Shown: positions 1 through 64,000 of the stretch, one piece after another
How positions within the stretch are numbered: the stretch's first letter is position 1
Layout of the letters: every line of letters starts with the position of its first letter
DNA from: Verrucomicrobia bacterium LW23
Lineage (GTDB): Bacteria > Verrucomicrobiota > Verrucomicrobiia > Methylacidiphilales > UBA1321
Direction of reading: 5' to 3'
Assembly: GCA_003054695.1 (NCBI GenBank)
Contig: QAZA01000050.1
Coordinates: 62,001 to 126,000 of the forward strand
DNA length: 64,000 nucleotides
The notes under the pieces: model-generated
The model's input: only the letters and a program-made list of their open reading frames with translations
Databases searched by the model: none
What the model was told of the DNA's origin: nothing
Position numbers and translations under genes: made by a program

Positions 1-122
1 ATAGTCCCAGAGAGGTGCTCCGAAGCGCCGGAGGCGCGACCGTATATTAGCCGGTGGTGAAGCGAGTCTGCGAGCGGGAACCACCGGTTAACATCCCCTC
101 CGAACAAGCCCCGGCAGGGGCT
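1..122. repeat. REP-like palindromic repeat, copy 1
   Basis: Three hairpins in a row: GCGCC-GGA-GGCGC at 25-37, a larger stem CCGGTGGT (51-58) pairing with ACCACCGG (80-87), and AGCCCC-GGCA-GGGGCT at 107-122. The block GAAGCGCCGNAGGCGCGA followed by a variable long stem recurs in inverted orientation at 12608-12655, so this is a dispersed family rather than a single terminator. It sits just past the stop codon of the minus-strand operon and may also end its transcripts. No REP-associated tyrosine transposase is encoded in the window. Confidence 0.6.
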
Positions 123-139
123 GAGCATGGCTTCCTGCA

Positions 140-1096
140 CTACGCCCGCGTATAGCTAAACCTTGCGGCAGAGCGACTTAGCGGCAAAATCTCCGCCTCC
201 GCCACCCACTGCGGCATCTTATCCGCGTGCCAGAGATAGAGCCAGCCGTCCACCGCAGGCGTCGGCACTTTGCCAGCCGCCGCCGAAAGCTCCGGGCGAT
301 CTCCGGACCCCGGCGCATGCATGGGGGGCGGACGCTGCCGCCACAGGGCGCGGCGCACAATTTCGCTAGGCAGGGCGGGAGCCCACGTCCATCCGCAAGG
401 CACTGCTATGCCGTTACTTACGCAATAGCGCACACCCGGCAGAGATGGCAGCACGGCCGTCCCCGCCCCGGACTGCGCCACGCAGACGGAGCCATCGCCC
501 GCCACTGCAAATACCAGCCCGCCAAAGCGCACCTCCGACGCCTCCTCCACAAAGGCGCGCCACGGTCCTTCCGCCACAATCAGCAGACCCGGCTCGGATT
601 CCGTGGCGCTGCGCACCAACGTAAGCTCCACCAGCGCAGAGCTTTGCGTGGTGCCGGGGTGCGCCTCTGAGCCTTCGACCGCCGTCGCGGAACGCCGGCG
701 CGGATCCGGCAGACGCCCCGGCATCAGCGTGGAGGGAGGCGCAATTTCCAGCGCCTGCGCCAGCGGTTGCCACGTTACATGAGGCAGGCGGCCGTCGGGA
801 AGCAGCCGCGAGAAATCGCGCAGCTTGCCTCCGGCCAGAACCTCATACCACTGCGCGCTGGGATGACCCGCCAGAGCCTCGCCTAACGCCGTGCTCCAGG
901 CCGCCCCGCGCACCCACACAAACTCTCCCGCCACGCCCGCGTCCAGGCCCGCAAAAAGCCGCAAACTCCACAGCGCTTCCGCATCCCGCCGATGCAACCG
1001 CGCCGCCCACGCACGGCCCTCCGGCGCCGCGCCGCCGCCCGCAAAAAGCGCGCGCGGGGGCAGGATAGGCTGCGCAGATGACGATGGCTGGGGCAT
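140..1096 (-). CDS. bpX6-like protein of a MoxR-vWA-beta-propeller ternary system (tentative)
   Basis: A 318-residue soluble protein without signal peptide or membrane segments. The middle has a Trp-Gln-Pro-Leu stretch followed by Pro-rich spacing (about residues 109-130). The C-terminal half has a Leu-Pro-Gly-Val-Arg-Tyr element, then Ile-Ala-Val-Pro-Cys-Gly-Trp-Thr-Trp, and ends with a Leu-Ser-Arg-Ser-Ala-Ala-Arg tail. From memory these match the bpX6 accessory domain of MoxR AAA/vWA/beta-propeller systems, which are proposed NTP-dependent regulatory or conflict systems. The family match is recall and could not be searched. The MoxR, vWA and propeller genes are not in the window; they could lie beyond position 1, downstream in the same direction. 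Last gene of a minus-strand operon, 24 bp after the radical SAM gene. Confidence 0.5.
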   Translation of the reverse strand: MPQPSSSAQPILPPRALFAGGGAAPEGRAWAARLHRRDAEALWSLRLFAGLDAGVAGEFVWVRGAAWSTALGEALAGHPSAQWYEVLAGGKLRDFSRLLPDGRLPHVTWQPLAQALEIAPPSTLMPGRLPDPRRRSATAVEGSEAHPGTTQSSALVELTLVRSATESEPGLLIVAEGPWRAFVEEASEVRFGGLVFAVAGDGSVCVAQSGAGTAVLPSLPGVRYCVSNGIAVPCGWTWAPALPSEIVRRALWRQRPPPMHAPGSGDRPELSAAAGKVPTPAVDGWLYLWHADKMPQWVAEAEILPLSRSAARFSYTRA

Positions 1097-1120
1097 GTCC
1101 CTTTCTATAGCACAAAGCCC

Positions 1121-1996
1121 TTACCGTGCGGAGGAAAATGCGGCGGGAATTCTCTCCAACACCCCCTCGCCAAACAGCGCCGCGGCTCCCGTCCTCGGCA
1201 TGTGCACGTACCCAATATGGCAGCCGCAAACCGCGTTGCTGCACCTTCGTGGCCGAAGCCCCTCGCGCCAGCCGGCCTCGTAAATGTTCCCAATCTTCTC
1301 GCGGATAAAATGGCAGCGATACATATCCCCTTCTCCATCAACGCTAAACGCGGATTCCCCGGCCATGCACTCCTCGCCCAGACTGGCGTGGTACCGGTTG
1401 TTCATCCCAAAATGCGGGTCCACGGCCTCGATCCGTGCCACCTCGTCCCCAGCGTAGTACCCGCGCACGCGCTTGTACGCATTCACCCACACATAGGTCC
1501 CCTCCGGCAGCCTGCGCCGCAGCTCTTCCATCGCATCCAGATTCTCCTTAAGGCCCACGATACCAACGCTATATCTAAGCCCCATGCCATCCAGCCGCGC
1601 GCACTGCGCCACAAAATCGTCCAGCGCCACCTGCGAGGGATGGTACGTGGCCCAAAAAGCCAGCCGCTGCGGATCCGCCCGGCGCGCCCAGTCCAGGCGA
1701 CAGCTCAAATTTGTCTGAACCGCCACGCGCGCAACGTGTTGCATGTGGCTGAGCACCACCAGCGCCTCCCTGTAATGCGCCCGGATCAGCGCCTCGCCCC
1801 ACGGCGTAAACAGTACGCCCAGCCGGGTCGCACCCGCGTCATCGGCCAAACCGCCCGCCCAGGCCACAAAGCGGCGCAGCTTCGCCGCATCGTCCGCAAG
1901 CTCCGCCGCCGAGTTCCGCGTTTTGGCAAACGGGCAGTAGTCGCAGGCATAGTCGCAGCTGGAGAGCGGCCCGCGATACAAGAGGTTAAGCCTCAT
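1121..1996 (-). CDS. STM4011-like radical SAM protein
   Basis: A 291-residue radical SAM enzyme. The N-terminus carries a Cys-x3-Cys-x2-Cys cluster (CDYACDYC, about residues 14-21) that would hold the SAM-cleaving 4Fe-4S cluster, preceded by the NLLYRGPLSSC segment typical of the STM4011 family. The C-terminal half has further cysteines (GEECMAG, MYRCHF, RRCSNAVCGCH) that suggest one or two extra Fe-S clusters of SPASM/twitch type. STM4011 proteins are known from a Salmonella cluster with a second radical SAM enzyme, a sulfatase-like and an ATP-grasp protein, but none of these partners is present. Here the gene lies between two non-enzymatic proteins, which points to modification of a peptide or of the neighbouring proteins. 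Substrate unknown. Confidence 0.75.
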   Translation of the reverse strand: MRLNLLYRGPLSSCDYACDYCPFAKTRNSAAELADDAAKLRRFVAWAGGLADDAGATRLGVLFTPWGEALIRAHYREALVVLSHMQHVARVAVQTNLSCRLDWARRADPQRLAFWATYHPSQVALDDFVAQCARLDGMGLRYSVGIVGLKENLDAMEELRRRLPEGTYVWVNAYKRVRGYYAGDEVARIEAVDPHFGMNNRYHASLGEECMAGESAFSVDGEGDMYRCHFIREKIGNIYEAGWREGLRPRRCSNAVCGCHIGYVHMPRTGAAALFGEGVLERIPAAFSSAR

Positions 1997-2023
1997 AAGC
2001 TTGCACCTTGCCCAGCGCGTTGC

Positions 2024-2380
2024 CTACAGAACTGCGGCCTCCAGCCGGGCTCGCATAATGTCCGCAAAGGCGGGCGGCACCACCAGCGCGTTGGGCACTC
2101 CATACATATGCAGCTTAAGCGTGCGCGTCGCCGGGTCAACCACCATTCGCGTGACCACCTGCGCGTTCACAAGAAAGCGCGCTGTCTCGCCAAATTCGGT
2201 GATCTGAAACGCGGCAAAGTCCCCCAGCGCCGCCTCCACTTTCTCGGCGTCCAACCGCCCCTGCACGGCATGTTGCGAGCCATCGAGGAAATGGAGAGTG
2301 CCGCCGACGTCCGACAGCCTGGCCAGGGAGACCAGCCCGGGATTGATCCATACGCCCTGGGATAGCTGGAGCAGTGGCAT
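2024..2380 (-). CDS. Hypothetical protein, first gene of radical SAM operon
   Basis: About 118 residues from the ATG at 2380; an upstream in-frame start at 2449 would add 23 poorly conserved-looking residues. The protein is soluble, rich in beta-prone hydrophobic stretches and ends in an amphipathic helix (VPPAFADIMRARLEAAVL). No known domain is recognised. It is 27 bp upstream of the radical SAM gene and in the same direction, so it is probably co-transcribed and might be a substrate or chaperone, but nothing in the sequence proves this. Confidence 0.55.
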   Translation of the reverse strand: MPLLQLSQGVWINPGLVSLARLSDVGGTLHFLDGSQHAVQGRLDAEKVEAALGDFAAFQITEFGETARFLVNAQVVTRMVVDPATRTLKLHMYGVPNALVVPPAFADIMRARLEAAVL

Positions 2381-2580
2381 GACGGTAATAATAATTGACG
2401 CCCGCCGACAAATCCAGCACAAAAGGTTGCGAGCGGGCCGCCCCCTCACGCAGCCGATATTTTTTGCTTGAGCGGCACGTATTTACACCGCATGTTAATC
2501 ATATACAGCGGCGCCAGCGAAAGAGCCGGATTTGTTTCCATCCGTAAAGACGTCCAGTCGCGCAGCTCCCTCCCATTGCC

Positions 2581-2808
2581 ATGTCCGACGAACTCTCCGA
2601 GCGCGCCCAAAAGGCACAAAAGATTATTGCCAACCCCGTGGGCTTCAAGGTCTGCGAAGGGTGCGAATCGATTGTCCTGGAGAAAGCCGTTACGTGCCCC
2701 AACTGCCACGGCTACCGCTTCGACAGCACGGCCGAGCGGGTAAAGGAGCAGGCCCGCATCCTCGGCTCGCGCGCCGCTACGTCGTTGTCACCCAAGGACT
2801 TCGAATAG
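2581..2808 (+). CDS. Small zinc-ribbon protein
   Basis: A 75-residue protein with one zinc ribbon made of two Cys-x2-Cys knuckles: CEGC at about residues 25-28 and CPNC at about 39-42. The N-terminus is helical and charged; the C-terminal third is a helical tail ending in SPKDFE. No membrane segment. The ATG follows a pyrimidine-rich leader with no Shine-Dalgarno match. The stop is 26 bp before the CheW-like gene in the same direction, so the two are probably co-transcribed. Small ribbons of this kind are common in Verrucomicrobiota; a role in nucleic-acid or protein binding is plausible but unknown. Confidence 0.8.
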   Translation: MSDELSERAQKAQKIIANPVGFKVCEGCESIVLEKAVTCPNCHGYRFDSTAERVKEQARILGSRAATSLSPKDFE

Positions 2809-2834
2809 CCCGGCCCCGCGCCGGCCCGCCCACA

Positions 2835-3449
2835 ATGCACTCCGCGGCACCCGCCTCCAGCCCCGCCGCCCCAGCCTGCCTGCTTTTGCTGATGACGGCC
2901 GGCGGCGTGCATTATGCCGTGCGCGCGGCCTCCATCCGCCGCCTGGTGCCCTTTGTGCGCCTGCACGCCCCGCCCCGGCACGCGCCGCGCGAGTTTGTAG
3001 GCTGGCTTAACTTTCAGGGTGAGGTAGTGCCCGTCGTGGACGGCACCCTGCGCCTGGCCGGCCGCCCGACAGAACCCACGCTCATCTCACGCATCTTATT
3101 GATACAGAGCGACTTTGCCCAGGCAAATTCACCAGCTTCCGGTGACGCGTCCGCGCCAACCGGCACCCACACGCTGGGCATTATCGCAGAGAGCGCCCAC
3201 CGCACCGTGCGCCTGGCAACCTCTCAGTTTCAGCGCCACAAGGTTGCGGAGCGCATTGCGGTGCCCGAAGGCGGGCTGCCCCTGTTGCCAGTGATGGAAC
3301 ATGACGGCTATCTCCTTCACCTGCTGGAACTTGAGCAGCTTTTGACGCCCGAGCTTTGCGCCGCGTTCTCCAGCGGCGCCGCGCAGCCCTCCGGCGCGCC
3401 ATTGCCGCAATCGCCGCGGCCCGCCCTTACGCATCGCACCGAGCCGTAG
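2835..3449 (+). CDS. CheW-like chemotaxis coupling protein
   Basis: A 204-residue protein with a CheW fold. The opening strands (LLLMTAGGVHYAVRAASIRR) and the GWLNFQGEVVPVVDG segment at about residues 55-70 are the hallmark CheW beta-barrel pieces, and a second half strand set follows (HTLGIIAESAH). The last 30 residues are Pro/Ala-rich and unlike CheW. I chose the ATG at 2835; longer in-frame extensions overlap the zinc-ribbon gene. CheW normally bridges chemoreceptors and CheA. No cheA, cheY, MCP or other chemotaxis gene lies nearby, so this is an orphan and may serve a chemosensory cluster elsewhere. Confidence 0.75.
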   Translation: MHSAAPASSPAAPACLLLLMTAGGVHYAVRAASIRRLVPFVRLHAPPRHAPREFVGWLNFQGEVVPVVDGTLRLAGRPTEPTLISRILLIQSDFAQANSPASGDASAPTGTHTLGIIAESAHRTVRLATSQFQRHKVAERIAVPEGGLPLLPVMEHDGYLLHLLELEQLLTPELCAAFSSGAAQPSGAPLPQSPRPALTHRTEP

Positions 3450-3502
3450 CGGAGAAGCATACGCGCACACGCTCTCGCGTGCGTACCTAAGCCTCTCCGC
3501 TA
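3447..3502. terminator. Bidirectional hairpin between cheW-like gene and ileS
   Basis: TAGCGGAG at 3447-3454, including the stop codon of the CheW-like gene, pairs with CTCCGCTA at 3495-3502, and an inner GC-rich stem (around CGCGCAC/GCGTGCG) extends it. It sits between two convergent genes. There is no strong T tract on either side, so termination may be weak or factor-aided. Confidence 0.6.
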
Positions 3503-3542
3503 CAACATGTTGCCGTGCGCATGCAGTGCGCCTGTCGCGCGA

Positions 3543-6434
3543 TTAGCCAGCCGTTACGCTGGCCGCCGGCAGCGATGTCACCACGCGGGTGCAGCGCGGG
3601 CAAAGCTCAGGATGCTCCGCGTCGGCACCAGTCGCCTCGTCGTACTTCCAGCAGCGGATGCAGCGGGTGCCGCGGGCGCGACGGACGAAAATTTCGGCGC
3701 CGGCCTCGGCGGTTTCGCTGGGCGTAACGTCCCTGGCATCAACGATATCGAACTGCGATACCATGCATAGCGTGCGCAGCAGGGGCACATCGTCGGGCTG
3801 AACACCAAGGGCCGGCAGCGCTTCCACGCGAGCCTCGAGGCTCTTGCCAATCTCCTTGCGGCGGCGCGCGCCTTCCAGCTGCTCGTTGACGCGCGAACGC
3901 AGGGCGAGCAGACCCGTCCAGCGCTCCAGAAGCGCCGGCGCGGAGGACAGCGCGGCTTCATCGGCTTTCGGAAAGAGTTGCAGGTGAATGCTTTCCGACT
4001 GCGCATCATGGCGGTTCAGCTCGTCCCAGATCTCCTCGGCCGTAAACGGCGTGGCCGGGGCCAGCAGGCGCGCCAGGGTGGAGGCGATGAGGCGCATGAC
4101 CGTTTGCGCGGAGCGGCGCGCGGGGTCGTCCGCGGCATCGCAGTACAGGCTGTCTTTCAGCACATCTACGTACAGCGCAGAGAGTTCCACATTGCAAAAG
4201 CGCGTGACGGCCTGCACAGCCAGATGGAACTCGTAGGCCTCGTAAGCGGCCCGGCTGGTGCGCACGACCTCCTGCAAACGCGTGTAAACATACAGATCCA
4301 GCTCGCTCCACGCGCTTTGCGCCTGGGTGTGCACGGCCGGGTCGAAGTCGTGCAGGTTGCCCAGCAGCACGCGCACGGTGTTGCGGATGGCGCGGTACGT
4401 ATCGACGGCACGGGCCATCAGCTCCTTGCTCATCGGGATGTCCTGCCGATAATCCTGCATGGCGGCCCACAGGCGCAGCATGTCGGCGCCGTTGGCTTTG
4501 ACCAGCGAGAGGATGTCGAGCGCGCCGTCCTTTTTGCTGTATTTGCGGCCCTCTTCGTTGACGACAAACCCGTGCGTCAGCACCTGCTTGTAAGGGGTGC
4601 CGCTGGGGTTGTCCTTGTCGCCGGCAAGCGACGCAACACTCAGGGAGAGAGAGCTTTGGAACCAGCCGCGATGCTGGTCGCTGCCTTCCAGGTACATGTC
4701 GGCCGGCCACCAGCCGCGCTTGCGAAGCACCGCCGCGTGGCTGCTTCCGCTGTCGATCCACACGTCAAGCGTGTCGCGGCCCTTGCGGCCGGCGCCATAG
4801 ACACCGAGTCGCTTTGCCATTACGTCATCGGGCGTGGAGAACCACACACCGGTGCCTTCGCGCTCCACGATATCGGCAAACGCGCGGATGCTGGCGCCGC
4901 TCATCAGCGGCTGGCCGCCCTCGCCGTAAAACACGGGGATGGGCACGCCCCACGTGCGCTGGCGCGAGATGCACCAGTCGGGCCGCGTCTCCACGGCGCC
5001 ACGGATGCGGTTTTCGCCCCAGTTCGGCACCCATTTCACCTCGCCTATTGCCTTGAGCGCGTCGGCGCGGAAGTCCATTTTGATGAACCACTGCTTGACG
5101 GCCCGGAAGATGATGGGTGTTTTGGAGCGCCAGCAGAGCGGATACTTGTGGGGGTAATCCTTTTTGGCCAGCAGAAGTCCTTTGCTCTCAAGCATTTCCA
5201 GGATCGGACCGTTGGCCTTGAAGACATACTGGCCGACAAGCTCTGGCACGCCGCATTCCGCACTCAGGCAGCCTCGGTCGTCCACGGGCGAGAGGAGGCG
5301 CAGGCCGACGGCTTTGCCCAGGTTATAGTCGTCCTGGCCGTGGCCGGGGGCGATGTGCACGAGCCCGGTGCCGGTCTCCGCAGTCACGAACTCGGCCGCG
5401 TAGAAGTGGCTGGCGCGATCGAGGAAAGGGTGTTGCGCGAAGAACTCCGCAGCTTTGCGACCTTCGGAAGTTGTTGTAACGCCAACGGTTGGCGCGAAAG
5501 CACTGCCCTTGAACGTGCTGCCGTGCAATTGCACTTTACGGTCATCTGCCAGCGGCAGCTTCGGAGCCAGATCGACGGCACACAGGAATACGCCCGTGCC
5601 TTCGCCTCCGTCGAACAGCGCGTAGTCCAGATGCGGGGAGAGGGCGATGGCGAGGTTGGCCGGGAGCGTCCAGGGCGTGGTGGTCCAGATCAGCGCGAAG
5701 AGGCTGGCATCCGTCGCAAGTGGCTTGCCGGCAAGGGCTTCCAGCTTCAGGCGGCTGGCGGCGTCGGTGATCGGGAACTTGACGAACGCCGAGGGGTCGA
5801 CGCGGCTTTCGTCGTACTCCAGCTCGGCTTCAGCAAGGGCCGTCTGGCACCCGGTGCTCCAGCGGACGGGGCGTAAGTCGTTGTAGACGAGATCTTTATC
5901 TACAAGCTTGGCGAAGGTGCGGAGGATCTCCGCCTCGTACGCGGGATCCATGGTGAGGTAGGGCGTTTCCCACTCGCCAAAGACGCCGAGGCGCTTGAAC
6001 TGGCCGCGCTGGATCGCGATAAATTTACGCGCTGTCGCTTCGCACGCTTCGCGGATGGCAACGGGGTCGGTCAGATCCTCGCCGCCTTTGCTCTTGTCCT
6101 GCATCACTTTATGTTCGATCGGCAGGCCATGGCAGTCCCAGCCCGGGACAAACGGCGCGCTAAATCCCATCATGTTGCGGGATTTCAGGACAAGATCCTT
6201 CAGCGTCATGTTGAGCAGGTGGCCGATGTGGCCGTCGCCGTTGGCGAAGGGGGGGCCGTCGTGAAGGATAAAGCGGGGCGCGCTTTCGCTCGCGCGGCGT
6301 TCGATTATTTTCTCGTAAATCCCCTCGTTGTCCCAGCGTTCCAGGAACTTGGGTTCACGCAACGGCAGGTCCGCCTTCATGGGGAACGCCGTTTGCGGCA
6401 GCAGGATTGTCGATTTATAATCTTTAGATTCCAT
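3543..6434 (-). CDS. ileS: Isoleucyl-tRNA synthetase
   Basis: Charges tRNA-Ile with isoleucine in the cytoplasm. The 963-residue protein has the class I nucleotide-binding signature as GHIGH (residues 68-72), the KMSKS loop as KYSKK (about 631-635), the editing CP1 insertion between them, and a C-terminal zinc-binding module with paired cysteines (RCIRCW and LCPRC, about residues 930-960). This layout is the bacterial eukaryote-distinct type. The open frame continues 47 codons upstream, but the first ATG that gives the conserved MESKDYKSTILLP start is at 6434. No T-box leader is visible in the short divergent intergenic region. Confidence 0.97.
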   Translation of the reverse strand: MESKDYKSTILLPQTAFPMKADLPLREPKFLERWDNEGIYEKIIERRASESAPRFILHDGPPFANGDGHIGHLLNMTLKDLVLKSRNMMGFSAPFVPGWDCHGLPIEHKVMQDKSKGGEDLTDPVAIREACEATARKFIAIQRGQFKRLGVFGEWETPYLTMDPAYEAEILRTFAKLVDKDLVYNDLRPVRWSTGCQTALAEAELEYDESRVDPSAFVKFPITDAASRLKLEALAGKPLATDASLFALIWTTTPWTLPANLAIALSPHLDYALFDGGEGTGVFLCAVDLAPKLPLADDRKVQLHGSTFKGSAFAPTVGVTTTSEGRKAAEFFAQHPFLDRASHFYAAEFVTAETGTGLVHIAPGHGQDDYNLGKAVGLRLLSPVDDRGCLSAECGVPELVGQYVFKANGPILEMLESKGLLLAKKDYPHKYPLCWRSKTPIIFRAVKQWFIKMDFRADALKAIGEVKWVPNWGENRIRGAVETRPDWCISRQRTWGVPIPVFYGEGGQPLMSGASIRAFADIVEREGTGVWFSTPDDVMAKRLGVYGAGRKGRDTLDVWIDSGSSHAAVLRKRGWWPADMYLEGSDQHRGWFQSSLSLSVASLAGDKDNPSGTPYKQVLTHGFVVNEEGRKYSKKDGALDILSLVKANGADMLRLWAAMQDYRQDIPMSKELMARAVDTYRAIRNTVRVLLGNLHDFDPAVHTQAQSAWSELDLYVYTRLQEVVRTSRAAYEAYEFHLAVQAVTRFCNVELSALYVDVLKDSLYCDAADDPARRSAQTVMRLIASTLARLLAPATPFTAEEIWDELNRHDAQSESIHLQLFPKADEAALSSAPALLERWTGLLALRSRVNEQLEGARRRKEIGKSLEARVEALPALGVQPDDVPLLRTLCMVSQFDIVDARDVTPSETAEAGAEIFVRRARGTRCIRCWKYDEATGADAEHPELCPRCTRVVTSLPAASVTAG

Positions 6435-6663
6435 CTTCGTCTTGATCTGAGGGCTTGCGGCGGCACACGCGCGCCAAACGGGCAGTTTAGCACAGGCAGC
6501 GGGCAAAAGGCAAGAACGCGCTCGCAGGGAAAGACTTATTGGGCCGCACTTTGCGTTTCCCTCAGTTGCGAACATTGTGTATACTTTAGACGCGACATTA
6601 TTCTAATCTATCCGCTTCCTCCCCCCGGCCGGACCCTATCTCCTTATCGTTACACGATTTACT

Positions 6664-7719
6664 ATGGCTTCCAAGAAATCCAAGATTCCCGCCAAGCCCG
6701 TAAAGAAGAAGGCGCCGGCAGCCAAGGCAGCGCCTGTCGCATCTCCGGTTCCGGCCAAAGCCGTTAAGCCCGCACAGTCCGGCCTTCAGTCCAAAAGCAA
6801 AAGTACGCCGGCCGCCGCTGCCAAAAAGCTGCCAATCAAGTCGGCGCCCGTGCCCAAAGGTGCGGTGATTCGCAAGTCCACAGCCCCCGCCGGCCCGATT
6901 CATCCGCCCGCGCCGCCTAAGTCTAAGCCGTTGATAGGCAAGGAGAAAACGAATATTGAGCTGGAAGCGCCACCCCTGCCCGAAGCCGCTCAGGCTCCCG
7001 CCGCCGGCGGTACGCGGCGCCGCTCCGGCAAGCCGAGTGTTAAGGCGCGCCCCAAATCGCGCCTGAAGGCACCCGTTGCGCCGGCGCCCCTCAAGGGCAG
7101 CGTTACCGTCACGCCGCTCGATCCCGAAGAGCTGAAGGAGCGTGTGCTGACGCCCATCACACTCGCTAAGTCGGAGCCCTCCAAGGCTTTACGCAAAACT
7201 TCCACCACGCGCAAATCCGCCGCCACGCCCGGCGCGCCCACGCCGGTTACGCCGCTCGACTCCGCCTCGTCGCTCTCCCCCGTGCAACTGGCGGCGCCCC
7301 GCGCCAATGCCGTGCCGGCGCCTTCCTCCGTAAGCGCGGCGGACAAGCAGCTGCCCAACTTCCGCGGCGCGTTCAAGATCTCCCACCTGCCGGAGCTGCA
7401 TTTTCCTGTGGCTGTGCGGGTTGTAAAAGCGCACTTCGATTCCATGCTTTCCGGCAACCTGCCGGAGGCCACGCTTTTGCTCACCGTGGCGCCGATGAGC
7501 AACATCCAGCTTCGCCTCTACTTTATGTTTAGCGGCGTGCGCGATATGGTGTTTGCCAGCATGGCGCCGGAGGGCCTGCTGGTGCGCGGCTTTAGCATTG
7601 ACGACGCGAGCCACCTGGGCGGCGGCGTGCAGTGGCACATCAGCGATTCCTCCAGCCAGCGAGCCCTGAGCTTTTTTGCGCGTGATGTGGACCTCGTATC
7701 GTTTGTAATGGAGGGGTGA
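6664..7719 (+). CDS. Protein with histone-H1-like basic N-terminal tail and conserved C-terminal domain
   Basis: 351 residues in two unlike halves. Residues 1-230 are low-complexity Lys/Ala/Pro/Ser with repeated PAKP, KKAP and KSAP-type patches, as in bacterial H1-like and HU-tail proteins, and would be disordered and DNA- or RNA-binding. Residues from about 235 on (LPNFRGAFKISHLPELHFP onward) form a compact domain with alternating beta strands, ending in VSFVMEG. No known family is recognised for the C-terminal domain. Monocistronic, divergent from ileS. A nucleoid or ribosome-associated role is an inference from charge only. Confidence 0.7.
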   Translation: MASKKSKIPAKPVKKKAPAAKAAPVASPVPAKAVKPAQSGLQSKSKSTPAAAAKKLPIKSAPVPKGAVIRKSTAPAGPIHPPAPPKSKPLIGKEKTNIELEAPPLPEAAQAPAAGGTRRRSGKPSVKARPKSRLKAPVAPAPLKGSVTVTPLDPEELKERVLTPITLAKSEPSKALRKTSTTRKSAATPGAPTPVTPLDSASSLSPVQLAAPRANAVPAPSSVSAADKQLPNFRGAFKISHLPELHFPVAVRVVKAHFDSMLSGNLPEATLLLTVAPMSNIQLRLYFMFSGVRDMVFASMAPEGLLVRGFSIDDASHLGGGVQWHISDSSSQRALSFFARDVDLVSFVMEG

Positions 7720-7766
7720 GGAAGGTGGAGGGCGCGGTGCCGAAGCCGAAGGCCCGGGCAGGACAG

Positions 7767-8906
7767 CTACTTGCCAAGTGTCTGCCTTGCAAGCTGTTGC
7801 AGGGCAAACTTTAAGCGTTGCTCCACCCTCGCCTCCCTCTCCTGCAGTTGCCATCCCGCGGCATTCAGAGGCAGCCCCGTCGTGCTGCCGGGCACCCACG
7901 ATCCGCCAATAAGTGTGGCGCGAGGGAAGCGTGGAATCCCGTATTCGCCCTTCAGGATCATCCCTATGAGCATCTCCACGGCGGCCTCTCCCACGATGTC
8001 GTTGTGCTGGTCCATGCCGCTCCAGTCCGGATGGTCGGCGCGCCGCTCCAGCTGAATCAGTGCGATATCGCGCGGAACCTCCAGCCCGATCTCCTTAAGC
8101 CACGTGCGGACAGAGTGATACAGCGAAAGAATGGCATCCGGCCGCTCGCGCTCCAGCCACTCCACAAACCCGGGCGGCATGGCGCGGCTCTCGCCGCTCT
8201 CGTAAAAGCCGGGCACCCGGCAATCGGGCGGCAGATCGCGTTGCGCAATGGCCATGCCGGCGGAAAAGCGATGCTCCACCAGTTCGTCGATCGTGCGATC
8301 CAGCACCAGCGCCGGGCGCCGGTAGCCCCTGTGGATGGCGCGCTGACACGCCTGTAGCGCCAGCGAGTGGTGATCCGCACACGCAAAGGAAAGGGCGGGA
8401 TCGCTGGTGCGGGAACCCGTGACAACGCACGGATAGGTGCCCCACAGCAGCCGAAATCGCGCCGGGAGCTGATCGGTTCGCATGAGCCCTACGATGACGG
8501 CGCCACGGATATTTCGCGCGTTAAAAATCTGGCACAGGCGGGCGCCGTTCATCGCCGGGTCGTGCAGCCAAAAATCCTCGTCCAGGGTATACCCCTGCGC
8601 CGCTGCCTGGCGCCGGCACCCCTCCACGTAGGTGGGGATGGTGGGGTGCCGCCGAAACGCGTCGGGGTCCTCGTTGGCGTTGACGAGCGCCAAGCCGCTG
8701 CGCGCCGTCGCCGTTTTTCCCCCGCGCAGCTGTGCCATCAACTGGCCGACAACCGCATTTTTGGTGTAGCCCAGGCGCTTGGCCGCCTCGCCAATTTCCT
8801 CGCGCCGCGCCTGGGGGATCTGCGGATCGTTACGCAGCGCAAGCGAGACGGTGTTTTTGGAGACACCGACCGCGCGGGCGATGTCCATCATGCTGGGCTT
8901 TTTCAT
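7767..8906 (-). CDS. LacI-family transcriptional regulator of the arabinose genes
   Basis: A 379-residue repressor. The N-terminal LacI helix-turn-helix (about residues 5-27, MDIARAVGVSKNTVSLALR) and hinge helix are followed by a periplasmic-binding-protein-like sensor domain to the C-terminus. LacI regulators bind a sugar or its derivative and release the operator. The gene is divergent from araB, and the shared 255-bp gap holds a perfect palindrome (9087-9107). Arabinose or a phosphorylated intermediate as inducer is inferred from position. It is not the GntR-type AraR of Bacillus nor AraC of enterics. Confidence 0.88.
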   Translation of the reverse strand: MKKPSMMDIARAVGVSKNTVSLALRNDPQIPQARREEIGEAAKRLGYTKNAVVGQLMAQLRGGKTATARSGLALVNANEDPDAFRRHPTIPTYVEGCRRQAAAQGYTLDEDFWLHDPAMNGARLCQIFNARNIRGAVIVGLMRTDQLPARFRLLWGTYPCVVTGSRTSDPALSFACADHHSLALQACQRAIHRGYRRPALVLDRTIDELVEHRFSAGMAIAQRDLPPDCRVPGFYESGESRAMPPGFVEWLERERPDAILSLYHSVRTWLKEIGLEVPRDIALIQLERRADHPDWSGMDQHNDIVGEAAVEMLIGMILKGEYGIPRFPRATLIGGSWVPGSTTGLPLNAAGWQLQEREARVEQRLKFALQQLARQTLGK

Positions 8907-9086
8907 GCCGGGGATGACGTAAAGTGAAGGTGGGTGGAAAGGAAAGGCAGGGATCGGATCTCGAAGCGAAGCAAAGGAGATTTTGCTCTGCTAGACGATC
9001 TCGCCACATCCGTTGCACAACGCACAGGGGCGCCGGGGAGGCGCGGGACGCCTGAGCGGAGCGCGATTGCGGGCTTCCGTTACCTC

Positions 9087-9107
9087 GCTACATTACTGTA
9101 ATGTAGC
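9087..9107. promoter_or_regulatory. Perfect 21-bp palindrome, candidate operator of the LacI regulator
   Basis: GCTACATTAC, a central T, then GTAATGTAGC: ten matched bases on each side. It lies 55 bp before the araB start and 180 bp before the regulator start, where it could govern both divergent promoters. The odd centre differs from the usual even CG-centred LacI operators, so binding by another protein cannot be excluded. Confidence 0.6.
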
Positions 9108-9161
9108 TTCGGTGTTTACTCGATAGCAATAAAGTCGAATGCTTTGGCCCATCCTCATTCT

Positions 9162-10892
9162 ATGAAATTTACGATTGGTGTGGATTACGGCACGAATTCG
9201 GTTCGCGCCATCCTCGTTCGCACATCCGACGGCCGCGAAATCGGCACCGCCGTGGTGCAATATCCCAGCGGCCGCGAAGGCGTGCTGCTTGACCCGGCGG
9301 ACCACAACCTGGCACGGCAACATCCGGGCGACTACCTTGTCGGCCTGGAGGAGTCCATCCGTGGTGCCATCGCGCAAGCTTCTGCCTTCCAGGGCTTTGC
9401 GCCGGATCGCATCGTCGGCATCGGCGTCGATACCACCGGCTCCAGCCCCCTTCCCGTCGACGCCGCGTGTACCCCTCTGGCCCTGCTGCCGCGCTGGAAG
9501 GGCCACCTTGCCGCGCAATGCTGGCTGTGGAAGGACCACACCAGCCACGAGGAAGCGGCCGCCATTACCGCCGCCGCCGTGCGCCTGCGCCCGCAGTACA
9601 TCGCCAAATGCGGCAACACCTACAGCTCCGAGTGGTTCTGGAGCAAAATTTGGCACTGCCTGAACACCGCGCCGGAGGTATTTGACGCCGCGCACAGCTG
9701 GGTGGAGCTCTCGGACTACATCCCCGCCGTGCTGGCCGGCGTGACCCGCCCGGAGGATGTGCGTCGCGGCGTGTGCGCCGCCGGCCACAAGGCCATGTAT
9801 AGCGCTGAGTGGCAAGGACTTCCGGATGCGGAGTTTCTGGCGGCGCTTCACCCGAAGCTGGCCGAGCTGCGCCCCCGCCTCTACGATGTCGCCTACGACG
9901 CATCCCACACAGCCGGAACACTTTGCGAAGCGTGGGCGGAGAAGCTCGGCGTCCCGGCCGGCATCCCCATCGCCATTGGCGAAATGGACGTGCACTACGG
10001 CGCCATTGCGTGCGGCGTAACGGAGGGCACCCTCGTAAAGGTAATGGGCACAAGCACTTGCGATTGCGCGGTAGTGCCCGTCGGCAGCGCCGTGGCGGAT
10101 ATCCCCGGCATTTGCGGCATCGTCAACGGCTCCATCCTGCCCGGCCACTACGGCATTGAGGCGGGCCAGTCTGCCGTCGGCGATATCTTCAAGTGGTGGG
10201 CCGAGGTTGTCTGCCAGGGAGACTCCCGCCTGCACGCGCAGCTTACCGCCGAGGCCGCCGCCCAGCGGCCCGGCGAGCACGGCCTCCTTGCGCTCGACTG
10301 GAACAACGGAAATCGCACCATTCTGGTCAACCCGCGCCTTACCGGCCTGTTACTAGGCCAAACGCTATATACCTCGCGCGCAGATGTTTACCGCGCTTTA
10401 GTGGAGGCCACGGCCTTTGGTGCACGGGCCATTATCGAGCGAATTCGCGAGTACGGCGTGCGGATCGATCGCGTCGTATGCGCCGGCGGCATTGCCGAGA
10501 AAAACGCGGTGCTGATGCAAATATATGCGGACATTACCGGCTGCACCATGCAGGTCGCCGGCTCGTCCCAGGCATGCGCACTGGGCTCGGCTATCAGCGC
10601 CGCGGTAGTCGCCGGCGAGCACGCCGACTTTGCGAGTGCCCAGGCCTCCATGGCAAGCATCAAAGATATCGTATACGCCCCAAAGCCCGAGAACGCAAGG
10701 ACTTACGACAAGCTATACGCCATCTACCGCGAGCTCCACGACGCCTTTGGCGGCGTCAACAAAGCGGCCGATCTCTCATCCGTCATGAGGCGGCTGATTG
10801 AAATCAAAACCGCCGCCACAACCCCGGCCGCCCAGGCGGAGCCCAGGTCGCCAAGTCGTCCGCCGGCAGAGGCCGATCTTGCTCCGGCATAA
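9162..10892 (+). CDS. araB: L-ribulokinase
   Basis: Phosphorylates L-ribulose with ATP, the second step of L-arabinose breakdown. The 576-residue protein belongs to the FGGY kinases: the N-terminal ATPase strand GVDYGTNSVRAI (residues 5-16), the VDTTGSSPLPVD segment, the ribulokinase WLWKDHTS and EWFWSKIWH motifs, and the C-terminal AGGIAEKN and GSSQACALGSAISAAV segments are all present. The upstream TTG at 9144 is in frame, but the ATG at 9162 gives the family start. The last 35 residues are an Ala/Pro-rich extension beyond the usual end. Followed by araA after 188 bp. No araD (ribulose-phosphate epimerase) is in the window. Confidence 0.95.
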   Translation: MKFTIGVDYGTNSVRAILVRTSDGREIGTAVVQYPSGREGVLLDPADHNLARQHPGDYLVGLEESIRGAIAQASAFQGFAPDRIVGIGVDTTGSSPLPVDAACTPLALLPRWKGHLAAQCWLWKDHTSHEEAAAITAAAVRLRPQYIAKCGNTYSSEWFWSKIWHCLNTAPEVFDAAHSWVELSDYIPAVLAGVTRPEDVRRGVCAAGHKAMYSAEWQGLPDAEFLAALHPKLAELRPRLYDVAYDASHTAGTLCEAWAEKLGVPAGIPIAIGEMDVHYGAIACGVTEGTLVKVMGTSTCDCAVVPVGSAVADIPGICGIVNGSILPGHYGIEAGQSAVGDIFKWWAEVVCQGDSRLHAQLTAEAAAQRPGEHGLLALDWNNGNRTILVNPRLTGLLLGQTLYTSRADVYRALVEATAFGARAIIERIREYGVRIDRVVCAGGIAEKNAVLMQIYADITGCTMQVAGSSQACALGSAISAAVVAGEHADFASAQASMASIKDIVYAPKPENARTYDKLYAIYRELHDAFGGVNKAADLSSVMRRLIEIKTAATTPAAQAEPRSPSRPPAEADLAPA

Positions 10893-11034
10893 AGGGTTAC
10901 ACGCGCGCTGATCGCCGATCGCCCAAGTCATCGCGCAGCAGATTTCCCCTCCGCACAACGCCTTGCCGCAACGTTACCGGCCCAGGCGCTCGCTCCTTCG
11001 CGTCTATCGCATCCACCTCGTTATCAGCACCTTA

Positions 11035-11058
11035 GGGCAACGCCATTGGTTTTTGCCC
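11035..11058 (+). promoter_or_regulatory. Small hairpin before araA
   Basis: GGGCAA (11035-11040) pairs with TTGCCC (11053-11058) in the 188-bp gap between araB and araA, 23 bp before the araA start. It could modulate read-through or protect the araA message. No T tract follows. Low confidence that it is functional. Confidence 0.3.
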
Positions 11059-11080
11059 AGCACTCACCCTCCCCCCTCCT

Positions 11081-12601
11081 ATGCACAAACTTCAGCCACC
11101 AACATCCGAAATCTGGTTTATCACCGGGTCCCAGCACCTTTACGGAGAGGCAGCGCTTCGTCAGGTAGCCGCCAATGCGCAAAGCATTGTGGATCAACTC
11201 AATGCGTCAGCTTCCCTGCCGCTGCGCCTTGTCTTCAAGCCCATCCTTACGCGGCCGGAGGAGATCACAAGCCTTTGCCTGGAGGCCAACGGGGCCGCCG
11301 CCTGCGCCGGGCTCATCCTGTGGATGCACACGTTCTCGCCCAGCAAAATGTGGATCAGCGGCCTCTCGCGCCTCAGCAAGCCATTCCTCCACCTCCACAC
11401 CCAGTTTAACCGCGATCTGCCCTGGAGCGAGATCGACATGGACTTCATGAACCTGAATCAGGCTGCCCATGGCGACCGCGAAGCAGGATTTATTCACACC
11501 CGGTTGCGCCTCAACCGCAAAGTGGTTGCCGGCCACTGGAGCGATCCCGAAGTACAGGCCCGCGTTGCGGCCTGGATGCGTGTGGCGCGCGCCTGGCAAA
11601 GCTGGCAGGGCGCCCGCTTTGTGCGCTTTGGCGACAACATGCGGCAAGTAGCTGTTACCGAAGGAGATAAGGTGGCGGCAGAAGCACGCTTCGGCTTTAG
11701 CGTCAACTACCATGGCGTTGGCGATCTCGTTGATGCCGTGCAGGATGCGAGCGATGCGGATGTCACCGCCCTTGCCGCCGAGTACGAAGCGCTTTACGCT
11801 GTGGCCCCGGCCCTTCGCCGCGGAGGCGACAGGCACGACGCGCTACGCTATGCGGCGCGCCAGGAGATCGGGCTTCGCAGCTTTCTGCAACAAGGTGGCT
11901 TCCAAGGGTTTACCGATACCTTTGAGGACCTCCACGGCCTCCGCCAGCTCCCCGGCCTGGCGGTGCAGCGGCTGATGGCCGACGGCTACGGCTTTGCCGG
12001 CGAGGGCGACTGGAAGACCGCCGCGCTTGTGCGCCTGATGAAGGTGATCACGGACGACCTGCCCGGCGGCACGTCATTCATGGAGGACTACACGTATCAC
12101 CTTGCGCCGGAGGGACATCTGGTGCTCGGCGCGCACATGCTGGAGATTTGCCCAAGCATCGCGGCGGCCACCCCGGCGGTGGAGGCGCACCCGCTCGGGA
12201 TCGGCGGGAAGGAGGATCCCGTTCGCTTCGTCTTTGACGCGCACCCCGGAGCCGCCGTCAACGTCTCCCTGGTGGATCTCGGCAATCGCTTCCGCCTGAT
12301 ACTCAACGAGGTAGACGTCATCGCCCCGCCCGAGCCGCTGCCCCGACTGCCCGTGGCCCGGGCCGTCTGGAAATGCCGGCCGGACTTCAAAACCGCCTGC
12401 GCTGCATGGATTTACGCAGGCGGCGCCCATCACACCGGCTTCAGCTATGGCGTCACAGCGGAACATGTGGAAGACCTGGCCGCCATCGCCGGCATCGAGT
12501 ACGTCGGCATCGAATCCGGAACAGACCTGCGCGAGTTTCGTAAGGAGCTGCGTAACAACGAGATCCATTACCATATGACCTCCATGCCCGGCCGCTGGTA
12601 G
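11081..12601 (+). CDS. araA: L-arabinose isomerase
   Basis: Converts L-arabinose to L-ribulose, a Mn-dependent first step. The 506-residue length is standard. Conserved pieces are [13 protein letters not shown] near the N-terminus, [13 protein letters not shown] (about residues 84-96), and the metal and catalytic residues: Glu in [12 protein letters not shown], Glu in the [11 protein letters not shown]-neighbouring region, His in [10 protein letters not shown] and His in [11 protein letters not shown]. The ATG follows a run of C and T without a Shine-Dalgarno match. Downstream of araB in the same direction, under the probable control of the divergent LacI regulator. Confidence 0.96.
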
Positions 12602-12660
12602 ACCTCACCCAGGGCTTACGCCCTGGGCTTTAGGCCTTCGCGCCTGCGGCGCTTCCGATT
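12602..12660. repeat. REP-like palindromic repeat, copy 2 (inverted)
   Basis: CCCAGGGC (12608-12615) pairs with GCCCTGGG (12620-12627), then GCGCC-TGC-GGCGC at 12640-12652. Read on the minus strand it has the same order and shared flank (GAAGCGCCGCAGGCGCGA, then the variable stem) as the copy at the left edge. It immediately follows the araA stop and could act as its terminator. Confidence 0.6.
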
Positions 12661-12691
12661 GTGTCATGTCTATCCTCGTAGTGAAACCGCT

Positions 12692-13783
12692 CTAAGGTGA
12701 GGCGGGCGCACCTGCGGGGGCTGGCGCCGGGGTTGCGACGGGGCGCAGTTTGGGGTTGGCAGTGGCCTGGGCTTCGAAAATCGCGGCGATTTCCCTGGCG
12801 CGGCTGGGATCGACTAACTCGCTGGTGTAGCGCTGGTTAGGCGCGTCGGGCTCGTCTTTCCACGCATTGCGGCCAATCTCGTCGATCTCGTTGTGGCCTT
12901 TGTCGACGATTTTGAAGTAGGGCTCGAAGCCGCGGACGGCCACCAGCACGGTAATGAGATCCGCGCTGTGGCGGGTGGGGCCGGATTTGCTGCGCTCGAA
13001 GTAGAGCTGGAAGCCGCGGCTGACGGGCCAGACTTTCGGATCAAGCTGGGTAATCTTGCCGCCGATGGCCATCGAATCCGCAAATTTGCCGCCGCCGGTA
13101 AACGTGATCATCGTGGGCCAGCCGGCAACGACTTCGCGCACGCTCTCGGGGTCGGTACGGAAGTTGCCCCAGCGGTTGGTTCCGGGGTCCGTCTCGGCCG
13201 GGTAGCGGCTGCCCATGCAGAAGTACTCCTTTACCTTGGCGGCGACAAGCGCGCGGCCGTCGAGGGGCGACGCGGCGTCCGGTTTGCTGTCGAGGAGGCC
13301 GGCCAGGTTGGTGAGATCGCCCACGGTGATGATGACGACGCTGCCGTCGGGCTGGGAGGCGAGGATTTTGCGATAGAGATCGACAGCTTTGGGCGCTTTG
13401 GATGCGTCGAACTTATGCGGAAACTCCTTCGCAAGTTCTTCCGCATAAAGGCTTTTCTGCAAAATGGCGCGCGGGCTGCTGACAAGGCCGATCGGAATCT
13501 CCGGCCGGCCGTAAAAGGTGTTGATTGCCGCACAGCAGGGGCCGGACCACTCGTTGCGCCCGCTTGTGACGACGCCGAGGATCTCCGCCTCACCGAGATC
13601 CGCCAGCGCATGCAACTGGCACAACGCGGCAACGTCGTCGACGTCGGAGTCCATGTCGGTATCGAAGATGACGCGGACGGGGGCCTTGACTGTGGATTGC
13701 GCGTGGAGGGCGGATGTCATAGCGAGGAGGAACAGGAGTGGAATAGAAAGAAACTTAAATATCACAACATAAGTGGGTTGCAT
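12692..13783 (-). CDS. Secreted nucleoside hydrolase-like protein
   Basis: From the ATG at 13783 the 363-residue protein starts with a signal peptide (hydrophobic run FKFLSIPLLFLLAMTSALHAQ) and then the inosine-uridine nucleoside hydrolase calcium motif DTDMDSDVDD (residues 41-50). These enzymes split ribonucleosides into base and ribose; several secreted relatives act on other ribosides, so the substrate is open. The C-terminus is an Ala/Pro tail. It stands alone on the minus strand. The neighbouring arabinose genes are suggestive of pentose scavenging but are not co-transcribed with it. Confidence 0.8.
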   Translation of the reverse strand: MQPTYVVIFKFLSIPLLFLLAMTSALHAQSTVKAPVRVIFDTDMDSDVDDVAALCQLHALADLGEAEILGVVTSGRNEWSGPCCAAINTFYGRPEIPIGLVSSPRAILQKSLYAEELAKEFPHKFDASKAPKAVDLYRKILASQPDGSVVIITVGDLTNLAGLLDSKPDAASPLDGRALVAAKVKEYFCMGSRYPAETDPGTNRWGNFRTDPESVREVVAGWPTMITFTGGGKFADSMAIGGKITQLDPKVWPVSRGFQLYFERSKSGPTRHSADLITVLVAVRGFEPYFKIVDKGHNEIDEIGRNAWKDEPDAPNQRYTSELVDPSRAREIAAIFEAQATANPKLRPVATPAPAPAGAPASP

Positions 13784-13937
13784 TGTTCCATTGAGCAATT
13801 GCCGATACGATGGTCGCAAACCTTTTCGCATGCAATTTGATGCGTTGCGCACGAAGGCACGGAGGTAAATCGCGCCGGGCTGCCGCTTCCATCTAAATGC
13901 AGATGCTGTGCTAAACCGTTGTTGTGTAGAAGCTTAC

Positions 13938-14378
<441 letters not shown>

Positions 14379-14466
14379 CTACCCCGTCCCCCCTTTTTAT
14401 CCTCATTAAGCGGGGGGCAAACAACGGAATCCCTTTGTGGATGCCAAAGCTCCCCGCCCCCGCCCT

Positions 14467-16170
14467 CTATTTTCTGTCCCTGGCGTCCAGCGCGGAGACG
14501 TCGTTGCCCTGGCGGATGGCGAGGCCGAGCTGGCGGAGCATCCACACCAGGCGCTCGAACAGGGTGGTAAGGTAGAAGGCGGTGGCTTTGCCCTGGTGCT
14601 CCAGGTTGGCCACCCCAAGCCGTTGGCGGCGAAGCCTTTCCATCAGTGCGCCGCGGTCGTTGGTGGCGGCCATCAGGATGCCCACGTCTTCGGGGTCGCA
14701 GGAGCGCTGGGCGTCCAGGGCCAGGTGGAGGACGGCGTTCATGCTTTCCGTCAGGTTATTTGCAAACTCCCCGGCGCCAACGGGTTGCGAGGCTTGGACG
14801 GCGGCGGCAAAGTCATACATGTTTTGCTCCAGCGCCAGCAACAGTGTCAGGCGTAGTTCCAGCCGCAGCAAGCGCTCGCTCGTGCCGGCGGGCAGCTCCT
14901 TTTCCAGCACGGCCGTCAGGTACTCCCGCACCTGGCCGCCCACGGAGAGGAGCGCGGAGTGCAGCGTGGCGGGCTCCACAAAGTCCACGGACGGGTCGTC
15001 GATGTCGGCGCCGGCGGCCTTCATGTAGGCGGGAAAGAGGAACAGGATGCGCGACATCTCTTTGTCGGCCAGGTCGAGCGCCGTTTCGGGATCCTGCAGC
15101 GCAGCCTCCTGAATGTACGAGGTGCGCGAGAGGCCCTGCTCCTGCGTCGGCGGCGCAAGGCGCTCCAGCAGCGGCACGCCCCAGTAGCCAAAGGCAATGC
15201 CGTAGATGACCGTCACCATTTGCAGCAGGAGAAATCCGACCGCCAGCGTCTGGTGCGGGGGCAGGCCGTCCAGGATGGCGTGCAGTATTTTAACGCCGCT
15301 GAATTCCTCCACGTAATGCAGCAGAAAGAAGGTGATGCCCGCCGCCACGTTGATAATCGCCTGGAAATACGACATTTGCAGCGGAATGCCCTGCAGGTTG
15401 GAGGAGAGCAGGCAGACGGAAAGCCCCACGCCGATGCTGGCCCCGTACATCACCATGGTGGCCTGATCCTGCGAGAAGAGGCCGCCCTGGCACAGCGTGA
15501 TGGCCAGCACCACAATGGCGGAGCTGCTCTGCACAATCATCCGCAACATGGCGCCCATCACAAAGCCCGCCAGCACAGAGCCTTGCACAAAGCTCACAAA
15601 ATCGCCAAACCAGTGGAACGTGGGCAGCGGCACAAACGCGTCTTTCATCAGCAGCAGGCCAAAGAAGAGCAGCGCTGCGGCGAAAAGGGCGCCGATGAGG
15701 TGTCGGTAGGCGTGAAAAAGCTGGAACGCCACCATCAAGCCGCAAATGCCTGTCAGGTAGTAGATTCCAACTTTGATATCGATCGACGCCAGAAAGACGA
15801 GCACGGTAACACCAATGTGCGCCCAGGAGACGATGGGCAGCGCCTTGCGCACGGAAATCAGCCCTGCGGAGATCATGCCGGTAAGCAGAAATGCCACAGC
15901 CGAAGAGCTTTGCGTTATGGCACCGGCGCCCATACCCCACGCGGCGCTCAGCACCGGCCGGTCCGTCCATTTGGCCAGCGCCAGGCGAAAGCGCCGGGTC
16001 GTCATTAGCGCCAGGTTGGACTTGATGCCCGCCAGGCCGCTGAAAAACAGTGCCAGCCCAGCCAAAAACATCCCCAGCACCGTCGCCTCGTCAAACGCCT
16101 GCGCGGTGGCGGCGGCGGGCGCGGAAGCGGGGCTGAGAGAGGTGGCGGCAGCGGCGATCAGATCCAGCAT
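14467..16170 (-). CDS. Na+/phosphate cotransporter with PhoU-like C-terminal domain
   Basis: A 567-residue inner-membrane symporter of the NptA/YjbB family. Two repeated transport units each hold the QSSSA substrate motif (ITQSSSAVAFLLTG and IVQSSSAIVVLAI), with about nine membrane helices up to residue 330. The remaining 240 residues are helical and soluble, like the PhoU domain seen in NptA proteins. It would take up inorganic phosphate driven by sodium, or export it as YjbB does. The next minus-strand gene upstream is a receptor-like membrane protein 27 bp away, so the two may be co-transcribed. Confidence 0.9.
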   Translation of the reverse strand: MLDLIAAAATSLSPASAPAAATAQAFDEATVLGMFLAGLALFFSGLAGIKSNLALMTTRRFRLALAKWTDRPVLSAAWGMGAGAITQSSSAVAFLLTGMISAGLISVRKALPIVSWAHIGVTVLVFLASIDIKVGIYYLTGICGLMVAFQLFHAYRHLIGALFAAALLFFGLLLMKDAFVPLPTFHWFGDFVSFVQGSVLAGFVMGAMLRMIVQSSSAIVVLAITLCQGGLFSQDQATMVMYGASIGVGLSVCLLSSNLQGIPLQMSYFQAIINVAAGITFFLLHYVEEFSGVKILHAILDGLPPHQTLAVGFLLLQMVTVIYGIAFGYWGVPLLERLAPPTQEQGLSRTSYIQEAALQDPETALDLADKEMSRILFLFPAYMKAAGADIDDPSVDFVEPATLHSALLSVGGQVREYLTAVLEKELPAGTSERLLRLELRLTLLLALEQNMYDFAAAVQASQPVGAGEFANNLTESMNAVLHLALDAQRSCDPEDVGILMAATNDRGALMERLRRQRLGVANLEHQGKATAFYLTTLFERLVWMLRQLGLAIRQGNDVSALDARDRK

Positions 16171-16197
16171 GGCGGTAGCGAAAAACGAACGACTTTG

Positions 16198-16968
16198 CTA
16201 CGAAACCGAGCCAGGTCTGGAATCGTTCCGGGTTTCCATAGGTGCGGATGCGCCGCCCGCAGTGCGGCGCGCGGAGGGTTGGCCGTTGATCTTCAACGCC
16301 TTCCAGGCAAACACCAGCGTTACTACAAATGTGATACCGCTGATCACAAATACCACCGTGCGCAGTTGCTTGTACAGCGCTTCATTCTCCACCTTGGCGA
16401 CACCACTTTTGTGGGAGAGCTCGCCGCGAACATAGACGGCAAAGCTGTCCAGAGCTTCGTCTATCTGCCGATCCTTGCCGCGCACCTCCGCGTCGACAGC
16501 GCGAATACTCAGCGGGTCATCCGCCTTAAACTTTTGCAGCGCAGTGCGATAGGCCGCGCCAAGCTCCGCATGCAGCTTCAGTATCTCCTTGAGCCGCGCC
16601 TCCGATTCGGGTGCAACCTTCCAGACTGCCACATACTTCAGAATCTCCTCCACAAAGGTCCGCACCATCGTCTCGCGCTTCTCAAAGGCGCCGAAATACG
16701 TCGTCATCCCCTCCGGCGTGTGGCCGCGCAGCAGCGTATTTTTCCACTCCTGCACCTGGATCTTGAAGTTGATCTGGGCCAGACGGGTCGATTCCATCAT
16801 GTTGGCCGCGCCTTCGGAAAAATCCAGCGCACCCGTGCAGCGCTTGTTGCTCAGGTGCAGGCAAAAAAGGCCGGCCACAGCGGTGGCGAGCACCAGAAGC
16901 ACGACGGCGCCTGCCATCGAGCCAAGGCTTTGCGATCGCGAAGGTTCAGTAAAGGAAGGGCTTGCCAT
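16198..16968 (-). CDS. Four-helix-bundle receptor-like membrane protein without output domain
   Basis: 256 residues. A membrane helix at about 17-40 is followed by a roughly 165-residue helical extracytoplasmic region (ARLAQINFKIQVQEWKN type, charged heptads) and a second membrane helix at about 205-228, then a short basic tail. This is the topology and helix pattern of the ligand-binding half of methyl-accepting chemotaxis proteins and sensor kinases, but no HAMP, signalling or kinase domain follows. It is 27 bp upstream of the Na/Pi transporter gene and could sense something for it. Function not known. Confidence 0.65.
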   Translation of the reverse strand: MASPSFTEPSRSQSLGSMAGAVVLLVLATAVAGLFCLHLSNKRCTGALDFSEGAANMMESTRLAQINFKIQVQEWKNTLLRGHTPEGMTTYFGAFEKRETMVRTFVEEILKYVAVWKVAPESEARLKEILKLHAELGAAYRTALQKFKADDPLSIRAVDAEVRGKDRQIDEALDSFAVYVRGELSHKSGVAKVENEALYKQLRTVVFVISGITFVVTLVFAWKALKINGQPSARRTAGGASAPMETRNDSRPGSVS

Positions 16969-17194
16969 AGCCTGAAAATGCGCAAATGGTTACAAAAGCA
17001 AAGGGAGAGCGCGCGCCGCTCTGTCAGCCGCGGGCAAAGTGCCCGCATGACACATCTGCGCCACGATATAGATGCGGATGCAACAACGCACTAAAAAACA
17101 ACTCCCGCGCGAGCTTTCCCTGCCGGACCTGCCGCTCGCACGCCCAGGCCAGGCCTTTTCTCCACGCCCCGCACCCTCCCCCTCCGCAATACCT

Positions 17195-18538
17195 ATGCGC
17201 ATCCTGCTGACAACCTGGGGCTCCTCCGGCGACCTCCACCCTTTCCTTGCGCTGGGCATGGAGCTGCTGCGCCGCGGCCACCACTGCGCGCTTGCAGGCA
17301 ACCCGGCATGGCGGCAGGAGGTGGAGGCGCTGGGGCTGGAGTTTATCGCAGCGGGCGTGGAGCAGCGGCCGGACATGCTGATGGACCACCCGGAGCTGTT
17401 TTCATCTAAAAATATGGGCCTCAACAGCTTGCGCGCGCTGCTGAACCACGGCATTCGCCCTGTGCTCCGGCCCATGCTCGACGCCCTCGTCGCTGCCTCG
17501 CCGCGCTTCGATCTCCTTGTGGCGCATCACTTTGCGCTTACGGCCGGCACCGCTGCGGAGATCTCCGGCATCCCCTGGGTCACCGTTTACCTCGCGCCCG
17601 GCGTCATTCCCTCCGCCTACGGCATGCCCGCGGCCACCCACCTTAAGGCCGGCACGGGCAGCTTCTGGCGCATGGTGCAGGCGGGAATTTGGCGCTCCGG
17701 CCGCATGCTTACCGCGCCGCTGGCCGACCCGGTGCTCAACGAGATTCGCAAGGAACGCGGGCTGGCCCCGGTGTATGATGCCCTGTTTGGCCATTACTCG
17801 CCCGGTCTCGCGCTGTTGCTCTTTAGCCGGCACTACGCCCCGGAGCAGCCGGACTACCCGGAGCACTTTCGCCAGGCCGGCTTTTGCTTTTACGATGGCC
17901 TTGCCGCCACCCCGGCCGCCTCCAACGCGGAGCAGTCCCCCGCCTTCGTCCCTTCGCCCGAGCTGGCCGGCTTTCTCGACAGCGCCCCCACAGGCGTCCG
18001 CCCGTGGCTCTTTACGCTCGGCACGTCCGCCGTCTCCAATCCGGGCGGCTTCTACAAGCTGGCCGCCGAGGCCATGGCCACGTTGCCAGACCAGCGCGCC
18101 ATTTTTCTACTGGGCCACGAAAAAAACCGGCCGGAGACGCTTCCGCCCAACGTGTTGGCGTTACAGTACCTTCCCTACGGCTGGATTATGCCCCGCTGCG
18201 GTATTGTGGCGCACCAGTGCGGTGTTGGCACCCTCTCCCACACGCTGCGGGCCGGCGTCCCCTCGCTGGCCTGCCCGTATGCGTTCGATCAACCCAACAA
18301 CGCCGCGCGGATGGAGGAGTTGGGCGTAGCGAAGCGCTTTTTGCCTGGACGCGGCTGGACGGCCCGCAACATGCGCGCCCTGTTGCTGGAGCTGGATCAG
18401 CCCGCCTATCGTACGCGCGCCGCCATTCTGCGCGACAGCCTGGCCGGCGAAAACGGCCCCGCCCTTGCCGCAGAGCTGCTGGAAGCGCACGCCGCGCGCC
18501 TGGAAAGTGCGGGGGTACCCGCCCGGGCAAGCTTGTAG
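17195..18538 (+). CDS. UDP-glycosyltransferase-like protein (GT1/CIII type)
   Basis: 447 residues with a GT-B fold. The N-terminus MRILLTTWGSSGDLHPFLAL is the typical glycosyltransferase family 1 start that binds acceptor, and the C-terminal donor-binding part has CGIVAHQCGVGTLSHTLRAG and PYAFDQPNNAARMEELGV, the position of the UGT signature. Such enzymes move sugars to small hydrophobic acceptors such as carotenoids, sterols or polyketides. No biosynthetic genes for an acceptor are adjacent. The frame is open 41 codons further upstream, but this ATG fits the family start. Confidence 0.85.
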   Translation: MRILLTTWGSSGDLHPFLALGMELLRRGHHCALAGNPAWRQEVEALGLEFIAAGVEQRPDMLMDHPELFSSKNMGLNSLRALLNHGIRPVLRPMLDALVAASPRFDLLVAHHFALTAGTAAEISGIPWVTVYLAPGVIPSAYGMPAATHLKAGTGSFWRMVQAGIWRSGRMLTAPLADPVLNEIRKERGLAPVYDALFGHYSPGLALLLFSRHYAPEQPDYPEHFRQAGFCFYDGLAATPAASNAEQSPAFVPSPELAGFLDSAPTGVRPWLFTLGTSAVSNPGGFYKLAAEAMATLPDQRAIFLLGHEKNRPETLPPNVLALQYLPYGWIMPRCGIVAHQCGVGTLSHTLRAGVPSLACPYAFDQPNNAARMEELGVAKRFLPGRGWTARNMRALLLELDQPAYRTRAAILRDSLAGENGPALAAELLEAHAARLESAGVPARASL

Positions 18539-18690
18539 GCAGGCGCCCCTCGCAAACACGCGTTTTCTTAGCTAAATGATGCCGCAAGGCTTGCGCGAGC
18601 ACCATTGTTGCCCTTAAGTTAGGTGCGTCCCCTGTCGTATTGATCGCAACCATAATCGCAATATTCAATCAAAAAAGCATTGGAGAACTC

Positions 18691-19023
18691 ATGAACGAGC
18701 AAATGGAAGCCGAAGTTGAACACATGAAAGAGTCCACGAATCGTGTCGTGGCCGACCTGCGCGTGCTTGCACGCAATGCCGAAGATTTTTTCCGCGCTTC
18801 CGCCAGCAACCTCGGGGAGAAAAGCGTTGTTGCCCGAGAGAAGCTGGAAGAGACCCTGCGTGAGCTGAACAATCGCCTGGCGGTAACCGAAGCGCTCGTC
18901 GTCGACAAGACCAAACAGGCCGCGGAGGCCGCCGACGTTTATGTGCGCGATAACCCGTGGCGCGCCGTCGGCATTGCCGCCTTTGCGGGCCTTGTCGTGG
19001 GTATCCTGATTCGCCGCAGCTAA
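18691..19023 (+). CDS. DUF883 family ElaB/YqjD-like membrane-anchored protein
   Basis: 110 residues: a long amphipathic helix region, then a C-terminal anchor VRDNPWRAVGIAAFAGLVVGILIRRS. The DNPW-AVGIAA-GLVVG-L segment is the hallmark of ElaB/YqjD/YgaM proteins, which tether stationary-phase ribosomes to the inner membrane in E. coli. It has a GGAG Shine-Dalgarno 6 nt before the ATG, unlike most genes of this window. It heads a plus-strand group with yqjE- and yqjK-like genes in the E. coli order. Confidence 0.88.
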   Translation: MNEQMEAEVEHMKESTNRVVADLRVLARNAEDFFRASASNLGEKSVVAREKLEETLRELNNRLAVTEALVVDKTKQAAEAADVYVRDNPWRAVGIAAFAGLVVGILIRRS

Positions 19024-19087
19024 CCAACCAGATCCGGCCGCCGCACGCGCGGGGCCGTCGGCCTGCCCCCCGCGCAGGTTTACAGGG

Positions 19088-19510
19088 ATGCTATGGATGA
19101 ACGGATCTGAAAAACCCAACCCGTCGGTTGCGCCTCAGCCCTCCCCCGTGCAGTCCGTGCGCCAGCTTGCCGGCATCTTGCTGGCCATCTTCCGCAACCG
19201 CGCGGAGCTGCTGACGCTGGAGCTGCAGGAGGAGCAGGGGCGGCTGATTAACCTTGTTTTCCTGTTAGTCACGGCCATATCCAGCCTGATTTTCGCGGCG
19301 ATCCTGGGCACATTCTTTATTATTGTGCTTTTTTGGGATACACCGTACCGCCTGGTGGTCATGGGTATCGTCGTCGCGTTCTTCGCCGTCACCGCGATCA
19401 TCAGCGCCCTGCTTGCCATGCTGGCAGTGAAAGGCCGCCCGCCACTCTTTGGCGCCACCCTTGGCGAGATACGCAAAGACGCCGCTGCCCTGCGGCAGGA
19501 GATGCACTGA
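19088..19510 (+). CDS. YqjE-like phage-holin-superfamily membrane protein
   Basis: 140 residues with a short N-terminal region, a helical stretch with ELLTLELQEEQGRL and two membrane helices (about residues 55-82 and 88-115), then a charged tail. This matches the holin-X/YqjE family found beside YqjD. Start may be the ATG at 19088 or the one at 19097. It lies 65 bp after the YqjD-like gene. The trio probably affects membrane and ribosome behaviour in stress or stationary phase, as in enterics. Confidence 0.82.
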   Translation: MLWMNGSEKPNPSVAPQPSPVQSVRQLAGILLAIFRNRAELLTLELQEEQGRLINLVFLLVTAISSLIFAAILGTFFIIVLFWDTPYRLVVMGIVVAFFAVTAIISALLAMLAVKGRPPLFGATLGEIRKDAAALRQEMH

Positions 19511-19571
19511 TGCAGCACTAATCCAGCAACCCCGGCAAGCGCCGGCAAAGCGCTAACCCTCACGAATCTCC

Positions 19572-19874
19572 ATGGCCAACCTCCCCTCGCCCGCCCCGCT
19601 TACGCCCAAACAACAGCGCGACGCCCGCAAAGCGGCGCTGATTGCCCAGGCGGAGTGGCAGAGGCAGGAGCTGAATTCCACTCTGATCTCCCTGGAGGGC
19701 CCCAGCCAGTATCTGCGCATGGGCTGGGACGGCCTCAAATTTGTCCGCGACCACCCCGTGCTGATCACAACCGTCGTTGCCGTTGTCACCCGCTTCTCCC
19801 TCCGCACGCTGTGGCGGATAGCGCTCCTGCCCGTAAAGGCCCTGCAAATGTATCGCAACCTGCGACTTATGTAG
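19572..19874 (+). CDS. YqjK-like small protein
   Basis: 100 residues: a charged, Gln/Arg/Ala-rich N-terminal helix (KQQRDARKAALIAQAEWQRQ), then a moderately hydrophobic segment (VLITTVVAVVTRF). Position as third gene after yqjD- and yqjE-like genes, size and amino acid make-up match YqjK, although sequence identity cannot be judged here. It ends before a convergent pfkA. Confidence 0.6.
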   Translation: MANLPSPAPLTPKQQRDARKAALIAQAEWQRQELNSTLISLEGPSQYLRMGWDGLKFVRDHPVLITTVVAVVTRFSLRTLWRIALLPVKALQMYRNLRLM

Positions 19875-19995
19875 GGAAGGCGAGGCAGCGGCGCCGGCCA
19901 GCCAGGCATCGCACTCGCGCTCAAGATACTTTGCGCAGCTTCCAGGCGGACGCACAACGCGCCCGCCATGGCGCATAACCTGAGGTTTTACCGCT

Positions 19996-21084
19996 CTAAT
20001 CGCCGAAACAGATGCCCACCGCCTTGGCGGCGGCAACCATCTGACTTTGGGGGGAGACGTTTTTGAGCTGGCCGACCGCTTCGGAAATGGGCACGTGCCC
20101 GGTCTGGTAGTTCTGGTAACTGACCATGCAGCCGAAATGGCCCTCCTTGATACACTGGATGGCCGCAACGCCAAAGCGGGTGCCCAGGATGCGGTCCAGC
20201 GTGGTGGGGTTGCCGCCGCGCTGCAGGTGGCCCAGCACCACGGCTCGGGTCTCGCGGCCGGTGCGGCGGGCAAGTTCCTCGGCCACGTAGTTGCCGATGC
20301 CGCCCAGGCGCCGCTCGCCTTTCGATTCGCCGTGGGAATCCAGGGTTACGTAGTTGCCGCCGGCCTCAAAGGCGCCTTCGGCCACCACCACCATAACGGA
20401 GAGGGCGCCCTCGGCAAAGCGCTGCTGGATGTCTTTTTCCAGCTTCTCGAAGTTAAACGGCATCTCGGGCAGCAGGATGATATCCGCGCCGCCGGCCACG
20501 CCGCCGTGGAGGGCAATCCACCCGGCGTAGCGGCCCATCACCTCCACCACCATAACACGGCGGTGGCTTTTGGCGGTGGTGTGGAGGCGGTCGCAGGCTT
20601 CGGCAACGCATTGCACGGCGCTGTCGAAACCGAACGTCATGGCCGTTGCGTTCAGGTCGTTATCGATGGTTTTGGGCACGCCGACGACTTTGACGCCGTT
20701 ATCGGCCAGCTGCATGGCAGTGCTGAGGGAGCCATCGCCGCCGATTGTGATCAGCGCCCCGATGTTGAGCCCCTCGAGCGTTGCAATCGCCTCATCCATA
20801 ATCTCTTGCGGGATGAGTGCCTTTTCGCCATGGCCCTTTTTCGCCACAAACCGGCCCTTGTTGGTGGTGCCCAGGATGGTGCCGCCGCTGGCCATGATGC
20901 CGGAGACGCTGCGCGTGTCGAGCATGCGGTACCGCACCGGGCAGAGCATGCCTTCGTAGCCGTCGGAGAAACCGATGACCTCCCAGCCAAGCGTGTTGGC
21001 GGAGTACACGGCGGCTCGAATCACCGCATTGAGGCCGGGGCAATCCCCGCCGCTGGTCAAAATCCCGACACGAAAGTGGCTCAT
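19996..21084 (-). CDS. pfkA: 6-phosphofructokinase
   Basis: Phosphorylates fructose 6-phosphate, the committed step of glycolysis. The 362-residue protein has the N-terminal GILTSGGDCPGLNA loop, GGDGS at residues 115-119 and PKTIDND at 137-143 with the catalytic Asp141. Gly at the E. coli position 104 equivalent (Gly118) speaks for ATP, while Lys at the position 124 equivalent (Lys138) is typical of PPi enzymes and of the group III ATP enzymes of actinomycetes. ATP use is therefore more likely, with PPi not excluded. Monocistronic and divergent from galE. Confidence 0.92.
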   Translation of the reverse strand: MSHFRVGILTSGGDCPGLNAVIRAAVYSANTLGWEVIGFSDGYEGMLCPVRYRMLDTRSVSGIMASGGTILGTTNKGRFVAKKGHGEKALIPQEIMDEAIATLEGLNIGALITIGGDGSLSTAMQLADNGVKVVGVPKTIDNDLNATAMTFGFDSAVQCVAEACDRLHTTAKSHRRVMVVEVMGRYAGWIALHGGVAGGADIILLPEMPFNFEKLEKDIQQRFAEGALSVMVVVAEGAFEAGGNYVTLDSHGESKGERRLGGIGNYVAEELARRTGRETRAVVLGHLQRGGNPTTLDRILGTRFGVAAIQCIKEGHFGCMVSYQNYQTGHVPISEAVGQLKNVSPQSQMVAAAKAVGICFGD

Positions 21085-21391
21085 GTTACGTTGTAAATGG
21101 TTCGTGTTAGCTATGTTGTGCGCCCAATATCTACGCCGCCGCGAAGGCCGGCCGGCTTTACGTCCCCATACGCGCTGGCCAGGGCGCCCCTAGTAGCGGG
21201 TATTTGAGGCTGCAGCGCAATACAAAATCCGCGATGCCGCGCATCTATTAGGCATGCTTTCGCGGGTTGGGCGGAGGGGGCTGTGGCGGGCGGCCGAAAT
21301 TTCTTGTCTCCACCGGCAAGGCGCGCTACTCTGCTGGTTCACCCCTACGCTTATTTAACACCGCTTTTTTAAGCAGTCAGTTCCATTTCGC
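21085..21391. other. Divergent intergenic region, pfkA/galE
   Basis: 307 bp carrying the promoters of both genes. Apart from the candidate galE promoter and a few GC-rich imperfect inverted repeats I see no conserved RNA or open frame of note. Confidence 0.6.
21304..21332 (+). promoter_or_regulatory. Candidate sigma-70 promoter of galE
   Basis: TTGTCT at 21304-21309 and TACTCT at 21327-21332 with 17 bp between them, ending 59 bp before the galE ATG. Each hexamer keeps the most important bases of the consensus. Confidence 0.4.
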
Positions 21392-22363
21392 ATGAAAATC
21401 CTTGTGACGGGAGGCGCCGGTTATATCGGCAGCATTTGCACGGAAGAAATTCTGAATCTTGGCGACTCGGTCGTCGTTTTCGACAACCTTACGGAGGGGC
21501 ACCGCTCGGCCATCGACCCGCGCGCCAAGTTTGTGGAGGGTGACCTGGGCGACCGCGATTTCATCTTTAAAACGCTGGCCGAGGAGAAGCCGGACGCCGT
21601 GATGCACTTTGCCGCGAATGCGCTTGTGGGCGAGAGCATGACGAACCCGTCGAAGTACTTCCGCAACAACGTGGCGTATGGCATCAATCTGATTGACGCG
21701 ATGGTGGACGCCGGGGTGAAGCAGTTTGTGTTCTCCTCCACATGCGCCACGTACGGGGTGCCGGAGCGCGTGCCGATTGACGAGCGCAATCCGCAGCGCC
21801 CGATCAACCCCTATGGCGAGAGCAAGCTGATGTTTGAGCACGTGCTCAAGTGGTACGAAAAGATCCACGGCCTGGTGCACGTTAACCTGCGTTATTTTAA
21901 CGCCGCCGGCGCCTCGGAGCGCTTTGGCGAGGATCACCGCATCGAGACGCATCTAATCCCCAACGTGCTGAAGGTGGCGCTGGGACAGCGCGAGCGCGTG
22001 GACATTTTTGGCGACCGCTACGACACCCCGGACGGCACGTGCATCCGCGACTACATCCACGTGAAGGACCTGGCCGCCGCGCACCTGCTGGCCATCGGCG
22101 CCAAACACAGCGCCAGCTACAACCTGGGCACGGGCGAAGGCTTTAGCGTGCAACAGGTTGTGGATGCCGCGCGCAAGGTGACGGGCCATGCCATCCCCGC
22201 CGTGGTGAAGGAAGCCCGAGCGGGCGATCCGGCGCGGCTTATCAGCAGCAGCCTTAAAATCACCGCCGAACTGGGCTGGAAACCTAAGCTGCAGCGCATT
22301 CAGCCGATCCTGGAGAGCGCCTGGGCCTGGCACTCGAAGAATCCGAACGGCTATGGGGACTGA
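21392..22363 (+). CDS. galE: UDP-glucose 4-epimerase
   Basis: Interconverts UDP-glucose and UDP-galactose. 323 residues, an extended short-chain dehydrogenase with the NAD-binding GGAGYIG (residues 7-13) and the catalytic Tyr141-x3-Lys145 in NPYGESK. RYFNAAGA, the CIRDYIHVKDLA segment and the late NLGTGEG motif are the GalE signatures. A strong terminator follows. The product can feed exopolysaccharide or lipopolysaccharide synthesis; no sugar operon is linked. Confidence 0.94.
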   Translation: MKILVTGGAGYIGSICTEEILNLGDSVVVFDNLTEGHRSAIDPRAKFVEGDLGDRDFIFKTLAEEKPDAVMHFAANALVGESMTNPSKYFRNNVAYGINLIDAMVDAGVKQFVFSSTCATYGVPERVPIDERNPQRPINPYGESKLMFEHVLKWYEKIHGLVHVNLRYFNAAGASERFGEDHRIETHLIPNVLKVALGQRERVDIFGDRYDTPDGTCIRDYIHVKDLAAAHLLAIGAKHSASYNLGTGEGFSVQQVVDAARKVTGHAIPAVVKEARAGDPARLISSSLKITAELGWKPKLQRIQPILESAWAWHSKNPNGYGD

Positions 22364-22402
22364 GCCGGGGACCTGAGTTTTAGCAGCGGATGATACCACG
22401 CG

Positions 22403-22439
22403 AAAGCGGCGGAGCCGGAGACGGCTGCGCCGCTTTTTT
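22403..22439 (+). terminator. Rho-independent terminator of galE
   Basis: AAAGCGGC (22403-22410) pairs with GCCGCTTT (22429-22436), the stem continues inside through AGCCG/CGGCT, and six T residues follow. This is the clearest intrinsic terminator in the window, 40 bp after the galE stop. Confidence 0.85.
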
Positions 22440-23103
22440 GTGTGCCGATATAGACGTAAGGTCGGGCGTTGACGCAGCCGGCGGGGCAGTTGCAGTGTAT
22501 GTTGCGTTGTCTTCTTACGACTTTTCTATTTCTCTCGGCTATTCTTGTTATTTCATTCCCTATTTTCAAATAATGCGAAATAAAGCTTGCCGGAGTGCGA
22601 TTCTTCCTGTATCCATTCATTCAACCTTTCCACTCCCATGTCATACCGTCTTTAATTTTGTTATAGCGCGAGGCGTCCCAAGCCCAGTTCGGTCAGGCCC
22701 CGCGCAGTGTTGATGCCCGCAGCCGCCTTGTTTACCTGCTTGCGTCTTTTTGGACGCGGGCGCCCTTCATAAGGCGCTGACTGGCGACCACGAAGGTTTC
22801 GCCCGATGCCCAAGGCCTTATCGGGGCTCGCGCCTTTTCAGCAAGTGCCGCCGCCTCAGGGTGGCTTGAGAAGGCTGGGCGGCCGCCGTGGAGGACACGC
22901 CGTGCAGCCTTGTGGCTCGCGCATTTTCCCGCTTGCCGGCTCACCCTGCCGCCTCGCCAGGCGCTTTGCCTGGCGCTTTCTCCCGCGCCTCGGGCAGCCT
23001 CACCGCGCAGGGCTTTTCCACCTGCGCTGCGTCTTACCAATTTGCAGCAGCGGATGTTCCGCAGCAGGATTTCCGCCGCACACACTCCCTCTCAGGAGGT
23101 CTC
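22440..23103 (+). other. Long structured non-coding leader before the RNA ligase gene
   Basis: 664 bp without a convincing gene. The first part (about 22490-22680) is AT-rich and promoter-like compared with the surroundings. The second part (about 22700-23000) holds three short hairpins: GCGTC/GACGC at 22742-22757, GCGCC-CTT/AAG-GCGC around 22760-22777, and CGCCAGGC/GCCTGGCG at 22955-22975. A structured leader or a separate small RNA is possible. No known riboswitch family was recognised. Confidence 0.4.
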
Positions 23104-23676
23104 ATGAAGAAGATCATTTCGCTGTTCAAACGGAACTACGATACCGACCACCTTGTGCGCAACGAGGTCGTGCCAGGCGCCGAGTGGGTGCTTGCAGGCG
23201 AAGGAGTTGCCACCCGCAAATGGGATGGCTCCTGCTGCCTGGTCCAGGGCGGAGCCCTCTTCAAGCGCTACGAGGTGGCGCGAGGCAAGGCGGCCCCGGC
23301 CAACTTCACGCCGGCGGGCGAGACCGATCCCGTAACGGGCAAAACCCAGGGCTGGGTTGCTGTGGATGCGGCGAATCCCAGCGACCGCTACTTCTGCGAA
23401 GCGATCGCAGCCGGCATGCCCGCAGACGGCACGTACGAGCTGGTTGGCCCGAAGGTTCAGGGCAATCCCGACGCGTTTGGCAGCCACCAGCTTGTCCGCC
23501 ACGGCGCATTGGTGCTGGAGGGCGTGCCGCGCGACTTTGACGGCCTGAAGGCCTGGCTGCGTACAGCCGGTATGGAGGGTGTCGTATGGCATCACCCGGA
23601 TGGCCGCATGGTCAAGATCAAGGCGAAGGACTTCGCCAGGTCGGGCCGGGTGGCGGCGCCAATCACTGCGGCGTAG
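23104..23676 (+). CDS. RNA ligase of the DUF5565/RLIG1 type
   Basis: A 190-residue minimal nucleotidyltransferase. Motif I is KWDG with the nucleophile Lys39, followed by SCC as in the human RNA ligase RLIG1 (C12orf29). A motif TYELVGPKVQGNP lies in the middle, motif IV is EGVVWH (158-163) and motif V is VKIKAK (170-175). Such enzymes take AMP from ATP onto the lysine and seal RNA 5'-phosphate to 3'-OH ends. The protein has only the catalytic core without an added RNA-binding domain. An AGGAGGT Shine-Dalgarno sits 4 nt before the ATG, stronger than for almost any other gene here, which hints at separate ancestry. The RLIG1 link is recalled from motif spacing, not from a search. Confidence 0.82.
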   Translation: MKKIISLFKRNYDTDHLVRNEVVPGAEWVLAGEGVATRKWDGSCCLVQGGALFKRYEVARGKAAPANFTPAGETDPVTGKTQGWVAVDAANPSDRYFCEAIAAGMPADGTYELVGPKVQGNPDAFGSHQLVRHGALVLEGVPRDFDGLKAWLRTAGMEGVVWHHPDGRMVKIKAKDFARSGRVAAPITAA

Positions 23677-24093
23677 CATCGTTCGGGCGTCCCTGGATCC
23701 AGCACCAGGTCTAAATCCAAAGCCGAGTCTGTTTCACCGCTTGTTGTTATGCAGCGCATAGCAGCCATGCGGCGTCGTACCTGCTTTGTCTTCATACGTA
23801 ACCGTATTTTTGCAAACGCGTGCAAGCCTATTGATATCGATCGTAAGGCGCATGTATTTGTACGATTCCCTCTTCCTCTTTTCAACCACTTACTGGACTA
23901 CATCCCATGCAAATACCACAACCAGCACGACCACCACAACCGGCCGTGCCCTTTGGGCACGAGCACAGGCGGCGTCTCCCCGCTTCCACACCTTCCATGG
24001 AGATCCTGTCCGCCCATCCAGGAGCCGCCGCAGACGCGGGGGCTGAGGTATGGCATCCGGACCCACAATGTTGCGGGTTCCGACCCACATCCT
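23677..24093 (+). other. 417-bp non-coding stretch between RNA ligase and its downstream neighbour
   Basis: It has no ORF with gene-like features. It contains a perfect hairpin CGTGCCC-TTT-GGGCACG at 23945-23961 and a nearly repeated GACCCACA just before the next start codon. A tRNA-like fold was considered and not supported. The spacing argues against tight co-translation of the two flanking genes. Confidence 0.4.
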
Positions 24094-24930
24094 ATGAATA
24101 TCCCGATTCTCGAACGGCACTTTGCCCGCATGGGCGCCCGTTTCAAGGTTACGCGTCCGGTGCTTCGCCGCTGGGCACGGCCGGGTGATGGCAGCTTTGC
24201 CATGAACATTGGCCGCGATACCCGTGGCGAGTTCTTCGACCTCTCCGTTTCGGAAGAGGCCGAGGCTCGGTACGACGCCGCGGTGCTGAACGTGAGCGAG
24301 CAGGAGCGGCACTTGCTGTTTCTTGTGCGCGATACCGACGAGGCCGCCGCCGGCACTGCGGCGCAAAAGCAGCGCTTCCTGTGCGGTCACGATGAGCGTG
24401 CCTGGTTTGTGGCAGCAGTACCCGACGCCACCGCAACTACCGTGCGGGCGGCGCGCGAGTCCCTGAAGCCGCTTCCCGTGTACGCCCGGCAACTCCGCAT
24501 GGGCCTGCGCGCCAGCGAGGCTAACCGGCGCCGGAACGAGGCCTTCGTCCGCCAGGGCGAGTGGTTTTTCATTCCCGAGCCGCGCGTTACGGTCGAGTCC
24601 ACCTGGATCCGCCGCAACGAGCCGCTGCGCCGCGGCAACGGCAGCAAGCCCCACGTGGTGGCGGAGCTCTACCGCCACGGTGGCGAGGTGGTGTACGTGA
24701 GCGACAAGTTTCCCGGTGGCGTCAGCCCCGAGCGTTATTTGAAGCTCATCACCGCCAGGCCCGGCACAGCCAGCACATTTAGGCAGATGCGCCGCAACGC
24801 CCGGGTGTACGCCCGCGGCACGGTGCGTCACGCGGATCACAAGACGATTGTGCTGCACTGCTGGCACCAGGTGATGATGAACACCGAAAACGAAGCCCCC
24901 GCCATGCGCAACGTGGCGTTTCTGGACTAA
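24094..24930 (+). CDS. Conserved protein of unknown family, downstream of RNA ligase
   Basis: 278 residues, soluble, arginine-rich and without signal peptide. The N-terminal half carries FDLSVSEEAEARYDAAVLN and a HLLFLV strand; the middle has EWFFIPEP; the C-terminus has ARGTVRHADHKTIVLHCWH, then VMMNTENE and a final RNVAFLD. The conserved-looking His residues around HADH and HCWH could be catalytic or metal-binding. I do not recognise a named domain. It is the only gene in the same direction after the RNA ligase, with its own terminator. An RNA-related role is suggested by neighbour only. Confidence 0.75.
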   Translation: MNIPILERHFARMGARFKVTRPVLRRWARPGDGSFAMNIGRDTRGEFFDLSVSEEAEARYDAAVLNVSEQERHLLFLVRDTDEAAAGTAAQKQRFLCGHDERAWFVAAVPDATATTVRAARESLKPLPVYARQLRMGLRASEANRRRNEAFVRQGEWFFIPEPRVTVESTWIRRNEPLRRGNGSKPHVVAELYRHGGEVVYVSDKFPGGVSPERYLKLITARPGTASTFRQMRRNARVYARGTVRHADHKTIVLHCWHQVMMNTENEAPAMRNVAFLD

Positions 24931-24952
24931 AGTCTCTCCCACAGAGAGACTT
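24930..24952 (+). terminator. Hairpin at the stop codon of the unknown protein
   Basis: AAGTCTCTC (24930-24938) pairs perfectly with GAGAGACTT (24944-24952) around a 5-nt loop. It overlaps the last base of the stop codon. No T run follows, so a second hairpin at 25046 may complete termination. Confidence 0.6.
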
Positions 24953-25045
24953 AGACCAATTCGCACAGTTATTTGGCCTTGTGGCGGGCCGCTTTTGGGT
25001 GCATACAGCGTTGGTCTTACCAGGCCACTGCAAGCACATGCAATC

Positions 25046-25081
25046 ATGGCCCGATCGCCCCCGCGCGGTCGGGCCATCTTT
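25046..25081. terminator. Bidirectional terminator between convergent genes
   Basis: ATGGCCCGA (25046-25054) pairs with TCGGGCCAT (25069-25077), followed by CTTTG on the plus strand. It separates the plus-strand unknown gene from the minus-strand zinc-finger membrane protein gene. Confidence 0.7.
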
Positions 25082-25109
25082 GTGCCATCGGCGCGGCCCG
25101 CGGGCACCG

Positions 25110-25703
25110 CTACGGCAGGGGTTTGCGCCCCAGCTCCGCAAGTGTGTAGCCGAGGTTGCCGATGGAGTACAGCGTGGTGAGGATGCCCAGAATCATCGCA
25201 ATAATCATGCGGGTGCGGTACCAGGCCGGGCTGGTGTAGGGCGACATCGCGTTCCAGTACAACACCACCAGGACGCAGGTGGCCGGACCGGTAAGGATGC
25301 AGAAACACTGCCCAAAAGCGCCCAGCAGCAGTGCAAACCAGTCGCAGTTAAAACTCTCGTTTTTAAGCGTGGATTTAACGGCCTTTTCGGTCGCATTGTT
25401 CATGCAGGCCGGGCAAACGTGGCGCCCTTCAAACTCCAGGTCGCACAGGGAGCAAATGAAACGGCCGCACTGGTCGCAGCATACGGCGGCCCGCTTGTCC
25501 GGGTGGTAAAAGCAGGTGGAGTCATCCGCCACGGCCGCCTCCGACGCCGTCACCGAGTCCACGCGAAACTGTGCGGGGAAGATGTAGGACTGCAGCGGCT
25601 GCGTGCAGTGGCTGCAGGGTACCGGCTCAGCCGTGTTCAGCGCCTCCCGGGGGAGCTCCGAATTGCAGGAAAAGCAGCGTGGAGCTCCCGGGTATTGCGG
25701 CAT
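25110..25703 (-). CDS. Zinc-finger membrane protein (B-box-like)
   Basis: 197 residues. The cytoplasmic part has a first Cys-x2-Cys ribbon (CFSC and CSHC), then a B-box-like cluster C-x-H-P-x-CCDQCGRFICSLC-x-H-CPAC at about residues 64-100. Two to three membrane helices follow (about 120-185). The function is unknown; such proteins recur in Verrucomicrobiota and Planctomycetota, often with RDD or rhomboid proteins. It follows the GYF/RDD protein gene by 38 bp in the same direction and shares the Cys/His style with it and with the protein at 53004. Confidence 0.78.
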   Translation of the reverse strand: MPQYPGAPRCFSCNSELPREALNTAEPVPCSHCTQPLQSYIFPAQFRVDSVTASEAAVADDSTCFYHPDKRAAVCCDQCGRFICSLCDLEFEGRHVCPACMNNATEKAVKSTLKNESFNCDWFALLLGAFGQCFCILTGPATCVLVVLYWNAMSPYTSPAWYRTRMIIAMILGILTTLYSIGNLGYTLAELGRKPLP

Positions 25704-25741
25704 GATGTGGGGTGCGGCGGCGAGGTGGCGTGCGAATGCGT

Positions 25742-26911
25742 CTATTGCTTAATCACGCGGGTGTCGCAAATGATATCGTGCAGCGTTCGCTTTTGCTCGT
25801 CGAAGAAGCACCAGAGATAACCAATAAGACACGTCATGTCAGTAACCATATTGGCAAAAAAGCGGCCGATAGACCGCCCCCAGCCCAGCTGAACGCCATC
25901 GGGCGTCACCACCTTCATGCCCAGGACAAACTTGCCGGGTGTCCCGCCCCACGCCACGGTAAAGTAGACGACGTAGGCGAACGAGGTGAACAGGGCCAGG
26001 CCGTAGGTGACGATAAAGACGAGGACCATAACCCACGCCAGCTTTTCGTTTTTGTCCACCAGCACTGCCGTGACGACAGCGGGGATCATGATCACCACAA
26101 AAAGCACGAACAGGATCAGCGTATCAATAAGGCGCGCCAGCACCCGGTTAAGCGGGTGCGCCAGTTGAAGGTGCCCCATGCCGGGCGTAATCATGCCCTC
26201 CTTCAGCTTTTGCATGTAGGCCGGCTTGCACGCGGCGCAAACGGGCTGCCCCTTGATGCGCACCACATCGCTCTCGAGGAACGAGCGGCGGCACTCCACG
26301 CAAAAGACAGCGGGCGCCGCGGCCGGAGCAATGGGGTTGAACGCCGGGTTGAGCGATACCATGCCGCCCGCAGCGGCGGTGCCACCAGGCTGCGCGCCAT
26401 GCGTATGCGTATGGGCCTGCGGCTGATAGCTTTGCGTGCCCTGCGGCTGCGGCGATTTCGGCGCGTATGGCGATACGGCGGCGGTCTGCGCAACCGGCGT
26501 GGGCTCCGGGTACTCGCGCGAGGCGGAGGCGGAGGCCGGTTCGGCAAGCACGGGGGAGGCGCTTCGGGCTGGAGAAGGCTCCGGCTCAGGGGCGACGGCC
26601 GGCGTCGGCGCGGGCTCCGCGGCAGGGGCGGGCGTTGCTGCTGCGGCGGCCTGGGAGGGGTGGATAAACTCGTCAATCGGCTTGTCCTCCAGCACGGGCT
26701 GCGCGGCGGCAGCGGGCTCCGGGCTGGCTGAGGCAACAGGGGCGGCGGACGCGCCGCCGTCGGGGAAGACTTCGCGATAAGTCTTCCAGTCGGTCATCGT
26801 CTCGTTCCAGACGGCAGTGTCTGGCGTAATGGTACCGTCCGCAACAAGCTTCTCAAACTCGTCGTCGTTAATAGGACCAAGGGATTTTCCAAGCAGGGAA
26901 TAGTACCACAT
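25742..26911 (-). CDS. GYF-domain, zinc-ribbon, RDD-family membrane protein
   Basis: 389 residues in four parts. Residues 1-50 are a GYF_2 domain (MWYYSLLGKSLGPINDDEF, WNETMTDWKTYREVF). Residues 55-190 are a Pro/Ala/Gln low-complexity linker with a His/Thr patch. A zinc ribbon (CVECRRSF ... CAACKPAY) comes at about 200-225. The C-terminus is an RDD domain with three membrane helices, starting LNRVLARLIDTLILFVLFVV. GYF domains bind Pro-rich peptides, so the linker and domain may contact each other or a partner. Role unknown; first gene of the pair with the zinc-finger protein. Confidence 0.85.
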   Translation of the reverse strand: MWYYSLLGKSLGPINDDEFEKLVADGTITPDTAVWNETMTDWKTYREVFPDGGASAAPVASASPEPAAAAQPVLEDKPIDEFIHPSQAAAAATPAPAAEPAPTPAVAPEPEPSPARSASPVLAEPASASASREYPEPTPVAQTAAVSPYAPKSPQPQGTQSYQPQAHTHTHGAQPGGTAAAGGMVSLNPAFNPIAPAAAPAVFCVECRRSFLESDVVRIKGQPVCAACKPAYMQKLKEGMITPGMGHLQLAHPLNRVLARLIDTLILFVLFVVIMIPAVVTAVLVDKNEKLAWVMVLVFIVTYGLALFTSFAYVVYFTVAWGGTPGKFVLGMKVVTPDGVQLGWGRSIGRFFANMVTDMTCLIGYLWCFFDEQKRTLHDIICDTRVIKQ

Positions 26912-27101
26912 AGCTCCGTTGGTATAAGGTCAGAAAGCCCGATCGGCGTAAAGCGTTTTTTATCAGGAGATTTGGTGTGATTCTCACGCTTGCAACTTGC
27001 GCCCCCCGTCCGGGGTCCTGCCGGGAGAAAAACGATAGCATTGATTGCATGACGGCGGCGACGCACGGGAAGCTCCCGTCAGGAGAGGCCGCCCGACAGA
27101 C

Positions 27102-27746
27102 TTACGCCTCCCCTTCCCCACGCACCGGCAAGGACACAGGCCGCGCGGGCCTCGTCGACGTGGGTTGGAACAGTCCTGCCATCCCGCCCGGCTGCAGCGG
27201 CGGCACCGCCGGCGATGGCAGGGATGTTTGCAATGGCGCCGGACGGTATCGGGAGTCATCCTCGGGCTCCGACGCATTGGGAGCTTCCGGCGATGCGGGA
27301 ACAGCCTCCTCGGGCATCGCCTCGGCGGGCGGCACAGCCTCGGCGGCGGCGGACGCGGCGCGCCCTACTTCGCCGCAGCCGATGCCACCGATCATTGCGG
27401 TTAAATCCAGTAGAAGCAGAAGCGCCATCGTCGCGCCGGCCACCAACGGTAAAATTATCGCCCCCGCAAGACCGGCCGCCCACACGTCCACCACGCCTGC
27501 GTACGCGGCCCACATTGGGGCCCCCACCCCGGCCGCCAGGCCGAGCCATACGCTGCCTGCCAGCACTACGGGGCGCCATGCAGTCCAGGACGAATCACCC
27601 AGGGCCAGCTGCCTAAAGCGCTCTGCGGGAGGAATTTGCGTCTCGGCATCCTCTCCTTCCCCGCCCGAACCCCGGCTGTACATCAGCGCAAACGCGCCCA
27701 AAACAATGGCGCCCAGCACACAGGCGGCGATAGCGATGGGAATCAT
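27102..27746 (-). CDS. Membrane protein of unknown function
   Basis: 214 residues. One membrane helix at the N-terminus (IPIAIAACVLGAIVLGAFALMY), a charged loop, two more helices at about 60-115, and a Pro/Ala/Glu-rich cytoplasmic or periplasmic tail of some 85 residues. No domain recognised. It precedes the GYF/RDD gene by 190 bp in the same direction, so a loose operon of three membrane proteins is possible. Confidence 0.6.
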   Translation of the reverse strand: MIPIAIAACVLGAIVLGAFALMYSRGSGGEGEDAETQIPPAERFRQLALGDSSWTAWRPVVLAGSVWLGLAAGVGAPMWAAYAGVVDVWAAGLAGAIILPLVAGATMALLLLLDLTAMIGGIGCGEVGRAASAAAEAVPPAEAMPEEAVPASPEAPNASEPEDDSRYRPAPLQTSLPSPAVPPLQPGGMAGLFQPTSTRPARPVSLPVRGEGEA

Positions 27747-27962
27747 GGGATCAAAAAAAGGAGAAGGTGCGAGCGACGAAAGGGCATCCTTTCAGGGGAT
27801 CGCAAGGGCTATGAGAATAAACGCGACGCCCGCGTCTTTATTAGCTTAGCAACCCACCGTATCCGGGCCCGCGGCTCGGGGCGATCTCGCGGTGCAGGAT
27901 AAAGCCGGGGTATGGGCATGGGCATGCGGCTACACTACGCAAACCATATCGCTCCGTCCATC

Positions 27963-30878
27963 CTACTCCCGTATGACCTCGTAGAGCATTCGTGCATTGC
28001 CGTCCTTGCCTTTGACGCTGGCGGTGAAGGCGAGCTGACCGTCCTCCACGCGCGTCTCCACTTTTTCCATGCGTTTGCCGCCGGTGGTGAGGGCGTAGAC
28101 GGTGTAGGTGGCGGGCTCGGGCACGGCAATGTGGATATTGGCGGAGCCTTCGCGGACGAGGTGGGGGAGTTTGCCCCAGGCGTAAAGGGTCTTGCGGTCG
28201 CCTTCGCCGTACTTGATTTCCGTGTTCTGCAAATCCGTTAAGTGTGTGACCAGCAGGCGTTTGGATGTGCGGATGGGCTGGGGATCAAGGCTGGTGACGA
28301 AGACGGTTGCGCCGTAGGTCAGGTAGTCGATCTTCACCCCAGCGTTGACGCTGTGGATGAACTTGCCGGGCTCGCAGTAGCCGCCCGCGCTTTTGGGCGT
28401 GTCGATGGTCAGCACGCTGTCGACGGGCGCCAGCGTAATCTCGCCGGTCTGCGAGCGGATGAGCTCCGCCTCCGGCGCGGTGGCGGCGGGCATGCCGAGC
28501 TTCTGGCGGATCTCCGCGATGACCGCCGCTTCATTCTCCTTGGGCAGCGGCACGGGCAGCGAGACCATGCCCTTGCCGGCCTGATCGGTCTCCCCCACCA
28601 GCACAGAGCCGATTTGCGTAACCCACGAGAAGTTGCGCAACGCGCTGACGCTGACGCCCTTAGGTGGCGCGCGCAGCAGGCTTTTGGGGATAACCGCCGC
28701 CAGTTTGCCGGGCGCGGGCGAGATGTCGCGCCGCAGGTAAAGAAGCACGGCGAGGCGATCCGCCGCCTGGTTCAGCGGGTCGGTTACCAGATCGAAGTAG
28801 CCGATCGGCGCCTGCTCAAACAGGTTTTTGTCCGAGTGGCTGTAGGCAAAGCGCCACACCACGTCCCAATCCTGCAACGCCGCCATGGACGCGGTGAGGA
28901 TGCCGCCCACGCCGCGGAACCGGCCCGGTCCGGAGTAGTTGAACTCGCTGACAGTGAACGGCTTGCCAAAGAGGCGCACGCTGGCCACGCCGTTGGCGCC
29001 GGGCGCGCCGGACGCGATCGGATTGGAGTTGGGGAAGGAGCTCGGCAGGCGCCATTCCTTCTCCAGAAAGTGGGGGTGATCCACATAAAAGTGCTCGTCC
29101 ACGTAATCGAACGCCGAGCGGGTGAACTGCAGTGGCACCATGCCCGGGCCGGAGTTGTTCATGTTGCTCAGCAACGCCTTCCACTTCAGCTCCTTGTGCA
29201 GAAAATCGCGAAGCTTGACGTACACGCTGCGCTCCATGTCGGAGATAAACACGGTGCACAGCCGGCCGCGCCGCGTCTCGTTAAAGCGGTTGCTGGGAAG
29301 CTCCACGGTCCCCTTCGCGGGGTCCTCGCCGGACTCCAGGTCGCCGATCGCAATCTCCAGCTCCTCGCGAGTGGGGAAGCGCTCGCCCAGCCAACGGTTC
29401 CAGGCAGCCTTCCACTGCGGCATGGTGCGGGCGCGGTTCCAGTACACGTTGGCGCCGCCCTCGTTGATGAGCGAGACCCACGCGATGCCGGGCTCCTCGG
29501 TGTGCTTGCGGCCGGTGTAGGGGTTGACGCGATCGTAGAACTTGCGGGTAAACAGCTTAAGGTCGTCCAGCGCGGGCTGGTGCACGGGCAGCAGGAGTTT
29601 GTATTCATTCATCTCCAGCTTCTCGCTGGGCAGGCCCACCTGCTTGCCGGCCACGGGGCGCGAGACAAAAAGGTCCGTGGTAAGCCACAGGCCGCGCTTG
29701 ATGCAGCCGGCGATGAAGTAGTCGAGCTGATCCACCTTAACGGGGTCCCAGTCAAAGCCGGTCTTCCAGGGCTCCTTGCTCAGGTGGCCCTCGTAGTGGT
29801 GGATGCGCACCGTGTTGTAGCCCAGGCGCACCAGGCGGTCGAGCAGCTTGTCGACCTTATCCTTGGGCAGGTAAAGCGATGAGAAGCAAAAGTTTACGCC
29901 GTAAAAGCGCCTGGCCTTGGCCGGCTCCTTCTCATAGGCAAAGTGGCCGTCCTTGTTGATGATGATGCGCCCCTTTTCGCCGCACGGGCCGTCCACAAAG
30001 CCAAAGCCGGAGAGATCGAGCGCGGAATTCGCCTCCACTTCCGGGTCGGTGACGAGCGGAATCCACTCCGCGTTGGCCGCCAGGGTGACAGGCTTGAGGA
30101 ACTCCGGCAACTCCGGCGAGTAGGTGAGGCTGCCGGCCATGCTGAAGTTCACGCTGATGGTGCGCTTGTCGCCTTTGGCCAGGGTGCGCTCCTGCTGGGT
30201 GGAGGAGGCGGCGGGGGCGATACGCAGGTTAAACTCCTGGTTGTTCCACTGACGGCTGTCCTGCATGCCTACCAGCGCGCCTTCGGGAAAGTTGAACTGA
30301 ATCGCGCGGCCGTCGGGGAAGGTCATCTGCAGCCACTTGGCGCGGCCGCCGAAGACGCCCTGCGTCTCGAAAGTGCGGGGGAATTTGCCGGTGCGCCCGT
30401 CGTCCAGCGCCCAGCTGCCGCCGGCCAGCGCGTTGACGTCAAAGGAGGCACCCACCGCAAGTTGCTCATAGGCAATGGGTCCCGTCGCGGTAAAAGTCCA
30501 CACGGCATCCACGGCGCCATCTTTACCGGCGGCGCGCAGCTCGCCATTTACGGGGGGTTGCCCGGCTACCTCGATGACAAAGGGAAAAGGCGTGCCGGGG
30601 AGAGGCGCCGGGGCGGGTGCGGTCTTGGCATCCGCAGGCGCGGGCACCGCCCTGGCGTTAAAGAAGTTCCATGATGCGTTGGCGATAAACGGGCCGAAGG
30701 TACAGACCTTGTCGCCTTTCGACACAAAATGCAGTTTGCCGATCTCCCCGCCCGCCAGGGACTCGCCCCCGGATGCGGGAGCCTGCGCGCTGGTGGATGT
30801 GGCCGAGAGGGCGAAGCTGAGCGCTAGTGCGAGGGCAAGTCGCGAGATTGTCGGGAGGAGGGAGCAAAGTGGTCTCAT
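27963..30878 (-). CDS. Large secreted glycoside hydrolase with TIM-barrel (clan GH-A type)
   Basis: 971 residues with an N-terminal signal peptide (ALALALSFALSATSTSAQA). Two beta-sandwich regions (about 35-300) precede a TIM barrel starting at FYGVNFCFSSLYLPKDKVD. The acid/base is most likely Glu473 in SLINEGG and the nucleophile Glu645 in FTVSEFNYSGP, which is the order used by clan GH-A cellulases, mannanases and galactosidases. A C-terminal beta-rich part follows. It probably cleaves a plant-type polysaccharide outside the cell; family and substrate cannot be fixed from motifs. Monocistronic. Confidence 0.8.
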   Translation of the reverse strand: MRPLCSLLPTISRLALALALSFALSATSTSAQAPASGGESLAGGEIGKLHFVSKGDKVCTFGPFIANASWNFFNARAVPAPADAKTAPAPAPLPGTPFPFVIEVAGQPPVNGELRAAGKDGAVDAVWTFTATGPIAYEQLAVGASFDVNALAGGSWALDDGRTGKFPRTFETQGVFGGRAKWLQMTFPDGRAIQFNFPEGALVGMQDSRQWNNQEFNLRIAPAASSTQQERTLAKGDKRTISVNFSMAGSLTYSPELPEFLKPVTLAANAEWIPLVTDPEVEANSALDLSGFGFVDGPCGEKGRIIINKDGHFAYEKEPAKARRFYGVNFCFSSLYLPKDKVDKLLDRLVRLGYNTVRIHHYEGHLSKEPWKTGFDWDPVKVDQLDYFIAGCIKRGLWLTTDLFVSRPVAGKQVGLPSEKLEMNEYKLLLPVHQPALDDLKLFTRKFYDRVNPYTGRKHTEEPGIAWVSLINEGGANVYWNRARTMPQWKAAWNRWLGERFPTREELEIAIGDLESGEDPAKGTVELPSNRFNETRRGRLCTVFISDMERSVYVKLRDFLHKELKWKALLSNMNNSGPGMVPLQFTRSAFDYVDEHFYVDHPHFLEKEWRLPSSFPNSNPIASGAPGANGVASVRLFGKPFTVSEFNYSGPGRFRGVGGILTASMAALQDWDVVWRFAYSHSDKNLFEQAPIGYFDLVTDPLNQAADRLAVLLYLRRDISPAPGKLAAVIPKSLLRAPPKGVSVSALRNFSWVTQIGSVLVGETDQAGKGMVSLPVPLPKENEAAVIAEIRQKLGMPAATAPEAELIRSQTGEITLAPVDSVLTIDTPKSAGGYCEPGKFIHSVNAGVKIDYLTYGATVFVTSLDPQPIRTSKRLLVTHLTDLQNTEIKYGEGDRKTLYAWGKLPHLVREGSANIHIAVPEPATYTVYALTTGGKRMEKVETRVEDGQLAFTASVKGKDGNARMLYEVIRE

Positions 30879-31018
30879 GGCAGCGGTAGAGTGCGGTCAC
30901 TCTATTTTGCACAAAGGCATTGCGAGTTCGACAAGAATCTAACCGGATTTGTGTCAGCGGCCGATCGATCGGCACGGCACAAGGCCCGGCTACCGCACTA
31001 ACTATAGCCTCACATCAG

Positions 31019-31046
31019 CGCCTCGCAAAAAACAGATTGCGAGGCG
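31019..31046 (-). terminator. Strong hairpin between peptidase and glycosidase genes
   Basis: CGCCTCGCAA (31019-31028) pairs without mismatch with TTGCGAGGCG (31037-31046). It lies past the minus-strand peptidase gene and a second hairpin, and before the glycosidase start. Confidence 0.7.
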
Positions 31047-31065
31047 TTGTGCGAACGCCCGGTCG

Positions 31066-31114
31066 AAAAGGCGGCCGCTCCCGCCTTAGACCAAATAGCT
31101 CTGCTCCTTGGTCT
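31066..31114 (-). terminator. Tandem hairpins at the end of the M20 peptidase gene
   Basis: On the minus strand AGACCAA/TTGGTCT overlaps the stop region, then AAGGCGG/CCGCCTT (31068-31087) is followed by TTTTCG, which is a usable intrinsic terminator. Confidence 0.65.
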
Positions 31115-32472
31115 TACGCCCCGATACCCGCCTGCGGAACCATGGCAATTTCCGCAAGCAACGCTTTGTTGAGTTCCAGGCCGAAGGCGAGGTTCTCGAG
31201 CGGGAACGTCTCGTTGGGGCTGTGCGCGTTGCAGTCGGGCAGGGCCAGGCCGAGCAGCAGCGTGTCGACGCCAAGGACGCGTTTGAAGGCTTCGACAATA
31301 GGGATGCTGCCGCCCTCGCGGATGAGAGCGGGCGGGCCGCCGAAGGTGGTCATCAGAGCCTTTTGGGCGGCGAGGCCGAAGCCGGAGTGCGGGTCCGTAA
31401 GGTACGGGCGGCCGCCGTGGCCTCGGCGGGTGGTGATGCGCACGGTGGGCGGGGCCAGGCTCTTGAAGTAGGCTTCGGCCAGGTCCAGGATAACTTCGGG
31501 GTCCTGATCCGGCACAAGGCGGAAGGTGAGTTTGGCGTGGGCTTCGCGGGGCAGTACCGTCTTGGTGCCCTCGCCCTGGTAGCCGCCGTACAGGCCGTTG
31601 ACCTCGGCGGTCGGGCGAGCCCACATGCGTTCCAAGGCGCTGAACCCGGCTTCGCCGCCCAGGCGCGGGGCGCCGGTAATCTCGAGCAGGCGCGCGTCGG
31701 TAAGCGGGCTTTTGCTCCACTCCTCGCGCTCCCATTTCTTCAGGGACTGCACGCTGCTGTAAAACTCGGGGATGGCCACCGCGCCGTCACGGAAGTGCAA
31801 CGCGTGCACCAGGCCGGCGAGCACCGTAACGGGGTTCACCACCGCGCCACCGAAAACGCCGGAGTGCAGATCGCGGGCAGGGCCGGTGACGGAAAGCTCC
31901 AGCGGGACGAGGCCGCGCAGGCCGTAGGTGAGCGTGCCGGTGCGGCGCGCGGTCATCGTGGTATCGGAGATGACGATGACATCGCACCCCAGCTCGGCCT
32001 TGTGCTGCTCAAGAAATGCGAAAAGGTTGGGGCTGCCGATCTCCTCCTCGCCCTCGATGAGGAAGATGACGTTAACGGGCAAATCGTTGTGGGCCAGCTG
32101 GTCCTCCACACCCAGAATGTGCGCGAGGATTTGCCCCTTGTTGTCGCTGGCGCCACGCGCCGTTACGATGCCGTTCTCGATCCACGGCTCAAAGGGCGGG
32201 TGCTTCCAGAGGTTCAGCGGGTCAACCGGCTGGACATCGTAGTGGCCGTAGATGAGGACCGTGCGCAGGCCGGGGCGGTGACGGCTGCGGCCCAGCACCA
32301 CCGGGTAGCCGGGGGTGGAGTGAAGCTCCGCCTGAAGGCCGGCAGTCTGGAGGCGGCCACGCACCCACTCGGCGCATTGCAGCACACCGGCGCGGTAGGA
32401 CGCATCCGTCGATACGCTGGCCTTGCGAAGAAATGTGAGGAGATCCTGCTGGTGTTGGGGAGGCGGTATCAT
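31114..32472 (-). CDS. M20-family metallopeptidase (dipeptidase)
   Basis: 452 residues, the usual size of the ArgE/DapE/ACY1/CPG2 dipeptidases. Zinc ligands and the catalytic pair are visible: YGHYDVQP (His77, Asp79), GASDNKG (Asp110), EGEEEIG (140-146). A dimerisation insert with the RDLHSGVFGG signature follows at about residue 205, and a late CNAHSPNE element supplies the last ligand. It hydrolyses di- or oligopeptides in the cytoplasm. It follows the secreted-protein gene on the minus strand. Confidence 0.92.
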   Translation of the reverse strand: MIPPPQHQQDLLTFLRKASVSTDASYRAGVLQCAEWVRGRLQTAGLQAELHSTPGYPVVLGRSRHRPGLRTVLIYGHYDVQPVDPLNLWKHPPFEPWIENGIVTARGASDNKGQILAHILGVEDQLAHNDLPVNVIFLIEGEEEIGSPNLFAFLEQHKAELGCDVIVISDTTMTARRTGTLTYGLRGLVPLELSVTGPARDLHSGVFGGAVVNPVTVLAGLVHALHFRDGAVAIPEFYSSVQSLKKWEREEWSKSPLTDARLLEITGAPRLGGEAGFSALERMWARPTAEVNGLYGGYQGEGTKTVLPREAHAKLTFRLVPDQDPEVILDLAEAYFKSLAPPTVRITTRRGHGGRPYLTDPHSGFGLAAQKALMTTFGGPPALIREGGSIPIVEAFKRVLGVDTLLLGLALPDCNAHSPNETFPLENLAFGLELNKALLAEIAMVPQAGIGA

Positions 32473-32594
32473 GGCCCGGCGGCAAATCGCAGTCGCTTGG
32501 TTAAGTGGATCGGATTTCGAGCTGGAGAGGATGGATGGACGGAAAAGTCTGCCGGCGGAAGGAGACCACGGCCTTTTGGAGGAGATGCACGCCC

Positions 32595-33734
32595 CTACTT
32601 GGAGCGAGCGCCGCGCGAGGGCATGCCGCCGTTGTCCGGCCGGCTTGCGGACTGCGCGGGAGGGGGCGCCGCCGCGGCAGGAATCTCGGGCGGAGGCACG
32701 CCGCCGGCCCCGCGCGTGGGCGGCGCAAAGGGCGCGGGGGAGCCAGGGTTGGCGGGGGTGGCGGACGTGTCGGCGATCTGCCCCGGGTTGGAAATAGTGC
32801 CGCGCTTGTTGGGCGTGCCGGGGAAGTTGGGGGGCGGACCGGCGCCCGGGTTGGGAGCCCCCTGCTGGTTCTGGGAGAGCTTGGCGCGTTTGCCCGACAT
32901 ATCCTCCTGCCCGCCGGCAACGACGACCGCGCCGTTATGCGCCACAATTTGCGGGGGGATGCCCTGCGAGGACTTGTAGACAAGCTGCTCCTGCAGCTCG
33001 CGACCTGTGGGGTTAAGCCGCGAGTAACGGTAAGTGCCAACGCCAATGACGTGCATCACGTGCACGTTACCGTTGTTATCAAAGAGAAGCTGCGGCGTCT
33101 GGGTATCCGCCATGTCGCCCAGGATGGTGTTGGAAAGCACGCGGTTGCCGGCCTCGTTCACCACGCGCAGGTAGACGTACGTGCTGCTCAGGTCGGGCGA
33201 AAAGCGCATGACCGAGTAGGTCAGCAGCGCATCCTTATAGCGATGTGACACGGTATAGAGCTGGCGCCCCTCGGAGATCTGGAAGCGCTGGGCCGGCTCC
33301 GTAACCAGGTGGTTAACCATGCCCTGTACCTTGATGGCGCACTGGATCTTGTACTCGCCCACGTCGCGCAGCATGTAGTACGGGGTGATGTCGAGCGTGA
33401 GACGCAGGGGCGGGCCCTGAGCGCGCACCACGCGGTCGGGGTAAATCGCGCCGAGGTCGGGCCGGACGGATTTGCCGCGGGAATCGCGCATGAGGAAGGA
33501 GATCCACGGCTTGTCGGGATCGTTGCTGCTCAGGGTGACATCTTCCGTGCCGTTATTCTTGATGCTGACCTCGACGATAATCGGCTCAAACAGCATGAAG
33601 TCGTTGCGCTTCAGCGACATCTGCACGTCCAGCTGTTCCTGGGCTATAGAGTTGCAGATTACGAGGGAAAAGGTCAACACGGCGGCCGCCGCCATTACCA
33701 GGAGGCGAAAGGGTAAAGAAATGCGCCGGTTCAT
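32595..33734 (-). CDS. Secreted protein with Pro-rich C-terminal region
   Basis: About 379 residues from the ATG at 33734 (an in-frame TTG lies 9 bp upstream). A signal peptide (LPFRLLVMAAAAVLTFSLVICNSIA) is followed by beta-strand-rich repeats up to about residue 275, where NGTEDVTLSSNDPDKPW resembles an immunoglobulin-like fold for extracytoplasmic domains. The last 100 residues are Pro/Gly/Asn-rich and disordered. Found singly, 122 bp before the peptidase gene. No domain name assigned. Confidence 0.65.
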   Translation of the reverse strand: MNRRISLPFRLLVMAAAAVLTFSLVICNSIAQEQLDVQMSLKRNDFMLFEPIIVEVSIKNNGTEDVTLSSNDPDKPWISFLMRDSRGKSVRPDLGAIYPDRVVRAQGPPLRLTLDITPYYMLRDVGEYKIQCAIKVQGMVNHLVTEPAQRFQISEGRQLYTVSHRYKDALLTYSVMRFSPDLSSTYVYLRVVNEAGNRVLSNTILGDMADTQTPQLLFDNNGNVHVMHVIGVGTYRYSRLNPTGRELQEQLVYKSSQGIPPQIVAHNGAVVVAGGQEDMSGKRAKLSQNQQGAPNPGAGPPPNFPGTPNKRGTISNPGQIADTSATPANPGSPAPFAPPTRGAGGVPPPEIPAAAAPPPAQSASRPDNGGMPSRGARSK

Positions 33735-33948
33735 ATAGCTCAACTTTTTACGCAGAAGTTTTGTAATTCACAAGCATCAAAACGCAGGATATGCCGCTGC
33801 CCTGCCGGTCACAGTCCCGATAGTAACCGCGGGAAGGGCTGATGCGGAAGTATAAAAATCGATTTACATTGAGCAGGCGCCACTGCCGCGGAATAATCGC
33901 GCCTTCCGTAGCATCCACAGCACCCGATTTTTCCCCTCCCTCCCCCCT

Positions 33949-34554
33949 ATGCTCGAGCTCGCCATCGAAACGTCCAGCACCCGCGGCAGCATTGCCCTGG
34001 GCAACGCCCGCGCCGTCTCGCAGGAGATTGTATTTGGCGGCGGCGGCGGGACGATGGGGCGGCACTCGGAGTGGCTTTTCCCGGAGCTCCTGAAGTTTGG
34101 CCTGCCGCGCCTGCAGCTTACCCGCGTGGTGGTGGGGCTGGGGCCGGGCTCCTTTGCGGGCATTCGCGTGGCCCTCGCCGCGGCGCAGGCGATTGCGGAG
34201 GTGCAGGGCGTGCCGGTATACGGAGTGCCCAGCACCCACGCACTGGGCTGCAGGCTGCGGCACGTCACCCGCCTGGGCGTGTTTGCGGACGCCAAGCGAG
34301 GCGAGCTGTATTGCACCGTGTACCGCCGGGGCGAACTGGAGCGCGATACCTACCTCATCCCCGCCGGGCAGCTGGAGGATGAAATGAGCAGGATGACCCT
34401 GGCGGTAAGCGCCGAGCCCCTCGGCAACGTGCCCCAGCAAGACCAGCCGAGCGCAGGCGATTTGCTGCGCCTGCCCCACCACTTTCCCGGCTGGCGCATC
34501 GGGTGGGATCTGGAGCCGATCCACCTGCGCGCGCCGCTGGCTACCATGAAGTAA
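33949..34554 (+). CDS. tsaB: tRNA threonylcarbamoyladenosine biosynthesis protein TsaB
   Basis: 201 residues, slightly shorter than average. The N-terminal ASKHA-fold strand LELAIETSSTRGSIALG and the GLGPGSFAGIRVALAAAQAIAE stretch are the TsaB signature. TsaB pairs with TsaD in making the t6A base at position 37 of tRNAs that read ANN codons. No tsaD, tsaC or tsaE is adjacent. The ATG follows an extreme C/T tract (CTCCCTCCCCCCT). Confidence 0.88.
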   Translation: MLELAIETSSTRGSIALGNARAVSQEIVFGGGGGTMGRHSEWLFPELLKFGLPRLQLTRVVVGLGPGSFAGIRVALAAAQAIAEVQGVPVYGVPSTHALGCRLRHVTRLGVFADAKRGELYCTVYRRGELERDTYLIPAGQLEDEMSRMTLAVSAEPLGNVPQQDQPSAGDLLRLPHHFPGWRIGWDLEPIHLRAPLATMK

Positions 34555-34614
34555 GGCGAAAGCTTTACATGACGCCTCTTTCTACACATCTCTTTACGCA
34601 TCAACCACATATCT

Positions 34615-35709
34615 ATGCAAATCATTAGCGGCTCCGTACAGGAGCGCATGCAGCGGCTTCTCGACGGCTACACACAAAACGGCCGGGAGTGGGGCCTGCA
34701 GATGGCGGTCTACAAGGATGGCGAACTCCTCGTGAACGCAGCCTCCGGCGTTACGCAAGGCACGGATGGCGAAGCAGTTACGGAGAATACGCTCTTCCCA
34801 GTCTTCTCCACCACCAAGGGCGTGGTGGCCACACTGGTCCATCTGCTGGTGGAGCGCGGTAAAATCTCCTACGACACGCCCGTGGCCGAGGTTTGGCCAG
34901 AGTTTGCGACAGGCGGCAAGGAACATGTCACACTGCGCCATGTGATGAATCACACGTGCGGCCTAGCCAATATCCCCCTCGCATGCACGGGCTACGACCA
35001 GCTGTGCAACTACGACTGGATGTGCGCCCTGCTGGCCGCGCAGACGCCCAACACCCCTCCCGGCACTGAGCGCGTCTACCACGCTCTTACCTACGGCTGG
35101 CTGATGGCCGAGGTGGCGCGCCGCGTGGACGGCCGACCGATTGCGCAGATGATGCGCGAGGAGATCACTCGGCCGCTGGGCATCCGCGACATGTTTGTCG
35201 GCCTGCCCGAGGGCGACCCGCACACTGTGGCCACGCTGCACGAGGAAGCGCCCGAGCCAGTGCCCGCGCCCGGCACTCCCCTGCCCGTACCGCACTGGAT
35301 GCGCCCCCTGGGCACCGCGATGAATCGCCCCGACGTGCACCGCGCCTGCGTGCCCGGCGCCAACGGCCTGATGAGCGCCGCCGCCGTGGCCCGCCACTAC
35401 GCCGCGCTGGTGCCCGGCGGCGTGGATGGCGTGGAAATCCTCCCCGCCTCCCGCATCGCCGCCGCCTCCGCTCTGGAGCCGGACCAGACGCCCGGAGACG
35501 ACATCATTGCCCTGGGCTACCGCGTACACCAGAACCAGGGCGGCCGCCCGCTCGCGACCTTCGGTCACGCCGGGTACGGCGGCTCCTTCGGCTGGGCCTG
35601 CCCGCAACGCCGCCTGGCCGTAGGCTTCACCAAAAACCTCTTCACCAAAGTATGGCACGTCGCCGACATCGTAACCGCGCTGCTGGACGCGGTGGATGCC
35701 AGGGGGTAA
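34615..35709 (+). CDS. Serine hydrolase, beta-lactamase class C/esterase family
   Basis: 364 residues without a signal peptide. The catalytic Ser-x2-Lys is STTK at residues 65-68; the second element, normally Tyr-x-Asn, reads Tyr-His-Ala in RVYHALTYGW; a late HAGYGGS replaces the KTG box. Those changes are usual in esterases and D-aminopeptidases of the family rather than true beta-lactamases. Neighbouring tsaB may be co-transcribed, 60 bp upstream. Confidence 0.85.
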   Translation: MQIISGSVQERMQRLLDGYTQNGREWGLQMAVYKDGELLVNAASGVTQGTDGEAVTENTLFPVFSTTKGVVATLVHLLVERGKISYDTPVAEVWPEFATGGKEHVTLRHVMNHTCGLANIPLACTGYDQLCNYDWMCALLAAQTPNTPPGTERVYHALTYGWLMAEVARRVDGRPIAQMMREEITRPLGIRDMFVGLPEGDPHTVATLHEEAPEPVPAPGTPLPVPHWMRPLGTAMNRPDVHRACVPGANGLMSAAAVARHYAALVPGGVDGVEILPASRIAAASALEPDQTPGDDIIALGYRVHQNQGGRPLATFGHAGYGGSFGWACPQRRLAVGFTKNLFTKVWHVADIVTALLDAVDARG

Positions 35710-35720
35710 GCACGTTCCCT

Positions 35721-35817
35721 CCTTTGTGTCTTCGTGTCTTTGTGGTGAAAAATCCCCTCTGTGATTCCCGGCTTTCCGGAGAGGGAGTTTAACCACCAAG
35801 GCACAAAGAGACAAAGG
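35721..35817. repeat. Inverted repeat of the dispersed 'CCTTTGTGTCTTCGTG' family
   Basis: The left arm 35721-35749 (CCTTTGTGTCTTCGTGTC, then TTTGTGGTGAA) and the right arm 35788-35817 (TTTAACCACCAAGGCAC, then AAAGAGACAAAGG) are near-complementary around a 38-nt loop. This GTG-TCTT-GTGGT type of repeat is widespread in environmental bacterial genomes. It lies between two convergent genes and can form a long bidirectional hairpin. A partial related piece, CACGAAGGCACGGAGG, is at 13850-13865. Confidence 0.7.
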
Positions 35818-35837
35818 GGGAAGCGGAAGGAAGTACG

Positions 35838-38800
35838 CTACGCGTCCAGCGGCTCCGGATCGGTGCTCGCCCGCTTTTTGCGGTTCCACTTTTCCTTGGT
35901 GTCTTCCCACAGCTTTTGCCAGCGCTCAATGGTAAGCATGAAGAGGGAGGCGGCGTTCAGAGTCAGGGACATGAGCACAAGCACCACGGTGTTGAACCAC
36001 ACGGTGGAGACCTCGATGCCGGTGAAGGGGATGTGTTTGCGGGAGACGATGTTTTCGCCGTCGTCCATGTAGCGATGCACGGGCTCGTTGCCCCACTTTA
36101 CTTTCAGGTCGCGCATCATCCCTTCTTCGCGTCTGCGGATCTCCATGCTCTTCTCGTCGAACGCTTTCTCGCCCATCTGGGCGGTCAGCTTTGCGATGTT
36201 GTCGCGCATGTAGTCGCGCTCGGCTTTCACTTTGTAGTAGTCGTTAAACCAGGTGTTCTTGTCGTAAATTACCATCATGCCTTCGTAGGCCCAGCGGGAG
36301 GGCATGATCTCCGCGATCTCCGGCACTTTACGGGATTTATCCATCTTGAGGTGATTCATGTTCTTGAACTCGAACACGATAGAGCCGGCCAGGATGATCT
36401 GCAGCATGATGATAACCGGAACGCAGAACGACGCCGCCTTCTCGGAGATCCTCGGGATCGCCGAAATGCACAGCCCCGTGGAGATGCCGCACAGGCCGAC
36501 GACCGACAGGAAGGCCAGGAAGTGGCCGAAGAGCTCGTACACGCTCAGGATGGGAAGCGTGATGATGAGGAACAGAGCAATCTGCAGGACAGTAAAGAAC
36601 ATCAGGTTGGTGATCTTCGCCCCTAGATATTCGGTCACGCGGATGTTCAACATCTTCTCCCGCAACAGGATGTGGCGATCCTTAATAATCTCGTGCAGGC
36701 TGTTGGAGAGCGAGAGGAAGAAGATGGTGACGACCGTGAGGAACAGGTAGTTCGGGAACGCCTCGTTACTGTAAAGCTCGTATACGTCGTTGCCCGTCGT
36801 CTGCCGACACACCATGCCGACCGTAACAGCCAGCGCCGCGCCGACCGCAAAGGTAGCCACCAGGCTAAAGCGGTTGCGCAGCTTGCTGATAAAATCGCGC
36901 TGCAGCAGGGTGACGAACTGGCGCCACCGGTCCATCCACGTCAGCTGGCGAAAGGGCTGGATATCGATGGGCCGCTGCCGCTCAAACTCGATCGTGCTGC
37001 GGCTGCGCGTAAACTCCTGGTACTTGCGCTTCCAGTACTCCGGTGGATTTTTGCGCTGGGGCAGCGGGGTGCCGTCGATGTTGATCAGCGGCGTCTCCAG
37101 CGTCTCCAGCAAAAGGTCCGGCTCCAGCTCGCTGATGTCCTCAGTCTCCACCTCCACGCCCGCCTCGCCGGCAAAGTAGAGCAGAGCCTGGCGCACGGTG
37201 CCGAAGAACGCGAGCTTGCCGCCGCGATCGAGAAACACCACGCGATCGAACAGGTTGAAGATTTTGGAGCTGGGCTGGTGGATGACGACAAAAATCATCT
37301 TGCCGCGCAGGGACAGATTCTTCAGCAGCTCAATAATCTTCTCGGAGTCCTTGGAGCTGAGGCCCGAGGTCGGCTCGTCGAGGAAATAGATGTCGCTCTC
37401 GCTCAGCAGCTCCAGGCCGATGTTCAAGCGCTTGCGTTCGCCGCCGCTCAGCGTTTTTTGCAGGGCGCCGCCGACGAACGTGTCCGCCTTTTCGGCCAGG
37501 GCCACCTCGTTCATCACGCGCATTACCAGGTCGCGGATGTAGGCGTCCGGGTGGAACGGGAAGCGCAGGCGGGCGGAGAAATAGAGGTTCTCGAATACCG
37601 TAAGCTCTTCGAACAGAAGGTTTTCCTGCGGCACAAAGCCGATGCGGTGCTTGAACAGCTCGTGCTCGCGATGCAGATCGCGCCCGCCGATAAGCACCTG
37701 CCCTTCGCTCGGCTTGTTGAAACCGGTGAGGATCGAAAAGAGCGTCGATTTACCGCAGCCGCTGGGGCCCAGCACGCACACCAGCTCGCCCATGCCGATG
37801 CGGAACGACACGTCGTCGATGGCCAGCTTGTTTTTGCTGCGCTCGAAGCGGTAGCCCAGGTTCACGACGTCGATCGTGCGGAGCTGGCTCAGGCTGGTCT
37901 GGAAGAAGCCGGTGCGTAAGTCGCACACCAGCTTAAGGTTGCGGATGTAAATTGTGTCGCCGTCGTGCAGGCGCGTGGGGAACTTGATGCGCTTGTCGTT
38001 TACAAACACATCGTGCGGGCAGGCGCCGATCTCCAGGCTCCACGCCCCGCCATCGCGCACAATGTTGGCCACCCACGGGTTGGGCAGGTCATCGTACACC
38101 AGCACGGCATGCTGGCTGGCCGCGGGGTGGTTGGTGATGGTGAGCGCCACGCGGCCGGACTGCGCGGAATACTCCTCCGGTACGGTCTCGAAGAGGATCT
38201 TGCGCAAATCAAACTCCAGCCCCTCCATGCGCAGGCGGTCGTCGAGATTCACCTGGCGGCGGATGGGCACGCCGTTTTCGGCGGCGGGCACAGGCTGGTT
38301 GTTGATGACCAGCGACTCGCCCTCCTTCAGCGGCTCCACCCATATCAGCCCGCGCTCCGTCTCCACGCGCAGCAGGCTGGCGGGGCTGCGCTCCACATCC
38401 AGGCGCGTCTTGTTGTCCGGCGTGCGGGCCAGGTAAACAACCGTGACTTTGCTGGGCGCGATGTGGCGGCGGAAGTAGTAGATCAGATCAACGTAGGAGA
38501 CCGTGTAGTTGTTGATCCGGAGGTTGTAATTGCACTGTAGCTTGGCCACAAAATTGCGCGTAAGCGGGTAGCCGTTGGCCTCCACCTGGTACAGTGAGTC
38601 GCTCTGTAGCACGTAGAAGGACGAGCCAATCTTGAGCAGGCGCAGGAAAACGCCGGGCATCGGCAGCACAATATCCGCGCGCTCGGGTTCCGGCGCCACG
38701 GTCAGCACCTCAATGCTGGCGCCGTCGCGACGCGGCATGTGGCCCGTGCTGCGGTAAAGCTCCTCGATGATGTCCAGATCGACGTCGTTGACGTCCATCT

Positions 38801-39188
38801 TCTTGGCAAAGCTGCGCGTGGTGGGCAGCGCGTGCTCCGTGTCGCTGTCGGCGGAGAGCAGCTCCTGCACTTTCAGCAGGAGAAAGAGGCGTTGCTCGTA
38901 GGGGAACAGCTCCTTCAGCTCGTTCACCGTCGCGTCGACATCCAGCGGCGAGGCGAGGTAATCCAGAAACTTGACGAACAGGCCCCACCCGGCGCTCTCG
39001 CCGCAGATGGTATCCAGGTAGCTTTTGACATAGCCCAGCTCGCCCAGCGTCGTGCGGTTATCGGCACGGATGGCCAGCGTAAACACCTTGATGATGGCCA
39101 CGACGAACGGGTTCTCGCGTTGTTCGGCGGAGGTGGCCGGAGTGGCGGCGGCTTTCTTCTTTTTCTCGGGGGCGGCGACGGCGAGCAT
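35838..39188 (-). CDS. TerB-like/FHA/ABCG-type transporter
   Basis: 1116 residues that combine sensing and transport in one chain. Residues 25-140 look like a TerB-type helical domain; about 280-420 hold an FHA-like phosphopeptide-binding beta domain with an NPWVANIVRDG loop; the ABC domain has Walker A GPSGCGKST with Lys480, signature LSGGERKRL and Walker B IYFLDEPTSGL; a membrane half with six helices spans about 760-1060. Nucleotide-binding domain before membrane domain is the ABCG (White) order, in which two such chains make an exporter. FHA-fused ABCG proteins also occur in cyanobacteria and mycobacteria. Substrate unknown. No kinase gene is adjacent. Confidence 0.85.
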   Translation of the reverse strand: MLAVAAPEKKKKAAATPATSAEQRENPFVVAIIKVFTLAIRADNRTTLGELGYVKSYLDTICGESAGWGLFVKFLDYLASPLDVDATVNELKELFPYEQRLFLLLKVQELLSADSDTEHALPTTRSFAKKMDVNDVDLDIIEELYRSTGHMPRRDGASIEVLTVAPEPERADIVLPMPGVFLRLLKIGSSFYVLQSDSLYQVEANGYPLTRNFVAKLQCNYNLRINNYTVSYVDLIYYFRRHIAPSKVTVVYLARTPDNKTRLDVERSPASLLRVETERGLIWVEPLKEGESLVINNQPVPAAENGVPIRRQVNLDDRLRMEGLEFDLRKILFETVPEEYSAQSGRVALTITNHPAASQHAVLVYDDLPNPWVANIVRDGGAWSLEIGACPHDVFVNDKRIKFPTRLHDGDTIYIRNLKLVCDLRTGFFQTSLSQLRTIDVVNLGYRFERSKNKLAIDDVSFRIGMGELVCVLGPSGCGKSTLFSILTGFNKPSEGQVLIGGRDLHREHELFKHRIGFVPQENLLFEELTVFENLYFSARLRFPFHPDAYIRDLVMRVMNEVALAEKADTFVGGALQKTLSGGERKRLNIGLELLSESDIYFLDEPTSGLSSKDSEKIIELLKNLSLRGKMIFVVIHQPSSKIFNLFDRVVFLDRGGKLAFFGTVRQALLYFAGEAGVEVETEDISELEPDLLLETLETPLINIDGTPLPQRKNPPEYWKRKYQEFTRSRSTIEFERQRPIDIQPFRQLTWMDRWRQFVTLLQRDFISKLRNRFSLVATFAVGAALAVTVGMVCRQTTGNDVYELYSNEAFPNYLFLTVVTIFFLSLSNSLHEIIKDRHILLREKMLNIRVTEYLGAKITNLMFFTVLQIALFLIITLPILSVYELFGHFLAFLSVVGLCGISTGLCISAIPRISEKAASFCVPVIIMLQIILAGSIVFEFKNMNHLKMDKSRKVPEIAEIMPSRWAYEGMMVIYDKNTWFNDYYKVKAERDYMRDNIAKLTAQMGEKAFDEKSMEIRRREEGMMRDLKVKWGNEPVHRYMDDGENIVSRKHIPFTGIEVSTVWFNTVVLVLMSLTLNAASLFMLTIERWQKLWEDTKEKWNRKKRASTDPEPLDA

Positions 39189-39312
39189 ACGAGCAGTGCG
39201 GGAAGGGAAGCGGAGGTTGAACCCGCGCGCCGGCCTGAATGCGCGCTGTGGCCATGTTCCGCCAGTACGTATCTAAACGTATAGCCACAAATCTGCAACC
39301 CCTAAGAACGAT

Positions 39313-40650
39313 TCAGCTGGGTGGAACCTGCCATGCCGCCGACGCCAGCGCTGCGGCCAGCTGCGTAATCTGCGGGATGGTGTGTGCAGCGCTGACAGTG
39401 AGCCGGATGCGCGCCGTGCCGCGCGGCACGGTGGGGTAGCGGATAGCGGGCGCGAGGATGCCTTGCTCGTGCAGGCGGCGGGAGAGAGCCAGCGCGCTCT
39501 CCTCGGTGCCGGTAATCCATGCGAAGATGGGGCTGGCGGGGTAGGCGGACGCTGCGGATGCCGCGGCTCCGGGTGGCGCGCCGGATTCCGCCCGCTCGCA
39601 ACCTGGTGCCAGCCAGGCGTTTCCGCTCATGCGCCGGGCGCCGGGGATGTCGCTGAGCGCCTGGGCCAGGGCCGCGATGTTGGTCCACAAGTCCCCTCGC
39701 CTGCGTTCGCCATCGTCGGATTGCAGCAACTCCACGGCCGCGAGGCTGGCGCCGGTGACAGACGGGGATGGCGCCGTGCTGTAGATGAACGAGCGCGCGC
39801 GGTTGATGAGCACTTCCCTCAGCGCAGCGCACCCGGCAATGTAGCCGCCGCTGGAGCCCAGCGCTTTGCTCAGCGTCCCCATCTGCACGTCCACCTGGCC
39901 GGTAAGCTCCAGTTCCTCAACCAGTCCGGCACGGCCATCGCCGCGCACGCCGGTGGCGTGGGCCTCGTCGACCATCAGCCACGCGCCGTGCTTCTCCTTC
40001 AGCGCCACCAGGGCGCGCAGCGGGGCGATATCGCCGTCCATGGAAAAGACCGACTCCGTGCAGATAAGCACGCGCGGCGGGCGATCGGGCACAGCGCCCG
40101 AGCGGGCCAGACCCCGCGCGCGGCGCTGCTGGCCGGAAGGCGGCGGCGCATCGCGCACGGCGGCCAGAATCTCCTCCAGCCGCGCCATATTGTTGTGCGG
40201 AAAGACCCGCATGTGCGCGCCGCTTAGCCGCGCGCCGTCAATCAGGCTGGCATGGCACAGCTTGTCGAGAACGACCGTGTCGCCCTGCCCCACCAGCGCG
40301 GGGATCGCCCCCGTGGCGGCGGCGTAGCCGGTGCTGAAGACGAGGGCCGCTTCGGTGCCCTTCCAGCGCGCCAGGGCGGCCTCCAGCTCCTCCGCAAGCT
40401 CCGTGTTGCCGCATACCAGGCGGCTGGCGCCGGCGCCGGTACCGTAGCGGCGCTGCATTTTCTCCGCGCCGGCGCGCAGGGCGGGGTGGGTGGCCAGGCC
40501 GAGGTAATCGTTGCTGGAGAAGTTAATGAGCGGTTCGTCGCCGATGGAGACTTTGCTCCCCTGCCCGCTTTGCAGCACGCGAAGGTGCCGGCGAAAATGG
40601 GCGGCCTCCAGGGCGGCAAGTTCTTCAGAAAGAGCGCGGGAGATATCCAT
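39313..40650 (-). CDS. bioF: 8-amino-7-oxononanoate synthase-like alpha-oxoamine synthase
   Basis: 445 residues of the PLP-dependent family that joins an amino acid with an acyl-CoA or acyl-ACP. The PLP lysine is Lys262 in GTLSKALGSSGG; DEAHATGVRGDGRAG is the classic BioF stretch; the N-terminus has INFSSNDYLGLATHP. BioF uses alanine and pimeloyl-ACP in biotin synthesis. No other bio genes are near, so 2-amino-3-ketobutyrate CoA ligase (Kbl) or serine palmitoyltransferase-like activity is an alternative. Two Arg/Gly/Pro insertions, at about 165-185 and 360-375, lengthen the protein beyond the usual 385. Confidence 0.82.
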   Translation of the reverse strand: MDISRALSEELAALEAAHFRRHLRVLQSGQGSKVSIGDEPLINFSSNDYLGLATHPALRAGAEKMQRRYGTGAGASRLVCGNTELAEELEAALARWKGTEAALVFSTGYAAATGAIPALVGQGDTVVLDKLCHASLIDGARLSGAHMRVFPHNNMARLEEILAAVRDAPPPSGQQRRARGLARSGAVPDRPPRVLICTESVFSMDGDIAPLRALVALKEKHGAWLMVDEAHATGVRGDGRAGLVEELELTGQVDVQMGTLSKALGSSGGYIAGCAALREVLINRARSFIYSTAPSPSVTGASLAAVELLQSDDGERRRGDLWTNIAALAQALSDIPGARRMSGNAWLAPGCERAESGAPPGAAASAASAYPASPIFAWITGTEESALALSRRLHEQGILAPAIRYPTVPRGTARIRLTVSAAHTIPQITQLAAALASAAWQVPPS

Positions 40651-40803
40651 GGATGTACGATAAGGCTATGTAAGCCACGTACTCTGCGGATACAATCACT
40701 GCATAGCAAACACCTTCCGTAGCCGGAACGATCCGGACGGCAGCAGCCCATCGGCGCAAGGACACGCGGCTTAAGCTCGTATTGCGGAGCTTCTGAAGCC
40801 GCG

Positions 40804-42273
40804 CTATCCGGCCTGCTGAGTGTCGAGAGAATCCCCTGCTGTGGCGACGGGGCGCTCCAGCGTCTCGCTCATGGTGCTGATGAGGCTGGGCAGGCTGATA
40901 CGACGGAAGATAAACCATGTCAGCCCCACGGCCATGTAGCCCAGGAAGATGTACGGAAACAGGTTGTTGGGATACTCCGGCGGGGGCATCAGCGTGCTGC
41001 CCGGTATACCCACCGACGCGATGAGCGGCAGCAACATAAAGCCGATGCCCAGCACGGAGTACGCCACATCCCGCCTGCGCAGGCTGCCGATGCGACGCAG
41101 GTATACGGGAGCGGCCAGTGACACCAGGATGTAGCCGAGCAGGAAGCCAAAGCTGCAGATGGTGCCGAAGTGGCCTTGCGCGTCGAAGGCCGACATACCG
41201 GTAAGCCCAAGCACGGCTGTAGGCAGGAGAAACGTGGCGCCCGCCGCCATCAGTACAGCGACATAGGGCGTACGATTGGCATGGTGCGCCTCGCCCAGGG
41301 CATCGTGAAAGATGCCGTGGCGTGCCATCGAAAAGACGATGCGCGCCGAGGAGTTGATGCACGCCAGCGTGCAGGAGAAGAAGCTGAGGATAACGCCCAG
41401 GTTGATGAGGTAGATCAAAGGCCCCAGCCCGGTTTTGGCCGCAAGCAGATCCAGCGGCGCGTGGGATGTGGCGAGATCCTCGGAAAGCCCGCGGAAGCCC
41501 AGGACAGTAATGTAGCCCATCAGCAGAAAGAAGACGCCCGTAAACAGGGTGCTCTGGATAATGGACCGCGGGATGGTACGGAGCGGATCGCGCGCCTCGG
41601 AGCCCAGCGCGGTGGAGCTCTCAAAGCCTGAAAAGCCGAAGACCACCAGGATAATCCCCGCAAACACGCCGCCCGGCGTCGTGCCCTCCAGCTTAAGCTG
41701 CGGCATATCGATGGCAAACCCTGTGTTGCCCCACACCAGCATGCCGAGCGCCAGGATGGTGAAGATGGAGGCGGCCTCCAGAATCAGCATGGTGCGCGCG
41801 GAGAGCTGGATATCCCTGTACGCGACAAAGCAGGCCAGCGCGGTGCCCAGCGCAAAGTAAGTGATCAACGGCAGGTGCACACCAGCGTTGACAAACACCG
41901 CATCGGTAAAGATAGCGAACCCGCACAGCGTGGACATGCCCGTAAACGAGTAAGCCAGCAGCATCCCCCAGCCCGTCATCATGCCGGCTGTCGGCCCCAG
42001 CCCCTGCACAATGTAAGCGTACAGCGAGCCCGGCGATGCAGACCGCCGCGCAAACTGGTTGATGTTGAAGCTGACAAAGAGCAGTCCGATCATCCCCAGC
42101 AGTATGCTTAGCCATGTGCCGTTACCCGCCGTCGCGAAAATCAGCCCCATAACCGCAGCCGGGATGGTGGATGGTGCGATGACAGCGATGGATTGTGCGA
42201 TGACCTCGGGGTAGGAGAGGCAGTTGGTTTTAAGCTCCGCAGCGGCAGGTTGGGGTAAGGCTGTGTTGGACAT
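40804..42273 (-). CDS. APC-family amino acid permease
   Basis: 489 residues from the ATG at 42273; an upstream start would add 35 residues of no obvious function. About 12 to 14 hydrophobic helices are present. The helix-1 segment (AQSIAVIAPSTIPAAVMGLIFATAGNG) and the conserved FGFSGFESSTALGSEAR in helix 6 are typical of the APC superfamily, where they bind the amino acid. It precedes bioF on the minus strand by 153 bp; a link between uptake and an amino acid-consuming enzyme is possible but not shown. Confidence 0.88.
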   Translation of the reverse strand: MSNTALPQPAAAELKTNCLSYPEVIAQSIAVIAPSTIPAAVMGLIFATAGNGTWLSILLGMIGLLFVSFNINQFARRSASPGSLYAYIVQGLGPTAGMMTGWGMLLAYSFTGMSTLCGFAIFTDAVFVNAGVHLPLITYFALGTALACFVAYRDIQLSARTMLILEAASIFTILALGMLVWGNTGFAIDMPQLKLEGTTPGGVFAGIILVVFGFSGFESSTALGSEARDPLRTIPRSIIQSTLFTGVFFLLMGYITVLGFRGLSEDLATSHAPLDLLAAKTGLGPLIYLINLGVILSFFSCTLACINSSARIVFSMARHGIFHDALGEAHHANRTPYVAVLMAAGATFLLPTAVLGLTGMSAFDAQGHFGTICSFGFLLGYILVSLAAPVYLRRIGSLRRRDVAYSVLGIGFMLLPLIASVGIPGSTLMPPPEYPNNLFPYIFLGYMAVGLTWFIFRRISLPSLISTMSETLERPVATAGDSLDTQQAG

Positions 42274-42878
42274 GGATGTCGATGGGCACGTGAGTGGGGA
42301 AACGCGGCGAGGCAGAACCAGGCCGTAGGAAATCCGGGCCGTCAAAGGGCGCGGACTACCGGCGGAAGTGGTGGACAAAACAGGGAGCCTTCTGCAAACG
42401 ACTGAACGCGCCGGCGTAGTTCAGCTTGCAAAGAGGTGGCCGACTGTTCCCACGTGGGATCCAAGCCGGGCCGGTGAAGTGCGATCAAGTACTGCGCCCT
42501 GGCGGACTGCCGAGGGGAGCACTGGCGATACGTCCTGTTGGACAGGTTGGTAATAATTAGCTTAGGGCGAGGCGATGATCAAGTGCAAATTTTGATCTAC
42601 AACCCACTTTCCTTCAATGAGTTACAACACGACAAGATCCATAGGTTTTTAGGTGAAAGCCGACTTACCCATGGGCAATTAGAGTTTAGCTTCTGCGAAA
42701 GTACATGACTGTCATGCTGTTAGATCCGACGATCAAAGGAAGCTTCCGGGCTGCATTGCACGGCTTTTGACGGCTTAGATCGTGTTTCCTATTGACTTTA
42801 TAGGCTTTTTAAGAAATAACTCGGTCTTATCCGCTGCCGCCACATCAGCGCAATGCACACCACTCCCTCACGCCGCCT
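42274..42878. other. 605-bp divergent intergenic region with structured GC-rich part and AT-rich promoter part
   Basis: The first part (about 42400-42550) is GC-rich with several short inverted repeats, including a CCCACGTGGG palindrome at 42456-42465. The second (42550-42840) is AT-richer and contains the promoter candidate at 42792. I compared the first part with 5S rRNA, SAM and cobalamin riboswitches and found no convincing match. Confidence 0.4.
42792..42820 (+). promoter_or_regulatory. Candidate sigma-70 promoter of the YezD-like gene
   Basis: TTGACT at 42792-42797 and AATAAC at 42815-42820 with 17 bp between. The -35 box is close to consensus and the -10 box is poor. It ends 58 bp before the first gene of the metal cluster. 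Confidence 0.35.
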
Positions 42879-43262
42879 ATGAGCGAAATCGACCCCCCTT
42901 CGCACGACTCTACCCCTGAGCCGGGTGCTACGCACTCCGCCGACGCCAACGGCAAGTCCGCCGGCACGGCTTCGGCGCCAGCTTCGCCCGGGGCTGCCGC
43001 AAATGGTACGCGACGCGTGCAGCGAAAAGGCGGGGCGGTCAGGCCGACGCCGCCACCTGCCGAGGTGGTAAGCCGCATCCTGTCGGCGCTGTCGGGCCTG
43101 GATTACGGTTCAGTGGAGATTATTGTGCAGGATAACCACGTGGTTCAGATTCAGCGCACGCAGCGCTCGCGCTTTGCGCGGCCGCTGGATATTCCCCAGG
43201 TGCCCGCAGCCATCTCTTCGGCCTCCACGCCGAGCGCCCCGTCCGCCCGTAACGGCGCCTGA
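42879..43262 (+). CDS. YezD-like (DUF2292) small protein
   Basis: 127 residues. Residues 1-60 are a Ser/Ala/Pro linker. Residues 62-100 form the DUF2292 core: VVSRILSALSGLDYGSVEI, then VVQIQRTQRSRF. This short domain is found in Firmicutes and Verrucomicrobiota, often with sulfate or metal uptake genes, but its role is unknown. It starts a plus-strand pair with the SRPBCC gene, 15 bp upstream of it. Confidence 0.8.
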   Translation: MSEIDPPSHDSTPEPGATHSADANGKSAGTASAPASPGAAANGTRRVQRKGGAVRPTPPPAEVVSRILSALSGLDYGSVEIIVQDNHVVQIQRTQRSRFARPLDIPQVPAAISSASTPSAPSARNGA

Positions 43263-43277
43263 CCGGGAGTCTACGCT

Positions 43278-43760
43278 ATGTCGCTGGTCCAAACCGTGGA
43301 TATTCAGGCGCCGCTTGGCGGGGTATTTCTTGCCGCGGCGGACGTGGCCAGGTGGCCGGAGTTTATGCCGCATATTCGCTACAACCGTTACCTCAGCCAT
43401 CACCCGGGCGGTGGCACCATCCGCACGGCCGCCACCCGCGCCGGTGTGGTGTTGCACGGCGTTGCCGAAGTGGCGATCGACCCGGTGCTGCAGGAACTTC
43501 GCTTTACACACACCTCCTCCACAGCCGGTGCCGGCACGGGCATGACGGTAACGTGGGGCTTTAAGGAGCTGCCCGACGGCGACACGCGCGTTACCGTCAC
43601 CCACACCTTCTCCGGCGGGGCGGAGGTGCGCGCCGGCGTTGTCGGGCGCGGGTTGAGGAAACTCTTTTACGCCGAGGACATTACCGCCCTTTCGCTCCAG
43701 TGCCTCAAACGCCGGGTGGAGATGCAGCAACTTTCACCCGGGGCATCCCGGTGGATCTGA
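43278..43760 (+). CDS. SRPBCC-fold (polyketide cyclase/CoQ-like) protein
   Basis: 160 residues. The START/Bet v1-like fold is visible from the first strand-helix QTVDIQAPLGGVFLAAADVARWPEFMPH and the late strand with VTWGFKELPDGDTRVTVTH. Such domains hold a hydrophobic ligand in a deep cavity. No signal peptide. It ends the YezD-like pair, followed by a strong hairpin. Ligand unknown. Confidence 0.85.
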   Translation: MSLVQTVDIQAPLGGVFLAAADVARWPEFMPHIRYNRYLSHHPGGGTIRTAATRAGVVLHGVAEVAIDPVLQELRFTHTSSTAGAGTGMTVTWGFKELPDGDTRVTVTHTFSGGAEVRAGVVGRGLRKLFYAEDITALSLQCLKRRVEMQQLSPGASRWI

Positions 43761-43790
43761 CGCCGGGCGGTTGTCGAAGCGCAAGCTGTC

Positions 43791-43821
43791 GACGCACGGG
43801 CGGTGACTTTGCCCGTGCGTC
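43791..43821. terminator. Bidirectional terminator between SRPBCC and Gly-rich protein genes
   Basis: GACGCACGGGC (43791-43801) pairs perfectly with GCCCGTGCGTC (43811-43821). It separates two convergent genes. The 11-bp stem is strong, but no T tract follows on either strand. Confidence 0.75.
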
Positions 43822-43825
43822 TGCG

Positions 43826-44410
43826 TTACGCCGCCGTTTTGGCCTGCGCGGCCCGGGCGGCCGAGAGGCGGCGAAACATGCTGGGCAGCGGATGCGGATG
43901 AATCACCGCCTGACGCCCGGCCGCGACGGACGGCACCGAGGCATCGGCGGCGACACCAGCGGCCGTGGCTTTGCGGCGGGTGGTCTTCTTCGCCACCCTG
44001 GGGGAGGCGGCGGCAATGGCGGGCTCGGGCCGGGCGGGCGCTGCCGCAACCACGGCTGCAGCGGCTGCAGCGGCGGCGGCGGCAGCCTCGGCTTCGGCGG
44101 CGGCTTTCATGGATTCGCGAAACTCTTTCTCGGGATCCCAAAACAGGTAGAGCACATCCACCCAGTCGTAGCCCAGCTTCTCCAGCACGGTGTCGGACAG
44201 ACCGCGCGCGTTTTGCAGGCCGGCGCTGACCGTCATGCCGGCACCAAAACCCATGGCAATGCCGGCACCAAATCCCACAGCTATGGTGGCGCCAAATCCC
44301 AGCGCCGCGGTGGCACCCAGCGAGAGGGACGAGATGACGAGACGAGTGGACATGTCACGCACTTTAGCACATTCCCGATGGAAGGCCAGAACTTTGTCTA
44401 GTAATTCCAT
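43826..44410 (-). CDS. Glycine-zipper membrane protein with Ala-rich coiled tail
   Basis: 194 residues. Between about 25 and 65 lies a hydrophobic run with repeated GFGA units (ALGFGATIAVGFGAGIAMGFGAG), which is a glycine-zipper type membrane helix pair as found in proteins that pack tightly in or curve membranes. Then a region WVDVLYLFWDPEKEF and a long Ala/Glu helix (residues 98-122, with over 20 Ala) followed by a basic Lys/Arg/Ala tail. No domain recognised. An alternative start at 44353 removes 19 residues. It is adjacent to and divergent from the degenerate P-type ATPase gene; the two promoters share only 50 bp. Confidence 0.68.
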   Translation of the reverse strand: MELLDKVLAFHRECAKVRDMSTRLVISSLSLGATAALGFGATIAVGFGAGIAMGFGAGMTVSAGLQNARGLSDTVLEKLGYDWVDVLYLFWDPEKEFRESMKAAAEAEAAAAAAAAAAAVVAAAPARPEPAIAAASPRVAKKTTRRKATAAGVAADASVPSVAAGRQAVIHPHPLPSMFRRLSAARAAQAKTAA

Positions 44411-44460
44411 GGATTTTATATAACATACTCAGAACGCTCACCTACAGACTCCCGATCGCC

Positions 44461-47187
44461 ATGCCTACCGCCGTCGCCGTACGCCAATCCCCAACCTCCG
44501 CCCCACCCAAAAAGCCCGGCGCCCGGGCGCCACGCCCCGCGCCTGTGGGGCGGGAAATCCCCACCGAGCGCCTGCGCGATGTGTTGCCGCCACGCATTAC
44601 ACCTACCGCAAGCGGCATCGCCATCTGGCACGCCACACTCTTCTCCACGCCTGCCTCGGAGCACAGCCGCCTTTTCATCCAGCGGGTGTTTGAGACGGCG
44701 CACGTTGCAGGGATGGAGATTGACGCGCAGCAAGGCGTGGCTCGCCTCGCGTTCGGCCACGCAACCTCACCCGCCGAGGCGGTGCGCCATTTGCGCGCCG
44801 CGCTGGCCCGTCCCGTGGAGAGCACGGGGGCCAATCCCGATCTCGAGCTGTCGGCCGGGCTTTTCCTGCAGCCTTTTGAGGATCACCCCATCCGCATCTC
44901 GCGTGCCGGAGCGTATCTCACTACCTGGACGATCGAGTTCCAGGGCGCGGACTCCGTACGCCTCTCCCACCCCGTGCTCAAGCGGCGCCGCGACGTAGCG
45001 TACCGGCTGGAGGAGGAGCTGACCGCCGTGCAGGGCGTGCGCGATTTCAGCGCCAGCGTTTACGCCAGCTCCATCACCATCCGCCTTCATCGCCGCCGCA
45101 TCGATGTGCCGCGCCTTCTGCGCCATCTGGAGCACTGCTGGCCGCGCCTTATCCACGGCCTGGAGGGACCGCCTCCCACCACCCGGCTCATCGCCTCCTT
45201 TACGTTGCTGACGGGCGCGTTTGTGGGCCAGTACTTTATTCCGGCGCTGACGCCGTTTGTGCTGGCCGGGATGATCGCCTACGCCTCCACCAACGTCTAC
45301 ACCGCGCTCACGCAGCTGCTTCGCGGCAGGATCGGCCTGCCCATGCTGTACACCGGCACCATCACGTTTACGACCATCAGCGGCATGCCTTTTGCGGCCG
45401 CGTTTATGGCCACGTGGATGCAGCTGTGGCCCCGGTGGACGCGCAAGCTCCTTGTCTCCAGCCAGCGCCGGCTGTTTGCGGGCCACCGCCAGCGCGCCAC
45501 CTGGGCGCGGCGCCTGGACGCCGGCGGGCGCCTGGCCGAAGTGGTTATCGATCACATCCGGCCCGGCGACATCATCATTGTGCGCGACGGCGAAATCATC
45601 CCCGTGGACGGCGTGGTGGAGGCGGGGCTGGCCGCCGTGGACGAGGAAGTGCTGACCGGGCGCGCCGGCGCCCTCGACAAGGCGCCGGGCGACGCCGTTT
45701 ACGCCGCCACGCAGATCCGAACCGGGCGCATTGCCGTGCGTGTGGAACTTATTGGCGTGGAGACCCTTGCCGGCTACATTGGCGAGAACCTGCCGCACGG
45801 CCCCATCGATCGCCTCCCCACCTCCGCCGAGGCGGAGACCATCGCAACGCGCATGGTATGGCCGGCCCTTGCTCTCTCAGCGGGCAACCTGCTGCTGGGC
45901 GGGCCGATGCAGCCCTCGCAATCCACCATCCGGCCGGACTACGCCACCGCCCCGCGCTTCAGCGCCCAGCTTGCCGCGTTGCACGACCTGAGCGACGCGC
46001 TGCGCCGGGGCATTGTCTTTCGCGATCCCGCCGCGCTGTGCCGCCTGCCCGCCACCGACATTTACGTGTTTGACGACTCCCCCGCGCTGCTGCGGCGCAA
46101 CGTGGCTGTGGGTGCGGTGATTGCCGGTCGCCTCTCGGTCACCCGGGTGCTCAGCTACGTGGCTTCGGCGTTTCCCGCGTTTCAGAACGAGCGGGCGCGG
46201 GCGCTGATGCAGGAGAGCCTGCGGCGCCGCGCCCCGCTGCTGGCAATTTCCCAGCGCACGCGACATGCCGGGTCCATCAGCTACGTGGATGCCGACGGCG
46301 ACCAGATTGAAATTGCGACGCCCGCCTTTGTGCAGGCCCGGAGGATCCGGATTCCCGCTTCGATCCAGGCCAGGCTGACCACCCTGCAACAGGCGCGCGT
46401 TTGGGCGGGCGGCGCGGCGGATGCGGACCCGGTGCTGCGGCCGCTCTGGGCCATCCGCAACGGGGCTATCGTGGGCGTGGTTACATTCGAGAGATCCGGC
46501 GAGGCCGAGGCGGCGGAGACGATTGCGGTGCTGCGCGCGCGTAATCCTCGCGCCACGTTTGTGCACATCTCCCGCCACAGCCGCACCAATGCACAGGAGC
46601 TTGCGGCGCGCATCGGTATCGAGACGGTCTACGCCGGCCTTAACCCCACAGGCAAGGCGGACGTACTGCGCAGCCTGGGGCGCCGCACCATGTGGATCGG
46701 CGATGGCAGCCTGCCGGAGTCCCGCACGTGCATGGAGGCGGCCGGAATCAGCATCTCCGTGGGCGGCGCGGCCACGCTGCCGCTGGACGGCGCCCAGGTC
46801 GTCCTTCTGCAAGGCGGCGTGCGCGGCCTTGTGCCGCTGCGGCGCATGGGGCGGCATCACCGCGCGCTGATTAAGGAGGGATATCGGACGGTCTTCGCGG
46901 CCAATCTCTTTTGCGTGGCGGGCGCATTTTTCGGCGGATTCAACACACTGGCCGTCGCCATTGTCTCCAACCTGGGGACGGGCTATGTCTACGCCAGGCA
47001 CCGCAGCCTGCTCAACGATCTTATCGCCCGGATGGAAGCCCGCATGGGAAGCACCTCCGTGGACACGGCCGAAGAGCCCGACCCGCAGGATGCGGCGGAC
47101 TTTGCCGACGCCCACGTAACGGAGGCGTCGGAAGACTATATCGAGCACGATCTGGACGCAGCGACGACTCAGGACCAGCCGATCTGA
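44461..47187 (+). CDS. P1B-like P-type ATPase homologue with all catalytic motifs degenerate (pseudoenzyme)
   Basis: 908 residues, intact frame. Two N-terminal ferredoxin-like repeats (about 55-125 and 145-240) and two membrane helices are followed by the actuator, where the essential TGES is TGRA (399-402). The phosphorylation motif DKTGT reads DDSPA (538-542), so Asp538 remains but Lys, Thr, Gly and Thr are lost. The HP nucleotide motif is absent (AFQNERARA), and GDGIND is GDGSLP (747-752). The intramembrane metal-site cysteine of its paralogue has no counterpart. All losses fall at catalytic positions while the scaffold aligns along its length to the active gene at 49159. It is therefore a probable non-pumping partner or scaffold, not a decayed gene. 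Mostly unchanged reading frame and codon use support selection. Confidence 0.85.
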   Translation: MPTAVAVRQSPTSAPPKKPGARAPRPAPVGREIPTERLRDVLPPRITPTASGIAIWHATLFSTPASEHSRLFIQRVFETAHVAGMEIDAQQGVARLAFGHATSPAEAVRHLRAALARPVESTGANPDLELSAGLFLQPFEDHPIRISRAGAYLTTWTIEFQGADSVRLSHPVLKRRRDVAYRLEEELTAVQGVRDFSASVYASSITIRLHRRRIDVPRLLRHLEHCWPRLIHGLEGPPPTTRLIASFTLLTGAFVGQYFIPALTPFVLAGMIAYASTNVYTALTQLLRGRIGLPMLYTGTITFTTISGMPFAAAFMATWMQLWPRWTRKLLVSSQRRLFAGHRQRATWARRLDAGGRLAEVVIDHIRPGDIIIVRDGEIIPVDGVVEAGLAAVDEEVLTGRAGALDKAPGDAVYAATQIRTGRIAVRVELIGVETLAGYIGENLPHGPIDRLPTSAEAETIATRMVWPALALSAGNLLLGGPMQPSQSTIRPDYATAPRFSAQLAALHDLSDALRRGIVFRDPAALCRLPATDIYVFDDSPALLRRNVAVGAVIAGRLSVTRVLSYVASAFPAFQNERARALMQESLRRRAPLLAISQRTRHAGSISYVDADGDQIEIATPAFVQARRIRIPASIQARLTTLQQARVWAGGAADADPVLRPLWAIRNGAIVGVVTFERSGEAEAAETIAVLRARNPRATFVHISRHSRTNAQELAARIGIETVYAGLNPTGKADVLRSLGRRTMWIGDGSLPESRTCMEAAGISISVGGAATLPLDGAQVVLLQGGVRGLVPLRRMGRHHRALIKEGYRTVFAANLFCVAGAFFGGFNTLAVAIVSNLGTGYVYARHRSLLNDLIARMEARMGSTSVDTAEEPDPQDAADFADAHVTEASEDYIEHDLDAATTQDQPI

Positions 47188-47227
47188 GTCTTTCAGGCCA
47201 GGCGTCGCTGCCTGCCAGGTTCCGCCC

Positions 47228-47716
47228 TCAGGCGGCGGAGCTGTCGGCCTCGGCGGCGGCGGCTTCCTTTTTGGCGCGGGAGCGGCTGCGCGAGCGGGAC
47301 TTGCCGGAGCGGGGGCGCGGCGCGGGCGTTTCGGCTTCAACTTCGGCTTCTTCAGCCTCTTGCTCAGGCGCTTCGGAGATCTCCTCCTCGTCAAACTCGC
47401 CAGGGACGATGCCGCGGCGGCGGGCATGGGCTTCCAGGGCGGCGTCGGCGCCTTGCTCCAGGCCTTTGCGCAGGGAGCTGTTCTCGGGCAGAAGCTCCGT
47501 CAGGAACACAGAGGTGAACACAACCCCGTAAGAGAAGCCGAATCCCGCGTTAAAGATACCCGTGTTGACTGCGTGCTTGACGTTGCCAGCGGCCACTTTT
47601 GCGGACTCGCGCGCATGCGCCGCCGTGTCGTGAAAGTGCTCCGACGCAGAGCCAAGCGCTGCTTCAATGTCGGCAAAGGGGATGGTCTTGGACTCCGTCT
47701 GTTTTTGGGTTGCCAT
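47228..47716 (-). CDS. Membrane-associated protein with acidic and basic tail, DUF5132-like
   Basis: 162 residues from the ATG at 47716. Residues 1-45 are an amphipathic helix. Residues 50-75 are a hydrophobic glycine-containing segment (TGIFNAGFGFSYGVVFTSVFL), again of the Gly-Phe-Gly type, like the protein at 43826. Then a helix with SLRKGLEQGADAALEAHARRRG, an acidic Glu-rich stretch, and a basic RSRSRSRAKK tail. It resembles small DUF5132-type proteins that occur beside metal P-type ATPases, but this is a weak resemblance. It lies 37 bp downstream of the ExoD-like gene in the same direction. Confidence 0.6.
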   Translation of the reverse strand: MATQKQTESKTIPFADIEAALGSASEHFHDTAAHARESAKVAAGNVKHAVNTGIFNAGFGFSYGVVFTSVFLTELLPENSSLRKGLEQGADAALEAHARRRGIVPGEFDEEEISEAPEQEAEEAEVEAETPAPRPRSGKSRSRSRSRAKKEAAAAEADSSAA

Positions 47717-47753
47717 AGTGGTGCTGATGTTGGTGGTTAGGTAAAGTGGGGGG

Positions 47754-48632
47754 TTACAGGCCGAGGAACGACGTGAGGCCGATGACAAGCGCGCCGAGCG
47801 CCAGCACGGAAATCGCGCCAAGGACAACGCCGGCGCAGATGATCAGCCCGTCGCGCTCCACCAGGCCCAGGCCGATGATGAAGATCGAGATGGCCTGCGG
47901 CATGTTGAAGCCGGGAATCGGAAAAGCGATGGAGAGCGCCAGGAGAAACACGAACATGCCGATAAGCCGCTGGGCACTCGGCGAGGACGCCCACTCCCAG
48001 CGCGGTTTGGTCGACTTTTCGGCGCGGCGCAGCACGGGCAAAATAGCGTAGACCGCCGCCGCCAGGGCCTTGCGCGGAACGGAGCGCTCCAGCAAAAACT
48101 TCGGCAGCCGCACTTCCTGCCGCCCCGCGGACATCTGCCAGCCCAGCGCCAGGGTGGGTAGCACCACCAGGGCCGAGATGCCCGGCATGGGGATGGGAAG
48201 TACCTCGGGCAGCGAGAAGAACATCAGCGACGTGCCGAAAGACGAGACACCCAGCACCTGCAGGATCTGCTCCACGGTAAAAGACTCCGCCGTGGGGTTT
48301 TGCGTCAGGATGGACTGCAGCCGCTCCGAGGTGCGCCGCGTATCCTGGCGGAAATGGCTTTCCGGCCCGGGGGGCGGCAGCGCCTTCAGTGCCGGGAACC
48401 TGGGCTCCGTACGTTTGGGGGCGGGTTGCGTGCGTACCAGGCGGAGGGTGGCGGAGGTGGAGGTGGCGGCGGAGGAGGGCGAAGATGCTGGCGCAGGCGC
48501 TTTGCGGGGACGGCTCGCGGCCGCCGGCTGTTTGCGAGGGGCGACGGCTCCGCGCTTAGCGGATGTTCGCTTTTTCGACTTCGCAAGGCGTTCAGGCGCA
48601 GCGGCTTGAGTTGGGGATACGTGCTGGGTCAT
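47754..48632 (-). CDS. ExoD-family membrane protein
   Basis: 292 residues. The first 95 are a Lys/Ala/Pro/Ser-rich disordered tail, absent from usual ExoD proteins of about 200 residues. From about 100 on is the ExoD domain, with MFFSLPEVLPIPMPGISALVVLPTLALGWQM and SIAFPIPGFNMPQAISIFIIGLGLVERDG, each a repeated proline-rich membrane segment. ExoD affects exopolysaccharide synthesis and pH tolerance in rhizobia; the mechanism is unknown. Same direction as the downstream small membrane protein at 47228. The ATG follows CCCTCCCCCCGTTCCCCCG. Confidence 0.82.
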   Translation of the reverse strand: MTQHVSPTQAAAPERLAKSKKRTSAKRGAVAPRKQPAAASRPRKAPAPASSPSSAATSTSATLRLVRTQPAPKRTEPRFPALKALPPPGPESHFRQDTRRTSERLQSILTQNPTAESFTVEQILQVLGVSSFGTSLMFFSLPEVLPIPMPGISALVVLPTLALGWQMSAGRQEVRLPKFLLERSVPRKALAAAVYAILPVLRRAEKSTKPRWEWASSPSAQRLIGMFVFLLALSIAFPIPGFNMPQAISIFIIGLGLVERDGLIICAGVVLGAISVLALGALVIGLTSFLGL

Positions 48633-48824
48633 AGACGGGGGAACGGGGGGAGGGTTGAGCGAGGCTTATCCCGAGGGCTCATGGCGGGAGGATGAACTTC
48701 CCTAGTAAGTCTGTCAACTCAGAATAGAACTTTCTTGACTTGATCTATCGATTCACACAATTTCGCCCTGCAACCTTTCACACCGCAACTCACTCACATC
48801 CTGCACCCCGCACACTCACTAACC

Positions 48825-49103
48825 ATGCTAGACAAAGCCAAGATCCGGGCCATCAAGCGCAACGCCAGGCGTTCCCGCCACCCTCGGGAGTACCCGCTGG
48901 CTGACCTGACCGTCGCCCGGAACGCTGTGCAGGAGCTTCAGCCCTACGTCAAGGCCGGGCGCGAAGCCTTTGAGCACGCCTATGCCACCGTGCTGCGCCA
49001 GGTGTACGAGAAGAAGGAGGCGCTGGAAGATTACATTGCCGAGCGAAAGGCTGCGGCCCGTCTGCAGCCTCCGGCGCCTAAAATTCACCCTTTCTCCCGG
49101 TAA
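48825..49103 (+). CDS. Small basic helical protein upstream of the active P-type ATPase
   Basis: 92 residues, entirely helical in pattern. The N-terminus is strongly basic (KAKIRAIKRNARRSRHPRE) and the middle has a Tyr/Val heptad helix (AYATVLRQVYEKKEALEDY). No membrane segment or known domain. It lies 55 bp upstream of the P-type ATPase and in the same direction, so it is likely co-transcribed. Could bind nucleic acid, polyphosphate or an acidic partner; not determined. Confidence 0.6.
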   Translation: MLDKAKIRAIKRNARRSRHPREYPLADLTVARNAVQELQPYVKAGREAFEHAYATVLRQVYEKKEALEDYIAERKAAARLQPPAPKIHPFSR

Positions 49104-49158
49104 ACGCACATCGCGCCGATCGCTCCCGCCCTTCCCTTAACCTTTAAGCCCGCCCCTC

Positions 49159-51783
49159 ATGCATCAGGTTTCCTTGAAAACGACGACCCGCCCGCAGCCG
49201 CTCCAATCGGCCCCCGTCAAGCGCAAGGCGCACACAGCCAGCGCCGAGGCCCCCGCGCTGCGCGACATCCAAATCAACTTCCCGGGCGGCCTGCGGTTCC
49301 AGATCCGTTCCGCCTCCCTCTTTGCGGATCCGTACAGCGAGGCGGTCCGCACGTTTATCAGCCGCGTCTTTCGCTCGCCGGAGGTTCAGTCGATCGAGAT
49401 CGACGGGACGGCCGGGACGGCCGAGATTGCTTTTGTAAGCCTGGACGGCACCTCCGGCCGGCGCCTGATCCAGCGCATTGGCCGCGCGCTGGCGGCGGAG
49501 GAGCACGCGCAGGACGCCGTGGTGGATCTCTATATTCCGCCCGCGCCGCTCTCCGCACAGGATGCCCGGCTGATTTCGGTGTACCGCTACGGCTCGGTTA
49601 TCTCCACCTGGGCTGTGCGCCACCAGACACCGGGGCGCCTTCGCTTTCGCAATCCGTCCATCTACCGCAAAAAGGACATTTGCCAGGCCATCGAGCGCGA
49701 GCTGATGAGCGTGCCCGGCATCGAGCGCTACAAAACCAATGAGCTGACCAGCACGGTGCTGGTGCACTATAACCCGCGCGCCATCCGTAAGCGGCAGATT
49801 GTCGAGCTGCTGGACCTGGTGCTGCGCCGCGAAGCCCAGGAGGGCCGAACGGCCATGGATCTGGACCTGCCGCTGGCCACCGCCTCGCTGGCCCTGGCGG
49901 CCACGGCGCAACTGGCGGCGCCCGCGCTTTTGCCGGTGGCGGCGGGCGTGTTTGTGTACTCCACCATCCCCAGCTTTAAGGCGGGGTACGAGGTTCTGTT
50001 CAAGGAGCGGCGCCTGGGTGTGGATGTGCTGGACGTCATCGTTATCGGCGTCTGCCTTGCCACCACGCAAATCTTTGCCGGCAGCGTGCTGGCGTGGTGC
50101 TTAAGCTTTGGCCGCAAGCTGGTAAAGAAGACGGAGGACGACAGCAAGAAAATGCTGCTCAATGTCTTTGGCAAGCAGCCGCGCTTTGTGTGGCTGTACC
50201 GGGATGGCCAGGAGATCGAGACCGCGCTGGAGAAGCTGAAACTGGGCGATATCATCGTTGTCAACACCGGCGAGACAGTGCCGGTGGACGGCGAGATTAC
50301 CGAGGGCCTGGCGATGATCGACCAGCACTCGCTTACCGGCGAATCAGCGCCTGCGGAGAAAGCCGTTGGCGATAAGGTTTTTGCGTCGACAACCATGGTG
50401 GCTGGCAAGATCAAGGTGGCCGTTACCAGCGCCGGCAGCGAGACGACGTCCGCCAAGCTCACGCGCATCCTTAACGATACGGCCGGCTACAAGCTGCGCT
50501 CGCAATCGCAGGCGGAAGAGCTGGCGGACAAGGCGGTGATCCCCACTCTGGGCCTCGCGGCGCTGGGCCTCAGCACCATCGGCGTCAACGGCGCCACGGC
50601 GGTCATCAACTGCGATCTGGGCACCGGCATCCGCATGGCGGCGCCGCTGGCCATGCTGACCTCCCTGACGCTGTGCGCGCAGCACGGTATTCTTGTGAAG
50701 GACGGCCGCGCGCTGGAACTGATGCGCAAGGTCGACACCTTCCTCTTCGACAAAACCGGCACGCTTACACGCGAGCGGCCCGAGGTGGGGCGCGTCCTCA
50801 CCTTTGGCGGCTATACGGAGGCGCAGATTCTCACCTGGGCGGCGGCGGCGGAGTACAAGTTCAGCCACCCCATCGCCAAGGCTATCATCAGCAAGTTCGA
50901 GTCGCTCGGCCTTCCAATGGCCCAGATTGATGACTCGAAATACCACGTGGGCTACGGCATTACCGTAAGCGTGGACGGCTATACGGTACGCGTTGGCAGC
51001 GTGCGCTTTATGAAGCATGAGGGCATTACGTTGCCGGAGAACCTGAGCCACGAGATCGAGGCCGTGTATGGCGAAGGCAACTCCGTCATCCTTGTGGCCG
51101 TGGACGACGCGCTGGGCGGCGCCATCGAAATGTGCGCGGCCAATCGCCCCGAGGTCGAGGAGGTCATCCGCGGCCTGCGCGAGCGCGGCGCCAGGCACCT
51201 GGCCATCATCTCCGGCGATCACGACCGGCCCACCCGCCGCCTGGCGGAGAAGCTGGGGATGGACCGCTACTTTGCGGAGGTTCTACCCCAGGACAAGGCG
51301 CGCTATGTGGAGCTGCTGCAAAAGGAAGGCCGCACCGTCTGCTTTATCGGAGACGGCATCAACGACTCCATCGCCCTCAAGCGCGCCAACGTCTCCATTT
51401 CGCTGCGCGGCGCCTCCAGCATTGCCACGGATACCGCGCAGGTGGTGTTTATGGAGGAAAGCCTGGCCAAACTGCTGCAGCTACACGATATATCCCAAAG
51501 TCTGCAGCGCAATGTGGACCGCAGCTGGAACATCATCATCGTGCCCAACGCCATCTGCATCACCGGCGCCTTCCTCTTCGGCTTCGGCGTCATGCACTCC
51601 ATGATCTTCAACCAGATCGGCGCGATCTTCGCTTTAGCCAACGGCCTGCTTCCCCTGCGCCGCGTCGCCCAGGCGCAGGCCGAGCTGGAACGCGCCGCCA
51701 CCGAGCTGATCGTCCCGCACGACTATGAGGATGAGGATGACGAGGAAGCGCCTCTTCACACGCGTGCCGGCCAGGGCAGTTAG
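49159..51783 (+). CDS. P1B-like heavy-metal P-type ATPase, catalytically complete
   Basis: 874 residues. Two N-terminal ferredoxin-like domains (about 40-115 and 135-230) precede a membrane domain. Catalytic motifs are all intact: TGES at 393-396, DKTGT with the phosphorylated Asp531, the HP motif in KFSHPIAKAI, and GDGIND at 731-736. The metal-site motif, normally CPC in the sixth helix, is replaced by NCDLGTG with Cys485-Asp486, so it belongs to a non-canonical metal group and the ion cannot be told from sequence. It is full-length relative to its degenerate paralogue at 44461. The C-terminus is acidic (DYEDEDDEEA). Probably pumps a transition metal across an inner or intracellular membrane. 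Confidence 0.9.
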   Translation: MHQVSLKTTTRPQPLQSAPVKRKAHTASAEAPALRDIQINFPGGLRFQIRSASLFADPYSEAVRTFISRVFRSPEVQSIEIDGTAGTAEIAFVSLDGTSGRRLIQRIGRALAAEEHAQDAVVDLYIPPAPLSAQDARLISVYRYGSVISTWAVRHQTPGRLRFRNPSIYRKKDICQAIERELMSVPGIERYKTNELTSTVLVHYNPRAIRKRQIVELLDLVLRREAQEGRTAMDLDLPLATASLALAATAQLAAPALLPVAAGVFVYSTIPSFKAGYEVLFKERRLGVDVLDVIVIGVCLATTQIFAGSVLAWCLSFGRKLVKKTEDDSKKMLLNVFGKQPRFVWLYRDGQEIETALEKLKLGDIIVVNTGETVPVDGEITEGLAMIDQHSLTGESAPAEKAVGDKVFASTTMVAGKIKVAVTSAGSETTSAKLTRILNDTAGYKLRSQSQAEELADKAVIPTLGLAALGLSTIGVNGATAVINCDLGTGIRMAAPLAMLTSLTLCAQHGILVKDGRALELMRKVDTFLFDKTGTLTRERPEVGRVLTFGGYTEAQILTWAAAAEYKFSHPIAKAIISKFESLGLPMAQIDDSKYHVGYGITVSVDGYTVRVGSVRFMKHEGITLPENLSHEIEAVYGEGNSVILVAVDDALGGAIEMCAANRPEVEEVIRGLRERGARHLAIISGDHDRPTRRLAEKLGMDRYFAEVLPQDKARYVELLQKEGRTVCFIGDGINDSIALKRANVSISLRGASSIATDTAQVVFMEESLAKLLQLHDISQSLQRNVDRSWNIIIVPNAICITGAFLFGFGVMHSMIFNQIGAIFALANGLLPLRRVAQAQAELERAATELIVPHDYEDEDDEEAPLHTRAGQGS

Positions 51784-52097
51784 CCAAGGCAGTTAAAATA
51801 CTAATATATAAAACCCACGGACCGCCGCAAGGGCGATCCGTGGGTTATAAACCCTGGACAAGGTGGGGGTTGCAGGAGAGTACGAAGATCCCTCCCTGGC
51901 CAGGGACATGGCCTGGATTTCCACCAACAGGAATAGCTGCCGTATTGTGAGGCCGGCCTGCCGCGCTTACAGCTTGCCTTGCTTGTGTGGCTACGCTGTG
52001 GGGCTGGGGGCCGGCCCCCGAGGGGGGGTGTTTGCTATCTTATCCGTACCGGGCCTGCGTCACACGCGGGTGCGGCGCAGGCGCTCCGGGGAGGGAA
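51784..52097. other. 314-bp intergenic region with terminator
   Basis: Apart from the bidirectional terminator at 51812, this stretch holds a GC-rich part with the palindrome GGGGGCCGGCCCCC around 52008 and no gene-like open frame. Confidence 0.5.
51812..51846. terminator. Bidirectional terminator of P-type ATPase and lipoprotein genes
   Basis: AACCCACGGA (51812-51821) pairs perfectly with TCCGTGGGTT (51837-51846). The plus strand is preceded by A/T, and on the minus strand the stem is followed by TTATATATT, so it can work for the lipoprotein gene as well. Confidence 0.75.
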
Positions 52098-52778
52098 TCA
52101 ATAGTAGGTCATCAGCACGTCGCGGATCTCGCGAGCAGTGCGGGTCATGTCCAGTGTCAGGCCGGAACCCGCGTCGCCGGGGCCCATCTTGCGACCGCTG
52201 CCGTACCCTTCCTTCTCACCGCGGCACTTGTCGGAGTAAGGCACGCCGGTGTCGAAGGACAGAACGTAGCGGGTCTTGCTGACGGAGAGGTCATACACGT
52301 ACACGCGGGTGGAGAAGGTCGTCTCGCCGGCGCCAAAGCCAAACGCGGTGCGAAGCGCGCGGCTGCCCTGGTACACCTTCTTGAAGTCGCCGCCCACCAG
52401 CCAGCCCTGATCGGGCAGGTCGTCCTGCCAGCGCAGCTGGGTCGGGGCGATCTTGGTGAGACGCTCCTTCAGGATGTAGAGGAACTGCGACTGGAACTCG
52501 CGCTTGAATTCCTTTGCGTCATACCCGCGGCGTTCGCCGATACGCAGCTCGGGCAGCTGGGTCTCGTGCAAGCTTTGCGGACGATCGTTCCCGATCAGCC
52601 ACTGCGCCGTATCAATATTGAACGGAGCGACGTAGATGACGGGCGGGGCGGGGCGCAGTCTCGTAGACGAGCTGCGCACCGGTTCGGTGTTAATGGAGCC
52701 GCAGCCGGACACGAACACACTGGCGAACGTGACGAGCGCGAGCACGGTTAGAGTTGAGAGCGCCTTGATGGATGCCAT
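52098..52778 (-). CDS. Lipoprotein (DUF4410-like)
   Basis: 226 residues. A signal sequence with lipobox VSGC (Cys at residue 26) marks an outer- or inner-membrane lipoprotein. The mature part has IYVAPFNI, a helix with EFKREFQSQFLYILKERL and RVYVYDLSVSKTRYVLSFD, which fits DUF4410-type lipoproteins. Function unknown. The upstream region is exceptionally AT-rich. Confidence 0.75.
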   Translation of the reverse strand: MASIKALSTLTVLALVTFASVFVSGCGSINTEPVRSSSTRLRPAPPVIYVAPFNIDTAQWLIGNDRPQSLHETQLPELRIGERRGYDAKEFKREFQSQFLYILKERLTKIAPTQLRWQDDLPDQGWLVGGDFKKVYQGSRALRTAFGFGAGETTFSTRVYVYDLSVSKTRYVLSFDTGVPYSDKCRGEKEGYGSGRKMGPGDAGSGLTLDMTRTAREIRDVLMTYY

Positions 52779-53003
52779 AATGCCGCAAAGTTAAAACAAG
52801 AAGCGGGCTATGTGGCAAGAGAATTTAATAAGTTTTTAAGTAAAATCTTACGTAGATTAGGTTTGCTCTTTTGTTTACTGACTTTTTTATCGCGAAATAA
52901 GTTATTATACATACAAGCAATTATACCCATTTTCCCTCTCGTAAGTACGTTACGCAGCCGGGCCTGTACACTACGCCAACCCGGCGGTTGCGATCGCACC
53001 GCT
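52779..53003. promoter_or_regulatory. AT-rich promoter island upstream of the lipoprotein gene
   Basis: About 225 bp with markedly lower GC than the rest, containing several TATAAT-like elements on the minus strand (for example TATAAT around 52905 and 52925). No clear -35 partner at the standard distance was found. It is the probable promoter of the lipoprotein gene. Confidence 0.4.
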
Positions 53004-53603
53004 CTACTCGCCTTTGCCATCAACACCGGGGTCCTCACCAGGGGTAGTGCTGGAGCCCGAAGAAGAGGAGGCCGAAGGGCTCCCCCGTTTGGACCAGTCC
53101 ACCGTCGTGGGCAGCAACGTTACCAGGATCAGCAGCATCGCAAAAAAGGCCCACGCCAGCGCAAAGCCCATGCCTACGCTGACGGCGGCCCTTGCAAAGC
53201 TCAGTGCCGCCGCGGCCGCGCTTATGCCTGCCTTGTGGTCCTCCTTCTCGGCCGCCTTGCGCAGGCAGGAGGCGCACAAAAGCTGGTCGTCATGCTCCGT
53301 TACGCACTCGCGACAGAAGAATCGGCGGCACTCCGGGCAACGCGCCACGGCCTCTCGCGCGGCGTGAAAGACGCAACGCTGCCGGGCCAGGCCGCCCCTG
53401 GCGGGGGAGGAAGCGGGGGCTGTCGGTTGCACTCCCACGCCCGGCCCGCCCAGAGACGAAAAGGCCGGGCCCGCGCCCACAAAGCCGTGTGGGGGCGCAG
53501 GAGGCGCTGGCTCAGGACTCGGCACAGGCCCAGGCCCAAATGAGGGAGGCGGTGCTGGCGGGGGCGGAGGAGGAGGAGGGGGCGGCATGGGCTTACCCAA
53601 CAT
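53004..53603 (-). CDS. Zinc-finger membrane protein with polyproline N-terminus
   Basis: About 199 residues from the ATG at 53603; starts at 53588 (ATG) or 53627 (TTG) are possible. The N-terminal 70 residues are almost all Pro, Ala and Gly. A B-box-like zinc finger (CVFHAAREAVARCPECRRFFCRECVTEHDDQ in sections, then LCASC) follows at about 75-115, and a C-terminal pair of hydrophobic helices (FARAAVSVGMGFALAW, FFAMLLILVTLLP). It shares its finger arrangement with the protein at 25110. Pro-rich tails are ligands of GYF domains such as that at 25742; a contact between them is speculation. Confidence 0.72.
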   Translation of the reverse strand: MLGKPMPPPPPPPPPPAPPPSFGPGPVPSPEPAPPAPPHGFVGAGPAFSSLGGPGVGVQPTAPASSPARGGLARQRCVFHAAREAVARCPECRRFFCRECVTEHDDQLLCASCLRKAAEKEDHKAGISAAAAALSFARAAVSVGMGFALAWAFFAMLLILVTLLPTTVDWSKRGSPSASSSSGSSTTPGEDPGVDGKGE

Positions 53604-53779
53604 CCCGCAAGGCGCTTCGCAATGCAATCGAAAGTGCGCCCTGGGGCCAAAACGCCTTGCTTGCCACTGGAGGGCGATTCCTCCTCCGCGTCATCCTTCG
53701 CGGCACTAAAGTTTGTCGACATTCGACTAACGTGGAGAAGATTCCCCCCTTTTCCCCCGCCAGCCCGGCGGCTCGGGCC

Positions 53780-55369
53780 TTAAACGTCACGCGCGCCACG
53801 CAGCCCCGGGCCGCCGGCGGCGATGTAGCCGCCGCTTTTACCCTCGGCGTCGCTGGTGATCCAGAACGAGTAGAGATCGCCGCGATCCATGCGGAACTGC
53901 AGGCGGATGTTCGCATCGCCCAGCCCGGCAAGGTCCGTCTCCTTCCAGCGCACCTCCGCCCGCGTGCTGTTGCCTTGAAAGCCGGCGCAGTCGCCGTAGG
54001 CGAGGCCGGGGATGGGGTTGCCATGCTCGTCGATGGCCTGCACCTGCAGCCGCGAGCCCGAGGTGGCCGCGTTGACGTATAGGCGCGTGCCCTTGAAGCG
54101 TAGCTTTCGCGTCTGGACCACCGCCGTGGGGAACGCCGGGCGCATGGAGGCAAAGCCGTCGCGACGCAGCCGGGCCAGACCCACCGCGCCGTTGCCGTAG
54201 GTGCCGCTGGTGCGCCAGTTGTCGGGGGTAATGCGCTCGGGCTCGCCCGCGTAGGCGGAGTAGTAGAACCAGAGCTCGTCGCCGACAACCAGGCACATGC
54301 CGGCGCTGGATTCCACGTAGCCGTACTCCCACGATCCATACTCGCGGCGCGCCCCGATAAACGGCGTGCGGTCCGGCCGGTGCCAGTGATAGCCGTCGCG
54401 GCTGCTGCTGAGATACAGCTCCGTAAGCTTGGGCAGGCCGCTGCGCTCGCCCACCTGGTTCCACGGCCCGTGCAGAATCTGGTGAAAGCCGAGCATCAGG
54501 CTCTCGTAGGGGAACGCGTCAAAATTATAGAGCTGCGGGAGGTGGCACTTGCCCTGGTCAAAGCAGTCCACGCGCAGCCATTTGCGCATCGTCTCCTTTG
54601 TCCACGTCGCGCTTTCGATGAAGGTATCGCCCTCGTGGTAATAGCGCGTGCGGCCCAGCGTGCTGTCCCACATGCGGATGCTTTGCACCCACTTGCGGCG
54701 GAACGGGTCGTAGTACATGGTGCTGCGGTCGTCCATGGGGCCGGATTTCCCGTCGTCGCGCCAGTGGATGCCGTCGGGAGAGGTGAAGAGCCGGGCGTGG
54801 AAGTGATCGATCCACGGCGGGCCCATCGGGTTGGGCTCGCGCAGCAGCATCTTGTAGCGCTCCTGCGGGTTGTCGGTCGCGTGGTCGATAAGCACCGCGC
54901 CGGAGTCCGGATGCACATCTTTGGGCAGGATGAGGTTGGTGCCGGGGCAAACATCCAGCTCCGGGCGCTCCCAGTGGATGCCATCGCGGCTTGTGGCCAG
55001 GGCGGCGTAGCCCAGATAGCCCGTCATGTACCACATCTTGAAGAGCTGGTCCCTGTCATCAAACCACACACCGCCGGCCTTGGAGATGGCGCAGGCGGGA
55101 AACTCCGCGCACGTCTCCTCCGCCGACTGCGGAAAGTGCACCGGGTTGCCGGTATGTTTGACGGGGCGATGAAACACGCGCGCCATGCTGGTGTTTCTGA
55201 TATCCAGCAGGAAGTCGTCCACAAACAGCTGCCGCCCCAGGCTGACATCGATCACCTCCGGCAGCGCCTCCAGATACGGAACCGGCAGCGGTTGCGTGTG
55301 GGTAAAGTCGGCGTGCTGAGCCGGAGGCCAGGGTTGAGGCAGGGTGATTCCGTTGTGCAGGGTTGTCAT
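53780..55369 (-). CDS. Five-bladed beta-propeller glycosidase-like protein (GH32/GH43 type)
   Basis: 529 residues without signal peptide. A propeller is indicated by repeated blade motifs SRDGIHWERPE, SPDGIHWRDDG and SSRDGYHWHRPD, separated by 70-150 residues, and by LFVDDFLLD, FKMWYMTGYLG and ESSAGMCLVVGDELWFYYSAYAGE that match GH32/43-like hydrolases common in this phylum. A C-terminal beta-sandwich begins near residue 430. Catalytic acids cannot be assigned with confidence. It is divergent from the FCD-AraC gene, whose regulation it may share. Confidence 0.8.
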   Translation of the reverse strand: MTTLHNGITLPQPWPPAQHADFTHTQPLPVPYLEALPEVIDVSLGRQLFVDDFLLDIRNTSMARVFHRPVKHTGNPVHFPQSAEETCAEFPACAISKAGGVWFDDRDQLFKMWYMTGYLGYAALATSRDGIHWERPELDVCPGTNLILPKDVHPDSGAVLIDHATDNPQERYKMLLREPNPMGPPWIDHFHARLFTSPDGIHWRDDGKSGPMDDRSTMYYDPFRRKWVQSIRMWDSTLGRTRYYHEGDTFIESATWTKETMRKWLRVDCFDQGKCHLPQLYNFDAFPYESLMLGFHQILHGPWNQVGERSGLPKLTELYLSSSRDGYHWHRPDRTPFIGARREYGSWEYGYVESSAGMCLVVGDELWFYYSAYAGEPERITPDNWRTSGTYGNGAVGLARLRRDGFASMRPAFPTAVVQTRKLRFKGTRLYVNAATSGSRLQVQAIDEHGNPIPGLAYGDCAGFQGNSTRAEVRWKETDLAGLGDANIRLQFRMDRGDLYSFWITSDAEGKSGGYIAAGGPGLRGARDV

Positions 55370-55601
55370 GGGAGAGGCAGGGAGATGGGGGAAGCGAAAG
55401 TCCGCATTTGTGCCGATTAACTTCTCGAATTGGTATGAATGATAGATAAAGGTTTACACGAAAAGCGAGGCCGTTTCGCGCCGCGCGGGAGCGATATGCG
55501 GGGCGTCGATCACCATAAGTGACGCCGGGAGCGGAGTCGTCGCGCGACACTTTCATTTCCAGCGTGTAGATTGTACCGCGTTACCCCAGAATCGGAAAAG
55601 C

Positions 55602-56396
55602 ATGGCCCTCCCCTCCCCGCCACATTCCAGCGACGAGCTTCGGGCTCTGTGCCGGCTCCGCTCCACGCTGGAGACCTTTGCGCTGGGCATGGCGAAGGAG
55701 CGCGCCGACTGGCCGGCGGCGCGTGAAGCCCTGGGGCGGCGGCTGGAGGAACTGCAGACCCGCGCCCGGCACGGTGGGCACGAGGCGTTCCACCGCGCGG
55801 ATATGGACCTGCACCGCGCGCTTGTCGCCGCCGCCGGGATGCCCGTGCTGCTGGAGAACTGGGAGCGCGTGGTGCAGGAGACCGATGCGTGGATTCTGCG
55901 CGTCAAGCAGGTCTACTGGCCCAGCCTCATGGCGCTCTATCGCGAGCACGTGCTGCTGCTGGAGGCGTGGGACGCCCCCGGCACCACCGTGGCGGAGCAC
56001 GCCACGCGCGAGCACCTGGAGGCCGGGTGGCACCGCATGGATGCCATGGAGGGGAAATCCCCCGCCGACGCCGGGCCGGTGGAGCGCGCCGCGTCGTTTA
56101 TCAGTACGCACTACGCCGGCCGGCTGGATGTGCCGTGGATTGCCGCCAACGTCAGCTTCGTCAGCGCCAGCCAGCTTACCCGGCTGTTTCACAAGGAGAA
56201 GGGGCTGCCGCCGCGCGCGTGGATCCGACAGGTGCGCCTGGAGCACGCCGCGCAGCAACTGCGGTCCACCACGGAGGACATCGCGGCGGTGGCCCGGCAG
56301 TCCGGCTACCGCAACGTCTCCCATTTCGTCCGCGATTTCCGTGTGCACTTTGGCATCACGCCGCGTCGCTACCGGGAGAAGGAGGACGCGGGATAG
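55602..56396 (+). CDS. Transcriptional regulator: FCD sensor domain fused to AraC-type DNA-binding domain
   Basis: 264 residues. Residues 10-130 have the all-helical FCD fold that is normally the effector domain of GntR-type regulators (LRALCRLRSTLETFALGMA, FHRADMDLHRALVAAAGMP). Residues 160-262 are an AraC/XylS double helix-turn-helix (SFVSASQLTRLFHKEKGLPP, RQSGYRNVSHFVRDFRVHFG). The N-terminal winged helix usual for FCD proteins is missing, so the effector domain has changed DNA-binding partner. It is divergent from the propeller glycosidase and upstream of the sialidase-like, kinase and aldolase genes and probably controls them. Confidence 0.85.
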   Translation: MALPSPPHSSDELRALCRLRSTLETFALGMAKERADWPAAREALGRRLEELQTRARHGGHEAFHRADMDLHRALVAAAGMPVLLENWERVVQETDAWILRVKQVYWPSLMALYREHVLLLEAWDAPGTTVAEHATREHLEAGWHRMDAMEGKSPADAGPVERAASFISTHYAGRLDVPWIAANVSFVSASQLTRLFHKEKGLPPRAWIRQVRLEHAAQQLRSTTEDIAAVARQSGYRNVSHFVRDFRVHFGITPRRYREKEDAG

Positions 56397-56501
56397 CAAA
56401 AATGTTCCGTTTTGCGCCTGAAAATGTGCGGAAACCTGCAAAAGAGGGCAATGACGACGCGCGGGATTGCACGCTGGGAAAGATCTGGCATGGAAGGAGT
56501 T

Positions 56502-57668
56502 ATGACCCAAACCGAAGACTTGCTGCAAATCCTCGACCTTGCACTGGTTCCTCCCGTCCTCAACACCAACCCGCTGCCGCGGTACGATTACGATCGCCTG
56601 GACTACGGCATGACGATTGGCCTGGAACGCACGCGCGGCGGCCGCCTCTGGGCCTGCTGGGTGGGCGGCGGCGACAGCGAGAAGGCCTTTTTTGTGCTGG
56701 CCACCAGCGACGACGACGGAGCGACCTGGTCCAAACCGCGCCTGGTGATCGACCCCCACGACGACGCCCTGCCCTTTGCCCGCCGCACCCTGGTGGGCAA
56801 CCTGTGGCTCGATCCCCTCGGCCGCCTCTGGCATTTTTTTGACCAGGCGATGACCTTCTTCGACGGCCGCGGCGGCGCCTGGTACACGCGCTGCGATAAC
56901 CCCGACGCGGACGCGCCGCAATGGACCACGCCGGTGCGCATCTGGCACGGCGCCACACTCAACAAGCCCACGGTGCTCTCCACGGGCGAGTGGCTGATGC
57001 CGATCTCGCTGTGGAATCGCGGCATGATCCCCCGAAAGCTGCTGCAGGACGCAGTGCCGTATGAGCAGTGGCCCGCAAACCCGCTGGCGGATTCCTTTCC
57101 CGAGCTGGACGAGCTGCGCATGGCCCACGCGTGGGTCTCCCGCGACCAGGGCGCCACGTGGCAGCGGCGCGGCGGAGTGCGGTTTCCCTGGCCGGACTTT
57201 GATGAGCACATGTTTGTGGAACGCCGCGACGGCAGCATCTGGATGACGGCCCGAACGGGCAACAACAACGGCATGTTCCAAAGCGTCTCCCGCGACGGCG
57301 GCGCCACCTGGAGCGAGCCGGAGCTTTACCTGCAGCAGTGCAGCGCACGCCATTTTATCCGCCGCCTCAGCTCCGGGCGCCTCCTGCTGATCAAGCACGG
57401 CATCCCGGTGGAAACGCGGCCGCCGGACCGCTCGCACCTGACAGCCTACCTCTCCGACGACGACGGCAAAACCTGGCAGGGCGGCCTTGTGCTGGACGAG
57501 CGCACGGGCGTAAGTTACCCGGACGGCGCGCAGGCCGACGACGGGCGCATCTTTATCTCCTACGACTACAACCGCGACACAGATGGCAACATTTTGCTGG
57601 CGCGCTTTACGGAGGCGGATGTACTTGCCGGCCAATGCGTTACGCCGGGCTCCGCCCTGAAGTGCTGA
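56502..57668 (+). CDS. Sialidase-like (BNR repeat) protein
   Basis: 388 residues. Four Asp-box-type repeats are visible: SDDDGATW, SRDQGATW, SRDGGATW and SDDDGKTW, the mark of a six-bladed sialidase propeller. Conserved arginines are present, but the full catalytic triad cannot be confirmed. No signal peptide, so it may act on an imported sugar or oligosaccharide. The start at 56502 follows GGAAGGAG, but several earlier in-frame ATGs exist (56451, 56490). It opens the catabolic set downstream of the regulator. Confidence 0.8.
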   Translation: MTQTEDLLQILDLALVPPVLNTNPLPRYDYDRLDYGMTIGLERTRGGRLWACWVGGGDSEKAFFVLATSDDDGATWSKPRLVIDPHDDALPFARRTLVGNLWLDPLGRLWHFFDQAMTFFDGRGGAWYTRCDNPDADAPQWTTPVRIWHGATLNKPTVLSTGEWLMPISLWNRGMIPRKLLQDAVPYEQWPANPLADSFPELDELRMAHAWVSRDQGATWQRRGGVRFPWPDFDEHMFVERRDGSIWMTARTGNNNGMFQSVSRDGGATWSEPELYLQQCSARHFIRRLSSGRLLLIKHGIPVETRPPDRSHLTAYLSDDDGKTWQGGLVLDERTGVSYPDGAQADDGRIFISYDYNRDTDGNILLARFTEADVLAGQCVTPGSALKC

Positions 57669-57714
57669 TAAGCGCGCCCAACCCGGCCGCCGTCAGGGCG
57701 CGCCACCTGCGGGA

Positions 57715-58896
57715 ATGGCCAAGCGACTCTGCCAAATGAGCGCGGCCGCTGAGCACGGGCGCGGCCCCCGGGCCGGCGTTTATTACTGGAAGTGCGATCG
57801 CCCCGCGGCGCTGCACGGCGTGCGCAAGCCGTCACCGGGCACGCCCGGGGCCGATCCCGACGCGGCGATTGCGGCTGCGCTTAAGCCGCTGCTTGTCAAC
57901 GCGTTGGGAGATCGCGCCGTTAACCTGCGCCCCGGCGGCGGCAAGGGCAACCACCGGACGTTTCTGCTGGACTACGCCGGGGGCACCGCCTTTGTCCGCG
58001 TGGAGGACGGCCCGGAGGGCGACGGCCATCTCGCTGTGGAATCCCGCGTGCTGGAGGAGGTGCGCGCGTGCGGCGTGCCGGTGCCGGGCGTCATCTTTAC
58101 GGATGCATCGCGCCGCCGCGTTCCGTTTGCCGTGCAGGTCATCGAGTATCTGGCGTGCCCGGACCTGAATGCGCTGCGCCGCACGGGGCGGCTGCAGCTG
58201 GAACGCACCGCCCGGGAGATCGGCCGTAACGTTGCGCTGTGGCAGAGCGTGCCGGTCGCGGGGTTCGGTCCGTTTGATCCAGAGAAAACGGAGGCCAGCG
58301 GCGGGCGGCTGACCGGCTATCATTCGTCCTACGCGGCGTACTTTACGCTGCATCTGGATCGCCATCTCGCGCTGCTGGCGGAGGAGGGATTTCTCTCGCA
58401 CCACGAAGCGCGGGCGATCCGCGGGGTGATTACCGAGCACGCGAAGCTTCTGGAGTTGGGCTACGGCGCCAGCGGCGGCGGATACCTGGTACATAAGGAT
58501 CTGGCGCTGTGGAACATCCTTGGCACGGAGGACGGCATCCGCGCGTTTATCGACTGGGACGATGCGATTGCGGGTGATCCCACGGACGATGTGTCGCTGC
58601 CCGCCTGCTTTTATCCGCCTGCCGTCGCCCAGGCTGTGGTGGAGGGCTACGCGTCGCGCCGTCCATTGCCCGTGGACTTCTCGCCACGCTACTGGCTGCA
58701 TCTGCTGCGCAACATGGTCGTGAAGGCGGTGATTCGCTGCGGCGCGGGCTACTTTGCCCCTGCCTCCTGCGGCGCGTTCCTGATGGACTCCGGCCAGGAC
58801 GGCCCCGCTTTTCGCGCATTTACCAGGCAGCGCCTGATGGCGGCGTACACCTGTCTGCGGGACGGCAAGAGCTTTAGCGACGAAGCGGGGCTATGA
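57715..58896 (+). CDS. Aminoglycoside phosphotransferase-fold kinase
   Basis: 393 residues with protein-kinase-like APH fold. Catalytic loop HKDLALWN (His260 to Asn267) and FIDWDD (metal-binding Asp) at about 280-285 are intact; the N-terminal lobe has GNHRTFLLDY, VRVEDG and ESRVLEE. The family phosphorylates small alcohols, amino sugars and sugars as well as drugs. The position before an aldolase, with a 4-bp overlap (ATGA), suggests it phosphorylates a sugar intermediate rather than an antibiotic. The first 30 residues look non-conserved; the start may be 57736. Confidence 0.8.
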   Translation: MAKRLCQMSAAAEHGRGPRAGVYYWKCDRPAALHGVRKPSPGTPGADPDAAIAAALKPLLVNALGDRAVNLRPGGGKGNHRTFLLDYAGGTAFVRVEDGPEGDGHLAVESRVLEEVRACGVPVPGVIFTDASRRRVPFAVQVIEYLACPDLNALRRTGRLQLERTAREIGRNVALWQSVPVAGFGPFDPEKTEASGGRLTGYHSSYAAYFTLHLDRHLALLAEEGFLSHHEARAIRGVITEHAKLLELGYGASGGGYLVHKDLALWNILGTEDGIRAFIDWDDAIAGDPTDDVSLPACFYPPAVAQAVVEGYASRRPLPVDFSPRYWLHLLRNMVVKAVIRCGAGYFAPASCGAFLMDSGQDGPAFRAFTRQRLMAAYTCLRDGKSFSDEAGL

Positions 58897-59660
58897 GCAC
58901 GAGTACGAGCATGAGCACCAACACAAGCGCGCTGCACAAAATGCGGTCGCAGGAGCCCTGCCTGGGCACGTGGCTCTCCTCCGGCTCGCCGGTGGTGGCG
59001 GAGCTCGCCTCCCTGTGCGGGCTGGATTGGCTGCTGCTGGACATGGAGCACGGCAACCTGGGCGAGGCGGACATCCTGCCGCACCTGCGCGCCATCCGCG
59101 GCCCGGCGGCCGTGGTTCGCGTGCCCACGCATGAGCCCGGCCTTATCGGCCGCGTGCTGGACCGGGGCGCCGACGCCGTTATGGTGCCGCACGTGGATTC
59201 GGCGGCCGAGGCGGAAGCCCTGGTGCGCGCCATGCGCTATCCGCCGCACGGGGATCGCGGCCTCTCCCGCTCCGTGCGCGCCTTTGGGTTCGGCCTGCGC
59301 GCTCCGGACACCGCGCCTGCCTCGCAGCCGCCGCTGCTTGCACAGATAGAAAGCGCAAAGGGCGTTGCCAACGTGGATGCCATTGCCGCGACTGCCGGCG
59401 TCGACATCCTCTTCGTCGGGCCGGCGGACCTGCGCCTCAGCCTCGGCTGCACGCCCGGCGCGCCCTCGTATGATGCTGCGCTGGAGCGCGTTATCGCCGC
59501 GGCCCGTACCAACGCAAAGCATGCGGGCATTCTCGTACGCGATCGAACCGAAACGGACGCGCTGCTTCAGCGCGGCTTTACAAAGATTGCCGTGGATTCC
59601 GACATGGCGATCCTGAAGGCCGGCTTCCTGTCTCTGGCCGGCATCCGTGGGGCCGCCTGA
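58893..59660 (+). CDS. HpcH/HpaI-family class II aldolase
   Basis: 255 residues. The metal-dependent pyruvate aldolase fold is clear: WLLLDMEHGN (with the Glu ligand), VVRVPTHEPGLI, ADAVMVPHVDSA, LLAQIESAKG (Glu), and DILFVGPADL (Asp). These enzymes split 2-keto-3-deoxy sugar acids or 4-hydroxy-2-keto acids into pyruvate plus an aldehyde. Start overlaps the kinase stop as ATGA, so they are translationally coupled. The first 12 residues are a repetitive MSTSTSMSTNTS. Substrate likely a deoxy-sugar acid from the glycan released upstream. Confidence 0.88.
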   Translation: MSTSTSMSTNTSALHKMRSQEPCLGTWLSSGSPVVAELASLCGLDWLLLDMEHGNLGEADILPHLRAIRGPAAVVRVPTHEPGLIGRVLDRGADAVMVPHVDSAAEAEALVRAMRYPPHGDRGLSRSVRAFGFGLRAPDTAPASQPPLLAQIESAKGVANVDAIAATAGVDILFVGPADLRLSLGCTPGAPSYDAALERVIAAARTNAKHAGILVRDRTETDALLQRGFTKIAVDSDMAILKAGFLSLAGIRGAA

Positions 59661-59665
59661 GCTCA

Positions 59666-60346
59666 CTACTCGGCGCGCACCTGGAGGCGGTAGCCGATGC
59701 CAGGCTCGTTGCGGATCTCCACGCCGGAGTCGGCTATCTTTTTGCGCAGGTGGGTGACGTAGACGCGGAGGTATTGCGCCTGGTCGGCGGCGTTGGGGCC
59801 CCACACGGTGGTAAGCACCTGCTTTTGGGTGATGATCTTACCGCTGTTTTGCATAAAGAGGCGAAGCAGGCTGTACTCAATGGGCGTCAGCCGCAACGGT
59901 TCGCCGCTCAGCAACACTTCGCGCTGGGAGAGGTCCAGGCTCAGCCTGCCGGCGTGCAGCACGGGCGTCTCGGCCGGTTTGGCGCGGCGCTGAATGACGG
60001 TGAGGCGCGCCAGAAGCTCGGCGGTGGAGAAGGGTTTGGTGACGTAGTCATCGGCGCCGCTCTCCAGCGCGGCCACCTTCACGTCTTCCTGATCGCGCAC
60101 GGAGAGGATAAGGACGGGCGTTTCGGTCCACTCGCGCAGCCGCAGCAGCACTTGCCGGCCGTCCATGTCGGGCAGGCCCAGGTCCAGCAGTATGACGTCG
60201 GGTTTGCGAAACACGGCCTCGCTGAGGCCGCGCGCGCCGTTGTCGGCCTCGTGCACCTCGTAACCGCGCGTCTCCAGCGCAAGCCGCAGCAGGCGCCGCA
60301 GTTGCACTTCGTCGTCGATAATCAGCGCGCGTGGGGGGGTGCTCAT
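59666..60346 (-). CDS. kdpE: KdpE response regulator
   Basis: 226 residues from the ATG at 60346, the size of E. coli KdpE; a start at 60397 overlapping the kdpD stop as TGATG is also possible. An OmpR-type two-domain regulator: receiver with acidic pocket (IIDDE), phosphorylated Asp in LLDLGLPDMDG, and Lys in YVTKPFS; winged helix with LTPIEYSLLRLFMQNSGK and YLRVYVTHLRKKI. When phosphorylated by KdpD it turns on the kdp transport operon. Last gene of the operon. Confidence 0.93.
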   Translation of the reverse strand: MSTPPRALIIDDEVQLRRLLRLALETRGYEVHEADNGARGLSEAVFRKPDVILLDLGLPDMDGRQVLLRLREWTETPVLILSVRDQEDVKVAALESGADDYVTKPFSTAELLARLTVIQRRAKPAETPVLHAGRLSLDLSQREVLLSGEPLRLTPIEYSLLRLFMQNSGKIITQKQVLTTVWGPNAADQAQYLRVYVTHLRKKIADSGVEIRNEPGIGYRLQVRAE

Positions 60347-60396
60347 ACCTGTCGGCGCAAGTTCTAGCAAGTCTGTGCGAAAACGGGAAGGACCCA

Positions 60397-63129
60397 TCAG
60401 CCCGCGCGCACCGGTTTGCCCTCTTCCTCCGCCAGCAGGCTCACCTGCAACGTAATGACAAACTCGGCGCCGGCCTTGCCATCCCGCCGCGCCCCGGCGG
60501 TGATGTCCCCGCCCTGCGCACGGAGCAGACCCCGTGCGATGGAGAGGCCCAGGCCGGTGCCGCCCGCGGGGGAACCCTCGGCGCGGTAAAACTTCTCGAA
60601 GATCTTGTCCTCATCGCCCGGCCTGATACCGGGACCGCCGTCCGCAATGGTGATAACCAGCTTTGAGTCGGCAGCTGCGCCCCCTCCCCCGCCGGGCAGC
60701 CGGGCGGATATCTCGATGGGCGTGCCATCCGGGGTGTAGACGGACGCATTGTGCACCACGTTGGCCACCGCCTGCGCCAGCAGGTGCGAGTCCACCTGCA
60801 CTGCCGGGAGCTCCGCCGGCACGTCGATGCGGACCGGGTGGCGCCTGCGCACATCGCCCGTGGTGGCAATATTCACGGCCTCCTGCAGCACGTCGCCCAG
60901 CAGGCACCACTCCTGCGCGGGCTTTACCACGCTGGCTTCGATCCGCGTCATCTCCAGCAGGTTATTGACGACGCGCTGGAGGCGCATGGAGGCGGTGTTG
61001 AGCTCCTGAAGATACTCGGCCTGCGGGCTCTCCGCGGCGCGCGGGCAGGAGGCCAGCCCCTCCACGGAGGCCTGGATGACGGTAAGCGGCGTTTTCAGCT
61101 CGTGCGAGACGCTGTCGAGCAGGGTCCGTTGCAGGCGCTCGGACTGGTGGAGCAGGTGCGCGCGCGTAGCCGCCTCCACCATTTGCTCTTTCTCCAGAAC
61201 CAGCGCCAGTTGCAGCGCGCATGCCTCCACGGAGACGCGCGACGAGAAATCCAGCACCGCGTCCTCCTCCAGGTGCAGCCCCAGCACGCCGATAACCGCC
61301 GTGGAAGTTTGCAGCGGAAACCACGTGGCCTGGGACTCCGGCAGCGTGTCGGTAAAGCGCCCCGCCGCCTGCCGGTGCTCGTACACCCAGTGGATCACCC
61401 CCCACTCCCTGGCCGAGGGCGCAAACGTGCCGGCGCCGTGGGGCGTTGGGGAGAGCGAGCGATCGGTATTGCTGGTGCGGATAAAGAGGGCGGTCTCCGC
61501 GCGGTGCAGCTCGTTGATGGTGCTGAGCGCCTCCCGGAGCCCGGCCTCGGGATCGGTCGCCAGCGCGGCGCTCTGGGTAACGCGCAGCAGTGCGGCTGTT
61601 TGCTTTTGCCGGCGGATCTCCGCCTGCTCGCGCTCGCGCAGGCGGGTGGTGAGGTGGCCCATGCACATCGCCACCACAAAGAACATGCCGAACATGATGA
61701 CGTCCTGCCACTTGTGGATGTGAAACGTAAAGTAGGGCTCGATAAAAAGGAAATCCCACATCAAGGCGCTTACCGTGGCCATCACCAGGACAGGCCCGCG
61801 GCCAAAACGCATGGAGGCAAAGACAATGCCCAGCAGAAACATCAGCCCCACAAAGACATAGCCCGCCTCCGCAAACACCGCGCAGCCCACGGCGGCTATC
61901 GCGGCGGAGATGCCCAGCGTCCAGCCATACTCCCGCGCCTGGTGCGGCGCCTCCCCCGCCTCCGGCTTGCGGAAGGTTCTTGCCAGGCGCGAGTTGGCCA
62001 GTATGGGGCGCACCATGCACACGTCGATATCGCCGCTGTGGGCCACCACGTAATCGGTCAGCAAATCGCGCAGCAGCGAGCGCCGGTTGGGTTTGCCCAC
62101 CACAATCTGCGTAACGTTGCGCTCCTGCGCCACCTCCAACAGCGCCTTGCCTACATTGTCGCCGGTAACGGAGACGACTTCCCCCCCCAGCTTGCGGGCC
62201 AGGTTCAGCGAGCGCGCCAGGCGCTCCTGATCCGCACGGGCCAGAGGCCGGGAGCCCTCCACCCACACAACCAGCCACTGGCAGGAGAGGCGCATCGCCG
62301 AACGGCGCGTCCAGCGGATGAGGCTCTCCGCGTAGGGGCTGGGGCCCACTCCCACCAGCAGCCGGGCGTTGGTGCGCCACGGGGTGCTAATGCGCCGAGC
62401 CCGGCGGATTTCCTCCAGGTCGCGATCGACATGCTCGGCGGTAAAGCGCAGCGCCATCTCGCGCAGGGCGGTAAGGTTGGCCTCCTTGAAGAAGCCCGTG
62501 GCCGCAAGCTCCGCGCGCTCGCCCATGTACACTTTGCCGGAGGCGAGCCGCGCCAGCAGCTTGTCCACGCTCAGGTCCACCAGCTCAATCTCATGGGCGC
62601 GGTCCAGGATGGAATCCGGCACGGTTTCGCTGACGGTAACGCCGGTGATCTGCCGCACGGTATCGACCTGGCTCTCAATATGCTGGACGTTGAGCGTGGT
62701 GTAGACATCGATGCCGGCGCCGATAAGCTCCAGCACATCCTGATACCGCCGGGCGTGGCGCGAGCCGGGCACGTTGCTGTGCGCCAGCTCGTCGACAAGC
62801 ACCAGCTGCGGCTTGCGGGCCAGGGCGGCGTCGATGTCGAACTCGCGGAGATTGTGGCCGCGGTGCTCCATGGAGCGCAGAGGCAGAAACGGCAGGCCCT
62901 CCAGAAGCTCGGCCGTCTCCCTGCGCCCGTGCGTCTCCACAATGCCCACCAGCACGTCCACGCCTTCCAGCTGCCGCTGGCGGGCGGCCCTCAGCATCGT
63001 GTACGTCTTGCCGACGCCCGGGCACATGCCCAGGAAGATGAACAGCCGGCCCGGCCGCTTCTGCGCATCGGCCCGCAGCAAATCGGCCAGCAACGCATCG
63101 GGATCGGGACGCAGGGGATCGTGGTTCAT
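60397..63129 (-). CDS. kdpD: KdpD sensor histidine kinase
   Basis: 910 residues, the usual length. An N-terminal KdpD ATP-binding domain with Walker A GMCPGVGKT (34-42) is followed by a universal-stress-like domain (about 250-375), four membrane helices of the DUF4118 region (about 400-490), a GAF-type domain, the HisKA box with phosphorylated His676 in SHELKTPL, and the ATPase core with NVVHNAS, DGGPGIRPGDEDKIFEKF and GTGLGLSIA. It senses potassium limitation and K+/ionic strength and phosphorylates KdpE. The TTG at 63132 adds one residue; the ATG at 63129 is used. Confidence 0.95.
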   Translation of the reverse strand: MNHDPLRPDPDALLADLLRADAQKRPGRLFIFLGMCPGVGKTYTMLRAARQRQLEGVDVLVGIVETHGRRETAELLEGLPFLPLRSMEHRGHNLREFDIDAALARKPQLVLVDELAHSNVPGSRHARRYQDVLELIGAGIDVYTTLNVQHIESQVDTVRQITGVTVSETVPDSILDRAHEIELVDLSVDKLLARLASGKVYMGERAELAATGFFKEANLTALREMALRFTAEHVDRDLEEIRRARRISTPWRTNARLLVGVGPSPYAESLIRWTRRSAMRLSCQWLVVWVEGSRPLARADQERLARSLNLARKLGGEVVSVTGDNVGKALLEVAQERNVTQIVVGKPNRRSLLRDLLTDYVVAHSGDIDVCMVRPILANSRLARTFRKPEAGEAPHQAREYGWTLGISAAIAAVGCAVFAEAGYVFVGLMFLLGIVFASMRFGRGPVLVMATVSALMWDFLFIEPYFTFHIHKWQDVIMFGMFFVVAMCMGHLTTRLREREQAEIRRQKQTAALLRVTQSAALATDPEAGLREALSTINELHRAETALFIRTSNTDRSLSPTPHGAGTFAPSAREWGVIHWVYEHRQAAGRFTDTLPESQATWFPLQTSTAVIGVLGLHLEEDAVLDFSSRVSVEACALQLALVLEKEQMVEAATRAHLLHQSERLQRTLLDSVSHELKTPLTVIQASVEGLASCPRAAESPQAEYLQELNTASMRLQRVVNNLLEMTRIEASVVKPAQEWCLLGDVLQEAVNIATTGDVRRRHPVRIDVPAELPAVQVDSHLLAQAVANVVHNASVYTPDGTPIEISARLPGGGGGAAADSKLVITIADGGPGIRPGDEDKIFEKFYRAEGSPAGGTGLGLSIARGLLRAQGGDITAGARRDGKAGAEFVITLQVSLLAEEEGKPVRAG

Positions 63130-63166
63130 CAACGGGCCTTGGACGGACTGGGGGAGTTAACCAGTC

Positions 63167-63757
63167 TTACAGTAATCCATCCAGCGCCATATTCAGCTTC
63201 AGAACGTTCACGCCCGGCCGGCCGAGCACGCCGAACAACGTGCCGTCGTCGGTGTTGGCGCTGATGAGTCCCCTCACCTGATCCTCAGTGAGGTTGCGGG
63301 CGCGGGCCACGCGCGGCGCCTGCAGCTCCGCATTGGCCATGCTGATGTGAGGATCCAGGCCGCTGCCGGAGGCCGTCACGGCGTCGGCGGGAATCCGCGC
63401 GTCGGCGGCCAGGCCGTTGGCTTTGCGGTACGCCGCCACGCGATCGCGGATCTGATCCGCCAGCTTTTGCGACGTGGGGCCGAGGTTGGAGCCGCCGGAG
63501 CCGGCGGCATCGTACCCGCTGGCACCGGCGGCGCTGGGGCGGGGGTGAAAGTATTGCTCGCCGGAGAAGTTCTGCCCCAGGAGGGAGGAACCGCGGATCG
63601 TCCCGGACTTGTCGACGATAAGGCTGCCATTGGCCTTGTCCGCAAACACGGCCTGGCCAATCGCCCATATTGCCAGGGGGTACACGCCGCACAGCAGTAC
63701 GGCAAAGACAAACGTAACGGCCAGCGCGGCACGGGTTTGGAGGAGTAGCGTTTTCAT
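63167..63757 (-). CDS. kdpC: KdpC subunit of K+-transporting ATPase
   Basis: 196 residues. An N-terminal membrane helix (LAVTFVFAVLLCGVYPLAIWAIGQ) anchors a periplasmic domain with SSLLGQNFSGEQYFHPRPSA and SGSGLDPHIS, invariant in KdpC. KdpC stabilises the KdpFABC complex and assists ATP binding. It is followed by kdpD at 35 bp and preceded by kdpB. Confidence 0.95.
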   Translation of the reverse strand: MKTLLLQTRAALAVTFVFAVLLCGVYPLAIWAIGQAVFADKANGSLIVDKSGTIRGSSLLGQNFSGEQYFHPRPSAAGASGYDAAGSGGSNLGPTSQKLADQIRDRVAAYRKANGLAADARIPADAVTASGSGLDPHISMANAELQAPRVARARNLTEDQVRGLISANTDDGTLFGVLGRPGVNVLKLNMALDGLL

Positions 63758-63845
63758 AGGAAGTCAGATGTCGGATTTCGATGTGAGAGGTCCGTTCGGG
63801 AATCAGGGAAGTTCCGGAAATCAGGTAAGTACAAGGAAGCGCGCG

Positions 63846-64000
63846 TTACACCAGCCCCAGCGCCACAATGGCCATGTCGATTGCCTTGATGCCGAGGAAC
63901 GGCAGGATCAGGCCGCCAAGGCCGAAGATCAGCAGATTGCGCTGCAGCACCGCCACGGCACCCAGCGGCCGGTACTGCACACCGCGCAACGCCAGGGGAA
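63846..64000 (-). CDS. kdpB: KdpB subunit of K+-transporting ATPase (C-terminal fragment)
   Basis: Reading the minus strand from the window edge gives [20 protein letters not shown], then [20 protein letters not shown] and MAIVALGLV followed by TAA at 63846-63848. This is the conserved C-terminus of KdpB, the P-type ATPase subunit that drives K+ uptake through KdpA. The gene is cut by the right edge of the window, so its catalytic motifs cannot be inspected. The order kdpB-kdpC-kdpD-kdpE on one strand indicates a single operon. Confidence 0.93.

Follow-up and report, generated by a model that had tools for sequence, protein, structure and literature searches.

In KdpFABC and other multi-subunit P-type ATPases, the ATPase works with a non-catalytic membrane partner that is unrelated to it. 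Ferrosome (fez) clusters encode, among other proteins, a Fur-type regulator and a separate HMA_2 protein. The fez cluster of R. palustris CGA009 spans RPA2333-2338 (PMC12016538), and FezC is a DUF4405-type cytochrome (PMC10979944). In M. tuberculosis, PacL clusters the ATPase CtpC in the membrane, giving metal-efflux platforms (effluxosomes), and DUF6110 relatives are encoded together with P1B6 pumps (PMC9374683, PMC13043812).

The locus analyzed here occupies positions 42879-51783 of a 64,000-nt window from Verrucomicrobia bacterium LW23 (contig QAZA01000050.1, positions 62,001-126,000). A preliminary description had seen in it two homologous P-type ATPases, one of them dead, among small Gly-rich membrane proteins, and had suggested either a relative of ferrosomes or plain metal efflux. 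We favor, with some confidence, the reading that the locus encodes a two-ATPase membrane module, i.e., a working pump and an obligate dead paralogue, with scaffold proteins.

Gene content of the locus

Every gene listed in the preliminary description was found where it had been placed (Table 1), and its ExoD-like, YezD-like and SRPBCC assignments agree with Pfam and NCBIfam profiles. The 92-aa protein and both Gly-rich membrane proteins lack a credible family in Pfam or NCBIfam. The reading frame at 47228-47827 has a TTG start that falls within exoD, and the true start of the GFG gene is probably an ATG near 47716. An APC-family permease gene, beyond the range described earlier, is part of the conserved neighborhood. 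The DUF2292 gene was not found in other module loci, and it is uncertain whether it is a member of the module.

Table 1. Genes of the locus, with positions in the window
Feature	Position	Strand	Basis
APC-family permease	40804..42378	-	Conserved neighbor in 13 loci
YezD/OscA-like DUF2292 protein	42879..43262	+	DUF2292, 1.7e-12
SRPBCC protein	43278..43760	+	Polyketide_cyc2, 3e-8
Gly-zipper membrane protein, Ala-rich tail	43826..44410	-	Counterpart in Spartobacteria locus L050 (1.5e-10)
Pseudo-ATPase, 908 aa, paralogue of the 49159 protein	44461..47187	+	Motif loss, predicted P-type fold
GFG-family Gly-rich membrane protein	47228..47716	-	Core SYGVVF...P...G..DGA; no Pfam family
ExoD-family integral membrane protein	47754..48632	-	PF06055, 7.2e-50
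Small basic helical PacL-like protein, 92 aa	48825..49103	+	Immediately upstream of active ATPase
Active P1B6-like P-type ATPase, 874 aa	49159..51783	+	Motifs, profiles, clade placement

The active pump and its described relatives

As first described, the ATPase at 49159 has intact TGES, DKTGT, HP and GDGIND motifs. It scores 408 bits against TIGR01525 (NCBIfam), which is above the cut-off, and it carries two N-terminal ferredoxin-like domains, the second of which is an HMA_2 domain (PF19991, 5e-10; Pfam) with the GRxRxR motif in the form GRLRFR. Its best reading, judged from these features, is a predicted working P1B6-like cation pump. TM4 of the protein is NCDLGTGIRMAAP, and GTGIR is present in TM4 of all 83 active copies. 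In the P1B tree, which had been suggested as a check, the active clade is nested in a wider HMA_2/P1B6-like group where FezB-type pumps form a separate clade (100/99); it adjoins these pumps and lies outside the ordinary Cu/Zn P1B pumps. The protein is not a typical Cu/Zn exporter, and any direction of pumping that we assign to it is putative. The nearest relatives of the active clade are short ATPases with HMA_2 (L206 and L207), which have the same TM4 pattern, D-Y/F/L-GTGIR; however, these are ~710-740 aa long, and no paired dead ATPase was seen in the loci read. A Gloeothece plasmid locus of the short HMA_2-ATPase group (L130) has DUF5132 and HMA2 proteins.

The suggested kinship to ferrosome-type systems held only in part. 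An HMA_2-bearing P1B6-type ATPase and several small Gly-rich membrane proteins are found both in fez clusters and in the module, and the active copies nest with P1B6 ATPases of the FezB type and share with them an HMA_2 that bears GRxRxR. However, ferrosome membership was not borne out. TM4 reads DYSCALKLATP in FezB-type pumps, whereas that of the module's active copies is DxGTGIR, without Cys, and TM6 has NN where FezB-type pumps have HN, so that the His is missing. Moreover, Pfam scans of the window genes at 42879-53627 detected neither a Fur-type regulator nor a DUF4405-type cytochrome like FezC, and the small proteins match no Pfam family. Two candidate fez-like loci (L204 and L205), reached via HMA_2 and named by gene content alone, differ from the module in that reading them revealed no dead paralogue. 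The small proteins of L205 gave no phmmer match to module ORFs; short proteins of this kind evolve rapidly. In 198 Xanthobacter-family genomes we looked for P-type ATPase genes with a fezC-like DUF4405 gene as neighbor; the nine regions examined contained no P-type ATPase. Because the Cys in TM4 and the His in TM6 that mark FezB-type pumps are missing, and no Fur-type or DUF4405 gene was detected among the window genes scanned, we rate the active pump, as far as sequences indicate, as a sister lineage of ferrosome/PacL-type systems and not as a demonstrated ferrosome. A ferrosome-like storage compartment, in which Fe or another metal would be pumped into vesicles formed with the Gly-rich proteins, is unlikely, and a membrane compartment at the LW23 locus is speculation.

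The resemblance to PacL/CtpC lies in a P1B6-like ATPase that adjoins a small protein whose TM helix contains Gly and whose tail is helical. However, Pfam scans of the GFG family (32 members) and of the PacL-like proteins found no DUF1490 or DUF6110 match, the module's pump lacks the CPC motif in TM4 and the HN motif in TM6, and no pseudo-ATPase has been described for PacL/CtpC.

TM4 and TM6 of the active copies have Asp, Thr and Asn in place of Cys and His, which might point to a hard cation (Mg, Ca, Mn or a lanthanide) or a non-metal as cargo, and to a role in nutrient homeostasis together with permease neighbors. Depending on the lineage, the module's neighbors are ExoD, an APC permease, CorA, a CaCA-type antiporter or sulfate transporters, and all but the first are consistent with this idea. 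However, such a cargo appears very improbable to us, given that membrane Cys residues are conserved elsewhere in the active copies (C299, 100%; C800, 94%) and that the neighbors vary by lineage. This reading overlaps with that of a two-ATPase module, which leaves the cargo free.

A dead paralogue of single origin

The protein encoded at 44461 has TGRA, DDSPA and GDGSLP and lacks HP, exactly as had been reported, and its homology to the active ATPase extends from end to end (~25% identity). It matches E1-E2_ATPase (7e-22) and, weakly, HMA_2, falls under the TIGR01525 cut-off, and is confidently predicted to adopt a whole P-type fold (pLDDT 87). Because the Glu of TGES, DKT, HP and GDGxND are all gone, we conclude from its motifs that phosphorylation and ATP cleavage are both impossible for it. 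DKT, HP and GDGxND are likewise retained in none of 59 dead copies, and the TGES Glu in one. Other residues are conserved specifically in the dead copies, namely W323 and a TM4 Asp (both 100%) and RPD (47/59); TM4 of the 44461 protein is IRPDYATAP. Values of dN/dS are about 0.11-0.39 for pairs with measurable dS, indicating that dead copies are under purifying selection. One example is annotated as a "hypothetical protein", plasmid searches for dead homologues returned mostly ordinary P-type ATPases, and we found no description of a conserved bacterial pseudo-P-type ATPase in the open-access library searched.

The gene set recurs in several phyla, a check that had been proposed earlier. We found related pairs of an active and a dead copy in Verrucomicrobiota, Planctomycetota, Alphaproteobacteria, Methylococcaceae and Azomonas, and nearly all such copies in ten cultured genomes form a linked pair on one contig. 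Among 35 well-flanked loci, 33 have the dead copy at most 4.5 kb from the active one, and 33 contain a GFG protein. The LW23 genome has a second active and a second dead copy, on separate contigs (C11 and C45). Two genomes (G420 and G647) carry active copies with no dead one detected, and so the active protein may be able to work alone.

All dead copies form one clade (support 100/100). Independent inactivation in each lineage was rejected by the AU test, both for type-I dead copies grouped with their own actives (p-AU 6e-41) and for type-II (4e-6). The dead and active trees have 40 of 52 splits in common (permuted maximum 3; Mantel r 0.85), and Methylococcaceae and Azomonas take the same inter-phylum placement in both. 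The trees indicate that one ancient duplication gave rise to the pair and that both members have since been kept together in several phyla. The dead twin therefore almost certainly still has a function, apparently an undescribed one.

The active ATPase does belong to P1B, as it would in a plain metal efflux operon whose second ATPase is a decaying duplicate. However, the dead clade is ancient, of single origin, co-inherited and under purifying selection with invariants of its own, the active protein lies outside the ordinary P1B clade, and the recurrent neighbors include no conserved metalloregulator family. Selection, phylogeny (including the mirror trees) and the missing regulator rule out a decaying duplicate and largely refute the efflux alternative raised earlier, which we now find hardly credible.

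A possible two-ATPase membrane module

At the level of sequence, it is established that the dead copies are inactivated, arose once, are under purifying selection, and are linked to and co-inherited with the active ones; this co-inheritance fits one complex. We propose that the 44461 protein is held as an obligate partner of the 49159 pump; unlike the unrelated partner in KdpFABC, it is a dead paralogue of the ATPase. Its retained membrane domain and N-terminal ferredoxin-like domains make a heteromer with the pump the most likely arrangement, in which it would serve as a structural or regulatory subunit. TM4 has Arg-Pro-Asp in the dead protein versus Asn-Ser/Cys-Asp in the pump, and the Arg next to the invariant Asp may lock the dead protein's ion site. 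Co-inheritance could also result from a gene cluster that moves as a unit, with no contact between its products.

Alternatively, the dead protein might have a separate role, sensing cations, forming a channel or regulating the module, with no stable complex between it and the pump. Several dead copies would suit such a role: 17 of 59 have lost the N domain yet keep HMA_2 and TM4, which is also in favor of a two-ATPase module, and the copy on pMRAD05 (614 aa) apparently lacks most of the A domain. The active and dead genes are also sometimes divergently transcribed. However, tight linkage, mirrored trees and the four-base stop/start overlaps between the two genes in L089, L100, L109 and L115 are more typical of partners, and we regard a separate role as rather unlikely.

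In the two-ATPase module, the GFG, Gly-zipper and PacL-like proteins would probably gather the pumps into inner-membrane clusters, by analogy with PacL and CtpC. The GFG family accompanies nearly every active/dead pair, and its structure model is moderate (pLDDT 70, pTM 0.37). The PacL-like protein has a helical E/K/A-rich part and no clear TM, and relatives are encoded at the same place in other loci. ExoD is a conserved neighbor in type-I and CorA-type loci, and the SRPBCC gene adjoins the active ATPase in L050 and is near it in L051. The physical complex, the scaffold role, the pumping direction and the cargo are what we infer, as distinct from what the sequences show.

We see evenly balanced chances that the locus represents a new class of P-type ATPase, a hetero-oligomer with a paralogous pseudo-pump as obligate subunit, which unannotated Gly-rich proteins assemble into a specialized inner-membrane patch or compartment and which has spread between phyla as a module. 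If the complex is real, it would offer a natural experiment on the role of the membrane domain of a P-type ATPase when catalysis is lacking, and it would extend the known pump-plus-scaffold platforms; Methylococcus, Xanthobacter, Methylopila and Hansschlegelia would then offer cultured hosts for experiments.

Residues and domains of the active and dead ATPases

The ORFs, motifs and neighbours named in the preliminary description were all found in the window sequence, including the complete active ATPase at 49159 and, at 44461, its dead paralogue with TGRA, DDSPA and GDGSLP and without HP. In the ORF at 47228-47827, which encodes the small Gly-rich membrane protein (GFG), the TTG start falls within exoD, and an ATG near 47716 is more likely the true start. 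With C11 and C45, each a second copy of its kind, the 6.6-Mb genome has a total of two active and two dead ATPases. C11, an active ATPase (63% identical), is accompanied by its own GFG protein and by a PacL-like small basic helical protein; an active copy is absent from the vicinity of C45, a dead ATPase.

We aligned 83 active with 59 dead proteins and compared their residues. DKT, HP and GDGxND are kept in none of the 59 dead copies, and the TGES Glu in one; the TGES Glu, HP and TM4 GTGIR are kept in all 83 actives, and DKT and GDGxND in 82. The TM4 sequence of actives is [LV]N[SC]D[FL]GTGIRMAAP; for most dead copies it is [LI]RPD[YFW] (exact RPD in 47 of 59). The TM4 Asp is invariant in both groups. 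Dead copies also have invariants of their own, e.g., W323 (100%), at a position that is Gly in 85% of actives. The N domain is missing from 17 of the 59, and nearly all retain HMA_2 and TM M3-M4. The dead copy of Methylobacterium radiotolerans pMRAD05 (614 aa, annotated 'hypothetical protein') apparently lacks most of the A domain too; its score is 291 bits against the dead profile and 51 against the active one. For the dead protein of the window, a complete P-type fold and two ferredoxin-like domains at the N terminus are predicted with confidence (pLDDT 87.3, pTM 0.85); among solved structures, ZntA, CopA and ATP7B come nearest.

Recurrence and gene neighbourhoods

The gene set recurs in other genomes: a search of 84,980 species genomes with the active-copy profile gave 80 loci in several phyla (78 non-duplicate, of which 35 have more than 4.5 kb on each side of the active gene). 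Hosts are Verrucomicrobiota, Planctomycetota, Alphaproteobacteria (Hansschlegelia, Xanthobacter, Rhodoblastus, Methylopila, Methylobacterium), Azomonas and Methylococcaceae. A dead ATPase lies within 4.5 kb of the active gene in 33 of the 35 well-flanked loci; because loci were found via the active protein, such counts give the frequency of a dead neighbour per active copy, not that of the module. A GFG protein is likewise present in 33 of 35. When 10 cultured genomes were searched whole, nearly all proved to carry a single active copy with a single dead one nearby on the same contig. In the window's phylum, a sample of 387 genomes yielded few strong matches, consistent with spread by transfer. 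In two genomes (G420, G647) an active copy was detected but no dead one, which suggests that the active copy is the earlier of the two and that it may function by itself in some lineages.

Type I loci (Alphaproteobacteria, Azomonas, the window and the Spartobacteria locus L050) carry ExoD, an APC permease, GFG and the PacL-like protein. Most also encode a 107-aa protein, for which no counterpart was seen in the window. Genes for sulfate transport (SulP, sulfate-binding protein, Cys ABC) are often nearby (L050, L052, L054, L058, L060, L092, L114, L126); the window has an OscA/YezD-like gene instead. In type II loci (Planctomycetota, Methylococcaceae), GFG and PacL-like genes precede the active gene, followed in many loci by genes for 192-aa and 70-aa proteins, and then by the dead gene; a CaCA-type antiporter is often present. 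In a third layout (G009, G028, G005 and Methylobacterium), seen in one lineage, a CorA-like gene separates active from dead. In L089, L100, L109 and L115 the active and dead genes share a four-base overlap. While many efflux operons have a metalloregulator, no recurrent metalloregulator family was seen among the clustered neighbours of these loci.

Two observations concern source labels. Locus L124 (= L025), on a contig titled Bacteroidetes bacterium BOG_genome_mining.178, is identical to one in the window's own family, and the title looks wrong. L096, whose module matches locus L024, comes from a MAG that belongs to the window's family and is labelled Candidatus Methylacidiphilales; this relative makes the Verrucomicrobiota the most likely phylum of the window's genome.

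Features in the window and in compared loci
Feature	Location	Strand	Remark
CorA-like divalent cation transporter, encoded between the two ATPase genes	L023 8780-9628		
CorA-like, same position	L024 12485-13543		
CorA-like, same position	L025 1666-2514		
CorA-like, same position	L128 7655-8533		
CorA-like, same position	pMRAD05 35509-36405		
APC-family permease adjoining module	window 40804-42378	-	subfamily also in 13 type-I loci
C45, second dead ATPase, own genome contig 45	L022 14218-16866	+	EKDSP, TGD, TM4 RPDY signature
Second dead ATPase, without N domain	L050 5184-7319	-	locus also has first dead and active
124-aa protein upstream of C11 GFG gene	L021 12063-12437	-	type III secretion chaperone-like by eye; no relative among other loci
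B-box-like zinc-finger match	window 53004-53627	-	1.6e-5, just under cut-off; Pro-rich start; likely TM segment

Inheritance of the pair and placement of the pump

Dead copies form a single clade with full support in trees of 75 and of 24 proteins. These trees contain long branches, so the shared TM4 signature is useful as a second line of evidence. Grouping dead copies with actives of their own lineage was rejected for type I (p-AU 6e-41) and for type II (p-AU 4e-6). Separate active and dead trees of 55 loci have 40 of 52 splits in common (label permutation: mean 0.25, maximum 3), with a Mantel r of 0.85. Since both trees place Methylococcaceae among Planctomycetota and Azomonas among Alphaproteobacteria, the pair must have moved together. 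Among close pairs whose synonymous change could be measured, dN/dS is about 0.11-0.39 in dead copies and 0.03-0.24 in actives.

The preliminary description had raised a ferrosome-like cluster as one possibility. When the tree is rooted on ordinary P1B ATPases encoded in the same genome, the active clade falls inside an HMA_2/P1B6-like group. Nearest to the active clade are short GTGIR ATPases and the Gloeothece plasmid protein; FezB-type proteins (L204, L205, L208) make up a clade of their own next to it. L204 and L205 are named fez-like from gene content only: in both, small Gly-rich proteins and a Fur-type regulator accompany an ATPase whose motifs include DYSCALKLATP and LHN, and L205 has a separate HMA_2-like protein in addition. 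Cu, Zn and P1B6 pumps have Cys/His in TM4 and TM6, but the active clade does not; Cys299 and Cys800 are conserved in actives, in an apparent membrane region.

Possible function and novelty

The active pump is capable of the P-type cycle and its dead partner is not. The dead protein keeps the membrane domain and the N-terminal domains, through which it could touch the pump or the cation. For this reason our preferred reading is a heteromer, with the dead protein as a subunit that would stabilise or regulate its active partner. PacL offers a scaffold precedent for small Gly-rich proteins (PMC9374683, PMC13043812), and those encoded here would, by analogy, probably play a PacL-like scaffolding role. 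Neither GFG nor PacL-like proteins have a credible match in Pfam; GFG is predicted to be helical, with the central core alone confident. A targeted open-access literature search found no paper on a conserved bacterial pseudo-P-type ATPase, an absence that is weak evidence. Each part of the module belongs to a kind already known; what appears to be new is the dead paralogue, co-inherited with the pump, together with the GFG family.

Follow-up and report, generated by a model that had tools for sequence, protein, structure and literature searches.

P-type ATPases are usually seen as catalytic pumps that work on their own, any accessory subunits having unrelated folds. KdpFABC unites a P-type catalytic subunit and other subunits in one complex (PMC10654040), and in Mycobacterium the P1B pump needs a non-catalytic membrane partner, PacL, encoded alongside it (PMC9374683, PMC13043812). 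The human protein TMEM94 has P-type architecture without TGES, and neither ATPase activity nor phosphorylation was detected for it (PMC12134183). The gene pair described here differs from all three. In KdpFABC the sole P-type subunit is active and the partners have other folds. In the PacL1-CtpC effluxosome the partner is PacL, a DUF1490 protein of small size with a single TM helix, and not a dead pump. TMEM94 is human, has ten TM helices, and is not described as having an active paralogue paired with it in one operon (PMC12134183). PacL sets a precedent for the non-catalytic partner and TMEM94 for the inactive P-type-like protein; in neither case does a dead pump share an operon with a live one. 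Pseudoenzymes are already known, as is a human P-type-like protein without activity; no account of a bacterial pump with a conserved dead partner was found in the open-licence papers searched. Searches of open-licence papers returned neither the phrase pseudo, inactive or degenerate P-type ATPase nor HMA2 domain-containing protein, and no pseudoenzyme together with a P-type ATPase.

The gene under study lies in the window, the whole stretch of 64,000 nucleotides of Verrucomicrobia bacterium LW23 that was analysed. Its product, P0001, shares fold, membrane core and actuator domain with the P1B heavy-metal ATPases (CopA, ZntA; TIGR01525), of which the adjacent gene encodes an active member. Unlike CopA and ZntA, P0001 has no catalytic motifs and no TM4 metal motif, and it stays under the curated cut-offs. 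The features of both genes are as follows.

44461..47187, + strand: pseudo-P1B-ATPase (P0001), long type, 908 aa (translation, Pfam, NCBIfam, alignment, tree, model)
44593..44808, + strand: first N-terminal ferredoxin-like (HMA-like) domain, residues ~45-116 (AlphaFold2 secondary structure; domain type inferred)
44890..45156, + strand: second, HMA_2-like domain, residues ~144-232 (weak PF19991 match and model)
45655..45666, + strand: TGRA replacing actuator TGES, residues 399-402 (alignment)
45928..45942, + strand: IRPDY replacing the TM4 metal-site NCDLGTG, residues 490-494 (alignment)
46072..46086, + strand: DDSPA replacing DKTGT, residues 538-542, Asp538 retained (alignment)
46180..46203, + strand: FQNERARA where the N-domain HP motif belongs, residues 574-581 (alignment)
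46699..46716, + strand: GDGSLP replacing GDGIND, residues 747-752 (alignment)
49159..51783, + strand: active HMA_2-containing P1B-type ATPase, 874 aa, canonical motifs complete, inferred partner (Pfam, NCBIfam, alignment)

The first-pass annotation had claimed that all four motifs (TGES, DKTGT, HP, GDGIND) are replaced in a protein of 908 residues. Translation, which gave a 908-codon frame without internal stop, and alignment confirmed this. The changed motifs stand at residues 399, 538 and 747, where that annotation had placed them, against TGES 393, DKTGT 531 and GDGIND 731 in the active neighbour, which also has SHPIA 569 and NCDLGTG in TM4. At the end of TM2, P0001 reads WPR (323-325) and the neighbour GRK. 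By Pfam, P0001 matches PF00122 over the cut-off (E 7e-22), PF19991 only under it (residues 166-215, E 0.004), and no HAD/Hydrolase domain, whereas the active neighbour has E1-E2 ATPase (PF00122), HMA_2 and HAD hydrolase domains. P0001 remains under the curated cut-off of every NCBIfam P-type ATPase model; for TIGR01525, which the active neighbour passes, it scores 146 bits against a cut-off of 346. All five marks of an active P1B ATPase fail in P0001 (DKTGT, TGE, GDGxND, N-domain HP and the TM4 metal-binding motif), while membership of the P-type superfamily is met by descent and fold (PF00122 and the structural match). These comparisons show a P-type fold without any motif for ATP binding, phosphorylation or dephosphorylation. 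Chance loss in P0001 is excluded because the same loss is found in 10 homologues.

The dead P-type ATPases number 11, with two in the window genome, eight in seven other Verrucomicrobiota genomes and one on a Methylobacterium plasmid, and all are intact frames. In the alignment the canonical motifs are absent from 11/11 dead proteins and present in 11/11 active relatives compared. TGE is not aligned at the actuator site in any dead member and the hinge ND is gone in all, with the hinge GD often retained. The replacements are mostly common to the family: RPD[YF] at the TM4 metal site and DD[ST] for DKTGT. The latter loop reads DD[ST] or DDG in 10/11 members, which retain its first Asp; the exception, the second dead ATPase of the window genome (contig C45, L043:12218-14866), reads EKDS, with Glu at that place. 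Residues conserved specifically in the dead proteins include W323 (11/11), D539 (10/11; Lys in the active ones), P498 (9/11; active Ile) and R491 (8/11; active Asn). The window genome also encodes a 1071-aa P-type ATPase (L043:210-3425) that is extended at its C terminus by a long membrane-like stretch.

Among the relatives, the long orthologue in genome G421 (L070:17052-19787) is intact, with 911 aa, and reads SGKA, DDTPA and GDGSDP. Plasmid pMRAD05 of Methylobacterium radiotolerans carries the active ATPase MRAD2831_RS63595, the CorA-like RS63735 and a 614-aa hypothetical protein, RS63730, spanning the record start, and profile comparison aligns the 614-aa protein with the dead family (E 4e-28). 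An IQ-TREE tree of the dead and active proteins plus 16 other P-type ATPases, built at a careful setting, placed the dead proteins in one group (support 100/99) and the actives in another. The dead family is older than the genomes compared. The first-pass annotation had suggested testing whether homologues conserve the degenerate motifs. The G421 orthologue, from another order, is intact and has motifs degenerate in a like manner, and the remaining nine homologues are uninterrupted frames in which the canonical motifs are missing. The annotation had named two observations that would refute it, intact-motif homologues at the same locus and frameshifts in relatives. Neither was found among the relatives, and every frame is intact.

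A scan of genome contigs with P0001 alone gave no match, and a contig scan with the first alignment returned just three already known genomes. Viral contigs gave ordinary or partial P-type ATPases only, and plasmid records searched with P0002 yielded no additional one. The pMRAD05 member is annotated as hypothetical protein and a further dead ATPase from Gloeothece, treated below, as HMA2 domain-containing protein. Given such labels, dead members are probably under-counted.

The extent of domain loss differs within the family. Long members retain all domains and have lost HP in the N domain. The N domain is deleted in the eight short members, and the pMRAD05 member is also without most of the A domain. 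All 11 retain the ferredoxin-like region at the N terminus, the helices in the membrane and the core of the P domain. AlphaFold2 models were obtained for P0001 (pLDDT 71.6, pTM 0.53) and for the short protein of genome G009 (pLDDT 75.6, pTM 0.61), both on shallow alignments of 8-9 sequences (mean pLDDT 72-76). The best matches of both were P1B ATPases. Against 7r0g_A, the P0001 model gave Z 28.3 (rmsd 9.7, 565 aligned) and the short model Z 27.2 (rmsd 6.2, 478 aligned). Only 143/268 residues of a CopA P+N chain were matched by the short model, which is in line with N-domain loss.

The dead proteins are tied to one clade of active pumps. We found this clade in ten genomes or plasmids, with a dead ATPase in the same cluster in 9/10 (G000, which is the window genome, G005, G009, G028, G421, G575, G586, G614 and pMRAD05). 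G005, G009 and G028 belong to the window's order; G421, whose cluster has both long and short dead types, and G575, G586 and G614 belong to another. In the tenth, G610, the contig stops 317 bp upstream of the active gene, and no dead ATPase was detected there or elsewhere in the genome. Of 384 genomes sampled from the class, six had the active clade, all with a dead ATPase in the cluster (6/6). In G421's order, 2/3 further genomes had the dead ATPase with the active one, the exception being G610. No close dead ATPase was found in genomes without the active clade among 288 genomes of the phylum and 62 of the order; phyla beyond Verrucomicrobiota were covered through plasmid records only. Distant active relatives in G773 (44% identity) and G155 (39-41%) have no dead ATPase nearby, so the pump type as such needs none. 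In G773 (L115:1150-6349) the place beside the active gene is taken by a membrane-like protein of 444 aa and, separately, an HMA-like protein of 176 aa. Pairing is also not always in cis, because the second dead (C45) and second active (contig C11, L044:9029-11641) ATPases of the window genome are on separate contigs. No active ATPase of the clade lies beside the C45 gene (L043:12218-14866).

In the window, the genes around the two ATPases are these.

43278..43760, + strand: SRPBCC/polyketide cyclase-like gene (Pfam)
43826..44410, - strand: 194-aa protein, Gly-rich hydrophobic segment then Ala-rich tail, possible scaffold (sequence)
47228..47716, - strand: small Ala-rich, Gly-rich membrane protein, 162 aa from Met (alignment of eight homologues)
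47754..48632, - strand: ExoD-family membrane protein (PF06055), conserved cluster member (Pfam)
48825..49103, + strand: 92-aa protein, function unknown, directly upstream of the active ATPase (ORF and Pfam scan)

The ExoD and small-protein genes thus lie between the two ATPases on the opposite strand. Homologues of the small membrane protein, which has no Pfam family above cut-off, accompany the active ATPase in eight clusters, and a gene of the same SRPBCC/polyketide cyclase-like family adjoins it in G421. The 194-aa protein has nothing over the Pfam cut-off; its layout resembles that of PacL scaffold proteins.

The commonest operon, present in G009, G575, G586, G614 and pMRAD05, has ExoD, the small membrane protein, the active ATPase, a CorA-like protein and the dead ATPase in that order on one strand. 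In G009 the last two intergenic gaps are 14 and 18 bp, and in pMRAD05 the CorA-like stop overlaps the start of the dead ATPase (TGATG). The six CorA-like proteins (L040:12695-13543, L041:8780-9628, L071:9768-10625, L078:10681-11529, L079:8036-8884 and L076:13510-14406) all stop at Pfam CorA position 243-244 of 292, inside TM1. The GMN motif and the second TM helix are absent in 6/6, leaving the marks of an active CorA channel unmet, and a search for a frame shift restoring the C terminus found none. This truncated CorA-like protein is a second degenerate transporter in those operons, which carry a short dead ATPase. No truncated CorA-like gene was found in the window genome or in G421. A related CorA from Microvirga, considered as a further cluster, was rejected: it retains its full length including GMN, and no dead ATPase is annotated next to it.

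The first-pass annotation had also read the gene as a pseudoenzyme under selection, and the conserved family without catalytic residues, at dN/dS 0.09-0.28, supports this. The window gene compared with its G421 orthologue gave 0.28 (active partners 0.15), and the short dead pairs 0.125 (G009/G005) and 0.087 (G575/G586), with 0.03 and 0.04 for their active partners. The dead ATPase thus evolves faster than the pump. Most changes are carried by third codon positions, and the ratios are rough because dS is 1.1-1.5, near saturation. These data show a family under purifying selection and not in decay. Distances among dead and among active proteins correlate over six genomes (r 0.97; 2/720 permutations as high), which is what is expected for genes inherited together.

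We think that the conserved dead ATPase most likely serves the pump as a partner or regulator without catalysing anything itself, their physical association being inferred. For the window gene itself, we hold it probable, with some reserve, that it is a catalytically dead P1B-type ATPase acting in this way, its lack of catalysis read from the missing motifs and the association again inferred. Counted in favour are motif loss, the single group, purifying selection, linkage, the lack of a close dead ATPase in sampled genomes without the active clade, operon coupling, matched divergence, fold and the separate dead ATPase of Gloeothece; the split of the C45 and C11 copies, G610, the distant relatives G773 and G155, the near-saturated dS and the shallow models count against it. 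Itself incapable of a Post-Albers cycle, the dead protein would lie next to the pump in the membrane. Its two ferredoxin-like domains at the N terminus and its rebuilt TM4 site, with Arg and Asp where metal would bind, could serve to gauge the metal load, and it might set the activity, stability or placement of the pump. In the larger operon it may regulate jointly with the pore-less CorA-like protein and the small Gly-rich membrane protein. There is no physical or genetic evidence that dead and active ATPases interact, and their linkage and co-variation may reflect joint inheritance.

A conserved pseudoenzyme need not bind the pump at all. It could have its own job in the same pathway, as a membrane metal sensor, a metal buffer or a membrane-domain scaffold. 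Such a job would suit three findings: every member keeps the N-terminal region, the helices and the P core, and not the A and N domains; the dead protein evolves faster than the pump; and the C45 copy has no active neighbour. We nevertheless consider it rather unlikely, in view of the near-constant linkage to one pump clade, the operon coupling and the matched divergence. Overlapping with the partner model is the idea that the genes together make an iron-storage organelle of the ferrosome (Fez) kind, or a platform like the effluxosome, with the dead ATPase as a structural part. A P1B-type pump with small Gly/Ala-rich membrane proteins does resemble the PacL-CtpC layout (PMC9374683), but seven small proteins tested with Pfam gave no hit to DUF1490, DUF6110 or DUF5132, and the neighbours scanned, which were not all of them, included no FezC-type protein with DUF4405; we find this doubtful.

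The retained residues raise the question of whether the protein is still enzymatic by another chemistry, such as HAD-type phosphatase activity or phosphotransfer via Asp538 in the DD[ST] loop. The first loop Asp is present in 10/11 members, the second is conserved and the hinge GD is often kept. Against this, eight members have no N domain, the hinge ND is gone in all, P0001 matches no HAD family and the C45 loop has Glu, which makes such chemistry very improbable. A decaying duplicate heading for loss would also lack the motifs and outpace its active copy, yet all 11 frames are intact, the motifs are replaced in similar fashion in different orders and phyla, and dN/dS is far under 1, which leaves that explanation hardly tenable.

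A dead P-type ATPase near a live one is also found in a cyanobacterium. On a plasmid of Gloeothece verrucosa PCC 7822, an active HMA_2 ATPase is followed by three small genes and then by WP_013334278.1 (L104:9807-11375), an HMA2 domain-containing protein of 522 aa that is a dead P-type ATPase. Its sequence can be aligned with the P-type core; DKTGT is replaced by VFAAKSF, the hinge reads IDNTTGDD, and there is no A domain. It resembles the window family in lying near an active HMA_2 ATPase and differs from it in origin and in lacking RPDY, DD[ST] and the A domain. In the tree it groups with its own active neighbour and not with the Verrucomicrobiota dead ATPases (SH-aLRT 96, long branch); by this placement it is independently derived.

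It is tempting to propose a bacterial multi-subunit P-type pump in which a live P-type ATPase is joined with a dead one and, in the operon form, a pore-less CorA assists. Dead transporters would thereby be reused as sensing or regulatory subunits, and dead P-type partners would have arisen at least twice. We offer this tentatively, as plausible and no firmer. If true, it would add pseudoenzyme regulation to the P-type superfamily, with dead tied to live in two phyla and by a second, cyanobacterial origin. The Methylobacterium radiotolerans plasmid provides a cultured strain, JCM 2831, for testing the partner idea.

Other genes were observed around the clusters. A carbonic anhydrase is near the ATPase cluster in three genomes (L040:7114-7818, L078:13835-14551 and L071:6815-7513), assigned to Pro_CA by Pfam at L040 and L078 and similar in sequence at L071. 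A SulP-type sulfate permease and a solute-binding protein adjoin the active ATPase at L070:7190-10059 and L077:515-3285 (Pfam on L070 only).
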